From Amphiura filiformis (lineage: Eukaryota > Echinodermata > Ophiuroidea > Amphilepidida > Amphiuridae): DNA of 64,000 nucleotides. A model generated the notes under the pieces. That model was not told the origin of the DNA. It was given only the letters and a program-made list of their open reading frames with translations, and searched no databases. Positions within the stretch are counted from its first letter, which is position 1, and every line of letters begins with the position of its first letter. The stretch covers positions 22,368,893-22,432,892 of the forward strand of contig NC_092646.1 in NCBI RefSeq assembly GCF_039555335.1, given 5' to 3'. Positions 1 to 64,000 of the stretch are shown here, piece by piece. The position numbers and the translations under genes were made by a program.

Positions 1-318
1 GAGTTCAAGATAAGATCTACCGCCAAAAGTATGGTCAGAGTGCATGCTTTCATGATGAGTAAGCTATCGGGGATGATAGAGTCCGACATAGAAGCATTGG
101 ATGCATTTGAAGATACCATATTCTGTGAAAATGTCGCTCGATATGAAAATGCACAATTATAGTATATAATATTGTTCTCAGTCTGTCGGTTGGTCACTGA
201 TCTAATAGCCTAACTATGATGCCCATGCCCAGGGTAGGTTTTACCGTGATTGACAAAGATTGTATTTACCACTGATCAGGGATTGAATTGTCCAATGTAG
301 AAGCATTGGATACAATGA
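1..318. other. Non-coding flank upstream of the LINE relic
   Basis: No coding frame is recognisable. The stretch ends at an in-frame TGA (316-318), directly before the first reverse-transcriptase residues. Positions 198-283 hold a diverged copy of a sequence that recurs at 1792-1873 on the far side of the LINE. The word GAAGCATTGGAT occurs twice here, near 90 and near 301. Confidence 0.5.
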
Positions 319-1322
319 GAGTCCATTCGTGAATATGTTTATTATAATGGTGTTCCATCTCAACAGCAAAATCTTACTTGCGGTGTGCCTCAAGGTTCAA
401 TACTGGGTCCACTACTTTTCATTATATATGTTAACGATATTCACTTAATTACTGAGTCACTTGGTGTGATTTCATTTGCTGATGACACCAATTTATTTTA
501 CTCTCACAATCAGTTTAATGTTATTGAGGAGGTCTGCAACAAAGAGCTTATTAATGTGAATAGATGGTTCCCGGTAAATAAATTATCTGTCAATGCTAAA
601 AAAACGAATTATATGTTACTCGGTACCAAGAAGAACACAAAACCTGAGTACAATTTGCAATTGTTTCTTGACTCTGACAGGCACTCAAGAACACCGCTTG
701 AAAAAGTGCCAAGCACTAAGTTTCTAGGTCTACAAATTGACCAGAATATCACTTGGAAAGAACATATTGATAATATTGTAAAAACATGTTCAAGAAATGT
801 CGGTATCATTAATAAATTAAAAACTTCCTCCCACATGAGGCGTTATATACATTGTATTGCTCTTTGATATTACCGTATATCAATTATGGTATCTTAGCTT
901 GGGGATGTGCATGTTCATCATACATAAATGATCTTTTTAAAATTCAAAAGAGGGCACTTCGTATTATAAGTGCAAGTGATTATAGAAGTAGCACAAATCC
1001 CTTACTGATTAGGTATAATACTTTAAGTGTCAGGGATATGTATACATTTGAACTTGGTTTATTTATGTACAAACATGATAATGGACTTTTACCGAGTGTT
1101 TTTGATGATTTATTTGTAAAACAGTCTAAGATCCATGACTTGAATACCAGATATAAAGATCGTCTGAGGCTTCCATTTATCAAAAGAGCTTTCTGTGACA
1201 AATCTATTAAATATGCAGCTACTAAGTTATGGAATAATGTTGATAACAGTATTAAAAGTTCATCATCGATTAATCAATTCCGCCATGTATTTAAAAAACA
1301 TCTCATGCAAAGTTACTGTTAA
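319..1322 (+). pseudogene. 5'-truncated, frameshifted non-LTR retrotransposon reverse transcriptase (CR1/L2-like)
   Basis: This is the C-terminal part of a LINE reverse transcriptase. The frame running to 867 carries the RT motif GVPQGSILGPLLF and the catalytic box FADD (codons at 475-486), followed by the thumb-side KFLGLQID region. Homology begins right after a stop at 316-318, so the finger domain, the endonuclease and any ORF1 are missing. The first in-frame start near 385 is GTG, not a real start. Near 845-858 the frame shifts: the first frame ends in MRRYIHCIAL, and the expected continuation (YCSLILPYINYGILAWG) lies in another frame from about 852. That second frame ends in the usual C-terminal block, with IQKRALRII, PLLIRYNTLSVRDMYTFE and KLWNNVDNSIKSS, and a stop at 1320-1322. 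The clade call (CR1/L2/Rex group) is from motif style and is inferred. The copy is dead: truncated and frameshifted. Confidence 0.9.
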
Positions 1323-1672
1323 TTCCTATTGTATCTGATTTATGTGACCACATTGGATATTTATATTTTATATTACTTATTGTTGTGCATTTTCTTATTT
1401 ACTATTGTTTACTGTTATTTTTCATGTATTTAGGTTAATTCATATCAAGATATGACAGTTTACTGTTGCTTCTTCATTGAAATGACAATCTGCTGCCATG
1501 TCTAATGATGAATTAACCAATCAAGGGATCACAGACTTTCAGGCCTCTTCTTGGCCTTTCCTGTGATTCCTTCACTCTCACTTGTATTATGATTTTGTAT
1601 GTATCCTATGTATATTTGCTATTTGATGAGTGAAAAAAATAAATGAATGAATGAATGAATGAATGAATGAAG
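1323..1672 (+). repeat. 3' UTR and TGAA-repeat tail of the LINE
   Basis: About 310 bp of non-coding sequence follows the RT stop and ends in AATAAA that runs into roughly seven copies of TGAA (about 1640-1671). A short tandem tail at the 3' end is typical of CR1/L2-type LINEs, which use target-primed reverse transcription with microsatellite-like ends. It marks the 3' boundary of the insertion. Confidence 0.75.
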
Positions 1673-3005
1673 AAAGATATAGGTACAAAGTTATCACGCC
1701 AATATTATTTCCAATCTGGTAATTATTTGTCTAATCTAGTGACTATTCGTCTAATCTAGTTACTATTCGTCAAATCTGGTGGTTATTCGTACGTCTAATA
1801 CCATGTTCAAATCATAATCCCCGGGCAAGGTGTTACCATGATCGGCACAGATTGTATTTAAACTTTGATTGGAACTGACTTCAAACCCTTAAGTTCCATG
1901 GAGACCTAAAGATGATGGTTTGGTGACAAAAATGGTTATATTCAGATAATTCCGTTTTCATTACCTCTTCCAATCGCGTTAAAGTGAAATATATTGCTTC
2001 ATATTGGGCATGCATATTTGTAGAATCATACTCCAGTCGTTGGATCGTGTTTATCATTACCTTTATGTGTGGAAGTCTGCTAAATTTACGATTAATGGTG
2101 TTAATGCTGTATTGTGATTGTGTTCTAAGTGACAGGTTTTCTAGTCTGGGCTTCTTTTTGTTTTTGCAGTTTGAAAATTTGATGGATATGGATGGATTTT
2201 AACTTATTATCCCCAATAAAGGAAGAAGTTACCTTTTGTGATTTGTTTATAATAATATAATGATTACCACTATTACTTTGTGGCCAAGAAATACTGCTTC
2301 TCAAAAGTATTAGGAATTATTAGTATTATTAGTATCGTGTGGATACTTCAGTAGTTTCACAAAAGATGCATCGAAACACGTCACACTTATTAAAAGTCGT
2401 TTCATTGGTGCTACAACGATCCTCAGTGCAACAAAGCCATATCTCCAATAGCTACCCTGTGTAATGTTGTGTATAAATGTAATTGTTCTGATGAATAGTA
2501 TTACCCAGAGGAGCTAGTGCAGTTGAGCCTTTGTTGCACTGAGCCCTCGATTAATATATTGTGGAAGGCGAATCATGCCCATCGATCACGCTTTCATACT
2601 CGCAGTAATAGGATGTCTGATGGGACACATAAACCATGAGGACTACGGCAGCAGATCAAACACTGTGTCTCAACGACACTAGTTTTGGTACGAACAAACG
2701 ACAACTGTCAGACGTGATCACACCTTTAAACTGATTCGGAACCTGCTGAAAGTTGCACTTTCCCTTGTCCTGTTATTTGATGGACTGGATTACGTCTTTT
2801 GGTAAAAGTTGTCGCGTCGTGACAGGTGATACACCGGCAAAGTTAAGAGTTGTATGCTCTGGAAAAGACTTTCGGCCCGGATCGTTATTGATATCAATAA
2901 TAACATTCCTGGTGCGAGATAAGCGACAGTTTGACCAAGAAACCTTTGTATGAAACAGGTTATACTCTCATTAAATTATACTGTTACTATTCTATTCACC
3001 ACAAC
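1673..3005. other. Intergenic, upstream of the GPCR
   Basis: About four degenerate ~20 bp tandem copies of a TCTAATCTAGTNACTATTCG-like unit lie at about 1711-1795, followed by the partner (1792-1873) of the repeat upstream of the LINE. The remainder has no recognisable exon. Short open frames at 1984-2202 and 2753-2953 have no family features. The GPCR promoter probably lies in the last few hundred bases, but no clear TATA box was seen. Confidence 0.45.
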
Positions 3006-3965
3006 ATGTCTACAAACATAACAGAACTTTACGACATTCCTTCAAGTATCATCATCTTCAAAGCAACCTTTCTTGGAACAATTATCGTCTTAAGCCTCAT
3101 TCTTAATACTTTAACCCTCATAATTCTTCATCGTATGCGAGATATGAACCCCATTACGAGAGTTTTCTTAACATCAATGACGGTAACAGATCTATGTAGT
3201 CTTGGTTATTACTTCCCTATATTTGCATCAACGGTTGTCAACAGGTGGCCATTTAGTGACCAGTACTGCACCATCGTCGCATTTTTGACCATCTGTCTTG
3301 GGTCATTGTATTGCCTGAACCTACCTTTGGTTAACTTTGAGCGTTTCATCGCAGTTACCCGCCCATTCCAATACACCACTCGCCTCACCGTAACGCGTGC
3401 ACGTGCTACTGTGATAACTCTGTGGAGCGTTGCAGCCTTTTCAGCAATTGCGAGGTCTCTTCTGCCATACAAGATATCGTATTCTCCTCACATGCACGGC
3501 TGCACCGTGGGATCTCAATCGGTTGGGTCAGATATCGTTGGAACAATTTACACAATCGTTTTAGCTATTATTCCTTTATGTTTATCTATTTACTTCTTTA
3601 TTCGATTATATACTGTGGCTAGGCATCACGCGAGACAAATACAGGTGCAAGAAAGAAGTTGTCAGCGTAATGCGGTACAAGGTGGAAGCCGTAGCGAATT
3701 GGAAAGGAAGACTTCAGTAACCTTCTTCCTAATGACTGTATCTCTTGTTGTGTGTATGGCTCCAAAGATCATTGTGTATACCTATGAGAACATAACAGCA
3801 GAAGAACTAAACATGTGGTTTGTGAGCATTGCCGTGGTAATGTCAGCCTTGAACACAATTATTAATGTCATCATCTATTATTGGAGAACGGCTGCTTTTA
3901 GAAAGGCAGCAAGAGATATTATTTTGGCACAACTGAAGCGAATTGTGAGGAATGAATTAGTGTAA
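3006..3965 (+). CDS. Class A (rhodopsin-like) G-protein-coupled receptor, single exon, orphan
   Basis: The protein is 319 aa: a plasma-membrane receptor expected to couple an extracellular ligand to heterotrimeric G proteins. The open frame extends upstream to 2931, but its first ATG is at 3006, with A at -3, and this start leaves a short N-terminus with an N-glycosylation site (N4-I-T). Seven hydrophobic segments lie at about 17-42, 52-74, 88-110, 133-154, 177-201, 236-260 and 269-293. Family landmarks are N34 (1.50), D62 (2.50), C88 in TM3 with C166 in loop 2, W140 (4.50), P190 (5.50) and P253 (6.50). Three landmarks deviate. DRY is E112-R113-F114. The CWxP tryptophan is methionine (C250-M-A-P). 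NPxxY is N287-V-I-I-Y, without the proline. A basic helix-8-like tail follows. The whole receptor in one exon is common for invertebrate GPCR expansions. A possible ATTAAA polyadenylation signal lies at 4157-4162. The ligand cannot be assigned from sequence alone. Confidence 0.9.
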   Translation: MSTNITELYDIPSSIIIFKATFLGTIIVLSLILNTLTLIILHRMRDMNPITRVFLTSMTVTDLCSLGYYFPIFASTVVNRWPFSDQYCTIVAFLTICLGSLYCLNLPLVNFERFIAVTRPFQYTTRLTVTRARATVITLWSVAAFSAIARSLLPYKISYSPHMHGCTVGSQSVGSDIVGTIYTIVLAIIPLCLSIYFFIRLYTVARHHARQIQVQERSCQRNAVQGGSRSELERKTSVTFFLMTVSLVVCMAPKIIVYTYENITAEELNMWFVSIAVVMSALNTIINVIIYYWRTAAFRKAARDIILAQLKRIVRNELV

Positions 3966-4665
3966 CATAATGAAATGTTGAAATTAATTGTCTATTTGTA
4001 ACTATTTACTAGGTTTCAGCAAAACTGCCATATAATTACGGTATGATTTGATTCACTGGCAGAGAGGCATTACAAGCTCTTTGTGGACATGAAGGCAATG
4101 ATTCAAATCAAAATATACGTTTGTGAAGGTTGTCATTCATCCAGGTATAATTAGATATTAAAATGAACTATTTAACTGGACCAACGTTTTTTTATCCTAT
4201 GTACATCTTTAGGCCGTCTGAATAGTTTTATGAGTTCATTTGAATAATTGAAACAAATCACTTTAAAATCAATACGACCTTAATTTACCTGTTGAACAGG
4301 ACACCTCTCCTTATCAAACTACTGTCATTCTTCTTCAAAAAATAATAGAGGTTATCCGTGTTCTAGCTGCATATCCTATCAGCGACTGCTATACCTTGTT
4401 TAGGACTTTCAAAAGAAGTACCTGCATGTGCAATCATGACTGTTTCAAAATAGCCCGCCAAAGTCATGCAGGTAACTTCGAGGTCGTGCATTGAATTGGT
4501 TTGAATGAGGAATACTACGGGAACCAGCGCCTTTTGTTAGAAGTCACACATGAGAAAAGTGGATAACCTCTATGGGAGTGACATTTCCCATCCTGGCTGA
4601 ACAGATTATAATAGTTATACTTGTATGTTTCCTCCGCAGAGCCTTGCCGGTTCGCTGGCTCGAAA
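3966..4665. other. GPCR 3' region and intergenic
   Basis: Non-coding. It contains an ATTAAA at 4157-4162, about 190 nt past the GPCR stop, which is a plausible but weak poly(A) signal. Nothing else is recognised. Confidence 0.4.
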
Positions 4666-4781
4666 CAGTAGCGTAACCAGGATTTTTTCAGAGGGGGGGA
4701 GGTGGAGTGCAAAATTTCAAACTGAGGGCAAGGGGAACAGATATTTCACAGCCCCTCCCCTCCTCCTTGGCTACGCCACTG
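4666..4781. mobile_element. Short TIR element with GTAGCC-type ends
   Basis: An approximately 116 bp segment has inverted ends: left AGTAGCGTAACCAGGA and, on the reverse strand at the right end, AGTGGCGTAGCCAAGGA. The interior is G-rich on one side and C-rich on the other, so the whole segment can fold. It carries no coding capacity and is probably a non-autonomous DNA transposon remnant. The transposon superfamily is not determined. Confidence 0.5.
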
Positions 4782-4789
4782 GATCAAAA

Positions 4790-5013
4790 TACCGTAAAAC
4801 CTCGTCTACAAGCATATAAAGTGTTTTTGATAAAAGCTTAATTAATACGAAACAAGCGTCAATATAGCAATACAATAGATTGGTCTTACAATAATACTTG
4901 TTTGTATATGCTTGGATCTGTAATTTATTTGCTCAAACTCCATAATGGAGCCTGGAATAATTTAGCTTTCATCAGAAGCACTATATATGGTTGTAGACGA
5001 GATTTTACGGTAG
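4790..5013. mobile_element. ~220 bp MITE with ~50 bp TIRs and TA flanks
   Basis: The left end (TACCGTAAAACCTCGTCTAC at 4790) is repeated in reverse complement at the right end (about 4960-5012). Both arms run for roughly 50 bp with only scattered mismatches. Each end is bounded by TA, giving TA-CCGTAAAA ... TTTTACGG-TA, the pattern expected from a TA target-site duplication (mariner/Tc1-like MITEs). There is no open frame, and superfamily assignment is inference from the TA alone. Confidence 0.7.
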
Positions 5014-5210
5014 GCATTTGACCGGGGTATTTGAAAGAATTTTTCCAAGTTAAAAGACAAATTCGATTCAAAAATAAATCAGTACAAACATTTAATGAAA
5101 ATAAAGGTCAGTCGAATTCTTTGACCTCCAATGTATGTATTAAACACAGCTCATTTCAGAACCTCGATTTAAAAAATAATGGTTATTACAATTACTTAAA
5201 CAGTCAGTAG

Positions 5211-5488
5211 GGATAACGTCAAACCTCAACTGGCGGTCGACCACAGGCGTCTCAGCAGAACCAGTGTTTGAGCCCAGTTTCTATATTAAGGGTTTGGTGC
5301 AAGAAAGGCCTAACTGCAATAGCTGCCTGTGGGCAAATTGACAATTTGTACAATCTTTTACACACTTGGCAGCTATTGGATATAGACTTTTCTTGTACTC
5401 ATAATTGTTCAGAACAATAGGACGTGGTTGAATCGCAACCAGGTCCCCGTCGTTCGACTGGCGGTTGGGTTGAAGCCATCCCTTAGTA
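5211..5488. mobile_element. Degenerate foldback element (GCAATAGCTGCC core)
   Basis: This is a ~280 bp imperfect palindrome. The outer arms resemble each other (GTAGGGATAACGTCAAAC on the left, AAGGGATGGCTTCAACCC read on the reverse strand at the right). The inner arms are clearer: GCAAGAAAGG...CAATAGCTGCC pairs with the complement of GGCAGCTATTG...TTTTCTTGTAC. The core resembles the elements at 10051-10195 and 55846-55914. Confidence 0.55.
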
Positions 5489-6259
5489 GAACATAATACA
5501 CAGTATCAAATAACATTCTCTACGGTATAAACAACATAAATTACATGGAAGCTATACTCCACAGAGCTAGAGCCACAGAGCATAATAACCAGTACCTCGT
5601 ATACTATACTGTAACACTCTATATTTTTGGTGTGACTTGATAGACATAGAGATAACTGACAGTTATTTTTTGATATTCTTATTTGTTAACGAGTGAGAAT
5701 TACCTCTGCTGATGTTATCTGAATGACGAATCGTTATATCTTCTGGAGGATGCAGAATATATTGCTTATTACAAGTTAACAACGGATAACATTTTCACAA
5801 TGGTCGCTGAACAAACTATTGTAAAATTTGCACATGCGTTTATCCTCAATTTTGTCAAAATTTTGATTTTTTTCACACTTTGCTTGTACTTTAATGGACT
5901 AATACGGTATGTCGCAAAACGGAAGACCAGCCAATCAGATTCGCCGATGAAATAGCGATTGTTTAATTTTTATCTCATTGGTTCTTTCAAAATCAAATCA
6001 TTTTGAGGGCACTTTTTAACGAAAATATAACATTGTTTTAAATAATGTTAACCCCAGCATGGCAAATTGAACTATGTTGAAATATCGTTTTGTTTTTAAT
6101 TATAATTATGAATAACTGCCCTTAATGGGTAGCTTTCTATAGTCATAGTTCAGGCACACCATATTTGTAAGTAAATTTCACCGTCACAGATATGTACAAG
6201 GTTCGTTACCATGAATGGTTTCTCAGCTTCTATGTCCATCATATTATCTTTATATCATC
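5489..6259. other. Downstream flank of the C1q-like gene
   Basis: No frame is recognisable. On the minus strand, an ATTAAA at 5962-5967 about 295 nt beyond the C1q stop could serve as the poly(A) signal, but this is weak evidence. The rest is AT-rich non-coding sequence. Confidence 0.35.
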
Positions 6260-6927
6260 TCAATACAGCTGATATCCTGAAAACGTCGTGTATTTATAGT
6301 ACGGATCGCCATACACGGACTGCATATCATAACCTAGGAACATTAGTGCAAGTTGGTCGCCTTGAGCTAACTGAACAACAACCTGGTTGCTAACAGTATC
6401 GTATAGATATGATCCATCGTATGACCTGAAAACCGTGGCAAGGATATCTTGGTTTCTAACGAGGTTTATGATTGGGTAATCTGGGGTGATGATGGTGAAA
6501 GCAAAGACATACATTCCTGGATTGGTGCAGGTGAAAATTCCGGTGGATATGTCAAAGTTATTGCCTACATTCGTGGTGACTTGGTCAAAGGTCAAAATGT
6601 CACTCATATTACCAACTTGAGCACTGGTTTTGTATACAGTGAATGCACAATTCCCTGCTTGGCGAGATGGGGTAGACACCGGCTTTGGGAGGGATATTAC
6701 AGGGCGATTTCCACGCGGTCCTTCTGGTCCGGGGATTTTGGGGTAAAGCCCAGGTGACACTTTCAGAGACGTATCGATATCATTAGGAGTATAGCGTCGA
6801 AGTGTAGATGTGGCGTCGGTGTTGTCCTTGAAGACAGAATTTGTTATGATTGTGTTTGATTCAACTGGACGTAACGCCGCCCATGATGTATGCAATGCCA
6901 TCAACATTAGGTATAACAGTGAAGTAG
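6260..6927 (-). CDS. C1q-domain secreted protein, exon 2 (main coding exon)
   Basis: This exon encodes residues 2-223 of a predicted 223-aa secreted protein of the C1q/TNF fold, a family acting in innate recognition, lectin-like binding and extracellular complexes. The exon begins after a splice acceptor: on the minus strand a pyrimidine-rich tract ends in TTTCAG at 6933-6928. Joined to the ATG-G exon at 8248-8245, the protein starts MATSLLYLMLMALHTSWA, a convincing signal peptide cleaved near A18/A19. A short collagen-like patch follows at about 66-76 (IPGPEGPRGNR, three G-X-Y triplets). The C1q domain covers about 95-223. It matches the family signature exactly: F115-x5-N121-x4-F126-x6-F133-x5-G139-x-Y141-x-F143-x-F145. 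Cysteines C95 and C135 fall in the domain. With so little collagen, it is closer to the invertebrate sghC1q/C1q-like proteins than to true C1q chains. The open frame continues upstream to 7003 only by chance through the intron. Confidence 0.9.
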
Positions 6928-8244
6928 CTGAAACAAAAAGGAAAAAATGATGGTCATAAATTCTGTGGGAACATAACGTAAAGTAAACAATAATAAATAT
7001 CAATATACATAAAACTGGATGTAATGTTATCAGTCATCCAGTCATTGAAATCAACAATTATTTACTGAATTTAATATAATTCTGGAACTTACTTAGTTTT
7101 ACAAATGAACTTGCTACGTTGCATCTGATACCATCAGACTTCCTCAAGTACCACGTGACCAGCCCAGCGGGTCAGTTGCATGAACAAGTCTGATGGTATG
7201 ACACAGCGTTTATGTTGTAAAACCATGTAAGCTCTAGTATTAGATTAATTTCTACACATTTGTAACTTTACGTAAGAAAGTGCCATTAATATCCATGATT
7301 ATTTATCACTTCCTTCAGCGAGTCTGATAACGAACGTCTCAAGTATACACATGCAATATGTGGTCAGACTCATAAACTTGTCTAGTTTGTACGCCCCCTC
7401 GTCTTTATTCATGGTGTTATAGCCTTTGATTTACTCATAAATAAACGGCAACCAGTAAGTTTGGCTACGTCATTAAGACCAGGCAGTGTTGCCGTTTCTA
7501 CTAACATATAGAGTGATCACGATTCCTGATAGGAATTTCTGAGTGAGTATCATTTTTTTGATCTGAAAAATTAACATGTGCTACTTAATTGAACTATGAA
7601 CGATCCTGAATTTGATTTCAAGAGGACTTGAATTAGATTTGGGTCGGTTTACGGTTCCAGATTAAAGTGTTAAAAGTTCGAATAAAGTATTTTTGGTCTT
7701 GAAGGACAAACAATCTATCGTAGACGATACGTAATATAATGTAAACTGTATTTGTTATAAAATAATAACCAGTCTTTCCAAACTAATGTCCACTGCACAA
7801 CACGGTGTCAATTAAAGTTCACGGGATGAGTTTCAAACTCTTTCCCGTCGTGTTACGCTGATCAAAACAAGGAAAAAAGAAAGAAAGCCACACCTTTGGG
7901 GAATGAACGTATAAATGTCATGCTGCTTTTTATACATTCCACCGGTTGTTAGCTCTAGCAAACGACATTTTGTATAGGAAGCAGTTTGAAGGAAAGTTTG
8001 TACTCCTAGCTATAACATGCATGCAGATATACATTTATTATATCTTGTTTTGAAATCAATAATAATAATGGTTTCGACTCAATAATAATAGTTGGTTATG
8101 GAATTGCCACTAGTAATACACATAGACATCAAGACATGTAGTCTACACATAGACTAAGCTACACCAAGATAGACTAATACACGGTTTATAAGTATCGTCT
8201 ATCCATTGATGTTCTTCCGTCAAAAAACAAAAAAAAGCACTTAC
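6928..8244 (-). other. Intron 1 of the C1q-like gene
   Basis: A 1,317 bp intron (minus strand) runs from donor GGTAAGTG (GT at 8244-8243) to acceptor TTTCAG (AG at 6929-6928). It is a phase-1 intron inserted one base after the start codon. It contains the foldback at 7086-7233. The boundaries are predicted from consensus sites and frame continuity, not transcript data. Confidence 0.75.
7086..7233. mobile_element. Foldback element inside the C1q intron
   Basis: This is an inverted repeat of ~148 bp. The left arm runs ACTTACTTAGTTTTACAA...GATACCATCAGACTT, and the right arm is AAGTCTGATGGTAT...TTGTAAAACCATGTAAGC. The two ends pair well and the inner ATACCATCAGACTT / AAGTCTGATGGTAT pairing is perfect, with a weaker middle. 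A MITE is the likely origin. Confidence 0.6.
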
Positions 8245-8320
8245 CCATGTTTCTTGATCCTGGCTAAAGTTGTGTGTATCTTATGATCCGTGTCTTTGTA
8301 CATCCAAGTGTGATTATCAA
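8245..8320 (-). other. Exon 1 of the C1q-like gene (5' UTR plus ATG-G)
   Basis: On the minus strand ATG at 8248-8246 is followed by one base (G, 8245) and then the consensus donor GTAAGTG. Splicing to 6927 gives ATG-GCT-ACT, in frame with the C1q exon, and creates the signal peptide start MATSLL. The upstream limit near 8320 is inferred from a TATA box at 8353-8346. Only four bases are coding, so ordinary gene finders may miss this start. Confidence 0.7.
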
Positions 8321-8345
8321 CTCAAAAATACTTACAGCCCGCTGA

Positions 8346-8353
8346 TATTTATA
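8346..8353 (-). promoter_or_regulatory. TATA box of the C1q-like gene
   Basis: The minus strand reads TATAAATA here. It lies about 100 bp upstream of the predicted start codon, so transcription beginning roughly 30 bp downstream (about 8320) would give a ~70 nt 5' UTR. The spacing to the splice donor makes this a coherent promoter, but it is not experimentally supported. Confidence 0.55.
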
Positions 8354-9028
8354 TTACTTGTACACGTGTGATGTTCATTGCCAAAACAAAACAGTTCCCA
8401 TAAGTCCATGCGGCATACCTTTCAAGTTCATGAAAATTTATAACAACAATTTATTTCACACTAAATCGAAAACGTCTAGGAACAAAAAATCATCCATATA
8501 ATGAACAGATCGTATCAGATGATCGGTTTTAAATGATAAGAATATCTATTTGGATTGAATTTGTTACAATTTGCAGTGGAATCATATCATTCAAAAATAG
8601 CTACTATGCAATAGCTTTCAATTGCATTGTGGGATATGTATGGAGTCGTTGATCTCATCGGATAGTGGTGCTCATGGGGTGACGGATACCACACTGGTAT
8701 ATCCCCGGTATCTATCCTGTCACGTTGCCTTGGCGTAATCGATTGTTCTATCCAGGGCTAATAAACGGAAACCATCGGAACTATTAAATTTGTATTTGAC
8801 TTCCTTATGCCTGGATTTTGAAGGCTAATTAGTTGCTAAAGTTAAGTTGTTTTATGTTGTTTTATATAAAGATAAACTGGTGATTCATTTGGCACAACTT
8901 GCTTGACATTGTGGTTGCCAAACACAATGGATACATATATAACTATTATAGTCCACGTGGTAGTTAAAATAAAGGTTTGGTTATTTAATATGTAACAATA
9001 TGGCTATACTAAATTACCAAGACCGCAG
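8354..9028. other. Intergenic upstream of the C1q-like gene
   Basis: Non-coding. A small imperfect hairpin lies at about 8679-8725 (GTGACGGATACC...GGTATCTATCCTGTCAC). No other feature was recognised. Confidence 0.4.
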
Positions 9029-9710
9029 CACATGTCGTCGGCTGTATTCCATAGTGGCGTATAGTGATTTTTGGTCATTTTTTTGAAAATTGGCACATAT
9101 GTCTTTAATGATGTTCTCTTTCATTTTTTCTAAGTGTCATCAGTCATAATTAGCTAATTAATTAGTAATTGATTAATTAAATGTGGCGTATAGTTACAAA
9201 GTGACATTTTTCGTATTCCATAGTGGCGTATCGACCATACGCCACTTTTTATACACATTTTATAATTATGAAATATCGGCAAAAATGAAAAACATCGTAT
9301 GTCATAGTGGCGTACGCGTATCGGACCTATACGCCACTATGGAATACGATGTTTTTCATTTTTTTCGATATTTCATAATTATAAAATGTGTAAAAAGTGG
9401 CGTATGGTCGATACGCCACTATGGAATACGAAAAAGGTTAGGGTATTGCGTTTTGTTCGTTTTCCATAGTGACGTATAGTTTTATTGTCAGTTTGCCAGC
9501 AAAAGTATGTATTTATTTCTTTTGAAAATATATAACAATAAAATCTATTTAGTTTACTACAGAAATTTCACATCATTTACAAAATATAATGAATGTCTGA
9601 TTTACACAACTCGATTTTAAATTGGCATTTCTTCAAACCCGATTTTCTCGAAAAGTTGTTTATTCACGGCGCCCCACTATACGCCACTATGGAATACGGA
9701 CGACGATGTG
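9029..9710. mobile_element. 682 bp TIR element built on the GTGGCGTAT motif
   Basis: The ends are inverted copies of about 36-38 bp: left CACATGTCGTC...CCATAGTGGCGTATAGTG (9029-9066) and right CACTATACGCCACTATGG...GACGATGTG (9675-9710). The motif CCATAGTGGCGTAT or its complement also recurs inside, near 9219, 9304, 9336, 9411 and 9461. A nested palindrome lies at 9207-9435. There is no coding capacity, so it is a non-autonomous DNA transposon or satellite-like foldback. No clear target-site duplication was found. Confidence 0.7.
9207..9435. repeat. 229 bp near-perfect palindrome inside the GTGGCGTAT element
   Basis: Arms of 108 bp (9207-9314 and 9328-9435) are inverted copies with very few mismatches, around a 13 bp spacer (CGCGTATCGGACC). 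Each arm itself contains a small near-palindrome, GTGGCGTATCGACCATACGC, so smaller hairpins sit within the larger one. Such DNA can extrude cruciforms and is difficult to clone and assemble. Confidence 0.85.
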
Positions 9711-9799
9711 ACATATTGCCATTCAACTATTAGTGACTTTATAAATCATATCAGCGTCGTCTGTGAAACGCATAACTTTATCAACCCGCTACAACCTAA

Positions 9800-10012
9800 A
9801 CCATCGCATCCAGAACCAGTTCCTCATATTTGCCACGAGTAGCTAACAACAGCGTCAGACACTATGAATCAAATGTGACCCACTTCCAATGGGACGGTTT
9901 AATAATCCTCAATACAATCCTAGCTCCAAATTTGACCTCAAGTTGCGGAGTATGAGTTTTTGTACCCAGATATTTAAAGGTCATTCTCTGCATGTACAAA
10001 CTTATTGGGGTT
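9800..10012 (-). repeat. Dispersed repeat, inverted partner of 34085-34260
   Basis: The reverse complement of this stretch aligns with 34085-34260. It shares the blocks GAATGACCTTT, TGGGTACAAAAACTCATACT and GCAACTTGA, a CCCATTGG or GCCATTGGG block, and a CATAGTG stretch, in the same order. Both copies are diverged and non-coding. The family is unidentified. Confidence 0.6.
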
Positions 10013-10050
10013 AAAGAACTGTGTGCTGACAGATAAGCATACTTCTATTT

Positions 10051-10195
10051 CGACTGCTCAGTGCCAGAAGTGGGTAAGTGCAATAGCTGCCCTGTGAATA
10101 TTTGACAATTTACACACAGTATATTGTACTCATCTTCGCATGACAGCTACACATGACAGCTATTGCACTTACCCACTTTTGGCACTGAGCGGTCG
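10051..10195. mobile_element. 145 bp foldback element, 41 bp arms
   Basis: The left arm 10051-10091 and the right arm 10155-10195 are reverse complements with about three mismatches. They include AGTGGGTAAGTGCAATAGCT on the left and AGCTATTGCACTTACCCACT on the right. The core CAATAGCTGCC...TGACAATTT is shared with the element at 5211-5488, so both belong to one small family. Confidence 0.75.
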
Positions 10196-10820
10196 ATTTA
10201 CCGTGGAACGTGACTGATACAGTCAAGGATCAAAACAGTGGATTACTATTTAGAATTTTAATTCAATTCGTTTTATTTTCATAAGCACACGGATAACAAT
10301 TACAATCTATGGCAGAAAAGAACGACACCTGGTTACATTTTGAAACGTTCACAGTGTAAACACGGAAGTGGGGTTCTGATTGGCTGATTCAATCGTCTGA
10401 CAATCGTAACAACAAACCAATAATCTGATTTGCCGATTGGTCGGCACAGAGTGGTGCTCTTGAAGAGAACACAAAGCTCTGCGTATGTAAGCAGGAAGCT
10501 AATGTAACAGAGACGAGTCAAACCATAATTTATAAGAAAATGGTGGGAAACACTAACAATATAAAACAAAAGATTGTATGATGATAATATAGAAGACAAG
10601 ACATGACGGTGCTCGAAATTTGGAAATAAATTTAGTTATACATTCCTTTATTAGCAATATGGTTTCGGAAGAGATTCACACTGATCGTCACACGTCCATG
10701 TTGATCTCGAACTAAGAAAGTATATCAGTAATGATCTCCTTCACTAGTGTACTTCGTTCGTGTGTATTGTATACCTCGACTGCCAACATTAGACCCAGTT
10801 TTAACCACCGTTTATCAGTT
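10196..10820. other. Intergenic
   Basis: Non-coding. Several CCAAT/ATTGG words lie at about 10378-10445, but there is no gene start nearby to support a promoter. Confidence 0.35.
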
Positions 10821-10821
10821 G

Positions 10822-10894
10822 GAGCTGGTAGCCTAATGGATAAGGCGTCCGTCTAGAGATCGGAAGGTCGTGGGTTCGATTCCCATGCCGGCAC
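10822..10894 (+). tRNA. tRNA-like sequence with Pol III A and B boxes (pseudogene or SINE head)
   Basis: The A box TAGCCTAATGG (10829-10839) and a perfect B box GGTTCGATTCC (10873-10883) are correctly spaced. The D arm (GCC...GGC) and T arm (GTGGG-TTCGATT-CCCAT) form. The anticodon stem is TCCG/CGGA with a loop reading CTAGAGA, so the formal anticodon would be AGA. The acceptor stem pairs only if shifted by one base: the 5' side GAGCTGG does not match the 3' side GCCGGCA in canonical register. A run of six T lies at 10905-10910, where a Pol III terminator would be. The broken acceptor stem suggests a tRNA-derived SINE head or a pseudogene rather than a working tRNA. Isotype is left open. Confidence 0.5.
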
Positions 10895-10904
10895 ATTCCC
10901 TTGC

Positions 10905-10910
10905 TTTTTT
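10905..10910 (+). terminator. Oligo-T, possible Pol III terminator
   Basis: Six consecutive T bases lie 11 nt after the end of the tRNA-like fold, a typical distance and length for an RNA polymerase III stop. It is meaningful only if the tRNA-like unit is transcribed. Confidence 0.4.
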
Positions 10911-11579
10911 CAAGTTCGGTTGTGTGCCGGTCGGGATTTGTATTTATTTGTTGTCTTGTTTAATTGTAACACTTTGAGTTGGTAAACTGTTCATTCTTTC
11001 TTAGTAAATGTCCTGAAGACCAATAAGTTTTAGGATCATCGTTATCAAATACTCTCATAATTATCGTGGAGTTTATGTTTTACTCAGTTGATCTAGTCAT
11101 ATTGGTGCCATACTTTGAATATGTTTAAATATATTTTTCAACTTAATTTTCTTATTTACTAAGGTAACTGATTTACTATTTAAATTTAGATACTTGGATC
11201 AAATAATTCACTATTTATTGTATTATCAATGAGTTTACACTTGCAATAATTACAATATTTCCATAAAATATCAGCAATGATTTATTCAAGGTCCTCCAGT
11301 CAATGAAGTACAATGACCTCCTTTTAAACCTTGTCATTGCCACGTTAACATCTTGTGCTTTGTTATCTTTTCCTACAGTTTCACTAAGCGGTTTTTAAAA
11401 GCATATAAATATTTGTTTCAATATTTCCAATAACCAACAATTTGAAATCGTTTATTGTTGCCATGGTAACACATGCTAGAATAAACACCAGACTTAGTAC
11501 TTATGGTTACTTGACGGATAATACAGGAGTCAAGTGCCTCGTGTTATATTGCTACAAGAGTATACGTCGTATTAAATAT
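10911..11579. other. Intergenic
   Basis: AT-rich sequence with no recognisable gene or repeat structure. If the tRNA-like unit is a SINE head, its body would begin here, but no second copy in this window confirms that. Confidence 0.35.
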
Positions 11580-12325
11580 TATCATCTTTTACGCAGAAAT
11601 ATTACACAGTGAAGGGGAAGGGCAATATTAATAGTGACTACTGTTTCTCGGGGTGGGGAGTGTGTGTCGGGGTGGGGTGGGGGTGTGTTTATATTATGGG
11701 TGCAACTATTATTGGGTGTGTTTTGAGAAATAACAATACTATTTTATTATACAACCATATGTTTTGGCATAATGGTATTTGCAAACTGCGTGAAATGGAA
11801 ACTTACTTTAGATGTTACCCTAATATCTAAATGTTTAATAATAATTATGTAAATGTTCTTGCTTGTCGGTGTGGCCAAGTTGGAGTATGTGGGTGTGGGG
11901 TTAGTGGGTGTGAAGGGTGGGTGCGTGGAGTGTGCATGTCTACTATAAATGCGACCTACATCTCATGTTGTTTGTGTCGTATTATGCAACAATGTTAAAT
12001 CTACATAAGAGTACAACCTATTATTGTGTAAATGCTTGTTTGTTGGGGTGACCAAGTTGGTGTGTGTGGGTGAGTGCTGGATGTGGGGTATCTATTTACA
12101 TGCAGCCCATATTTCAGGAATTTGTCTTGTAAGAACTGAATAAACAACGGGACTACACGAAATGGTAAATTTACTTTAGATTTCAGTCTAATATTATATT
12201 TGAATATTATAGTTGTGCGTATACAACGCACAACACACTCACCCAATGCGCCAACACACCCCACTTAGACGCTCACCACACAACAGTAACACCAATAAAA
12301 CGAGCATTTACACATTATTAGGGCA
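11580..12325. repeat. GT-rich degenerate repeat field with an inverted copy
   Basis: A motif of the form TATGTAAATG...CTTGTYGGTGTGGCCAAGTTGG followed by GTGGGTGTGGGG recurs near 11845 and 12022. An inverted version occupies about 12225-12325 (ACACACCCCACTTAGACG...CATTTACACATTATTAGG). A related G-rich head lies at 11650-11695. The copies are joined by a shared stretch, GAAATGG(A/T)AA.TTTACTTTAGAT. Runs of GGGG/GGG could form G-quadruplexes. Small frames here are artefacts of the repeat. Confidence 0.5.
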
Positions 12326-12421
12326 CCGTATAATTTAACACTTATTGCAATGCAGTATCAATATATATACATAAAACTATAGACAAACCATTAAGCGGCT
12401 CTATCTAATTGTGCGACTATT

Positions 12422-12671
12422 GGGATATTCCAGTTGAAATCCACACTACCCCTGTGGAAGATTTTCATCTTCCACAGGGGGAGTATGTTTTTCAAGTGTA
12501 ATTGGTGTACTCCCCTTGTATTATGGCTTTATCCATATCTTCCACAACTGGAGTGAGTATTTCAAATGGAAGTTACCCAATTGTCTGTTCTGTTAAAAAT
12601 GTATGCTCCCTCTGTGGTAGACTTTAGCTAAATCTTCCACCGGGGTAGTGTGGATTTTAAATAGATAGCTC
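12422..12671. mobile_element. Foldback family A, long subtype
   Basis: The element opens GGGATATTCCAGTTGAAATC and closes with the complementary GGATTTTAAATAGATAGCTC. Between lie paired modules such as CTACCCCTGTGGAAGATT and AATCTTCCACCGGGGTAG, plus internal CTTCCACAGGGGGAGTATG blocks. It is collinear with the copy at 38094-38374, including the shared middle (TATTATGGCTT...CTGGAGTGAGTATTT), so both belong to the same subtype. It is non-coding. Confidence 0.75.
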
Positions 12672-12999
12672 ATTCTTTGCACGCCTACACCTTACCCGAG
12701 GATAGGGGTGGCCGTCCAACGTCGAGGCTAGAGGGTTGTTGAGCCCCGGTGATTTTTTATTTTTAATCTTACAAAAACATTATAAAGTGTTATTGAGCTC
12801 ATGCTTGATATTTAGATTAAATTTTGTTATTTTCTTTCTTATTTATCCACAATGCCAGTTTTCTTATGTATTTCTTATGTTTTCTTTATGTATCTTTATT
12901 GTTTTTGCTCCTGTATCGCGTATCTTGCTTGCGTCTTAATTTGTCATTTGCCACCTTTGGTTTGATTGGATCAGATCATATGTCACAATTATCAGTGGG

Positions 13000-13465
13000 C
13001 TTCGACTATATTTATAAATACGTATTTATAAATACGCATGTGACGGCGCTGCCATACAGCTTACAGACAGGAAGTCTGGAAGTGGCCTTCGACACAGCAG
13101 GTGATCTTCTTGTACATTTGAATGCAAAGGAGGTAAACTACACCAGACTATGCAGCAAAATTGTCTATTTTGTTCAACTTTGAGATATTATTGTAAACGT
13201 TTCCGTCGATAATTTTTTTACGTCGGTAAATACTTTCAAAATGATGTTTTGATAACATTTACAATTCGGAATCCCCCCTAATAATTTTGTTATTCAATAA
13301 AATATAATACTTAAATTTAACACTTAAATTTATCTAAATAGTTCCGAACCTTTTCTGTATAGTGTTCAATGGCATGAGGATTTGGTCACGCTTGCCGGTC
13401 TTGATGTGTCGTGTCCATGGGTCACGTGCGTATTTATAAATACATATTTATAAATATAGTCGAAG
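13000..13465. mobile_element. 466 bp TIR element, ~44 bp ends
   Basis: The left end, CTTCGACTATATTTATAAAT through GTATTTATAAATACGC (13000-13043), is reproduced in reverse complement at 13421-13465 with two or three differences. TATTTATAAATA is itself self-complementary and occurs twice in each end. The interior is unique sequence without a transposase, so the element is a non-autonomous TIR transposon. A short open stretch to 13183 has no recognisable domain. Confidence 0.7.
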
Positions 13466-15632
13466 GTAGCTGATTATATATAATAAGTAGGTCCTATCAC
13501 AGACCCTATGATCTGTGGTCCTATGCAATATGACGTTGCTTCTGTAATATAATATTTATATCTCTTCACATTGTTTGTATTGTAAGAACTGTAACAAGAA
13601 AATACAAATAGTATACAATGGTACTATATCTGCATAAAATGGTGAACTTGCTTTGTTTGCCCTTGTTGTTGGTGGTGCGTTTTTGAAGGGGGGTGTGTGG
13701 GGTGGGTGGTTTGTGGGTTTAGGGGTGTTTTGATGCTAGAAGTGTATGTGGTGGGTGGGTTTAATGTTTTAATTATTATATCTATAATTTTATTAAGGAA
13801 TCATTTGGGGTTGGGTGGGTGGGGTAGTCTGATGGATGAAGTGTGTATGATTGGAGTGTGAGATACATAATTCGGTTTGTCATAATGTATCTGGTTATAT
13901 CTGTCAAAACACACATAAATCAAAATATATCCTCCGCTGAAACACATCCGAATAAACCACGAAAGCATGACGAAGTAAATGAAAGCACTTGATTAAGTCA
14001 ATGACCCGGTTATAATGATATGAGCAGAGAGGAGGTTAATAATTGGAGCGCTCGTTCCGGTAAGCGTGTGTATTTACGCATCATATCGCTGTTACATTCA
14101 GCTTGTGTTAAATATTTCTGCTCACGATTACGGCACACTCGTCACACATCTCCACCGCTAGCATCCCCAAGATAGTAGTTAACTATGCGCTATAAGTATT
14201 GCTTATTTTAATTCTTAACCATAAAATCACAATCTTTTTGAAATAGAAAAAAATGCAAACCGATATTGCAATATGAATTCACAATGCACAATTTTCCCCC
14301 ATGTTTTTATGTATGAGCAAGATAAGTAAAATTATTCAGTGTATGGTTTTGTGTTATTAAAAATACAGCGAAGGAGATTCTGTTGAGACTCGCGAACACA
14401 TGCATGTATGTATACTGCGTTTGCATGGATGCATATTGGGTGCCGAACAGCCTGTTTGACTTTTGTGTCACTGCATAAATATCGGGGAGTAAGCACCAGG
14501 CCGCCGCGGCGATTACCAATTCAAAGGTGTGCATCCTAAGCACCGTATGTATGCTAAATTTTAAATAGGCAATGTATTTTGATTTCACCATCATTTGCTG
14601 CTGAAATTTGTACGGAGACAGACGTGCTAGAAAATTTGGTGTATAGGAAAAAAATTACCGCCAAAAAATACGGAAAATACGAGATAACGCTGTGCAAAAA
14701 TGACTAAAAAATTTACCGATTTACAAAAAAAGTTGAGTAAAAGTTATTTCAGCGAGCTATTTTATGTCAATTTGTGCTTAATAATTCATGATTTATTTTA
14801 GTACTATATCGATAGCGTTTTCTTGTATGGCCCGTATGGTGGGTATTTTGTCTATGATCGGGCGTGGTTCTAAGCAAAACAACTGATGGTAAGTCTAACT
14901 TTTTACGTCATTATTTGTAGCATTATTGCGCGCTTGTGGTTTATATAAACTTTACCTGTACAAAAATTCGTCAGATTCATTGTAAGAGTTGGTAGGTAAC
15001 TACTGAGCCAATACTATGCCTGTTTTAAGCACTTGAAAGTTTTTTCATTGCGAAGTCAAAATAATGATTCAAAATAAAGAATAATTCTTAAATTGTTTTA
15101 AAAATAAGTACTAAACGCTTTTGCAAACGCTTTTGTGTTGCAGTCAATGCGCGACTTATGGTAAAGCTATGTATTGGAATTACTTGCAATTTCCTACACT
15201 GCGCAGTGGTATTTGCGACTCGTATTTACCAATATAGTATGCTTAAGTAACAAACATACATCGTTGTAATAATACTCCTGTAGGAATACAACACCATTCA
15301 AGTGCAACATACTGCTAAATTATTCAACTTATCGGAGAACGGAGAAAAAAATGTTTTTAAATCACAGTAAAATACCTCCGTATGTGTCACACACACGTAA
15401 CAGTCTTGTGGATTGAGTAATGGCCGCCTTGGGCATGGGCAAGTTTGTCGAGAACTAGATGTTTTGTTTTTCACTCGAGTGGTGTTGTCATACAAGTAAT
15501 AGTGAAGCCTGTAGCATTTTGGTCAATTCCTATAAGAGTTTGAATGTTGTGATGTTTTTTGATTGACTTCATCCAGTGTTAGAAGAGTTCTATGTGTTGC
15601 AAGCCCAAAGTGTGGAGACAACATAGACATTA
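13466..15632. other. Intergenic, with a G-rich stretch
   Basis: Positions 13675-13860 are rich in GGGTGGG-type runs similar in composition to 11650-12085. The remainder is AT-rich. Frames at 14307-14594 and 15298-15495 (minus) have no recognisable family. Confidence 0.35.
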
Positions 15633-15819
15633 TTGTATTCCACTGCATTTGAAATATACATTCCCATATCGAAGACATGGCCTTCATCTTCCACACGGGG
15701 AGGGTGAATTTCAAATAGGGTTACCTGATTCGGTGACTCCATTTGAAATCTACATCCCTTGTGTGGGAGATTTGGGTCATTACTTCCATACGGTATGTAT
15801 GGATTTCAACTGAGTAGCA
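15633..15819. mobile_element. Foldback family A, short subtype
   Basis: Opens TATTCCACTGCATTTGAAAT and closes ATGGATTTCAACTGAGTAGC. Inside are GAAGACATGGCCTTCATCTT on the left and GTGTGGGAGATTTGGGTCAT on the right, around a central GGTTACCTGATTCGGTGACTCC that folds. This is the ~190 bp subtype also seen at 22710, 26213, 60713 and 61882, diverged here at its ends. Confidence 0.65.
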
Positions 15820-16439
15820 TATCCCCTCGATTAATGCGGAAAGCCTGATAAAATCATTTTGTTAATGTATATCCTAATACACAATACACGCACGTAGTAC
15901 TAGTAGCCTACCTGGAAGTAGTACAACATAACAATAAACGTGGAATGATGGTTGTTCTGTCCTCGGGAGTCCAGCTTCTCATCTTAACAACGTTTATTAC
16001 GTATAGAGAATTCGATAAGACATTACTATTGAATGGTTCTAAACATGAGAAGCTACTGTGCTGCCTATATTGTCTGTCCAATAGTCCAATATTATAAAAC
16101 AAAATGGGAAATTAGAGGAATGGTGGTCAGGAAATGGTGTAGGTTAGGAAATTGGCATTTCAGTGAATCAAAGAAATTCAGGGAAAGGAAATACGTGTTC
16201 CCATATACGTTCTTCCAACACTGTATAGGTCTGAATGATATTCTTTTTAAGACAACTACTGCGGTGTAGATGTGAAGGATTCTCAAAATGACAACTTTGT
16301 GATAGATGAACTGTCAATGTTTGACATCAATCTGCGCACATGAAAAAGTACGTACGGTCAGTTCTTAAACAATATAATTGAATACAGAAATAAAAAAAGA
16401 CTAGTCCTGTCAACCAGACCAAAACTGCCGTGCTGCGCA
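15820..16439. other. Intergenic
   Basis: No recognisable gene. Short frames on both strands (15908-16102, 16033-16269, 16092-16286) lack motifs. Confidence 0.3.
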
Positions 16440-16500
16440 GGTCAGCAACCAATCACACCGCACCTTTGCCCTGACGTCAGACGCAAACTAGTCTGTTTAA
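16440..16500. promoter_or_regulatory. CCAAT plus perfect CRE, possible promoter or enhancer
   Basis: A CCAAT box (16449-16453) lies 18 bp from a perfect palindromic cAMP response element, TGACGTCA (16472-16479), in a locally GC-richer patch. The pairing is typical of CREB/NF-Y-bound promoters, but no convincing exon follows on either strand, so this remains a candidate only. Confidence 0.25.
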
Positions 16501-19189
16501 TTCGGTAGGTAGCGAAAGATATTACCTGTTGATCAACAATCACTTGTGAAAGATTTGATTCCGCTTTCTCGCATAATTCTGCGCCATTGTTGTGTCTCTA
16601 TAACTAAGTACCATAAATACCATCTCTTTAAGAATCAACTCGCCAGCTGAGATATGAGCGTCATTTTTACGCAAAACGTAACAATTAAGCTTTGTTGATG
16701 TCAGTGATGCGTGTCTGTGTTAAAAGTGTGGTAGACGAAGAATGTCGTCACTTCCGGTATCAAGAAACGCGTTGATTGCATTCACTGCGCATGTCTATGT
16801 TCTTACAATCATACTCAGACGCAACACTGTACTTTATACTGTCGCTACCGTATTCCTTTCGCATCATTTTAACAATGTAAAGCGGGATTGTAGAAGAAAT
16901 GAAAGTGTTGTCCTGAATAGCAGATTGGTGAGGTATAATACATCTCATTTCATGATTTAAATAGTTGAGTCGCTGTGCAGTTTATTATGCGATATTCTGG
17001 TCGCGCTCATATCAGCGACTGAGAAAGTCTTTGCAGAGATTTTAGCCACTAGTTTTAATGTTAGTGACATTCCATATCATGCATGGTTGTGATTGTTGTA
17101 TAACATTTTCTTTACTGTTACCGATGTTAAAATAACAATATAATCCCAACTCACTGGCCATGCCGGTGTCTAACCGGTATAAATCAATCAAACATTACAA
17201 TTCATAAGTATGCAGATTAGATTTAAGTTTGAGTTAGGGCTAGGATTAGAATAGAAATTTTTAACGACCTCGTAAACTCATAAGCCTTATTGAAATCAGC
17301 TAAAGCCTTCTTGTGTATTTGTTCTTAAGATATTGCGTATAGACATTTCCATTTATAATGCTTAATTGAACAAAATACACACTTAACATGCTAATTATAA
17401 CCAAATGCGATTCTGTTCGGCAACTTCCATATTCAAGAACAACGCGAGACCAGACACTGCTGCAGGACATGCAAATAAAGGGTATCAATTTCGCCATGTG
17501 GATCTTGAACTCTTTTATTTCAAATAAAGTGTCAAAGCGGATTTTTATCATAGCCCAAGCTGCGACCATTTTATAGATAGCTGTTCAAATAGCAGCGGCA
17601 AAACCAGGAGTTATTCTTGGTGATAATTTTGGATAAGTTTACCAAATAAGTGATTTTTAAAAGTGGACATTTTGTCCCCAAAACTGTATCTTTTTGCGCA
17701 AGAGCACACTTTATAAATGTAACAGCAGGGATTTTCACTCAAGTGCGTTTACAGTTAAAGAGAGCAAATGGTATTTTTAATGACATCCATTTTAGAAACT
17801 GACCGCGTTAATCAGGTCGTCTTCTTACTCAATGCAGACTAATTGCAGTCTCGGTTAGAGCACATTATTTATTAACATGCTGTTCTCGAAACTATCATAA
17901 CTATGAACTATCATTTACCTTTGAGAGAGGGTCCATATTGGGTCACCATTAGGACCTTTGTAGCTAATGGATTGGATATACCCGTCCGTACAAGTTTCCT
18001 ACCCGGAACAAATAAATGCCCAAATGTGATAAGATTAGGTGCATATTGGAATGTATTGATAGGAATGTGATTCGTTGATTTTATATTATACACGTAATGT
18101 ATAGTAAAACGTGACAATAACATAAATTGTACTTATTGGTGCATAAAAAACCCAAGATGAAAATATTGCAGCCCCCGTAAAGAGATATGAAATCTATGTA
18201 TTAAAACCTGGAATCGCATTCAATGTTATTGCCCTAGCCATTCTAAACACGTACAACTCCAGGCTATGTGCTATCGGGTGAGATCACCTTCTGTGCGTAA
18301 AAAAGGTAATATCTCTATAAGCATTCAATAGCTGCCGAATAATGTTTAAATAAACACATCATGATTTAGTATCCAGGTACATTAGCGTAATGAGGCTATG
18401 AAAAGGGTCTCTGGGATAGCTAAAACTAAGTTGACCTTGAATGATAGATATTGTGATTTTTCAGCATACGAAGTACATATTGTTACCAATGCAAACAACT
18501 GGTCAAAAGTCACACTGAGTTTTGTGCTGGTAGAAGCAATGGCATCACTGTGGTTGTATCAACCACATCAAATGTGCTTTTTTTTAAATAGATTTATTGT
18601 TGTACCTACTTGCTAAACTCATGTAATGTACGCAAAAGGAGAATCTATCTGACTTATATAAATACAGAAGCTGTTGGGGGATACCAACAACGATTCGCAA
18701 CTGATGATACTGACTCACCTGCTAGCTATGGATGGTGCTTGCAGAAACTTTGTAGTCGCCTACTCCGCAGTCGAATGAAATTTGAATGTACTCAATATGA
18801 TGTTATAAAGTACGTCCATTCTTGTAAAGTGCCCAAAGTCTTACAATTGTATTTACGGGTGTGCACTCTTGTGATTGTGAAGTTATGATGTCATATTGAG
18901 ATGGAAACTTTTTATATAGAATGTGGCGAACCGTAAAAAAAATGTTTACTGAGGATGTAAACAGTGTAAAAAACGTGATAACAATTAAGAACCCTTACTG
19001 AAAACTTTTCATTCATTCAAGAACCATTACTTAAATTGCGATTTCAATTCATTACTGGATATTCCATTTCAGTATGTAAGCAATAATATTATAATTAGAG
19101 TAGTTAACCAAAGTATGCATCTACACGTTCCATTTTATAGCAAGTACGTGTATGTAGCAGTTCGCTGTAGAAGTGACGTAAGACTACCA
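16501..19189. other. Intergenic
   Basis: About 2.7 kb of AT-rich sequence without recognisable exon, RNA gene or strong repeat. Short frames (for example 16742-16960, 17300-17569, 17911-18123, 18398-18616 and 18610-18888) carry no domain and behave like chance open stretches. Confidence 0.35.
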
Positions 19190-19438
19190 TAGCAATAGAT
19201 TAATACAATTTTTGACTATATCGCCCTGCACTACAACGTTCACGTTGTATCTATGCATTGAACCATGATGATCACTCGCACTTGTAAGCTTAGTATCTTT
19301 GAAAAGAGTGGTATTGTAATCAATCTATGGTTGCAGACATGCACAGGTGATAAATTTCAGTTTCATTTCATTTATGATAAGTGCAACCAGCTTGTAGTGC
19401 AGGGCGATATAGTCAAAAATTGTATTCATCTATTGCTA
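19190..19438. mobile_element. 249 bp TIR element with 46/47 identical ends
   Basis: Ends 19190-19236 and 19392-19438 are reverse complements with one mismatch. They contain TTTTTGACTATATCGCCCTG and its complement. Flanks read TA on both sides (CCATA... and ...GCTAC), compatible with a TA target duplication. The interior (155 bp) has no transposase. The near-identity of the arms suggests a fairly recent insertion or gene conversion between arms. Confidence 0.75.
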
Positions 19439-19737
19439 CATCTATTGCTGTGGTATTTAATCCGATTATTAGTCAGCGAATATCCTATGTTATTTGGCAT
19501 CACATCAGGAGCACATTACCATATGCAAAGAAAGTGCTGCCGTGATATAGGCCTATGAGTAAAAAACAATACAATCTATACATAGATATAAATATATATG
19601 AGTGTAGCCTATATACTTAGGGTGTCTTTGTATATGTGCTTAACAAAAGGCAGCTTAATGTGGCTCCTGCAGATAACCGTACTTGCATGCACTCACATTG
19701 TTGAGTTGTTCTATTACAACTCATTGGACACGTCAAA

Positions 19738-20215
19738 TATTCTAAATATCGTCTGCATAATACTCGGGGTGTCAGTTTAAGGTATGTAGTGGCGGGAAAC
19801 TGGCTAAATATCGTGTGTATGTTCAGTACTCAGGGTGTCAATTTAAGGCACATAGTAGTGGTGGTTATGATCTAAATATTGTTTGGCCTGGTGTGTCGGT
19901 TGAGTTGTCTGTTGTCTGTTTACACTGTAAATCTTCCAATATCGGTTGAAGGTACAAATGCGGTAAATTGATCAAATAAAGAAAAGGTTTCTTGTCGGAA
20001 AATCGTGGTTTTAACATGCTAAATATCGTATTTTCTTGGTATCGATTTATGATGCGTCATAATCAGTGCAAGGTGGTTGAATAATCTATCCTCTGTAAAA
20101 ATTCCAAGACGTGTTGGATAATCTTACCATTTGGTGGAGCTTGGTGGCTTGCACTGGCTAAATATCAGCTATTTAGTGGGTTGTTGGTTTAAGGTACCTA
20201 GAGATGATTGTGTTT
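19738..20215. repeat. Degenerate tandem repeat headed by CTAAATATCGT
   Basis: The word CTAAATAT(C/T) recurs at about 19741, 19804, 19871, 20019 and 20158. Copies are followed by GGGTGTCA(A/G)TTTAAGG-like text (clear in the first two, echoed as TTGGTTTAAGG in the last). Spacing varies from about 65 to 150 bp, so the array is old and eroded. It is non-coding. Confidence 0.5.
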
Positions 20216-20481
20216 AATACTTGAACTGTACGGTATTTTTGCGTGTAAAATAATGGTCTGCTTAAAATAATTACTCGACGTAAAACAAACACTGGCCAAT
20301 ACACATGTGTCAATTTGTGCTTTTAAACGTTAGCCCCATGTGAACTTCTATTTACCTCTCTTACAGCGTTTATGATTGGGTAATTGCGTGATACATTCAT
20401 GTGAATGACCAATTAAAATACGACTAAGTCTACTATAAAATATATATTTGAGGTCAATCATTCAGCTGTACAACTGATTCT

Positions 20482-20551
20482 TACCATGTTGCTGATTGGC
20501 TTAATAAATTGCATACCTTCTTGTATAGCCAATCAGCAGGTAGAATGGTTA
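20482..20551. repeat. Small foldback (GCTGATTGGC core)
   Basis: TACCATGTTGCTGATTGGCT pairs with the complement of AGCCAATCAGCAGGTAGAAT around a ~22 bp loop. The same arm words recur in a second foldback at 52263-52359, so this is a dispersed family. Confidence 0.55.
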
Positions 20552-21453
20552 AAAGGGGGTAATTTTGTCTCCTTCAAATCATTATTCGAATTATCCACTT
20601 TTCGAACATTTTAAAGGATCTTGTAGCTTTCAGGCTTTAGTGAACAATAATTTTTCTACAACAGCCATTTAAAACAATTGCATGAGAGTGCGATATTTTT
20701 ATTAATCTACTAAAGATTTTTTTCAAAAATTAACTTTTTTGAAAATTTTTTTCACAAAATAGATTTCAATGCAAACTTCATGCTTATGTGAAGTACCAGT
20801 CTTCAACAATAACGAAATTTTTATTGCAAAATGGTATCTAAATTTGGCCAATAAGATTACAAATTTTGGCTGCAAAAATTCACGCGCCATGTCCAAGGTT
20901 ATCGGGTTAAAACAAGTACAATTTGGCGCGAAAAGTGTTAAACTCAGAGAGCTGATATTGATGATGTTCCACCACGTTCCTGTAACTGACTAGTTAGCGT
21001 GTGAGGCTCATCTGTCATGTATCGTCATTATGAAATATTAATGGCAAGCCTCAGCGCGGGAAACATTGCAGTAATCATGATGATGATCAAGGGTTAAAAT
21101 GATCTTGTTTTGCTAGCTTAAATGGCAAGGAACTCTACCTTCAAAAAAAGAACAATATAGTACAAAATATGTAAGGTGCTTTCTAAAGAGAATCGTCATT
21201 TTATGCCCTTTTTGAATTTTTGTAACGCTATGACCAGCACATGCTGGTAGAATGCAAATTGGTGAATAGCGCCATCTTCGGTTAAAATACAAATAACGTA
21301 ATGCGTGGTTTTATGACAATGTATTATAGAAAAGTAAGAAAATGGAATGGCTTTTCTCTCATGTCTTATGCCTAAGTACTTAAAAAATCTCTTTTTTCAT
21401 CATTGGCGACATCACCATTATCAAAAGCAAACCATTTAGAACGTTAACGAGAG
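20552..21453. other. Intergenic
   Basis: Non-coding, AT-rich, with T-rich and A-rich runs near 20700-20760. Nothing recognised. Confidence 0.3.
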
Positions 21454-21488
<35 letters not shown>

Positions 21489-21594
21489 CATCATCATTAT
21501 CATCATCATCATCTTCATCATCATCATCATCACCACCACCATCATCATCATCAACAGCAACAACACCACCATTATAATAATAAATAATAATAAA
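21454..21594. repeat. CAT/ATC trinucleotide microsatellite
   Basis: Roughly 140 bp of CAT repeats with CAC, TTC and CAA interruptions, ending in ATAATAATAAAT. A second short CATCATCATC run follows at about 21757-21772. Confidence 0.9.
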
Positions 21595-21960
21595 AGACAT
21601 TTATTGAAAGCGCACTAATGCATGCAAAAGCGGCCTCTAGGCGCTATAAAAACAGAGGTTTTTAAAACCACAGCAAAATTCAAATTACAAATAAATTCTA
21701 TAACAATATAATACAAAAGTAATAAACTACAATAGATAAAATCGTACATAAAATCATTATCATCATCATCATCAACTTGCATGACTAAAATAATGAAAAA
21801 TCATTTTTCGTGTGAACCCGGGATTTGGAAAACGTACACTGATTTCAAACTTGTTTCATCCCCTGCTCATATAAGAAAAAGCATATATTATTTTGAATTC
21901 AAAATTGAACTATTTTATGATGATAAGGATATTAAATAAATAAAAACATGCCTAGAAACC
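21595..21960. other. Possible old dispersed repeat after the microsatellite
   Basis: The text GACATTTATTGAAAGCGC...GCGGCCTCTAGGCGCTATAA resembles the AAAGCGCT/GGCGCTATA type of ancient dispersed repeat seen widely in animal genomes. Identification is from memory of that style only. Confidence 0.25.
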
Positions 21961-22121
21961 AGTGGAGGCACTACGGAGGGGGCAAGGGGTATGTTCCCTT
22001 TCATATTTGTCTTGTCCTCCAGTTTGTCACCCACTTTTAAGGCAAAAACCGCAAAATTACAACAATTTCCACTGTGTTGATTTTGCCACCCACCGAAAAA
22101 ATTCCTGGTGCCGCCTCTGCT
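21961..22121. mobile_element. Short TIR element with AGTGGAGGC-type ends
   Basis: The left end AGTGGAGGCACTACGGAG resembles the reverse complement of the right end, which reads GCAGAGGCGGCACCAGGA. The G-rich left side and CACC-rich right side recall the element at 4666-4781. It is small, non-coding and only moderately supported. Confidence 0.4.
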
Positions 22122-22709
22122 ATAGTAACGACCTAAAGTCATTGAGATAATATGAATCCAATTCGGTGATTGTTGATCTTCAAACCAATATAGGCTAATA
22201 AGAATCAACATAATCGTATAGACATACCGTATAATTAATTAATTAAACAATGTATCTCTAGACTTCTGTGTGACATGTTCTGTCAAAATAGTAAGTATAT
22301 CGTCAAACGTGTATTACTTTATAATAGCTCATCCGTACTTCTTCAATAATTATTGGTATTATTGTATAAATGTGTGATATTGTTACGTATTTCATTACAT
22401 GTTTTTCAGTTTCGTCGTCTTTGAAAAAAAAATAGATTGGGTATATTTGTGGGATTATGGAACAATCCATGAGCCTAAAGACAAAAAAATTGATTTACCA
22501 ACATAATATAAAACAATATTTGTGGTTAGAAATTATTATCATTAGCATTGATCATCTATATGTAATGGTATATATAATACCATCAGTGGCAGGGATTGAA
22601 TGTGGCACTTGCCCGGTGGTCACTGAGGGCTATAAACGCTTCGGGAAAGTTATAATATGGATGTTACTTGCCCACGTGTCTAGATGTAAATGACCAGTGC
22701 AATGGCAAT
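22122..22709. other. Intergenic
   Basis: AT-rich. The frame 22457-22693 shows no family motif. No repeat recognised. Confidence 0.3.
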
Positions 22710-22901
22710 GGTCTATTCCTGTTGAAATACATAACATCGCCAATGGAAGACATGACCTTAATCTTCCAGACATGGAGTGTAGATTTTAAATGGAATCGCC
22801 ATACCAATTAAGCTAACCCCATTTGAAATACACACTCCCTGTGTAGACGATTGCAGTCATATCTTTTCTTTATGTGTGTATGGATGTCAACTGGAATAGC
22901 A
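22710..22901. mobile_element. Foldback family A, short subtype
   Basis: Starts GGTCTATTCCTGTTGAAATA and ends GGATGTCAACTGGAATAGC. It contains GGAAGACATGACCTTAATCT and a matching right half (CACTCCCTGTGTAGACGATT). Its organisation is the same as the copies at 60713 and 61882, with point divergence. Confidence 0.7.
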
Positions 22902-24028
22902 GAGTCATCTTTAAAGACACTCGCCTCGTGAATAAAAATGTTTGTAAATATCAGGGCTAGTTGACAACCTTACGGGCAGGTAGTAAGTCACAGCAACTGG
23001 TCAACGGGAAAGTTGATGTGAAATTAACGCAAGGCCTGAGCAATTTTAGCATTTCTCTTACCTGAATACTTTAAATTATTATAGAAATTCTGTGAATTGG
23101 TAGTCTTTCAACAATTATTACCCCGTATATTCAGTTCTCTCTTTCCCCGCCTTTTTGTAAAGATTTTTAGGACTATATGACAAGTTTCCATACATGGCTC
23201 ATTTTTACGGTCACTAAATGATGTCTTAAGACAATTCTAGCGGTGTCTCTCTTCGTAAGAATCCTCTAGTATATAGTTCGTCATTTCCTAGTCGCCGAGT
23301 TGGCTCCACAACGTGGCTCGCTTGAGCGCGCCCGACGACAACCCCTAATGCGAGGCCTCTAGGCTCAACAAGAGTTATAATGGAGCAGAACCATCTCCTC
23401 AACTTCACCTTTAAAGCTTACAACTCACTCTGTTTTCAGAATGTGTGCCGTGACCATTTTGTAAGCTTTTAAAGCCCCACTAGCTAATATAGGTTCAATA
23501 TTTTGACATAATTTAATACAAATCCACAGAGATCTCCAAAATAATGCTTCTGAATTACCAATTTTTTCGCCATGAATGTGTTTGTTACATGTGAAAAGTC
23601 TGCTTAAGCGTGAAACAAAAATAGTGTCAGGGAAAGAGTTAACAAAATTCACGCATGTAGTCACGCGTATTGGTATATAAACCTGACAAGCTGTTATCGC
23701 CAATGAAATGTGAAGAAAGAATAGGGGGTAGAAATGGGGGTCAAGAGGCATCTGCGCGGCGTAGCTTGTTACGAGGTTTCGTGTTTAAGGCGCAAAAATG
23801 GAGAGCTATATTTTGAGGTATATATTTACGGTAAGCGCGGTGAGTCCAGATGGATGGGTGAGGCGAGTCAATGGCCGAGTGTTCATAAGAAATGTGGTTA
23901 AGACTCATAGTCATCTGTGATTATAAAATAACATCTTATAATGAGTGATTTCTAGGTCATTGTTTTATCGCTGCCGAGTGCAGAGTTTGCATGATTTATA
24001 CGAATTATAGTGGCCGAAATTTTTTAGA
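22902..24028. other. Intergenic
   Basis: No recognisable gene. The minus-strand frames at 23226-23408 and 23425-23751 lack domains. Around 23290-23360 there is a GC-richer patch of unknown meaning. Confidence 0.3.
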
Positions 24029-26010
24029 CTTACTTTCAGTTTCTTCTCCATTGTATCTTCTTTTCGCAGGAGATGTTTAACAAAAGCATAAGACCTTAGT
24101 CCCTGAAATTACCTAACTTATTTTTCCAGACTTTCAATGTCAATGTTGTAGCATAATTATCTGCTTTTTACAAGATATTTTTGATACAAAAGGGTTAGTA
24201 GTCATTGTCATCCATGTTCGTAACGTGACATCTTCTAGAATGATCTTAAGATCACTTTTACATGTTTAAATACTCTTGAATTATTTTTCAAGGTCACTGT
24301 TGCGCTTTTTAAATGGTATTTTAGATACAAAAGGGTGAATACTCATTGTCATCCATGGTCATAACGTGACATCTTCTAGAATAATGTCAAGTTCACTTTA
24401 ACTCTAAAATTACCTAAACTTATGTTCAGACTTACTTTCAAGGTCACTGTTAATGCAGCATATCTATCAACATGTATTTTACAAAATATTTTAGATACAA
24501 AAGGGTAAATACTCATTGGCATCCATGTTCATAACGTGACATCTTCTAGAATGATGTCAAGATCACATTTGCAATGCCCAAAATGATCTTGCAGGCTTAC
24601 TTTCAGGTCATTGTGTCCGCCATTGTAGAATATTATGCTTTTCACAATATACTACCAAGACAGACTTACTTTCAAGGTCACTGTTGCATGTAGCATATCT
24701 GTTTTTATAAGATATTCTAGATACAAAAGGGCGAATACATATTATCATCCATGTTCATTTACATGACATCTTCTAGAATAATCTTAAGATCACTTTTGCA
24801 TGTTTATTACTCTAGAATTACGTGTACTTATTTCTCAAGGTCATTGTTGTACCATATATCTGCCTTTTACAAGATATTTTAGATACAAAAGGGTTGATAC
24901 TCACATCCATGTTCATTTACATGACATCTTCTAGAATAATCTCGAGATCACTTTTGCATGTTTAATACTCTGCAATTACTTATACCTATTTCTCAAGGTC
25001 ATTGTAGCATATCTGTTTTTTACAAGATATTTTAGATACAAAAGGGTATTGTTATCCATGTCATGTTCATAACGTATGCATCTTCTAGAATGATATCAAG
25101 ATCACTTTTGTCTGTTTAATACTCTCAATGTTTTAAGGTCACTGTCGCGCTTATTACAAGATATATTAGATACAAAAGGGTAAATTCATTGTCATCAAAT
25201 GTTCATATACATGACATCTTCTAGAATAATCTCAAGATCACTTTTGTATGTTAATACTCTGGAATTAAAATACTTATTTTCAAGGTCGTGTTATGCTTTA
25301 CACACTATACTATCAAGAAAAACTTACTTTCAAGGTCACTGTTGTATTGTAGCATATCTGATTTTACAAGATATTATTTAGATACAAAAGGGTGAATACT
25401 CATTGTCATCCATGTTCATAACGTGACATCTTCTAGAATGATGTCAGGATCACATTTACATGTTTAATACCCACTACTGGCTGACAATACCCAAAATGAT
25501 CTTTCAGGCTTATTTTCAGGTTATTGTGTCCACCATTGTAGCATATTATGCTTTTCACAATATACTACTAAGACCAACTTACTTTCAAGGTCACTGTTGT
25601 TGCATGTCTGCTTTTACAAGATACTTTAGATAAAATAGTTTAGTTAATAGTTAGTTTAAATACTCATTGTCAACCATGGCATATTCTAGCATAATCTTAA
25701 AAACACTTTTGGCTGTTTAATATTCTGCATCTGAAATTACTTATTTTTCAAGGTCACTGTTGTAGCAGTAGCACATCTGCTTTTTACAAGATATTTTAGA
25801 TGCAAAAGGGTGCATACTTAATGTCATCCATGTTCATTTCCATGACATTGTCTAGAATGGTGTCACTACTGGCTGACATTATACCCAAAATGATCTTTCA
25901 GGTTTTTCTGTCCGACATGTTGTATTCTGCTTTTCACAAGATATCAGTGCGCGATTTGTAAAAGAGTAGGACCCTTCGTCATTCCTGTATACATACGTGG
26001 AATCTTCTAG
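24029..26010 (+). repeat. ~2 kb tandem array, 130-240 bp units carrying TCAAGGTCA and TTCTAGAA
   Basis: The landmark GATACAAAAGGG recurs at about 24183, 24325, 24491, 24719, 24882, 25035, 25166 and 25381, with decayed versions near 25620 and 25799. Spacing is therefore 130-240 bp. A typical unit reads, in order: TACAAGATATTTTAGATAC, AAAAGGGT, CATTGTCATCCATGTTCAT, GTGACATCTTCTAGAAT, GATCACTTTTGCATGTTTA, then TTTCAAGGTCACTGTTG. Length variation comes from internal deletions and extra half-units (some carry an added CCAAAATGATCTTTCAGG block). No frame is conserved, so it is a satellite-like array rather than a gene. Confidence 0.9.
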
Positions 26011-26212
26011 AATATTGCCATGATAATTTTCACGACATTTGGAGTAAAAAAATTCATGCAAATTGATTAATTCTTTAATGTTGAAAACTATTGCAATTAC
26101 AATCCAATACCATGGTATTTTTATTAACTAAGAATCATAGTTTATAATTATGACATCTTAGTCATTCTGGGCCATGTTTGCCACAATTAAGAATCATTGG
26201 TAATCATGATAG

Positions 26213-26392
26213 TGGCTATTCTAGTTTAAAGCTATGCATCCCCTATGGAAGACATGGCCTTAATCTCCTATAAATGGGGTGAAGGTTCAAAATATAGAGT
26301 CACCCATTCAGGTATTCTCTGAAATTCACACTCCATGTGTGTGGAAGATTAAGGTACATGTCTTCCATATAATGGATTTCAACTTAAATCCT
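26213..26392. mobile_element. Foldback family A, short subtype
   Basis: Begins GGCTATTCTAGTTTAAAGCT and ends ATGGATTTCAACTTAAATCC, with CCCCTATGGAAGACATGGCC near the left and GTGTGGAAGATTAAGGTACA near the right. The outermost bases on the right have decayed. Confidence 0.65.
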
Positions 26393-26440
26393 AATTGTGA
26401 TACGATATTTATGATTATTTATAGTTATAGAGGTCGGCAC

Positions 26441-26786
26441 TTAAAGGGGCATTTCGTGATCCACAGCCTCATCCCCCCACTTTTCCCAAAAAAAGTTGAG
26501 ATTTTTACACCACTGGATACCTCTGGCTACATAATGTTTATGTACCAAATATTTCTTGCAGATTAATTCGTTTAGCAAAAATATCGCCAAATTTGAATTT
26601 CGTTCTGGTGCACCAGAACGAAATTACAACACATTGTCTATGGAGCAGTGTAATACACATAATCATGCATAACTCGCAAACGCAAAATCGGAAACAACTG
26701 AAATTTTGGAAATAAGCTTTTTTCGTGGATATCTACTGAAAAATGTCATAAAAAGAGGATGCTAGGATCACGAAATACTCCTTTAA
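26441..26786. mobile_element. 346 bp element with TTAA at both ends and a perfect central palindrome
   Basis: The left end TTAAAGGGGCATTTCGTGAT and the reverse complement of the right end, TTAAAGGAGTATTTCGTGAT, match almost exactly and continue for about 30 bp. Both termini are TTAA, the target preferred by piggyBac-type transposases. At 26596-26625 lies a perfect 30 bp palindrome, whose half is AATTTCGTTCTGGTG. No transposase is present, so it is non-autonomous. Confidence 0.75.
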
Positions 26787-28964
26787 CATACATACGTATT
26801 ACTACCAACGTCTCGGCAACGTTAGATATTTGTTTGCGAAACATTTACAGTTGACCAAAATAGCATAAATAAAATAATATAAATGAATTTACTATATAAA
26901 ATATAGTTGAAGAAGCAGTTTACAAGGTGTACGTCATTAGATGAAATGACATTCGTTTCGTTTCTTTTAATGTAAACTAGTTTAAGTCACCGAAAGTATT
27001 TTATGTAGTAATAGCAATACAATAAATCAAATTTCTAAGTTATGTATTATGTATGTATATTCCTCCCATAAGAAAGCACATTGCTAACACATATCTTCAT
27101 CCACTGAACTGTAGAATTAAGTAAGTAATTACCGGTGCTCGCCCAAAATGTTTGCCAGTGCTTCATTCCAATTCTCTATTTCCACGGATACCGTAATAAA
27201 CCCACCCCTCATTCTGAAATATTTAAAACAAAAACTAAAAGAAAACTCATCGAAGCTGTGTTATGCAGATGAAATGACAGTATACAGTTGGGACCCCTGA
27301 TATCACGTACCGTACTTTTATATTCATACAAGGGTGGTGTGCTAATGGCCGTGTGGTGTACTGTATGACATGGCTGGCTGTCACAAGACGAATTAATCAT
27401 ACCACATTAACAGCGCATTAGAAACAGATATAATGTTGATGTGTGGCTTGTCCAAATGAAATTGAGATTCTGAATTAGAGATTAAATTGTATCGCAAAGT
27501 CAGGAAAGACAGCTTTATTTGGGATACGATATATTATTTTGTCACTGTTTCAAGTACGCAAATATACATATTTATAAACAAAATATTCACATATAGGCTA
27601 CAGGTACCCCCACACCCATACATATTTACCATTCTAAAGGCGGGTCGGAGGAGAGCATAACCTAGTGGTGTTTGCACTAAGATATTGAGACAAATAAAGC
27701 TGACACACAAGAGGAATGACATGTCTTCTATAAAGGAAATCTAAATGTTTCATATAAGGGGTGTCATTTCGCCCCCCCCCCTTCCCATTTACATGACTTT
27801 TCTCGGGAGGAAAATACCCAAAAGTTTAGTTTTGATATAGTATTGGCCTTAACTCAAGAAATGTAAGACCTATGCAGATATAAATGCGATTTTTAGTTAA
27901 ATGGCTAAAATCATAGGAAAATGTGGCTCCTGCCATCCCACACGCGCATGAATTACAGGAACTGACAAGACAGGCATGTGTCGATACTTTTAATTAGGAT
28001 TCAAATATTTTAAAGGTCACATCTATGACAGGAGATATGCTACATCTCAAATTTCACCCATACACACCCCGACACCCCACCCCACCCACCCAACCCATCA
28101 CCTATCTTTGAACATCTGGACGTGCTAAAATGCTTTACTGCATGCACTTCTCATATTAACTGTCAAACCGTTCGTCAAAACCTCGCTACACCAATTACAC
28201 ACATAATATTTCATGATGGATCATACGTTTCTACCAATTTTTGCATAAAATTCCAAATTTTCATCTTTAACAGTTTAATGCACTTTGTTTACAATGTAGC
28301 GTAAAGACAGTGGAATTAAACTGCACAATCACAAATCAATCAATTCATAAAAACATTTCTTTCTTTCGTATTCACTTCATGCAACTCACGGCACAACAAT
28401 GATTTCTCCAAAAGCACTGACCGTCATCAGAATAGTAAAATAGCATGCATGTAACAAATTTACTGTACACTTATCGAATCAGTTGCTAGCTAATTTGTAT
28501 GTTTGTCGTGTATTTAGTTGGCGTATCTGTGAGAGAAAGTCACGGATAGAAGTGTGCCGTTTTGGCTATTACAGGTGACAAGTAACTCCGTGAGCGACGC
28601 ATATGCTGCCATAATAACATGCCAGTCGTTTTGTCAACTTGAAGCTCAGTGGCTACAGCATTAACAACTTTTTAAGTCATGGGTGTTTCTAGAAATTAAT
28701 ACACGCTGTGATGTCAGCACTTGTATTGTTGTAATTAGTCAGAGACACTTATATCAATATGTATGCGTGTTACGTGCACAAAGTTGATCATGAAATTCAG
28801 AGATATAGTATTTATCGGTTACTTTACTGTAGAACATCAGCCTGCGTTGCAACCACATGCATGTAATTAGGTAGTCAAATAATAATTTCCTTAATCTTTA
28901 TTAACTTACATATTATATTGTTCAAATAGGTGCTGGTATATAGGCCCTTAAGTCATAGGTCATA
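26787..28964. other. Intergenic
   Basis: No gene recognised. A C homopolymer run lies near 27770, and a CACCCC-rich patch lies at 28065-28100. Frames at 27209-27400, 27534-27722 and 28122-28304 have no domain. Confidence 0.3.
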
Positions 28965-29672
28965 GAGGTGGTTTTGCGAGGAGGTTCGGAGTAAGGAAAG
29001 TCTACATTAGTCACAAGCCGCAATGGAGATAATTTTGCGAGGAAGTTCGGAACTAGGAAAGATGACATTAGATAAAAGCCATAGAGATATTTTGCAAAGA
29101 TTTTCGGGACTAGGAAATTCGACGTTTAGTCACATGTCATATAGATATTTTTTGCAAGGATATTCGGAGCAAGGAAAATTGACATTAATAAATCACAGGC
29201 CATACACAATATTGACATTAGATTCCATTCACATGGAGAGTTCTTGATAGGCCTTGATGTGACAAATATTAAGATACAAGTTCTTTGAACTCATGAAGTT
29301 CATTTATCGCCATCTTTCCTTAAACATTAATTTAGATTTTCCATGCTCCGAACCTCCTCGCAAAACCATCTCTATGGTCTGTGACTATCATGTCGACATT
29401 CCTTGCTCCGAACCTCCTCCCAAAAGATGTCTGTGACTATTGTTGACTTTCCTTACTCCGAACTTCCTCGCAAACATATTTGACTAATGTAGATTTTCCT
29501 TACTCCGAACCTCCTCTCAACATCATCTCTATGGTATATGACTAATGTTGACTTTCATTGCTCCGAACCTCCTCCCAAAAATATCTCTATGGTATGTGAT
29601 GTAAACTTTCCTTACTCCGAACCTTCATCCAAAAAGATCTCTATACTTTCCTTGCTCCAAACTCCTCGCAAA
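28965..29672. repeat. Head-to-head minisatellite of ~60-70 bp units
   Basis: The left block (28965-29190) holds four units of the form TTTTGCGAGGAGGTTCGGAG, TAAGGAAAGTCTACATTAGT, CACA...CCATAGAGATA. After a ~150 bp spacer, the right block (29338-29672) holds about seven units in reverse complement (CCTTGCTCCGAACCTCCTCG, CAAAACCATCTCTATGGT). Units vary in length and have many point changes. A stray unit of the left type lies at about 57125-57160. Confidence 0.85.
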
Positions 29673-31439
29673 CATATAATGTTATTGTTTTGCTTATTCT
29701 TTTGTTTTTACTTATTTGATTTGATTTGATTTGGTACACCATTGTAGTAACATATGCCTATCTGTCACATTTTATATCAATTGGGTATATAATTTCAACT
29801 CTCACCAAAGCTTTGAACTTCGGCGAGACAAATAAACACAATCTACCAAAACAAGTGTTTTATCTAAATATTCAACGAAGCAGCAAGAAAAATATATTCA
29901 AGAAGTGGACATCAAGATCCACAAGTAATACTTTAATACATACATTTTTGCTTTCCACACAAAAAATGACAACTTCAGGGAAGGAATTGGCAATATATTT
30001 ACACAAGCAATATAAAAAAGGGTGTTTAATCTAAGAAATCTTAGCGACCAACCAAGAGATATTATATATCACTATTTTCAAGTGATGACCAAAGCGTTAT
30101 CATATGGCCCCTAAGTGGCAATGGCACTAAATTTACCAGTGATACATGCATACACACGCACACACGTGAATCTCATTGTCAACAGATCCACGATATCCAG
30201 TAGCTTCGGACAGTTCTTTTTAAGTGGTCAATTTGTGCTTAGTTTATCCTCAATTAGAAGACGTCTTATTAAATTAACCACTGGGAGATTTGAACTATAT
30301 TATGTTTCGATGAGTAAAATTTTGTAATTATTTAAAGGATGGGGTTTTTGTGATATATGACAATGTAATAATGGAGAATTTATATGTTGTTGGGATGCAA
30401 CTATTGTTAACTTGTCAATTGTAAAATGGACTTATACAATGTAAATTCATTCCCACATACATAGTTTTCTTTTGAGAATACATTGTATATCACCATTCAT
30501 TGACTTAACTGTTATTGAAAGATGTTTTGATGTACATGTACACCCCAAAATAAATGTTTAGGTACACAAGATCACGATTGCAATGTGATGATTATGTCAT
30601 TTTTGGAAACTTCTAACATCTTATTGAAAAAAATCACACACAAAAAAAGAAAAGAAAAGAAATCACATTAATAGTAAATGAGACATAACGTATTTTGAAA
30701 TGAAGTTTGTTAATTTATGTCAACTATACGCACAGAGACAGTTAGGTTTGTATTTGGGCAATTCCAAACGCATCATTCCGCAACGCGAAGTTTGCAAATG
30801 AATTTCTTTTTTAATGTAGCAGCCAAACATGTAAGTGAATACCATAGTGGAAACTATTTTTGGCAAGTGAATGATTAAATCAGGAGAACATTTTCCAAGC
30901 CACCCTAATTTCCTAATTTGCATGTGCACCCTTGCCGTTGCCCATTTTAAGGTCTTGATCGCTATGTTATGTAACATTGCATGTATAATTGGCCATATGC
31001 AACTTCAAAGACACTAACCATTAATGTTATTTTTTTAATTATTATTCTGTTTATTTTGTCACATATGGAGCATTGTTTGAACCCTTTGGTTTCTTACAAG
31101 TATTGTAAATCATTTGCCATGTCTTATAAGACGTTGACAGTCGTATTTTAAGCCTTAAATTTTATCAATTATAACACTTGCAACAGAGCTACTACTTACA
31201 CCAAATCATATTGCCTTAAAACCAATCACATTCCTCTTGTATGTCAGCTTTATTTGTCTCAATATCCCTATAACTAATATAGGAAAGTTGTAGGTAATTT
31301 TATCAAATTCAAGTCATTAACAGCGCACTTCGTAATCTCAGTTAATTGCGTTTTAATCTTAAAAGACACAAGATACGCATGACGATCTAGTCCCATTTAT
31401 GCTTACACAATTAAACCAATTTATAGTCCAGTCATCAAG
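29673..31439. other. Intergenic
   Basis: A short TTTGATTTGATTTGAT run lies at about 29713-29731. The longest frame, 29726-30034, is unrecognised. An A-rich simple stretch lies at 30625-30665. No other structure was seen. Confidence 0.3.
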
Positions 31440-31499
31440 GATTAGCGATTGTTGTTCAACCAATAGGAAGAATCGTACCTTTTGGTACAATGATTATAC

Positions 31500-31575
31500 A
31501 GATCCACCACATTGGTCAGTTGTCAATCACTTTTCGACAGCGATTAAACTATACAATCACCTTTACCCATGGCTA
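31500..31575 (+). repeat. Dispersed repeat, copy 1
   Basis: This stretch, CCACCACATTGGTCAGTTGT through TTTACCCATGGCTAT, matches 34938-35010 at roughly nine bases in ten. It is non-coding and the family is unknown. The upstream sequence is not clearly shared. Confidence 0.6.
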
Positions 31576-32682
31576 TATTGAAGATCATTAAATACGATGT
31601 CATTTTGTCTTTTCGCTATCTACCCGTGAGAGTGAGTTTTATATCAAGTCGAGTTAACACCACGTATTAGATAATTTCCCATTGGTCGTCTTTACTTGAT
31701 CATCCTAGCCTGACATTTTGGCCAGGTTTAACACCTTTTACCTTACGGAGGACGACCACAAGCTAAACCTTATCTCTTTACGCGCGAAAATCCAAGACAA
31801 GTTGGCTCTCTAAAACTGACTAAAACCTTCAAATTTATGTAAATTTCTACAAATGTATTACCTTTTCTAACAAAATTCTTATCCATTTAGTTCAAAGTAT
31901 ACAAATTAACTGAAATATATATGTTTTTGCTTCGTAGTTTTGTATATTTTCAGAAATTTCAAAATACATTGTCTGCTCTTAATATCTTTGGTGCCGAATT
32001 CTGCGCCTGTCACATAAAGAGTTACTCTTGTCTGCTGTTTTTAGAACACGTAGTAGCAGATTTTTGTATGCCGAAGAAATTTTACGATGATGGTCACTGT
32101 GGTCATCTTTAATTAGAAACATAATAGAGTTTGTATGAGCTCCAGGACAAAACAAGATGGCGTCTCGAGGTGTCATGAAAGTGTTGCCCAAGTTTGGGAA
32201 ACTTGCAAAAACTTGATAGCATAGATGATAAGGTTCAGCTACGCCGAATTTTAAAGACAGAGTTGATCATCGTATATGCATGTAGTTCATATGACCTCAG
32301 CTATACTTGAAAGTTACAATTATAGAATCAAGTAATTTGGATTTTAATATGATATTTCTCTTTTAGTTTAGGGTGTGACAATTAAAAACACAATCAAGTA
32401 TAACCCAACTAGAAAATCATTGCACATATTAATTGTTGCTTTTGCACATTGGAACATTAACATTTGGAATACTTATGACAGTGTTTTCTTATCAGAAATG
32501 ATCTGTATTGCAATTTGGTTCAATTGTGTTAGCTATCACAAACCAAAACATCACAAAAGTACATCGGTCTTTCAGAAACAAATACCGCTATGTACTTATA
32601 TACGTCTAGCCCTCTTCTTTTGTTCCATTATCTATTGTATTTCTTTTGTTCAAAGTCTGGTCAACTGTCGATTATATCAAGT
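31576..32682. other. Intergenic, with a possible small start exon
   Basis: At 32157 an ATG in good context (ACAAGATGGCG) opens MASRGVMKVLPKFGKLAKT and then a stop at about 32214. The peptide is basic and lacks acidic residues, like a mitochondrial presequence, but no splice donor in frame is convincing. The 115-aa frame at 32375-32722 is unrecognised. Confidence 0.25.
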
Positions 32683-32758
32683 AATGTGGACAGGTCAAGA
32701 TAATCTGGACAGGTCAAGATAATCTTGGACAGGTCAAGATAATCTTGGACAGGTCAAT
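32683..32758 (+). repeat. 22 bp tandem repeat, four copies
   Basis: The unit TGGACAGGTCAAGATAATCT repeats from about 32688 to 32757 with one- to two-base length differences. It is a local minisatellite. Confidence 0.9.
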
Positions 32759-33696
32759 AAATTTTGAACAAGAGAAGTACATGTTCATATTTAGAAACAC
32801 TGGCCACATTATTTGACTTTTTGGACATTTCAACAAACTTAAAATGCATCAAAGTTTAATATATTTTACACGATCAGCATAAATTATTATGCAAGTTTAT
32901 GCATATTAGATTTAAATGAAGATGGTAAACAATACTTGTGTGTATTGAATGACACCAAGAACACCTTACTTGAATAATGCAAATTAGTTTGTATTATGTC
33001 TTAAAGCCTGTATAATTAGGACGAGGATGTCAATCTACCTTTGTCCCCCCCCTCTCCCAACTAACGCAGATTCCGACAAAGTAGGTAACAAAACAAGAGC
33101 CATGAGGTCTTACAAATTAAGTTCAACCAAGGATATTTTGCACCTAAAATGCAGTACATTACAGGCCACAAGACTAGATGTAGAAAAACTACAACAATCT
33201 GCGGCCTAACCCCAACCAAAAAAGGTCGAGGAAGGTACCCAGGAATATGCGTTGATTTGGTTCAGGACATTTGTTCTATAAGTATATTAAAGACAAATAT
33301 AAATTCTATGGTGTTAAATGAGTTACCGCCATGTCTAGGTAAAACACACCCACTTTGACCTTTGAACTATTTACATATTCATTATTAATATTACGAATAT
33401 GTATAATCGAGTGGGACATGACCACAAGTGAATTGAATAGAATCTCCGGTTAAAATCAATGCTGTATTGATTTGATTAAATCACTTTCAATTGACACTAG
33501 ATAAGACTCGTAGACTCAAACGCAGGACACATGGGAAAAATATTACACTGTCTCGGTGTGTTTTTATTTTTGGAAAACCCTAAACTTACACAAGATAATC
33601 ATATCAGCTTTTCCAGTTTGTCTTTTGGAAAATGAATAAACCATAACAACAAATTCGTTTATTTTGGCTCACCGTATATGTAAGATAAACGGTTCA
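32759..33696. other. Intergenic
   Basis: No gene or repeat recognised. The frames 33027-33209 and 33149-33358 overlap each other out of frame and lack motifs. Confidence 0.3.
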
Positions 33697-33855
33697 AAAC
33701 AGACCATTACCATAGATAATCGGTGTCTTGTTGAGGTATGGTTCGCATGTTAGTCGCTCGGAAGGCTCGACCCCTTCGGGGTCTCGCCTTCCGAGCGACT
33801 AACATGCTCACCATACCTCAACAAGACACCGATTATCTATGGTAATGGTCTGTTT
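33697..33855. repeat. 159 bp hairpin, nearly perfect
   Basis: The left arm (from AAACAGACCATTACCATAGA) and right arm (to TCTATGGTAATGGTCTGTTT) pair along their whole length. Exceptions are two symmetric 2-base mismatches (near 33742 and at the inner TC/TC) and a tiny TTC loop within GACCCCTTCGGGGTC. The middle of each arm, ATGTTAGTCGCTCGGAAGGC, is GC-rich relative to the flanks. It has no TIR/core division, so it resembles a pure foldback rather than a MITE. Confidence 0.9.
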
Positions 33856-34084
33856 CTCACCCTTTATCTACTACATACACTTTGGGGCAGAGTACATGTC
33901 ATGTAAGTGGTCTTGGGTTGGATCCCGGGTTGAATATTATGAATGTTATTAAACCAGGTTTCCTAGTATAAATTATAGGTGCTACGATTAAAAAACAAAT
34001 GAAAAATTCAGACGATCTAGGAAACTGTCGATTTTTAAATACCTGCTGACGATACACTAGGATCCACATCATGTTCATCTAATC

Positions 34085-34260
34085 AGGGCACAGTTCGTAA
34101 CCCAAATATATTTCTACATGCATTGAATGACCTTTGAAAATTTGGGTACAAAAACTCATACTCTGCAACTTGATCTCAAATTTAGCACTATGATTGTTTA
34201 ATTGAGGTTATTGTACTATGCCATTGGGATGAGGTCATTGTGGTCCATAGTGATATCTAT
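34085..34260 (+). repeat. Dispersed repeat, inverted partner of 9800-10012
   Basis: Shares the ordered blocks GAATGACCTTTGAAAATTTG, GGGTACAAAAACTCATACTC, GCAACTTGA and GGTCATTGTGG..CATAGTG with the reverse complement of 9800-10012. It ends next to the TIR element at 34263, which may have inserted at its border. Confidence 0.6.
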
Positions 34261-34262
34261 AT

Positions 34263-34507
34263 GAGCGCAAGAAGACCGTAAGTCCACTTGGCCCCTCAAC
34301 ATGTATGCACTAAAGTTAATTATAGCTTCTTAGGGTTTTATAATGTTTAATACATGTTCCAGGGTGAAAACATCATGAAAGGTTGTGAAAGATTTATTTT
34401 GGCCCCTGAACATGAATAAAACATTACCAAACTATACGAAACTATACGCAACTTTAGTGTATACATGTTGAGGGGCCAAGTGGACTTACGGTCTTAATCT
34501 TGTGCTC
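34263..34507. mobile_element. 245 bp TIR element, ~55 bp arms
   Basis: The left arm, GAGCGCAAGAAGACCGTAAG followed by TCCACTTGGCCCCTCAACAT, is mirrored by ATGTTGAGGGGCCAAGTGGA and CTTACGGTCTTAATCTTGTG at the right end. The arms differ by a small indel and a few substitutions. The internal text GGCCCCTGAACATGAATAAA recurs in the next foldback. No transposase is present. Confidence 0.75.
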
Positions 34508-34769
34508 AGGTCTTCAAATGCTAAGATGTAAACGCAAGTAATGGCTTAACTAATCACAGGTCAAAACCCGTTGAACTACTTTCTTCGATTTTATGTCGTC
34601 TTTTAGCAGTTTAGTGAGAATTATTTCCTTCCGTTCATTCATTTCGGTCTTAAATGGCATAGAAGCAGACAAGCCTCTTGGGATGTGGCCCTCGTGGAAT
34701 CCTAGTGGTCATAATTTAATAATCAGAGCGATTATAGGGGGATGTAATGAATGCAATGGATATTTAATC

Positions 34770-34848
34770 TTGCCCTTGAACATGGATGAAGCATGCCATT
34801 CAATATAAAGTCTACACATACAAGGCTTTATCCATTTTCAAGGGCCAA
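34770..34848. repeat. 79 bp foldback related to the 34263 element
   Basis: TTGCCCTTGAACATGGATGA pairs with the complement of TATCCATTTTCAAGGGCCAA around a short loop. Its arm resembles the GGCCCCTGAACATGAATAAA word inside the neighbouring element, suggesting a shared origin. Confidence 0.6.
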
Positions 34849-34937
34849 ACGTAAATATGTGGTGTTTTCTGCATGTACTTTTGTGCGTAGTATATTGTAT
34901 ACCTTCTTGTAATAATTTTATTATGGTCACTATTATC

Positions 34938-35010
34938 CACCACATTGGTCAGTTGTCAATCACTTTTCGGCAGCGATTAAAGTATACCTTCGCTTTTACC
35001 CATGGCTATC
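34938..35010 (+). repeat. Dispersed repeat, copy 2
   Basis: Matches 31500-31575 (CCACCACATTGGTCAGTTGT ... TTTACCCATGGCTAT) with a handful of substitutions and the same orientation. Confidence 0.6.
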
Positions 35011-35190
35011 TTCTTATAAATTATGGCAACGGTACTTTATAATAATGAAAATGCAAAACACAAAATGGTCACTATAATGTGTGTTTTCTCCTTCGCAGAT
35101 GGTCATTTATCATTTCAGAATTTGCTACGCTTGGAAGGTGCTATGATGAAGCCTCGTAAAACTGTATTCTACTCAAAAGTGAGTAAAAAC

Positions 35191-35258
35191 AGCTTTACCC
35201 TGCACCTGGTCTTAAGGCGAGTCGAGCTTTTCCCTGCACCTGGTCTTAAGGCGAGTCG
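35191..35258 (+). repeat. 34 bp tandem duplication
   Basis: Two adjacent 34 bp copies (AGCTTTACCCTGCACCTGGT... and AGCTTTTCCCTGCACCTGGT...) differ at one base. This is a recent local duplication in non-coding DNA. Confidence 0.85.
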
Positions 35259-35315
35259 GATGGCAGGAGCCATATTTTTCCAGTGTTAGCCATTTAATTA
35301 ATTGCAGTGTATATC

Positions 35316-35566
35316 TTAACTCTCTCCACGCTGGTGTCGACTGCAGACGACAAGTTTGTTTTTTTTTAAATCAAAATTCAAAAAATTTCAGAATTGTAAG
35401 TTTTCATGACCATATTTGGAATCAGCTTGAAAAATGCATCAAAATGAGTACAAACAAGCCTAATATTGGGTCAGTGGTTCTTAGCTCTTGATATTTTGAC
35501 AAAAAATCTCAAAACTTGGACTTTTTATGTTGAGGCCTATGACATGGCTAGCACGCATAGCATTAA
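35316..35566 (+). mobile_element. TTAA-flanked family, copy 1
   Basis: Runs from TTAACTCTCTCCACG to GCACGCATAGCATTAA. It contains GTCGACTGCAGACGACAA, then CATATTTGGAATCAGCTTGA, AAATGAGTACAAACAAGCCT and AATATTGGGTCAGTGGTTCT, and ends near CTATGACATGGCTAGC. The same ordered blocks are found in five other copies. TTAA at both ends points to piggyBac-type mobilisation (inference). Confidence 0.75.
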
Positions 35567-36167
35567 TATCAATGCACTGACCTGATATAGGATATGTATA
35601 AAGGAACCCAATAATTGCATTTATATATATTTCCATAGGTCTTGCGGCTCTTCGAGTCACTTTTTCCTCCTCCCGAAAAAAATCATGCACATGGGGTTGA
35701 AAATTTACATACTATATCCTGCCCTTTGGTCCATTTTTATAGAACGCATACATTAATTTTGTGTGCCACCTTTACTTGTCTCAATATTTGAGCGTAAACA
35801 CCGCTAGGTCATATTCATGTTCATATTCATCTCCAACCCTTCATAGTGTCATTATCAATGTTGTTACATACTTTGCAAAACCAACAACTACTGTTCACCA
35901 TTTGTATACGCCTTACATGTCGATGCCAACCCGGGATGCCGACATTCAGACAACGACGACAATATGACAACTGGGTTGGGTTGGGTTTTGGTGGATGTTA
36001 ATGTCGGAAATGATGATAGTCAGTGATAGACGTGGTATGATCAGGTGGTGATATTTAGTGTAGTTTTTCAATTTTCTGTCATGCCCTATATAAATATCAT
36101 TGGATTTTTTAGACTATACCAAGTTCTTTGAAATTATACGTGGTCATAATTATTTGACTCCGCGTCA
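35567..36167. other. Intergenic
   Basis: No gene recognised. A CA/CG-rich frame at 35761-35967 lacks any domain. Confidence 0.3.
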
Positions 36168-36600
36168 CTGACAATTATGTGCTATCTTCAGTAGATAGCA
36201 ATAGTAGAGGTAGCAATACCATATGTGCTGTCTTTAATTAGTAGCACTATCTTTATCATATACCAGCATACATGTATATTTATGTGCATTATCTTGAGTA
36301 GATAGCAGCAGTCAGTAGATAGCAGCATATATATACCGTATGCTATCTTTTGTAGATTTATGCTTATGTGTTATCTTCAGTAGATAGCAATAGTAGAGGT
36401 AGCAACAGATATGTTTATATGTACTATCATTAGTAACACTATCTTTAGCCGATATTTATATGATTATCTTGAGTAGATAGCAGCAGTCAGTAGATAGCAG
36501 CATTAACACATACCAAATGCTATCTTCTGTAGATATAATAATTATGCTTATAATTATGTGCTATCTTCAGTAGATAGTGCATCGACTAAAACGAGGGTCA
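36168..36600 (+). repeat. ~190 bp tandem duplication rich in CTATC...GATAG hairpins
   Basis: Two similar units (about 36168-36360 and 36361-36550) and the start of a third contain CTATCTTCAGTAGATAGCAA, TAGTAGAGGTAGCAA, and GATAGCAGCAGTCAGTAGAT. The recurrent hairpin has a 5 bp CTATC/GATAG stem and a 7-base loop, the same design as the 33 bp satellite further right. Non-coding. Confidence 0.8.
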
Positions 36601-37531
36601 ACATTAACTAAAATATTGACCATTTTTGTGATCAAACAGTTATAAAATGACGCATTTTTGATCAAAATGTTGACTCGTTCTTTTGTCGTGAAAAAAATCT
36701 AGTATATAGAAATCCTACAGTAAAAAGGCAGGTTTGCGGTGTCACGAGGCTTCTATTTTTACATATTACGTGAACGTCGACTTCCCTTTATAAAGAAAAT
36801 GATCTTTTCATGCAATTTTTTAATGAAGGAAGTTTTCATCACTCCTCGATATCATCATCATCATTATAACCAAGCGTATTATTTATTGTCATTCTCGCAC
36901 CATTTGATATTCTGGAATGATTAATCATCGTCAGTCGTTGAACACGTAAAGCTAACTGTACATCTATTCGATATAGCGTCCGCACAGTAGCTTCATGCAT
37001 CGTGCCCGGCTCATCAGCACAAATAAAACTTTCATAACATTGTCAATTTACTTGATAAGACAGAACAAAACGGCAAGTCATGCCCGCGACCGACACACGT
37101 GCCGTGTCCCTTGAAGCTAGCAACGTTTACTCATAGCCGGGTCTTGTTGACCAACGCGCGGAAGGTCGGGCCAATAATATGGCCAAATTATGCCAACTCA
37201 CGAAATACGGACTGGAAATAGCTTTTTTTTTACTTGATATCGGTATCTAGCCCGGTTTATAAAGTGGTTGTATGAGTGAAATGGCTTCTGCAAGTGAACC
37301 ATTATCGTTCAATGCTTTAGTAACATAGCTTTAATGAGAACTAGACGTGCATGGCTGGAAGGGATTTCGGCTTGGTAACCTTTTTGCTGGGAATTGAAAA
37401 AAGTTTTAAAGAAACACTGATAAAGAAGAGAGGTATTTATGTAGTATTAACAAAATACTGGTACTTTGCTTGGAGTTGCTTGGAGCAAGATTGGTTTTAT
37501 TTAAAAGTAGGATGAAGAGATTGGTAAGATT
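36601..37531. other. Intergenic
   Basis: No recognisable gene or repeat. The frame at 36739-36924 lacks any domain. Confidence 0.3.
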
Positions 37532-37783
37532 AGGCTGTTCCATTTAAAATCCACACTACCCCTGTGGAAGATTTTGGAAATATCTTCCACTGGGGAAGTA
37601 TATATGAATTTCAAATGGAATAATACATTAGCCAGCTCCATTTGAATTTCATACACCCTCTGAGAAAGAGGGAGGATGAGTTTCAAATGTGTTAATTCCA
37701 TTTGAAATTCATATACTCTCCCAGCAGAAGATCTTTCCAAAATCTTCCACAGGGGTAGTGTGAATTTTAAATGGAACAGCCCA
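37532..37783. mobile_element. Foldback family A, intermediate subtype
   Basis: Ends are AGGCTGTTCCATTTAAAATC and ATTTTAAATGGAACAGCC. Modules include CTACCCCTGTGGAAGATTTT, CATACACCCTCTGAGAAAGA and CAGCTCCATTTGAATTTCAT. The same arrangement occurs at 55547-55837 and, in part, at 62274-62470. Open frames across it (minus strand) are artefacts of the palindrome. Confidence 0.75.
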
Positions 37784-38093
37784 TTGAGGGTACGGTGGGT
37801 TTTGGTATATAGTGGGCAAATCGATGGTAGGACTTGTAAATTGATCAGGGTATTGTGATATATGTGTGTATGAATAATGCATAGCATTTTATAAAGGTCC
37901 AGTATATGACAACCTGTAGAATTTTGCACCATTAATAGTAAATAAGTTCAATTTGTGTCAAAATGGTGATACATGGAATAATGGGTAACTCTGTTCAAAA
38001 AGTGTTTTTAAAAACGTTCGAAATATGATCAACTAAAAAATCATGTTTAATAATTTCACTTTGTTCAAGTAAGTAACCTGAATCGGTGTCATT
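37784..38093. other. Spacer between two foldbacks
   Basis: AT-rich non-coding sequence of about 310 bp between two family A elements. Nothing else was recognised. Confidence 0.3.
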
Positions 38094-38374
38094 GGGCTAT
38101 TCCAGTTGAAATCCACACTACCCCTGTGGAAGATTTGGGAAATATCTTCCACAGAGGGAGTATGTTTTTCAGATGTAATAGGTCAGGGTTAATCAATTTG
38201 AAACCCATACTCCCGATGTATTATGGCTTATACGGTATATCTTCCACCACTGGAGTGAGTATTTGAAATGGAAGTTACCCAACTGTCTATTATATTCAAA
38301 ACTCATACTCCCTCTGTGGCAGACTTTATCTAAATCTTCCACAGGGGTAGTGTGGATTTTAAATGGAATAGCCC
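38094..38374. mobile_element. Foldback family A, long subtype
   Basis: The cleanest copy of the long type. It opens GGGCTATTCCAGTTGAAATC and closes ATTTTAAATGGAATAGCCC. ATT on both sides suggests a short target duplication (ATT-GGGC ... GCCC-ATT). Internal modules repeat the CTTCCACAG..GGGAGTATG theme in alternating orientation. It is collinear with 12422-12671. Confidence 0.8.
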
Positions 38375-38547
38375 ATTGCTCGCTTAAATGGCAGGAAAAA
38401 GAAGGATTTTAGCCTGCAATATAAATTTATCATCGTTTGTAGAAGAAAAAACAACGCGAATTGTGTTACTGAGAATACATGTTTTAATTTTGTATATACA
38501 TTCTGTCAAAGATAACTGACCATAACTTTACATAGTTTAAAAGTAAT

Positions 38548-38732
38548 GTTACACTTTTAAAACAGCGTGGTCAAAATTTACCTCGTAGTAGCCAACTATG
38601 CACCTCACCCCTAAATTGTGGTCAAATATTAACCACAAAAGGGTCCAAATGTGACCACAATTTAGGGGTAAGGTGAATAGTTGACTACTACGGGGTCAAT
38701 TTTGACCACGCTGTTTTAAAAGTGCACGTAAC
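38548..38732. mobile_element. 185 bp TIR/foldback element, ~80 bp arms
   Basis: The left arm runs GTTACACTTTTAAAACAGCG, TGGTCAAAATTTACC, CACCCCTAAATTGTGGTCAA. The right arm is its complement, GACCACAATTTAGGGGTAAG through CTGTTTTAAAAGTGCACGTAAC. Only about 20 bp separates the arms. The word TTGTGGTCAAA/TTTGACCAC recurs within each arm. Confidence 0.8.
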
Positions 38733-39209
38733 CCAACGGTTGCTCATTTATAGTACATAAGAATTTGGTTCTGAGAAAACAAGAAAACATATCAACACAG
38801 TTTGTCGCTTCACATCGAGTTAAAACAAAAACAATGTCAATTTAAAAAGGCTGTTTTAATGTTTGTTTTGTCTATTAAAAATATCCAGAATAAAGAAACC
38901 AAAAAGTTTTTTTCACTCTTTACGTCTCCGACATTTTATTTTTCAAGAGTGACAAGTACTTTTAGTAAGAAACATAGCCTTTTTACTTTAACAATATAGT
39001 TAGCTTAATCACTAATAAAACAAACGATTTTTAAGTGTCATTAATGTAAGTTTATAAATCTTTATATCGAGCTAGCTTATAAAATGAAACTGTATTATTT
39101 TAAGGTTAAGAGCTTTTAATTGCGACTAGAAGATAACAACTTGGGGAGACATTATGCCAGTATGTAACAAGTTACCCAACTTACCTTTACAAATGAAAAG
39201 GAGTCTTAA
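38733..39209. other. Intergenic
   Basis: A lysine-rich 65-aa frame (38802-38999) is open but unrecognised. Otherwise AT-rich and featureless. Confidence 0.3.
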
Positions 39210-39457
39210 TTAATGCTCTACATGCTATCCATGCGCTTCAATGGAAAAATTTCAAGTTTTGAAATATTTTCTCAAAATATCAAGAGCTATCTTAAGAACT
39301 AATGAATCAATACTAGGCTTGTTTGTACTCATTTTAATGCAATTTTCATGCTGATTCCAGATAATGGTCATGAAAATTACATTTCTGAAATTTTTGAATT
39401 TTTAAACAAAAGTAGAAACTTGTCGTCTGCAGTCGATGCCCGCGTGAGGAGAGTTAA
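39210..39457 (-). mobile_element. TTAA-flanked family, copy 2
   Basis: A minus-strand copy. TTAATGCTCTACATGC lies at the left and GTGAGGAGAGTTAA at the right. It contains the reverse complements of the copy-1 blocks, including CAATACTAGGCTTGTTTGTA and CTTGTCGTCTGCAGTCGA. Perfect TTAA is present at both ends. Confidence 0.75.
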
Positions 39458-39959
39458 TTATGACACAGTAAATCATGTCTTTTTATCTTAACGCTGATGT
39501 CATACTCGAGTCGCCAATAAGAAGCGATATAAATCTGACAAATGAGCTGGATCGTTTAATGCTACTTTGAAAAGAACAATCAACGTCATTGGTCTAATTT
39601 GAATCGCTGAGTCAAACACGTTTAGAAATGCTATTATCATAAAAACTTTTGTCACGGATTATGTTACCATCGTCAATCCTGTTTAATTACCATATTATTT
39701 GTTATTCTTTCTTGATAATCGACATAAAACTTTTTGATGAAGATTTTCGCGTATCATAGGGTAAAGCAAACTATGATTTACAACTTCGAAATAAAAAGTC
39801 ATAGCAGTACAATAAGACAATACCCACTTCACTTGCAATGAACCCATTGTTGAACCAAACAGCAAGATTCCTGTTTTTATGTGTTACATGTCGCTGGAGT
39901 AACTCGTGTGCCTACAGTGGTCTTACAGAGTACCCCACGTGCTCCACCTAGTTTTGGCG

Positions 39960-40460
39960 TCTCACAATAAGAGAGGCGACTGGTCATGTCCCCATCATGA
40001 ATCATATACCCATTTTAGTAGTCTTAGTCTATACATACCTGATTCGTCGGCCTTTTTGTCACGTGATTATTTAAGATACCTCATGAAGTATTTTGGGAAT
40101 CCCATGAAAAGAAATTGGTTGTGTAAGTGTTCCAAGCACCAATTCACCCATTTTTTGGCATGTATCATCCGTGTACCCCATGACCTCCCAAGATAGGCAT
40201 ACCTCCGAAGTACATGTATATAGGAACCCATAAGAGAGGGGCCGTTATAGTTTATGTCACCATCACATTTATCCGATTCTTCAACCATTAGTCGTCTGAA
40301 TTTGTCATGAATCACTATGTGTACCACATGACTGCAAGGTACCTCCGAAGCACGTGTACTATTTTAGGAATCCCATAAGATAAGAGATCGGTTGTGTTTC
40401 AATCACCATGATCACATCTAGCCGATTCATCCGTCAGTTTTTGTCAAGCAGCAGTCATTT
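39960..40460. repeat. Imperfect ~150 bp tandem repeat, three copies
   Basis: The phrase ATACCTC..GAAGTA..T...TAGGAA(T)CCCATAA recurs at about 40075, 40200 and 40340. Copies are followed by GGTTGTG or GCCGTTATAG, CACCATGATCAC-like text and CCGATTCATC. Copies are strongly diverged. The overlapping frames on both strands are unlikely to be coding. Confidence 0.5.
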
Positions 40461-40981
40461 TTTTTATGAGTCGTGGATTCGACATGTTTCCTGTGCTATT
40501 CTAGCCGGTTTCACCTTAGACTTAGTAGTGCACTTTAGTTTTGATACGGTCCCATGATAATATCAGACGAAACATCGATGGGCTTAGGCTACAAACACTT
40601 TATAATACGTGTATGGTGACTGTTGACTCGAAAGAGACAGAGCAGTTGTTCTCTTCTCTCTTGCTATATATATTTTTTAACAATTTGTTAAGTTTGTTTT
40701 CTGTTAAGGGTTACTTTGGCATACAGAAATTGGTTTTCTGAGCAGATTAAAATATCACTACAATGTTGAAAAGAAACAAATAGCACGTTAAAAGGTACAA
40801 AATCATCTCGACTTTTAATATGATAAAACGTAGTTTTTCATGGATTTTTTTTTATATATAATATGTTCATTTTTTAGCTTCCACGCCATATCTTATAAAA
40901 TATTCCAAATTGTCTTACGAACCGATAAGCCTATTATGATAATTTGATCGAGTTCTTCAAATTTCTTCTCAAACATATACG
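40461..40981. other. Intergenic
   Basis: Non-coding AT-rich sequence between the tandem repeat and the LINE tail. Confidence 0.3.
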
Positions 40982-41312
40982 CTAGTTACCTTTTACAATA
41001 CCGTACTCAAAGTAATATGAAAAAAACAAAATAGACAAAATTATGCAAATGGACTGGATCTGACAAAATTGATGCAACTCCATCGGTATCAACCTTAAAG
41101 TCCTTACTTGCTTATCCTCTTCATCCCATGCGGGACATAAGGCCACAACAAAATTCCTCCATCCAGTTCTGTCTTTAGCCCTCTTCTCTGCCTCAGCCCA
41201 TGATAACTTTAGTTTCTTGAGTTCTGCTGCCACTGTTCTCCTCCAAATTGTTTTTGGTCTTCCCCTGTTTCTCTTCCCTTGATGTGTCCAATAAAGGACT
41301 ATTGTTTTAAAT
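40982..41312 (-). pseudogene. C-terminal fragment of a second non-LTR retrotransposon
   Basis: On the minus strand an open stretch encodes W-T-H-Q-G-K-R-N-R-GRPKTIWRRTVAAELKK and then LSWAEAEKRAKDRTGWRNFV with ALCPAWDEED. This basic, W-rich tail (GKRxRGRPK.TWRRTVxxELK...DRxxWRxFVxALCP..DEED) is the conserved C-terminus of a large invertebrate LINE family. A stop in frame lies upstream near 41316, so only the last ~75 codons survive. It differs in sequence from the LINE at 319-1322 and belongs to a different clade. The ATG-less frame and the lack of RT show it is a 5'-truncated dead copy. The final ~40 codons of the frame are probably read-through into 3' UTR. Confidence 0.8.
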
Positions 41313-42145
41313 CATTCTGACACATGACCCAACCAACCTTAAAGTAAACCACTTATATTAGATCAACTATATAGCAACGGTTGCCATTAGAGCACAGACG
41401 TGAGAAAGGATACACATTTTGCCGAAACGGCCATCTAATGACTGTAAGAAGTAATTTAAGTGATTTACGATATAAACACAATATTATCAGCTTTAAGTGT
41501 TTACTATAATTATTTTGTAAGTCTAGCATTAATTTACAAAAACAAACCTCACAATGATGTTGCCAATTTATATCAATAAAAACATGCAATTATTACATCA
41601 AAGATATCAATTTTATACTAATTTATTCATGACGACGTGTTGCATGATTTCGATCCATATTTTCTTACAAATTATCATACAAACATACCGACATAATTTT
41701 ACCAAGAAGTCAGATCTGGCTATAAACAGTACGGGAAACCTGTGTATTATTGTACTAGGGGTTAATGAGTACGGTAAGGCCTTGTGAAGAGGGTGGTAAC
41801 GTTTGGATATAGTCCCATGGTGGAAGCCCTTAGCAAGCCAACAGAGGGATAGAATAAACATAAAGCCTTTTCTATGTCTCCTAAATTTGAGACTACGAGC
41901 TGTAAGAAGTGAGCAGTGCGTTGAATATGAAATGATTAAGATATATATGAATGAAGAAATCATGTTATTTTGGTGTGTATGGTTAACGATAATAATATAT
42001 GACAAATTGGGTAGAATGTGTCTACTACTAATTTCAGAGTCGAGTGTGAATGAGCAGTATAGTATACAGAATATGAAATGATTGGTAATTTGTGACTAAA
42101 TGACGTTTTGAATAAATCTCATCTCGTTATTTACTTTAGCCTTCT
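41313..42145. other. Intergenic
   Basis: Several overlapping frames on both strands (41353-41589, 41554-41787, 41613-42005, 41803-42081) have no family motifs. No repeat was recognised. Confidence 0.3.
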
Positions 42146-42393
42146 TTAATGCTCTGTATGCTAGCCATAGGCTTCAACATAAAAAGTCCAACTTTTTAGA
42201 TATTTTCTCCAAATATCAAGAGCTATCTTAAGAAACACTGAACCAATACTAGGCTTGTTTGTACTCATTTTAATGCATTTGTCATGCTAATTCCAAATAT
42301 GGTAATGAAAATGTACAATTCTGAAATTTGTGAAAAATTTAAACAAAATGTGAAACTTGTCGTCTGCAGTCGACATCCACGTGGAGAGAGTAG
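42146..42393 (-). mobile_element. TTAA-flanked family, copy 3
   Basis: Begins TTAATGCTCTGTATGCTAGC. It contains CCAATACTAGGCTTGTTTGT, CATGCTAATTCCAAATATGG and CTTGTCGTCTGCAGTCGACA, and ends CACGTGGAGAGAGTAGG, where the right TTAA is mutated. Same family as 35316-35566. Confidence 0.7.
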
Positions 42394-42813
42394 GCCTAAG
42401 CGGAATGGCTTGGTGTTGTTCTTACATTTTCTTAGCCGAGTGACATTAAAGGGGATTTGCCATTTGGTCTAATACCATTTCGTCTAATATCTATTTCGTT
42501 TATATTCATTTTGTCCAAAGTCACTAGGTCTAAAGACATTAAAGACTAAACATTGAGTGCCAGGCCCTCTCTTGTGGCTCTTGTGAGAGAGCGCGGCATG
42601 GTTGTTAGATTACGTAGTCAGTCCTCGATTTCGAAACTTATTTATGTATTGGACCGGACAAAAAGAATGCATAGATGCAGTGGTAACATCTGTAGGTTTA
42701 ATTTAGGCTTTTTATCTTCAAATTGGTAAATGAATCATGAGGGTGATCTGTCCTTCGGAGGTGACGTAATACGTCGGTTCCACATACAGAGAAGCACGTC
42801 TTTACATAATATA
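42394..42813. other. Spacer before the satellite
   Basis: A short stretch of CATTTCGTCTAATATC-like words (42455-42540) recalls the TCTAATCTAGT units near 1711-1795. No gene. Confidence 0.3.
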
Positions 42814-45800
42814 CAACTATTACATCTACTGCTGATAGCATACTACTTCATCAACTATCTACTGCTGATAGCATACTACTTCATCAACTATCTACCGCTG
42901 ATAGCATACTACTTCATCAACTATCTACTGCTGATAGCACACTACTTCATCCACTATCTACTGCTGATAGCATACTACTTCATCAACCATCTACAGCTGA
43001 TAGCATACTACTTCATCAACTAGCTACTGCTGATAGCATACTACTTCATCATCTATCTACTGCTGATAGCATACTACTTCATCAACTATCTACTGCTGAT
43101 AGCACACTACTTCATCAACTATCTACTGCTGATAGCATACTACTTCATCAACTATCTACTGCTGATAGCATACTACTTTATCAACTATCTACTGCTGATA
43201 GCATACTACTTCATCAACTATCTACTGCTGATAGCACACTACTTCATCAACTATCTACCGCTGATAGCATACTACTTCATCAACTATCTACTGCTGATAG
43301 CATACTACTTCATCAACTATCTTCATCAACTATCTACCGCTGATAGCATACTACTTCATCCACTATCTACTGCTGATAGCATACTACTTCATCAACCATC
43401 TACAGCTGATAGCATACTACTTCATCAACTATCTACTGCTGATAGCACACTACTTCATCAACTATCTACTGCTGATAGCATACTACTTCATCAACTATCT
43501 ACTGCTGATAGCACACTACTTCATCAACTATCTACTGCTGATAGCATACTACTTCATCAACTATCTACTGCTGATAGCATACTACTTTATCAACTATCTA
43601 CTGCTGATAGCATACTACTTCATCAACTATCTACTACTGATAGCATACTACTTCATCAACTATCTACTGCTGATAGCATACTACTTCATCAACTATCTAC
43701 TGCTGATAGCATACTACTTCATCAACTATCTACTGCTGATAGCATACTACTTCATCAACTATCTACTGCTGATAGCATACTACTTCATCAACTATCTACT
43801 GCTGATAGCACACTACTTCATCAACTATCTACTGCTGATAGCACACTACTTCATCAACTATCTACTGCTGATAGCATACTACTTCATCAACTATCTACTG
43901 CTGATAGCATACTACTTCATCAACTATCTACTGCTGATAGCATACTACTTTATCAACTATCTACTGCTGATAGCATACTACTTCATCAACTATCTACTGC
44001 TGATAGCATACTACTTCATCAACTATCTACTGCTGATAGCATACTACTTCATCAACTATCTACTGCTGATAGCATACTACTTCATCAACTATCTACTGCT
44101 GATAGCATACTACTTCATCAACTATCTACTGCTGATAGCACACTACTTCATCCACTATCTACTGCTGATAGCATACTACTTCATCAACTATCTACTGCTG
44201 ATAGCATACTACTTCATCAACTATCTACTGCTGATAGCATACTACTTCATCAACTATCTACTGCTGATAGCACACTACTTCATCAACTATCTACTGCTGA
44301 TAGCATACTACTTCATCAACTATCTACTGCTGATAGCATACTACTTCATCAACTATCTACTGCTGATAGCATACTACTTCATCAACTATCTACTGCTGAT
44401 AGCATACTACTTCATCAACTATCTACTGCTGATAGCATACTACTTCATCAACTATCTACTGCTGATAGCATACTACTTCATCCACTATCTACTGCTGATA
44501 GCATACTACTTCATCAACCATCTACTGCTGATAGCATACTACTTCATCAACTATCTACTGCTGATAGCATACTACTTAATCAACTATCTACTGCTGATAG
44601 CACACTACTTCATCAACTATCTACTGCTGATAGCATACTACTTCATCAACTATCTACTGCTGATAGCATACTACTTAATCAACTATCTACCACTGATAGC
44701 ATACTACTTCGTCAACTATCTACTGCTGATATAGCATACTACTTAATCAACTATCTACTGCTGATAGCATACTACTTCATCAACTATCTACTGCTGATAG
44801 CACACTACTTCATCAACTATCTACTGCTGATAGCTACTACTTCATCCACTATCTACTGCTGATAGCATACTACTTCATCAACTATCTACTGCTGATAGCA
44901 CACTACTTCATCCACTATCTACTGCTGATAGCATACTACTTCATCAACTATCTACTGCTGATAGCACACTACTTCATCGACTATCTACTGCTGATAGCAC
45001 ACTACTTCATCAACTATCTACTGCTGATAGCACACTACTTCATCCACTATCTACTGCTGATAGCATACTACTTCATCCACTATCTACTGCTGATAGCATA
45101 CTACTTCATCCACTATCTACTGCTGATAGCACACTACTTCATCCACTATCTACTGCTGATAGCATACTACTTCATCAACTATCTACTACTGATAGCATAC
45201 TACTTCATCCACTATCTACTGCTGATAGCATACTACTTCATCAACTATCTACTGCTGATAGCACACTACTTCATCAACTATCTACTGCTGATAGCTACTA
45301 CTTCATCCACTATCTACTGCTGATAGCATACTACTTCATCAACTATCTACTGCTGATAGCACACTACTTCATCCACTATCTACTGCTGATAGCATACTAC
45401 TTCATCAACTATCTACTGCTGATAGCACACTACTTCATCGACTATCTACTGCTGATAGCACACTACTTCATCAACTATCTACTGCTGATAGCACACTACT
45501 TCATCCACTATCTACTGCTGATAGCATACTACTTCATCCACTATCTACTGCTGATAGCATACTACTTCATCCACTATCTACTGCTGATAGCACACTACTT
45601 CATCCACTATCTACTGCTGATAGCATACTACTTCATCAACTATCTACTGCTGATAGCATACTACTTCATCAACTATCTACTGCTGATAGCATACTACTTC
45701 ATCAACTATCTACTACTGATAGCATACTACTTCATCCACTATCTACTGCTGATAGCATACTACTTCATCAACTATCTACTGCTGATAGCATACTACTTCA

Positions 45801-45922
45801 TCAACTATCTACTGCTGATAGCACACTACTTCATCCACTATCTACTACTGATAGCATACTACTTCATCCACTATCTACTGCTGATAGCATACTACTTCAT
45901 CAACCATCTACAGCGGATAGTA
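42814..45922 (+). repeat. 33 bp satellite array, about 94 units
   Basis: Tandem copies of a 33 bp unit: CTATCTACTGCTGATAGCAT followed by ACTACTTCATCAA. Variants are few: GCATAC or GCACAC, CATCAAC or CATCCAC, and occasional CTTTATC and CTTAATC. Unit length is a multiple of three, so an 11-residue repeat (INYLLLIAYYF) appears as an open frame without being a gene. Each unit holds a CTATC/GATAG hairpin with two WGATAR-type sites. Segments of about 461 bp (14 units) are duplicated near 44831 and 45292. The array edges decay at 42814 and 45905-45920. Confidence 0.97.
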
Positions 45923-47014
45923 TTTTTTTGATACTACAAAATGTAATTAAATAGGGTTTTCTTGCAAGAAAATTCACGTAACTCTTTGCAGTTATGCAGT
46001 AATATGGATTAATATCTACTTAATTTTCCAAATAATCAAATATATAGGATGTTTCGATAAATTAACAAATAAATTATAAAACAGCCCCACGTTAGAATAT
46101 CTTAAAATGAAACACCTATAGCTCCGCGCAAACATCAAGTTGAAATAAAAGTATATTGGCATGCTGTTCTACAAAGGTGAATAGGATTTAGTAGCAGTAA
46201 GTTGAACATTTGAGTAATGATGGTCAATGCCTATTATTAGAAAGTTAACTAATACTAGGAACATAATCCTCCTTCATATATGAGTTACGTGCAAAAATCA
46301 GAAGTTTACAAAAATCATAACAAATTTAAAACTTTGCAACATTTTACAATTATATTAGCATATTTAGAATCTCCGTTAAACACGCATTCAAATGAGTACA
46401 AACAAGCCTGGTATTGGTACAGCGGTTCTTTAGATATAAAAATACCAAGTTGATGAAAGTTTATGACATAAACAACATAGCGCTTACTATATAATGACGC
46501 AGTTGCGCGGAAAGCCTTACTGTCTAAACATATATGGGCCATGGACACGTCGCTATGTACTTGAACTCAGTTTGAAGGCAATATTGCGTGCGGTCAAATG
46601 CCTATTGATTCCCTCATGATATAAGATACACCACATAGACAGAAGAACTTGAAGCAATACGATGACAACAGTGAGGCCTCTAGTTAGAGAAAACAACTCG
46701 TTTTGTGAGAAAAGAATAAAGCAAATGGCCGCGGAACTAGCGATTGCCTTAGCTGAATGTGTTGTCGGTTATTGCTATCTACGGTAGATAGTAGCATACG
46801 GTTACATGACTGCACTGCATGAGAAGGCTAGTCTATGTATGGTGTGTTCTTGTATTTGTATTATGAAGTTATAACTTGTTCGTTAGCTGTTTGTTTGTAT
46901 GTTTTGTTGTCTATCTAGCTTTTTGTTTATGTGTTTGTTTGTTTGTTAGTTGGGTGGTGTGTGTTTGTTTTATTTGTTTTGTTTGTTTGGCTTGTTTCCT
47001 TTTCTTATTTTCCT

Positions 47015-47053
<39 letters not shown>

Positions 47054-47186
47054 GCCTTTCTGTCTTTCTTTCTTACTTTCATTTCTCTCTTTCTTTACTT
47101 ACGTCTTTCTTCGCCTTTCGTTCTGTCTCTCTTTCTTTATGTTTCTTTCCTTTCTATCTGTCTATCTGTATGTCTGTCTGTGTGTG

Positions 47187-47239
<53 letters not shown>

Positions 47240-49009
47240 TTCTTTCAATATTTCTATATTTCATTTTTTTCAATCAATATTTCTTTCTCTGTTTGTTTGA
47301 TTGATTGATTCATTGATTCATTGATTGATTGATTCATTGATTGATTGATTCATTCATTCATTTCTTTCTGTGCTTGTTGCGGACACGATTCACACGATTC
47401 TGTTGTTATTAGGCCTACCGATGTTTTACTCTATTTTATCCCCTTCAAATATCAGGGTTTGTTTGGTCTAAAATAATCCAAACATTGATTAAGCATGTGT
47501 GGGCCGAAAATCAAACTTAACATTTGCTGAAGCATTTTGTTAAAATACTTATATAATATCAAAATCATCATGAAGCAAAACAATAAATATTATGACATTT
47601 TGTTTAAAATGTGAAAAAGAAATCCCCGCAAAACTTCATGTAAGCAAAACAATCCATATAAATAAATACTTCATAAATATTACTGCCCTAAATATGTCCT
47701 CGTCCTATTTATATACACAGACGCGTTCAAAACCAATAATTGACCAATTATCTTTATTTCCACTCACGTAGTAAAAGAGCAACTATTTAGCATATATTTC
47801 CCTTGCAAATGAGTATGTTTTCAACAACATAGCATACTAAATGTCACATTTGAAATTTAAATCGCCGTAGCAGTGTAAATGCATCGATACACGGAACGCA
47901 CCCGGCATATAGAGAAACTGAGCTAGTAAGCGATCTGTGTGTGCTGACCCCGCTTTCGGACTCTGTACTTATCATGCAGTCATCGCAGTATCATGGTAGA
48001 TTCTGCTATAGGTAACAAAAATCAAGAATTACTTCACTAATTAATACTAGGCTTATTGGTACTTATGTTTATATCATTTTTGTTATTAATCAATTATTAT
48101 TTTTTGAAATATTTTTTGACTTGGGGATAGCGATCGACTTTTGTGGGTTAAACGAAATGACCACATGTCAAATGCGCATAACGCACCGTTAAATCAGGGT
48201 AGGCGACCATTATTAACTAGCCTTTTACGGGGACGAATTATCCCTGGTTAAGGGTCTACACCACTTGCTGTATAAACATAGCAAATCATGTAATAAAAGT
48301 GGCCAGGGGCTTCTAACGATTAAAGCCAGATTGGCAATCGATTGTGATTGGATTATAGGGCCACCTTTGGAGTATTCAGATTGCTAGTTTACCGCTATAA
48401 TATGTCACATTTTTGTTTTACTTATTAATAGATTGTAAGATGTATATTCAGACCATATTAAGGAGTATTTTGGTGGACGTGACATGTGTGAAACCTTCGT
48501 TGTCATGGTGACGCATTAGGTACAGATCATTTTGGTTTGAATCTAGTATTTCTGTTACATTAAAATGGTTTGGTAACTACAGTTTTTCGGCAATATCATG
48601 CAAATTTTAGTTTAAAAAGTCCCAATAAGTAAATTAAGGCGCGACATAATTGACATCTATATTCTAATATTAATAATTTATAATTCCAAAGCAATTAGTC
48701 CGCTATAATATCTTGTCTGCTGGCTATATGCTTTGGTTTCGCCAAAGAAAATATTTCATTCTTCTCTTCATTAGCATTATACTCTCTTCATTAGCATTAT
48801 TTAAATGACATGTTCAAGTAGTTAGTCCACTAATTGTATTGCGACAATATATACGCTACATTTAGATGTCTCAGTCATGTAAGAAGTTATGTAAGAAGCT
48901 TAAAAACTTGAATTTGAAGTAATGTATGCATGCAGTTAACCAATATACAATGTTTAACATAGTATGTTGTAGGCTGCATGTATAATTCTGGATAGATGAT
49001 GATCAGCAG
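45923..49009. other. Spacer between the two satellite arrays
   Basis: AT-rich and without a gene. It contains fragments of the TTAA family near 46390-46440 and 48030-48075, one isolated satellite-like hairpin (CTATCTACGGTAGATAG at about 46777), the microsatellites described separately, and a 20 bp direct duplication (CTCTTCATTAGCATTAT) at about 48761-48801. Confidence 0.5.
46995..47370 (+). repeat. Compound microsatellite TTTC / TCTG / ATTGATTC
   Basis: (TTTC)n with interruptions lies at about 47011-47150, (TCTG)n at about 47160-47240, and (ATTGATTC)-like repeats at about 47296-47362. Three long frames across it (46876-47308) are leucine/serine/phenylalanine-rich translations of the repeats, not proteins. 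Confidence 0.95.
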
Positions 49010-50500
49010 AAGATGACAATAATTTGTTATCAGCAGTAGATAGTCTATAACGTTATGTTTTATCAGCAGTAGATAGTGGATGAAGTATAGTGTGCTATCA
49101 CATTATATGTAAGTGATGAAATAATGTGCTATCAGCAGTAGATGGTTGATGAAGTAGAGTGCTGTCAGATAGCGGATGAAGTAGTATGCTATCAGCAGTA
49201 GATAGTTATAGTAGTGTGCTATATTAGCAGTATTGATGAAGTATATTATGATATCAGTGGTAGATACGTGATGAAGTAGTTTGCTATCAGCAGTAGATAG
49301 TTGATGAAGTTGTATGCTATCAGCGGTATATAATTGATGAAGTAGTATGTTATCAGCAGTAAATATTTGATGAAGTAGTGTGCTATCAGCAGTAGATAGT
49401 TGATGAAGTAGCGTGCTATCAGCAGTAGATAGTAGATGAAGTAGTATGCTATATAGTTGATGAAGTAGTATATGCTATCAGCAGTAGATAGTTGATGAAA
49501 TAGTATGCTATCAGCAGTAGATAGTTGATGAAGTAGTGTGCTATCAGCAGTAGATAGTTGATGAAGTAGTGTGCTATCAGCAGTAGATAGTTGATGAAGT
49601 AGTGTGCTATCAGCAGTAGATAGTTGATGAAGTAGTGTGCTATCAGCAGTAGATAGTTGATGAAGTAGTGTGTTATCAGCAGTAGATAGTTGATGTTATC
49701 AGCAGTAGATAGTTGATGAAGTAGTGTGCTATCAGCAGTAGATAGTTGATGAAGTAATATGTTATCAGCAGTAGATAGTTGATGAAGTAGTGTGTTATCA
49801 GCAGTAGATAGGTGATGAAGTAGTTTGCCATCAGCAGTAGATAGTTGATGAGTAATATGTTATCAGCAGTAGATAGTTGATGACGTAATATGCTATCAGC
49901 AGTAGATAGTAGACGAAGTAGTATGCTCAGTAGTAGATAGTTGATAAAGTAGCATGCTATCAGCAGTAGATAGTTGATGAAGTAGTATGCTATCAGCAGT
50001 AGATAGTGGATGAAGTATAGTATGCTATCAGCAGTAGATAGTTGATGAAGTAGTGTGCTATCAGCAGTAGATTGATGAATTAATGTGTTATCAGCAGCAG
50101 GTAGTTAATGAATAGTGTGATATATTGATGAAGAAGTGTGCTATTAACATTAAATTGTTGATGGTGTAGTGTGATGAAGTAATGTGCTTTCAGCCGCAGG
50201 TGGTAGGTGACATGGCAAAATGTGCCATCAGCAGTAGGCCTAGATAGTTGACGAAATAGTGTGCTATCAGTTGTTGGTAAATCAATGTGTTATCAGCTGT
50301 AGAAAGTTGATGAATTAGTGTGCTGTCAGCAGGAAATAGTTAATGAAGTAGCGAAGTATCAGCAATAGATGATTGATGAAGTATTTTGCTATCAGCAGTA
50401 GATAGTTTATGAAGTAGTATGTTATCAGCGGTTGATAACTGATGAAGTAGTGCTCTATCAGTTCTAGATATTTGATGGAGCAGTGTAATATCAGCAGTTT
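49010..50500 (-). repeat. 33 bp satellite array in opposite orientation, about 40 units
   Basis: The same unit as at 42814-45922 but reversed: GCTATCAGCAGTAGATAGTT, GATGAAGTAGTGT. The centre (about 49370-49830) is regular. Both edges are eroded, with truncated or mutated units (for example 49010-49350 and 50080-50500). Together with the first array it forms a large inverted repeat about 7.7 kb across with a 3.1 kb spacer. Confidence 0.95.
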
Positions 50501-52262
50501 AACTGATATATACAGTGATATGCATTGTATCATTCTGCGGGACATAAGTGCTGATACAGTGAACTATACGGATATTATCATTATACTGTTATAAAGTCCA
50601 CTACAGGCTATGCTGTTTAATATGGTGCCATTGTAAAGAGTTGATGACTGTGATGTTTTTAAAAGTATACCACAGTCGTTAAATATACTGATAGCATTAG
50701 GTGTCTAATGGTTGGACTTATAGATATAACAAAAAGCAGAAATATAATCATAAGGAAAGTGTTCTTTAACATCACACTCCAATTCCCACGATTTAAAAAA
50801 CAAATATACATTGCAATAAATACGCAAGTCGCCATGCACATTCAACAGCGAATTTTACAATGAACTGCTTCTAAAATTCGTAATCACGAATGACTGAAGT
50901 AATCATGTATAAAATTAGCATTTTTGAAGTGAAAGACAAAGAACACAAATAATCTAAAAATACGTTGTTTTATCCAAAAACTCGGCTGTTTCTGCATATG
51001 ATACAAGATTACCATAATTTCTTAAAGTAAAGATGTTTTAGATGTAAGCTGAAACAAAGCCCCAAACAAGTACATAAAATCCAACTAGCGTGTAAGCCCC
51101 ATCGAGAGCGTCTATATACCAACAGAGGTACAGTAACATTTTACTCACTTACGCTATATATAATAACCAAGGACACTCGTAACTAATTAGCCAAATAGAC
51201 GTGCTTGTAACGCAGTGTGATCTCCGTGGAGAGTCCCTAATCAAACTAAGTACCCCGGTGGAATCTCAAAACAATATGGCCGATTGACAACTTTGTCCCA
51301 CGGGTCCCCCTGGGTTTTATAGTGACGGGGGTCAGTCCGAACGGACTGGTCATTGCATGCTCTCACCCCGGATACGGCTGAGCAGCGTGACAAGATCAAA
51401 AATTAGAATATTGACCGCGAGATTGTGCTGCATGTAGTCGGCTTTTTGGGTTGATTGTTTTAGAATTAGTTACATTGTTCTTTTTTAGAAAGACAATGCA
51501 GGGAAAAGTAACTTTGAATGATTAAAGGAGTGTTGAGAGGAAGGGGAAAAGGTACTGGAATATGGGAAAAGGGGAGAAGCTGTAGACAAAATAAGAATGG
51601 AATGACAGTGAATGAGTGCGATAATGAGTGTATACGTTGGGAAGTGTGGTTAAACATTAGTGGGGGAAAGAAAATGAGGGAGGGAGAGCGAAAGAGGTGG
51701 ATGGAATGAGATGAAATGAGAAGGAAGAGATATACATTCTAGAAAAAAGGGGATATAAAGAAGAAAATTCAATTGATGATAAAATACAGACAGAGCATAA
51801 TAAGAAAGGTGAAAGTTTAACTTACGATGTTTTAAAAATTAAAATTATAACTTGACAGAAATTATTCCTAGATAATGAGGTTAAGTTTCATTTTCTGTTT
51901 CATTTATGTCTGCCAGAGCCTACTTCATTTAAAGTCCATTTTGAAATATCACATTAAGATTGTTTTTGTAGGGTCGTTAATGAGACTATAATAGAACTAC
52001 GATTCGTCGCTCAAGTAGTGATTTCTTTTATACTGTCATTTTATGGCGCTATGATATGATTTTAACCAAATATTTTCTTGCATAAAATCAATGCTAATTT
52101 AGTATCATATGATATTGAACACTTTTTGAGGGTTATGAGGTACAAATTCTTACAGCTTATGGTCTGTTGTATTGATTAAAGAGCGCCATCTAGAGTTTTC
52201 ACTTTACTTTTCATATTACCTCTCGTCTTCCGTAGATAGCACACTAAAACAATTTAGACTTA
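50501..52262. other. Intergenic
   Basis: No gene recognised. A purine-rich stretch lies at 51520-51740 (GGAAGGGG, GGGAGAGCGAAAGAGG). A GC-richer patch lies at 51290-51400 with a GTCCGAACGGAC palindrome. Confidence 0.3.
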
Positions 52263-52359
52263 CCTTAACCCCATGGGTACTATCTGCTGATTGGTTACAA
52301 GAAGACTATTATGTTTTATTGAACCAATCAGCAGCATGGTAAGAGTGGTGTTAGGGTTG
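52263..52359. repeat. Foldback (CTGCTGATTGGTT arms)
   Basis: TATCTGCTGATTGGTT pairs with AACCAATCAGCAGCATG across a ~30 bp loop, with outer CCTTAACCCC/GGTGTTAGGG pairing more loosely. It shares arm words with 20482-20551. A lone GTAGATAGCAC word lies immediately upstream. Confidence 0.5.
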
Positions 52360-53437
52360 AAAAGGATTGAGCTTATCCATAAGCTGTGTTTCAATTGGTC
52401 ACTAAGATTAATAATATGGTGTAATTAACCAATCACAGATGCTGTAAGAAAGATATTAGTTTGAATGGGTTAAGTCATATTTAATTTAGTGTTTTCATTG
52501 CGTAATTTCCGATTTTCAAATTTATATACCGTATAGGCCAGGCGGCGGATGACATGATCGAGCCGGCAACTTGTGAAACCGCCCGGCCGTATATGGCATT
52601 TTCCAATATACTCAGTTAGTTTTGTGGGGTTCATTATCGAACCCCAACGGTTTTAGCTTGTATTTATATTATTTATCAACATAGGCCTATTTGTTTGTGA
52701 TATTTCAAGCGTTTTAAAATTTCAAAATAATCCCATTCAATTACACGGTTGACGATGAAAATGTACTGAATTTAGAGAATGCAATTCGGCCACCACCTGG
52801 TATAGGCCTCTAAATAGACAAATAAAGATTTTGATAAAATGCATATTGAAATTGTTTTCTGACATTTTTATTAAGAAAAAAATTGTATTATATGGATTGG
52901 TATCCATCAGTTTCCAATGATTATGGACATGACTGCCACATCAAAATGAAAATAATATAGAAGCTACTTTTTTATTGATGAATATTATAAAAGGTCATAA
53001 AACTATAAATCCTGGGCATTTCAAGAAGATCCAATGTTACATTTTGAAGAAGCAGGCTTATCAATAAAACTAATGTGTACTAATCATTTTTATACAGCCT
53101 ACAATGTGTGCCTTATGTATTTACATGACTTTATCAAAATATTCAAAAACATGTCACTCCAAGCACAATACTTGGTGTTATTACCCCATAATAAACAGAA
53201 AGAAATGAATTGCATTTGTGCATGAAATAATAACAAATATGTTTTCCAAATAAATACTAGAAGAAATTAATAACATCATAAATAAATATTTGAAACGAAA
53301 AAAAATCACTTTAAAGTATCCTTGGCAAAAATATATTATTTATCACATAATTATGTCCATGCTATTATTTCATTATCTCATAATCGTTTTAAACAAATGA
53401 AAACAGACAAAGATATTTGCAATACTTTTTACCATGT
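52360..53437. other. Intergenic
   Basis: Contains a modest GC-rich hairpin at about 52530-52596 (CCGTATAGGCCAGGCGGCGG with ACCGCCCGGCCGTATATGGC). Otherwise AT-rich, no gene. Confidence 0.35.
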
Positions 53438-53678
53438 TTACCCTCTCCATCCGGGTGTCGACTGCAGACGACAATTTTCAAATTTTGTTTAAAAATTTGA
53501 AAAATTTCAGAATTGTACATTTTTATGCCCATATTTGGAATCAGCATGAAAAATGCATTAAAATGAGTACAAACAAGCCCAGTATTGGTTTAGTGGTTCT
53601 TGAGATAGCTCTAGATATTTTGAGAAAATGTCTCAAAACTTTAACTGTTGGAGCCTATAAGCAGCACGCAAAGCTTAA
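53438..53678 (+). mobile_element. TTAA-flanked family, copy 4
   Basis: Contains CCCTCTCCATCCGGGTGTCG, ACTGCAGACGACAATTTTCA, GGAATCAGCATGAAAAATGC, AAATGAGTACAAACAAGCCC and AGTATTGGTTTAGTGGTTCT, and ends at CACGCAAAGCTTAA. The left TTAA is degraded (TTTA). Confidence 0.75.
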
Positions 53679-55546
53679 GTTTTAATTCAGTGGTCACACT
53701 TTTTGTGCCAAATCGTGTAAAGAAAATATTTGATCAATACCCATGGCAAAAATAAGAACAATATTTGAGTGACCATCTGCGCCGATATACTCGTGTCCAC
53801 TTCTGTGGTCATTTCCCTGGTCCGGTTTCCCTTAGGGACTCATCGGACATGGAGGACACCCAATAACACGGAAGCCTGACTCATGTCCATTGCATCCGAT
53901 TGGTGCTCTGTTATAGCGAGTAACTGGACAAAGCTTCGCTCGTCTGTCTGGACCTTGGTATAACTGCATAGGCCGATATACCAGAGTAGTCTTCAATATT
54001 CAATTTTTTGGTGGAATGAAATATTGATATTTTGCCAAATGCTAATTCATGTGGAATTAAAATTAAACATACCTGGATTGAATTTAAACATATCAGTTTA
54101 TTCTTTTACAAAATAATACTAAATTTACAGATGTTTACAGTGTACTACTATATACTTGATTTAAAAAAGTCGGTATAAGTGTAAATATTCTACCAAATTT
54201 GGTTTCCAACTGAAGGCATCATAACTAAAAGATGTTAAGTCACATTGAGTGCATTTCGAGATAAATGGCAAAGAAGGTTGTTATGTCCGGAAAATTATAT
54301 ATATTATAGGAAACTACATAATACTAGTACTCGATTCCAAAAATTCGGTAGTGTAAAGATTATACCAAATTTGGTTTCTAAAATACGGGTTACCGTTATA
54401 TCACATTGAATACACATCGAGATAAATGACAAAGAAGCTTGTTATATCCATGTAGTTTCAATGCAAGGAGGTGGTTTTGTCCATGCAATTTTAATACTCT
54501 ACAACAGTACTTCACTATGAAATTTGCACATAGGGTGTAGATAGAACCCTTGTAGCAGAAACTGACACTAACTTATTTCCTGATTTTGTGATTTAAACCC
54601 CTGCTAGTTCTGAGGTCCCCAATTGGTAGTGCAAATGGTTTCAATTGTGATGTGTTATAGTATGCTTATTATCTATACATGGGCATCAAGCCTGAGGTGA
54701 ACATGGAGACGTGATTCCCCCCCCCCCCCCCACCCCAACTTTTTTGGGAAATCTGTCATTTTTTTCAGCCAGTTTTTGACAATTTAAGCAATGTTCCCTC
54801 TCCCCACTTTTCTAGACGAACTGACGCCGATGCATTATGAATTTCTGTTTTGCTAATAGTTGTTTTAGATATAAATGCCAAGTTGCTAATATAACATATA
54901 AAAGGTTAGAAAGGTCCTTTTGACCCAAGTATATGAACTATGTTTTACCATAGTAGACCTATAATAGTATAATACTCCATACAATTTCATGTAGAAAATA
55001 GCTTAGTAATAGTGTTGTAAAAGGGTCCAAAAGTGTCAAAAGTACAACTATTACCACTTCCACAGTATTCATCTTTTGCACATGTATCAATAATTAATTA
55101 ATCTATGGACTAGCAGTAACGAAATAATGATGTCAACATTTCAAGTTTCAATACAGTAACTATTAAGAATGAACATCGAACTATAAATAAGATTACTTGT
55201 CTATGTTATATCGTAAAATATATAAACTAACCGTAAAGGAATTATATCAATGGAGAAGATTGGAATATAGAGGCAATATGCTACCAAAAAAGGCCTGGAT
55301 GTTAATGATATATAGTGATGATAATCCCCTACAGATGAAGTCATTACTAATCCCATAGGGCTATCGTGTTAATGTACATTTCAATAGAAAAGATTGCTAA
55401 GAAGAACGTGTGAGTGAATATCAATGAGGGGGTATGATTAATTGTAGAATGGACAAAATTGCCAGCCCAAATTAGCCATTATCTGGCGTGTTTGTAGACG
55501 GAAATATTACGAGGGTTGTAGAGTGCAAGTATACCCCATCTGTAAT
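53679..55546. other. Intergenic
   Basis: The phrase GCCGATATAC occurs at about 53782 and 53972, bracketing a GC-richer patch of unknown nature. A diverged direct repeat of ~125-165 bp (TCCAAAAATTCGG, TACCAAATTTGGTTTC, CATCGAGATAAATG) lies at about 54120-54450. A C homopolymer run lies near 54720. Confidence 0.35.
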
Positions 55547-55837
55547 GGGCTATTCCGTCTAAAATCCACACTCCCCCTGTAGAAGATTTTGGAAATAGCT
55601 TCCACAAGGGGAATATGAATTTTGAATGGAATTAACACATTAGGGAGCTCCATTTGAATTTCATACACCCTCTGAGAAAGATTTCCCCATGAATTTTCCA
55701 CAGAGGGAGGACAAGTTTCAAATGGAGCTGCCTAGGCCCCTAATGTGTTCATTCCATTTAAAATTCATACTCCCCCTGTAGAAAATATTTCCAAAATCTT
55801 CAATAGGGGTAGTGTGGATTTTAAATGAAATAGCCCC
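55547..55837. mobile_element. Foldback family A, intermediate subtype
   Basis: Opens GGGCTATTCCGTCTAAAATC and closes GGATTTTAAATGAAATAGCCCC. Contains CTCCCCCTGTAGAAGATTTT, TTCATACACCCTCTGAGAAA and GGAGCTGCCTA modules, in the order seen at 37532-37783. Short minus-strand frames here derive from the palindrome. Confidence 0.75.
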
Positions 55838-55845
55838 ATAGCTGC

Positions 55846-55914
55846 CAGGTGTCAGATATGCATAAACTATAGATTGCAAATAGTGCCAAATGTGCATAGG
55901 GCAGCTATGCAAGT
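55846..55914. repeat. Small foldback with CATAGCTGCC arms
   Basis: CATAGCTGCCAGGTGT and the complementary GTGCATAGGGCAGCTATG bracket a ~35 bp loop containing AAACTATAGATTGCAAATAG. The arms resemble the AATAGCTGCC core of 5211 and 10051. Confidence 0.45.
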
Positions 55915-56111
55915 ATGTCGTTTTTTGCACCAACCCGTCGATTACATTGCATGCTGGGAAAAATGTTCTCTGTACTACAGAGGGCGATATAGGGGTGAAA
56001 AAGTTTGTTCACTATTGCAAATAATTTTGCCCATGAAGTAGCTTGAAGTTACTTGTGTATGGCAAGAACGGTCAAGCTCCATTTAGAATAGTTTAGATGA
56101 TCTGTGTTGCA

Positions 56112-57062
56112 GCCATGCAGGTGGGGTGTGCATGGGGTGCGTTTGTAGGGTGGGTGGGGTGCGTAGGAAGCTTTGGGGTGTCGGATTAGAGGAGGGTGCA
56201 TGTGGGAGAGGAGAGGTACCTTTTGTAGGGTGCGTTTGTAGGGTGGGTGGGGTGCGTAGGAAGCTTTGGGATGTCGGATTAGAGGAGGGTGCATGTGGGA
56301 GAGGAGAGGTACCTTTTGTAGGGTGCGTTTGTAGGGTGGGTGGGGTGGGTAGGAAGCTTTGGGGTGTCGGATTAGAGGAGGGTGCATGTGGGAGAGGAGA
56401 GGTACCTTTTGTAGGGTGCGTTTGTAGGGTGGGTGGGGTGCGTAGGAAGCCTTGGGGTGTCGGATTAGAGGAGGGTCCATGTGGGAGAGGAGAGGTACCT
56501 TTTGTAGGGTGCGTTTGTAGGGTGGGTGGGGTGCGTAGGAAGCTTTGGGGTGTCGGATTAGAGGAGGGTGCATGTGGGAGAGGAGAGGTACCTTTTGTAG
56601 GGTGCGTTTGTAGGGTGGTGGGGTGCGTAGGAAGCTGTGGGGTGTCGGATTAGAGGAGGGTGCATGTGGGAGAGGAGAGGTACTTTTGTAGGGTGCGTTT
56701 GTAGGGTGGGTGGAGGGGTGCGTAGGAAGCTTTGGGTGTCGGATTAGAGGAGGGTGCATGTGGGAGAGGAGAGGTACCTTTTGTAGGGTGCGTTTGTAGG
56801 GTGGGTGGGGTGCGTAGGAAGCTTTGGGTGTCGGATTAGAGGAGGGTGCATGTGGGAGAGGAGAGGTACCTTTTGTAGGGTGCGTTTGTAGGGTGGGTGG
56901 GGTGCGTAGGAAGCTTTGGGGTGTCGGATTAGAGGAGGGTGCATGTGGGAGAGGAGAGATACCTTTTGTAGGGTGCGTTTGTAGGGTGGGTGGGGTGCGT
57001 ATGAAGCTTTGGGGTGTCGGATTAGAGGAGGGTGCATGTGGGAGAGGAGAGGTACCTTTGTA
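56112..57062 (+). repeat. 93 bp G-rich minisatellite, ten copies
   Basis: The period is 93 bp (for example GGTACC at 56215, 56308 and 56401). A unit reads GGGTGCGTTTGTAGGGTGGG, TGGGGTGCGTAGGAAGCTTT, GGGGTGTCGGATTAGAGGAG, GGTGCATGTGGGAGAGGAGA, GGTACCTTTTGTA. 93 is divisible by three and the unit has almost no stop codons, so long proline- or glycine-rich frames open on both strands. Indels in several copies switch the frame, which argues against a protein. GGG-loop-GGGTGGGTGGGG in every unit could form a G-quadruplex. Confidence 0.95.
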
Positions 57063-58487
57063 CGCGGGGAGATTTTGTATTGAATTTGCCAAGTCATTGT
57101 CAAGAAGTGATGACGGTCTTTTTGCACGGGGTTTCGGGGCAAGGAAAGTCTACATTAGTCGTAAATGAATATCATATTAAAAAGATGTTTGTGATGACAG
57201 GGCATATAGTAGTATATTACCTTAAAAATAGGATTACATAGAAAGATACGGAAGTATATCAAAGATCACTCATACATGATGAGTAATCTTGTGAACTTGT
57301 AAAATGGATATGTAATGTTTAAGTTTTGCTTACATATACCACTGAACATAAAAAGACAGAAAGAAAGAAATATAAACTTTATTATCTGATAGAGCGTTAA
57401 GCTTTGGCAAAAGACAAAAATGTCACTTATGAAACTGAAGACGCCACATCAGGAAATATGGTGTCATTAGAATGAGTTAACATGGTTATCATAAAGTAAC
57501 AATAGCAACACTCCGCCATGTTTTTATGTTTTGTCTTAAGGGGCGGATCCTTTAAGGAGTCTTGGTGTCGCCAGCCCCCGGCTCACTTCGCTCGACGTAG
57601 CCACTTGAACCAAGCGACACAAAGTGTAGAATTTGCCGGCAGTTTCTGGTTCGGAAACCGCCCTGTTCACACCAGTTACTTCCTGCAGATATAACATCAT
57701 ATGTTTTTAGACACACACACTTATACTCTCGGAGTATATATGATCATCAATCGTACTTGTTGACTAAGCAATGTTTTTACTGTATATTCTCAAACTGAGC
57801 ACCATATTCGATCTGCGATGAGGTGGTGATGCAAAACTAAACACTAGTATACATGTTATATTTCACACAAAAACATAGGTAGCAATAGTATCTATTTTTC
57901 TTGAATTTTTGAATTGTGTTTATTCTTAAGGAGCATGGTAAAAGTGTCGCATCAATATTTTGATTTGAATGTCTGGTAGTTTTCAAGTAGCTTGTAGTAT
58001 TTTTGTAGTCGATTTCATAATATAGTAAACAGAGTGTAGTGTTAAAACACAACTAATGGTTCGTCTATCTTATCGTGATCTTGAACACGATAACCATCAA
58101 GTGTTGGTTGACTTTTAGCCCCCTCTCCATCGCCATTTTTTCCTCTTCCTTTTTCGCGTTTGGCTGCCATTTTTTTGAGCATATCGATTTGTTTGTTCTT
58201 AAGGGTTACTTGAAAAGTTGAAAACTAGGCCTATAGTATTTCATTGAGGGATATGAAACCTCCTGTGGGTCTACACGTGTTGCATTCGAAGTGTGCAATC
58301 GTTTGTTTTTTCAAGACTTTGTCCGCAAAACTTTTTTCTTTCGTATAACTGATGGCAAGATTATGGGTGCATATATATGCTATATATTGGACCACTTATA
58401 AGTTCATAACTTTACCATACCAATATTATTATTCATTCGATATAAGGCGATTGTCAAAATGGGTGTCTATAAATTCGGCTACCTTGT
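57063..58487. other. Intergenic
   Basis: Contains a lone minisatellite unit (about 57125-57160: TTTCGGGGCAAGGAAAGTCT, ACATTAGTCG) related to 28965-29672. There is a GC-richer patch at 57540-57665. No gene recognised. Confidence 0.4.
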
Positions 58488-58735
58488 ACACTCTAGAACC
58501 TTGTTTGTCATCTCAGGAGAACCCTCTCTCTTGAACCTTTAAAAAGGGTTCTTTAATTTTGAAAACCCTTAAGAGTTCTCTAAAGAACCGAAAACGGTTC
58601 TGTATCATATTTTTAGGGCCATGTCGACGGTTTTGAAACCATTTTTGTTTCTTGTTATATTATAGAACCTCTAAGGGTTCTCCTGAGAGGACAACTTTAG
58701 AAACTTTTTAGAACCTTTATTTCTTAGAGTGTATC
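58488..58735. mobile_element. MITE with ACACTCTA(A)GAA ends and GGGTTCT repeats
   Basis: Left end ACACTCTAGAACCTTG; right end, on the reverse strand, ACACTCTAAGAAATAAAGGT. Inside, GAACCC and GGGTTC words alternate (AAAGGGTTCTTTAATTTTGA, CTAAGGGTTCTCCTGAGAGG), and AGGAGAACCCT pairs with AGGGTTCTCCT. Elements of this style are common in aquatic animal genomes; superfamily not assigned. Confidence 0.65.
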
Positions 58736-59737
58736 AAATTTTGTCCTAAAACAAGTTTACGCCTTTGTTATGTCTGATTATCATATGCATATAGATCCGA
58801 GCAAGGTATATTGTTGATTATCTTGTTCTAAAGATTATCTTAAAATGTCAGTATATAGTATCAAGAGTATACGGTCATCAATATCCAATTTAGGAATGAA
58901 TGTTACTTGTAAAGAAACGTATACGCTTTTAACTGCACCATATGTTTAGACCCCAACCAAACGAGTATACATTCCTTTAATATATATAAAACCTTGTTAG
59001 CCTGTGATGCTGTTCTTCAGAAGACAGAATAGCCGCATCCCGTATTTCTTATCATCTACCTATGTCGTGTGTAAATTACATGCAGTCATATCTTTGAGAG
59101 ACAGACGCAAATGTATAGCCTATGTGTAAAAAGTATACATATCTCTACTGCACTGCTCACGGCTTATTACACCGGGAAATTGATGCCATAAGACTGAAAT
59201 TTGTATAATTATTATCATAGTCTGCATAGTACCGCATGATTAGATGAATTTAAGCTTCACTGAGTAGCGCTAACATTTTACCGTGTTCATGGTTTTACAT
59301 TATGAGAGCTTGTTCAACACTGCACAGTTTGACCTAATTCAAAATCTGGAGTCTCCAAATCCGGATCAGGTATTCGGACCAAATGTTTAAAAGCATTTAA
59401 ATATGCTTTAAAACACGTTTGTCCCGATTTTGCGTTATACGACGTATAAGTCGCGTGCTCTGTAAACTGTTATGTGCAATTATGCATACCGTATTAGCTA
59501 TGCTATACATGTAATTTTAGATGTCTTTCGTATACGTATAACCAAAATCTACATTGGTCCATATTAATCTGGGTTACATAGTTTCGTGTAAATATCCGTT
59601 GGAAAGAAGACACCGTTTGACGGTCAAAAACATTAACCTATTATCATTTATGTAAATAATGACATGTTAAGCAGAGAAAATAAAGGTAGAGAAGCGACAG
59701 TCCGTACAATTAACGTGCAGACGGCCTATACCGATGT
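58736..59737. other. Intergenic
   Basis: AT-rich, no recognisable gene or repeat. Confidence 0.3.
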
Positions 59738-59861
59738 GAGGACAGAAAATGTGACTCTCCTGCTAGTCTCGGGCGCGGGCCAGACTGTATGCGGTATGAA
59801 CAAAAACATAATTAACTGGTTGTGTAGGAGACTAGCAGGAGAGTCACATTTTTCTGTCCTC
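59738..59861. repeat. 124 bp foldback, 33-34 bp arms
   Basis: GAGGACAGAAAATGTGACTC and TCCTGCTAGTCTC pair with GAGACTAGCAGGA and GAGTCACATTTTTCTGTCCTC. The only difference is one extra T in the right arm. The loop of about 57 bp includes GGGCGCGGGCC. Confidence 0.8.
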
Positions 59862-60712
59862 TGCTGTCCTCCGGAGTGTCGCGGTCCTGTGTTAAGGGGT
59901 TACCCCGGATGAGCGTGGAGACTAGTGTGTACGATTGTCTAAGCAGATTTGTTATGAAGATTAATTGTTTCTTGAAAGTGCCAAAAATCACTTTGAGATA
60001 TTTGGGATGAATGTTCGGCTCATTTTTTAAGGTCTTAATTATGCACTGTTTATATAGCGTCATACATGTATTGGTAGAAACAGTGACTTTGGTATAAATG
60101 ATTTTCAAATTTTTGCGTGCATGGTAAGGGGGAGGCTGCGATTGAAACATGGGTATAAGCAAATATAACAAATCTGTCGAACATTACAATTTTTCTCAAT
60201 TTCGTTTTTCCAATAAATATATTTTTGTAATTAATTTGCATATAATTCCAAATATAGTAAAATGTCTTGGTCATACTGCAGGTCATGAGAACTAAGAAAT
60301 TATTCTGGGCCTGTACTGTCATGATATGATTATCATATCATATGCATAAACGATTAATACGAACACATCAGAATAATACATAACTTTATGTATTACATTT
60401 GTCAAAAAGCACAGACAGAAACCAATAGTGTTCAAAGAGCACTCAACAAAAGGGAAGCCCCAGAGTGTTTCTGATCACACATGACAATTTCATTAACGTC
60501 ATTTTTAAAACTTTTAAAAGCACCAAAATCAAAGGTAGACAATAAAAATGCGGTTTCAAAGACCGTATTTCATGGACTTTTCTTTGAACACATCACTTCG
60601 AAGTTTTTCATTTAATTCAATTTACGTCATATCTTTTTGTTTAAATACTACAGTGCGAAACGAAAAAATTATGAGGAACTTAAAGCATCTTCATATTGGA
60701 CGGACGACTGAT
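59862..60712. other. Intergenic
   Basis: Short frames (59812-60171, 60050-60322 minus; 60548-60754 plus) have no motifs. No repeat recognised. Confidence 0.3.
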
Positions 60713-60901
60713 CGGCTATTCCAGTTGAAATCCATCCCCCTATGGAAGACATGACTTTATTTTCCAATGCAAGGGGATTCAGATTTCAAAGGAAGTCACA
60801 CATTCAGGTAACCATATTTGATTTTCACACTCCCTGTACTGTGTGGAAGATTAAGGTCATGTCTTCCATAGGGGGTGTATGGATTTCAGCTGGAATAGCC
60901 C
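60713..60901. mobile_element. Foldback family A, short subtype
   Basis: A well-preserved copy: CGGCTATTCCAGTTGAAATC at the left, ATGGATTTCAGCTGGAATAG at the right. CCCCTATGGAAGACATGACT pairs with GGTCATGTCTTCCATAGGGG. The centre is the GTCACACATTCAGGTAACC module. Arms are about 80 bp. Confidence 0.8.
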
Positions 60902-61881
60902 GAAATTTAAACCTACGCATTATAATCATAATCATAAAAGTGTGTTGACTTAACACAAAAAATAATAATATAATGATAAATTAAGTCAATATCCCTAGTA
61001 ATCTTCGATAGTATCTATTTCTTCCTATAAATCGCGAAGTGACAAAAAGGGGAAACTCTTAAATACGGCGCTTTAAGGTGTCATCTTGACTTATATCAAC
61101 ATTTTGTGCAGCTCCTTGTTATCTTAAAATAAATTTCAAGTATCATCATAAACATTTTAGTTTAAGAAAGACCCTAGAACTCATCAAATTGTCTTAACCA
61201 CTGTCTATGGCGTTGGTTTAGGCAAACACTAATAGTACGTAGTCAAATCGATCACCACAACGCTTAATACTTTTATAACGAAAACTGTCTCTTAAAAAAT
61301 ATATATTTTCTTTAAAATATTGTTAATAGTTTAACCTTATCTCAACAACCACTGAACCAATACTAGGCATGTTTGTACTCATTTAAATGCATTTATCACG
61401 TAGATTTCAAATTTTGACATGACTGATTATAATTTTAGAATGTTTGAAAATCATTATTTCGACTGTCTTGTAAAGTTGACATCTATGCGGAAAGTTGGGG
61501 TTAAAAAACGGCAAGTATAGCGCTGAGTCCTGAGTTCTATCTTGCTCTGACCTTATAAGTGTTTAGTTTGTTGTCCACTTCTCAGTGCTAACAGCAAACT
61601 TGTCAAGTGTGAAAAAACAATAATTTCGAGCAAAATCACCTCCTTGTAACGTTTGCAAAAGTGACACAAACAGTGGCAAGATTGGGTACTAGAAAATACA
61701 CACAAAAAGGGAAAATATTTGTGGTGTGGATTTGATCGAGTACTTTGCCGTTTGTTCTGCGTTATTTGGTTTTGTCATTATGATGATGACTGAGATCGAC
61801 GAGTGTATGCTATATAAGAGGGTCTCGTGTTCAGCTTTATCGTTGCGATGTGTTAACCTTACTTGGTTAAGTTTCGATATT
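60902..61881. other. Intergenic, with a decayed TTAA-family copy
   Basis: Positions 61336-61505 retain the CCAATACTAGGCATGTTTGT and CATTTAAATGCATTTATCAC blocks of the TTAA family in minus orientation, but the ends are eroded. No gene recognised. Confidence 0.5.
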
Positions 61882-62076
61882 GTGCTGTTCCAGGCGAAAT
61901 CCTTACACCCCCTATGGAAAGCATGACTTTAGTTTTCCACACATGGAATGTGAATTTCAAATGGGTTTGCCTAAATAAATGACTCCATTCACTGCTATTT
62001 GAAATCTACACCCCTTGTGTGGGAGATTAAGGACATGTATTCCATAGGGGTATATGGATTTCAACTGGAACAGCCC
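61882..62076. mobile_element. Foldback family A, short subtype
   Basis: Ends TGCTGTTCCAGGCGAAATCC and ATGGATTTCAACTGGAACAGCCC. Contains CCCCCTATGGAAAGCATGAC and a matching right half. The two half-elements meet at TGACTCCATTCACTGC. Confidence 0.75.
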
Positions 62077-62172
62077 ATTTACTGACACGTGGAAAACATG
62101 ATTTTAATTTTCCGCACAGGGAGTGTGAATTTCAAATGGGTTTACCGTTTGAAATCTACCCCTTGTGTTTTT
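62077..62172. mobile_element. Foldback family A, internal fragment
   Basis: GTGGAAAACATGATTTTAATTT, then CACAGGGAGTGTGAATTTCA and CCGTTTGAAATCTACCCCTT, lies directly after the previous copy, without terminal modules. It looks like a partial duplicate of the neighbouring element's middle. Confidence 0.55.
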
Positions 62173-62273
62173 GGAGACAAACATAGTCCATGGAAATTGC
62201 AACTTTCTCGGTTATTTTTTCTGTTTTTTTAGGAAACAAAAGATGATTTATATGTGTCCGTGGCCAACACAAT

Positions 62274-62470
62274 GGGCTGTTCTATTTAAAAGCCACAATA
62301 CCCCTGTGGAATATTTTGGAAATATCTCTCACAGGGGAGTATGGATTTCAAATGGAATGAACATATTAGGCAGCTCCTATTGCATTTTATACACCCTCTG
62401 AGAAAGATTCAACCGGAATCTTCAACGGAGAGAGGGTGAGTTTCAAATGGAGCTGCCTAATGTGTATCAA
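62274..62470. mobile_element. Foldback family A, truncated intermediate subtype
   Basis: Left end GGGCTGTTCTATTTAAAAGC and left modules (ATACCCCTGTGGAATATTTT, ACACCCTCTGAGAAAGATTC) match 37532-37783, but the element stops after GGAGCTGCCTAATGTGTA without the right terminal module. Confidence 0.65.
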
Positions 62471-63159
62471 ATAGTATAACAAAAAATTAAAGACCAATTC
62501 TGAAATTTGCTGAACCATATTATCATGAAATTCAATTTAAAAACACATGTGACAACAACCCATAAAAATGGCGAACATGAAGGCGTAAAGTTACATTTCA
62601 ACTAACCATAGGTTAACGATACATTTATTATTATTCCAAGTAATGTTCTAAAGAATTATTTATTTTAATATTATTAATTTTCACCTTGAGATCGCCGTTT
62701 GAGACATGCTACCGCAAAACCAGGATAAAGTCGGGGGAAATTTCATTATAGCATTTGCCGCTATTATCACTGATAGAAATATTAGCGACTTTGTCAAGGT
62801 TTTGTATTGATAGAACTATAGCGACTTTCTCAAGGATCTGTATCAGCAAGTCTTGCATAGTCCTTTAAACAGAGACTCACGAGGACTTATAACAATCTAG
62901 AATCTTTATCTCTTTAGCGCAAAAGTACATAACACCAGCATACAACAAAGAGACGAGAGTCCTCACATGTCAAACTCTATACCTTACTTCCGCTTGACAA
63001 AGTGTCTGCGATTGGTGTCTGCCACAAAAATCCGGCTATGTTTTCGGAAGACCCGTATCAGAGATACCGAGAAAAGATAAATTCGGACGAGGCGGTGCTC
63101 TGCAATTAAGATGATCAGGATGTATATAATGTGGTTGATGTTCTACGGGAATATCGTTC
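62471..63159. other. Intergenic
   Basis: Non-coding AT-rich sequence. A short direct echo (TAGCGACTTT.TCAAGG) lies near 62784 and 62820. Confidence 0.3.
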
Positions 63160-63388
63160 TTAATATGCTCTGTGTGTTAGCCATAGGCTTCAACATAAAA
63201 ATTCCAAGTGAGGAGATATTTTCTCAAAATATCAAGAGCTATCTCTAGAACCACTGAACCAATACTAGGCTTGTTGGTACTCATTTTGATGCATTTTTCA
63301 TGTTGATTCCAAATATGTTCATGAAAATTTACAATTCTGAAATTTGTGATTTTTTTGTACAAAAAATTGCGTGGATGGAGAGAGTTAA
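63160..63388 (-). mobile_element. TTAA-flanked family, copy 6
   Basis: TTAATATGCTCTGTGTGTTA at the left and GTGGATGGAGAGAGTTAA at the right give perfect TTAA at both ends. It retains CCAATACTAGGCTTGTTGGT and CATGTTGATTCCAAATATGT but lacks the CTGCAGTCGAC block that other copies have near this end. Confidence 0.75.
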
Positions 63389-64000
63389 AGAATCCTCATT
63401 ATATGATTCGTTCTTGTGTAAGTGCAAAATGACACATGTATGGAATCTGCATACATTGTACGCTACATTTAACGATTTTTTCATTTTTACAGCACTTATT
63501 ATAGCTAAACTCGTGAGGTAAAATAAATGGGATGTTGGGATATGCGTTGATGAAAACATGTTCATTAGAGCCTTTAGTTGTTTACAGCACCTATTATAGG
63601 TAACGTCACAGGGTAATGTAAATGGAATAACCCCCCCCCCCCCATGATGGTCGCCCTGATATTGCCCGGTGATATTGTTGATTTTTAGTCGTTTTTATAC
63701 TTTTTTAGCCTATTTTACCGTTTTATCAACTTTCTCCGCCTCGAAAGTTGTATTACCCCTCCCCCTTTCCACACCCCTCTGAAAAAGCCCCGATATACGC
63801 CACTGCTCCAATCAAGGCTGCAGAAAGTGAATACTCTGGCGTAGATGAATGATATATACACCTATGTCTATTGAGTTGCATTATTACATATAGCAGCCAT
63901 ACATATTCGCAAATATGTCCTGTCTGAATTCAGAAGACATAAACTTACCAAACATACCGATTTTATCCATTTTAATCAAATTTAAAATTCGAAGTATTTC
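63389..64000. other. Right edge, intergenic
   Basis: Contains a C homopolymer run at about 63631-63643 and a TATACGCCACTGCTCC word near 63793 that recalls the ends of the 4666 element. No gene recognised. Confidence 0.35.

Follow-up and report, generated by a model that had tools for sequence, protein, structure and literature searches.

Two arrays of a dispersed 33-bp satellite in opposite orientation around a 3-kb spacer in the brittle star Amphiura filiformis

The window, i.e., the whole 64-kb stretch of Amphiura filiformis DNA that was analyzed, carries a reverse-transcriptase fragment (319-864), a single-exon rhodopsin-type GPCR ORF (2904-3962), a C1q-domain ORF (6263-7033), and a tRNA gene (10822-10895) that scores above the Rfam gathering threshold and is the sole Rfam match in the window. 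The GPCR ORF retrieved 14 proteins, among them an Amphiura filiformis receptor (E 3e-55; 40% identity across 90%) and, as a weak match, an insect protein (E 2.5e-4). Two interspersed repeats recur along the DNA: a self-reverse-complementary family of ~290 bp, MITE-like by shape, and a family of ~260 bp, one copy of which (42137-42392) adjoins the left side of the first satellite array described below. A smaller pair of inverted tandem arrays, built like the 33-bp satellite locus and with a unit of ~58 bp, is found at 28971-29186 (4 copies) and 29328-29674 (7 copies), with ~140 bp between them; their inverted matches of more than 20 nt are 77-93% complementary. The repeats and the satellite locus are laid out as follows, in window coordinates.

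12411-12682, 37520-37786, 38082-38378, 55543-55843, 62270-62465 and others, no strand assigned: ~290-bp palindromic repeats
35297-35567, 39202-39476, 42137-42392, 53434-53692, 63152-63366, no strand assigned: full copies of the ~260-bp interspersed repeat, 78-86% identity
46291-46436 (in the spacer) and 61295-61448, no strand assigned: partial copies of the ~260-bp interspersed repeat
42824-45923, + strand: left array of the 33-bp satellite, 94 units (first and last partial), by wrap-around alignment of one consensus unit
44750-45648, + strand: recent duplication of a segment of the left array, offset by 461 bp, with 438 bp matching exactly
45924-49011, no strand assigned: spacer of 3,088 bp with the partial interspersed repeat at 46291-46436 and microsatellites at ~46888-47362
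46775-46791, no strand assigned: perfect 8-bp hairpin, not satellite on present evidence
49012-50498, - strand: right array, the 33-bp satellite inverted, 46 units, by wrap-around alignment of one consensus unit
49471-49695, - strand: uniform center of the right array; its complementarity to parts of the left array is 93-98%

Both arrays are built from the consensus unit TATCTACTGCTGATAGCAYACTACTTCATCAAC, 33 bp, repeated head to tail. Tandem Repeats Finder places the left array at 42824-45920 (period 33, 93.5 copies, 94% matches, score 5444) and the right array at 49028-50498 (period 33, 45.3 copies, 75% matches, score 1336), and the two consensus units that it reports are reverse complements of each other. 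The first-pass annotation had described two arrays of one 33-bp satellite in opposite orientation around a spacer of ~3 kb; with 94 units on the + strand, 46 on the - strand, and 3,088 bp between them, this description holds. At 94 and 46 consecutive copies, both arrays lie well above the five that serve as the lower limit for satellite DNA in a study of Tribolium madens (PMC13081366, from the part of the text available).

The left array is nearly uniform: the mean pairwise identity of its units is 0.959, 43 of 93 units (the partial last unit excluded) match the consensus without indels, and the mean number of substitutions per unit is 0.72 (n = 93). The segment 44750-45187 occurs again at 45211-45648, and the non-consensus units repeat at a lag of 14 units with 11 matches, a figure equaled at any lag from 1 to 45 in none of 2000 permutations. 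The right array has a mean pairwise unit identity of 0.813 overall, which breaks down into 0.906 in the core (units 13-37), 0.674 at the outer edge, and 0.774 at the inner edge; substitutions per unit average 1.76 in the core (n = 25), 6.31 at the outer edge (n = 13), and 4.38 at the inner edge (n = 8). The right array is uniform in its center only and decayed at both edges, so that the earlier observation of a more eroded right array stands in a refined form. Unequal exchange or slippage makes satellite arrays grow and homogenizes them, sparing the units at the edges, which decay. Because the pattern of uniformity and edge decay fits unequal exchange, the left array appears to have expanded recently and the right array to be the older one, as satellite theory would have it; a young array would here neighbor an old one of the same satellite, and the pair would display center-uniform, edge-decayed turnover.

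Two + strand frames are open over long stretches of the left array, up to 612 codons, only because the unit is 33 bp long and free of stops in those frames. Translated in one of them, the array matched 20 proteins (E 3e-21 to 9e-4), and in the second frame 10 proteins, with 3 common to both. At least 27 distinct ORFs outside the window, among the best-sharing 7997 and 7989 candidates scored, encode the same unit, and the 33-bp repeat is therefore a dispersed satellite family. The 20 external ORFs analyzed by script contain 2-8 STADSTLLHQL-like peptides each, usually spaced by 11 residues, and second-frame peptides are present in 10 of these ORFs as well; the remaining 7 of the 27 were judged by eye. 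Since frames are mixed within one predicted ORF, the family is a DNA repeat and not a protein, and the left array was rejected as protein-coding on the same ground and because its indels measure 1, 2, 5, and 8 bases.

In tblastn, all 20 scripted external ORFs match the arrays of the window, and the matches that extend past the array bounds are alignments overrunning the edges; once the arrays are masked, none of the 20 matches the window at E<=0.05. Relaxing the threshold to E<=1 returns 13 weak rows, 4 of them from a single external ORF, P0027, and 3 of these 4 fall on one palindromic repeat family: part of P0027 weakly resembles three ~290-bp palindromic copies (E 0.14-0.83). The non-repeat parts of the 20 ORFs are short and show no match to one another at E<=0.01. 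The unit patterns were not found in viral contigs or prokaryote genomes; a left-array piece of 1,001 bases had no match in plasmids, the right array had none in phages, and of 6 stretches with the peptide patterns in viral contigs none was confirmed. An animal repeat would hardly be expected in any of these collections. The passages on satellite, tandem, and inverted repeats in the available parts of ophiuroid genome papers describe no such repeat, which may be published elsewhere. Elsewhere in the 64 kb there are no further clear units: only two more peaks reach score 17 (the maxima of three shuffles were 14, 15, and 18), and both of them sit within one duplicated segment near 36.3-36.6 kb.

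Three stop-free frames outside the low-complexity sequence lie within or enter the spacer, and none has a Pfam match at E<=0.01, a search that genes split into exons could escape; one of these frames gave a sub-threshold value of 0.085. The data are compatible with the initial view that the spacer holds no gene. The same view pointed to an isolated unit-like hairpin in the spacer. The hairpin exists, at 46775-46791, and its likeness to the unit is no better than chance: it scores 14, and the best scores obtained by shuffling the spacer 200 times have the same median. The spacer's best match to the unit, with score 17 at 48877-48936, adjoins the right array and is equaled in 17 of 200 shuffles. 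Hairpins with 8-bp arms are common in the window, as it contains 20 perfect ones with loops of 0-3, whereas 10 shuffles average 8.2. Growth of the arrays from a palindromic seed, proposed in the first-pass annotation as one route to the arrangement, is unsupported, both because the similarity of this hairpin to the unit is at chance level and because the stem inside the unit shows neither covariation nor slower evolution.

How the two arrays relate can be judged from their variants and flanks. No fixed differences were found between the left and right arrays; three exact unit types are common to both, and the right array also has variants of its own. In either array the site that varies most often is position 18, which is T in 71 and C in 23 of the 94 left units; in the 46 right units it is C in 23, T in 19, and A in 4. 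For 21 of the 46 right units the most similar unit belongs to the right array itself and for 8 to the left array, with ties in the other 17. The arrays share the order of their position-18 variants only at chance level: the longest common run is 7, a length reached in 273 of 300 permutations. The flanks of the arrays are likewise unrelated: all 10 comparisons fall at or below the 95% level of shuffles (e.g., the two outer flanks score 24 vs a 95% level of 26), and inverted words between flanks are equaled by 192, 228, 172, and 299 of 300 nulls. Among 95 unit-like peptides from 20 external ORFs, the residue specified by C18 occurs 69 times vs 12 for isoleucine (T18), so T18 looks derived; it is less frequent in the external peptides (12/95) than in the right array (19/46; Fisher P 0.0004, counting units as independent and with external contigs that may belong to other species). 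This enrichment hints at a closer kinship between the two arrays than between either of them and the remaining family.

The locus probably represents a single dispersed family of 33-bp satellites present as two arrays, which lie in opposite orientation 3 kb apart and turn over separately; the account calls for no function. Both arrays may derive from one local locus that was split and inverted, or locally re-inserted, well before the present left array arose, and would since have turned over separately via unequal exchange; two independent seedings would be expected to leave a nearly identical outcome. Support for this reading comes from a shared consensus and common variants yet no common flanks or block order, from the contrast between a uniform left array and a right array decayed at its edges, from the 461-bp block duplication, from the presence of the unit on other contigs, and from the T18 enrichment. 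Several points count against it: the nearest-neighbor result for the right units is mixed, arrays scattered at random would seldom lie only 3 kb from each other, and a second inverted pair is present in the window.

Among described arrangements, the macro-dyad of Tribolium comes nearest. In T. madens satellites, inverted subarrays form macro-dyad symmetries that, according to the available part of the study, are documented only in Tribolium (PMC13081366). As there, kilobase arrays of one satellite lie here in opposite orientation and the unit contains short inverted repeats (PMC13081366), and the inverted subarrays, of 3.1 kb and 1.5 kb, are of macro-dyad size. The Tribolium subarrays, as described in the same partial text, meet at conserved inversion sites within multi-megabase, broadly symmetric (peri)centromeric blocks (PMC13081366). 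In the window, by contrast, there is no direct junction of subarrays at an inversion site: a young array is parted from a decayed one by 3,088 bp of unrelated spacer with no clear units. Taken alone, the locus is ordinary satellite biology, a new case of a known satellite organization.

That the window contains another inverted pair gives a hint of some mechanism producing pairs of this kind. We consider it unlikely that a recurrent process, through either template switching where short palindromes occur or elements of foldback-like type, lays down inverted array pairs and seeds dispersed satellites; on this account, to which we give the same limited credence, the 64 kb would hold two instances of it, one in the 33-bp pair and one in the 58-bp pair, which is unrelated. 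Should inverted tandem pairs prove common in the genome, macro-dyad organization would extend beyond Tribolium, and the link between foldback-like elements and new satellites would become testable in a marine invertebrate.

A separate and rather improbable proposal is that the arrays are the long terminal inverted repeats of a foldback-type transposon, with the spacer as its middle, or that an element of Helentron type lies at each array and has it as its central repeat. Tetris of Drosophila virilis is a foldback transposon with an 8-10 bp target-site duplication, and sea-urchin and other foldbacks are also named in the available part of that report (PMC4079207). The window resembles Tetris in having long inverted arms of tandem repeats around a non-coding middle and a link to satellite arrays (PMC4079207); the dispersal of the 33-bp unit across external contigs and the second inverted pair would also suit such an element. 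Unlike Tetris, the arrays share no terminal domain, and their terminal and inner flanks are unshared in any orientation. As a candidate target-site duplication there is a 7-bp word, the longest common to the surroundings just beyond the outer edges, which counts in favor of the proposal but is not convincing, appearing in 13% of simulations (P 0.13; the edges of the right array are decayed). In the Pacific oyster, satellite-like arrays are carried by Cg_HINE, which are Helentron non-autonomous elements (PMC7492417); like the present arrays, those of the oyster are short, belong to a single family, and are scattered across the genome of a marine invertebrate (PMC7492417). Cg_HINE elements are described, in the part of the report at hand, with shared 50-100 bp flanking modules, subterminal inverted repeats, a palindrome, and monomers of 100-500 bp (PMC7492417), whereas the arrays in the window have no shared flanks and no inverted words above chance. 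Nor do the non-repeat parts of the external ORFs, short as they are, match one another or the window.

The first-pass annotation also offered the inversion of part of an ancestral array. Were the spacer and a portion of one original array to have been inverted recently, this would account for the same unit in opposite orientation 3 kb away and for the lack of fixed differences, and would predict a sharp, uniform outer edge where the right array is most decayed; it would also preserve an order of position-18 variants that is shared at chance only. Given these two observations, the nearest-unit result, and the unrelated flanks, we judge the recent form of this idea to be quite improbable; an old inversion may have occurred and falls within the favored reading of separately evolving arrays.

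The arrangement has long complementary stretches. Of 1148 inverted pairs, the 25 longest span 225-246 nt at 93-98% complementarity, with 98% reached over 225 nt; the longest perfectly complementary stretch is 103 nt. A large secondary structure, as envisaged in the first-pass annotation, is possible on paper, and a transcript might form long dsRNA and give rise to small RNAs, or a DNA hairpin might organize chromatin. RNA of the reverse-complement unit dimer is predicted to fold more stably than any of its 200 shuffles (z -3.0), but the + strand dimer is unremarkable as RNA (z -1.8), as are both strands as DNA (z -0.85 and -1.6). The CTATC/GATAG stem is intact in 181 cells of the right array vs a permuted mean of 179.4 (227 of 1000 permutations reach 181) and shows no constraint, its variability of 0.096 resembling the 0.094 of other positions (position 18 excluded). 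The arms diverge, the right one decaying. A function for the mirror arrangement, which the sequence does not support, would be a decidedly remote prospect.

Although repeats are often misassembled, an assembly artefact (a foldback read or a misjoined inverted copy) is scarcely credible, given the strong difference between the arms and the lack of mirror symmetry in the flanks; only 3 unit types are exactly shared and the right array has variants of its own, the window contains no ambiguous bases, and its GPCR protein is placed on a contig of 60,072,021 bases.

Two further tandem arrays occur in the window. A diverged array of ~158-bp units spans 24055-26033 and keeps one orientation throughout among the rows listed. 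At 56135-57059, ten 93-bp units form a G-rich array with 97% matches, a GC content of 0.55 in a region of 35% GC, and open frames on both strands.
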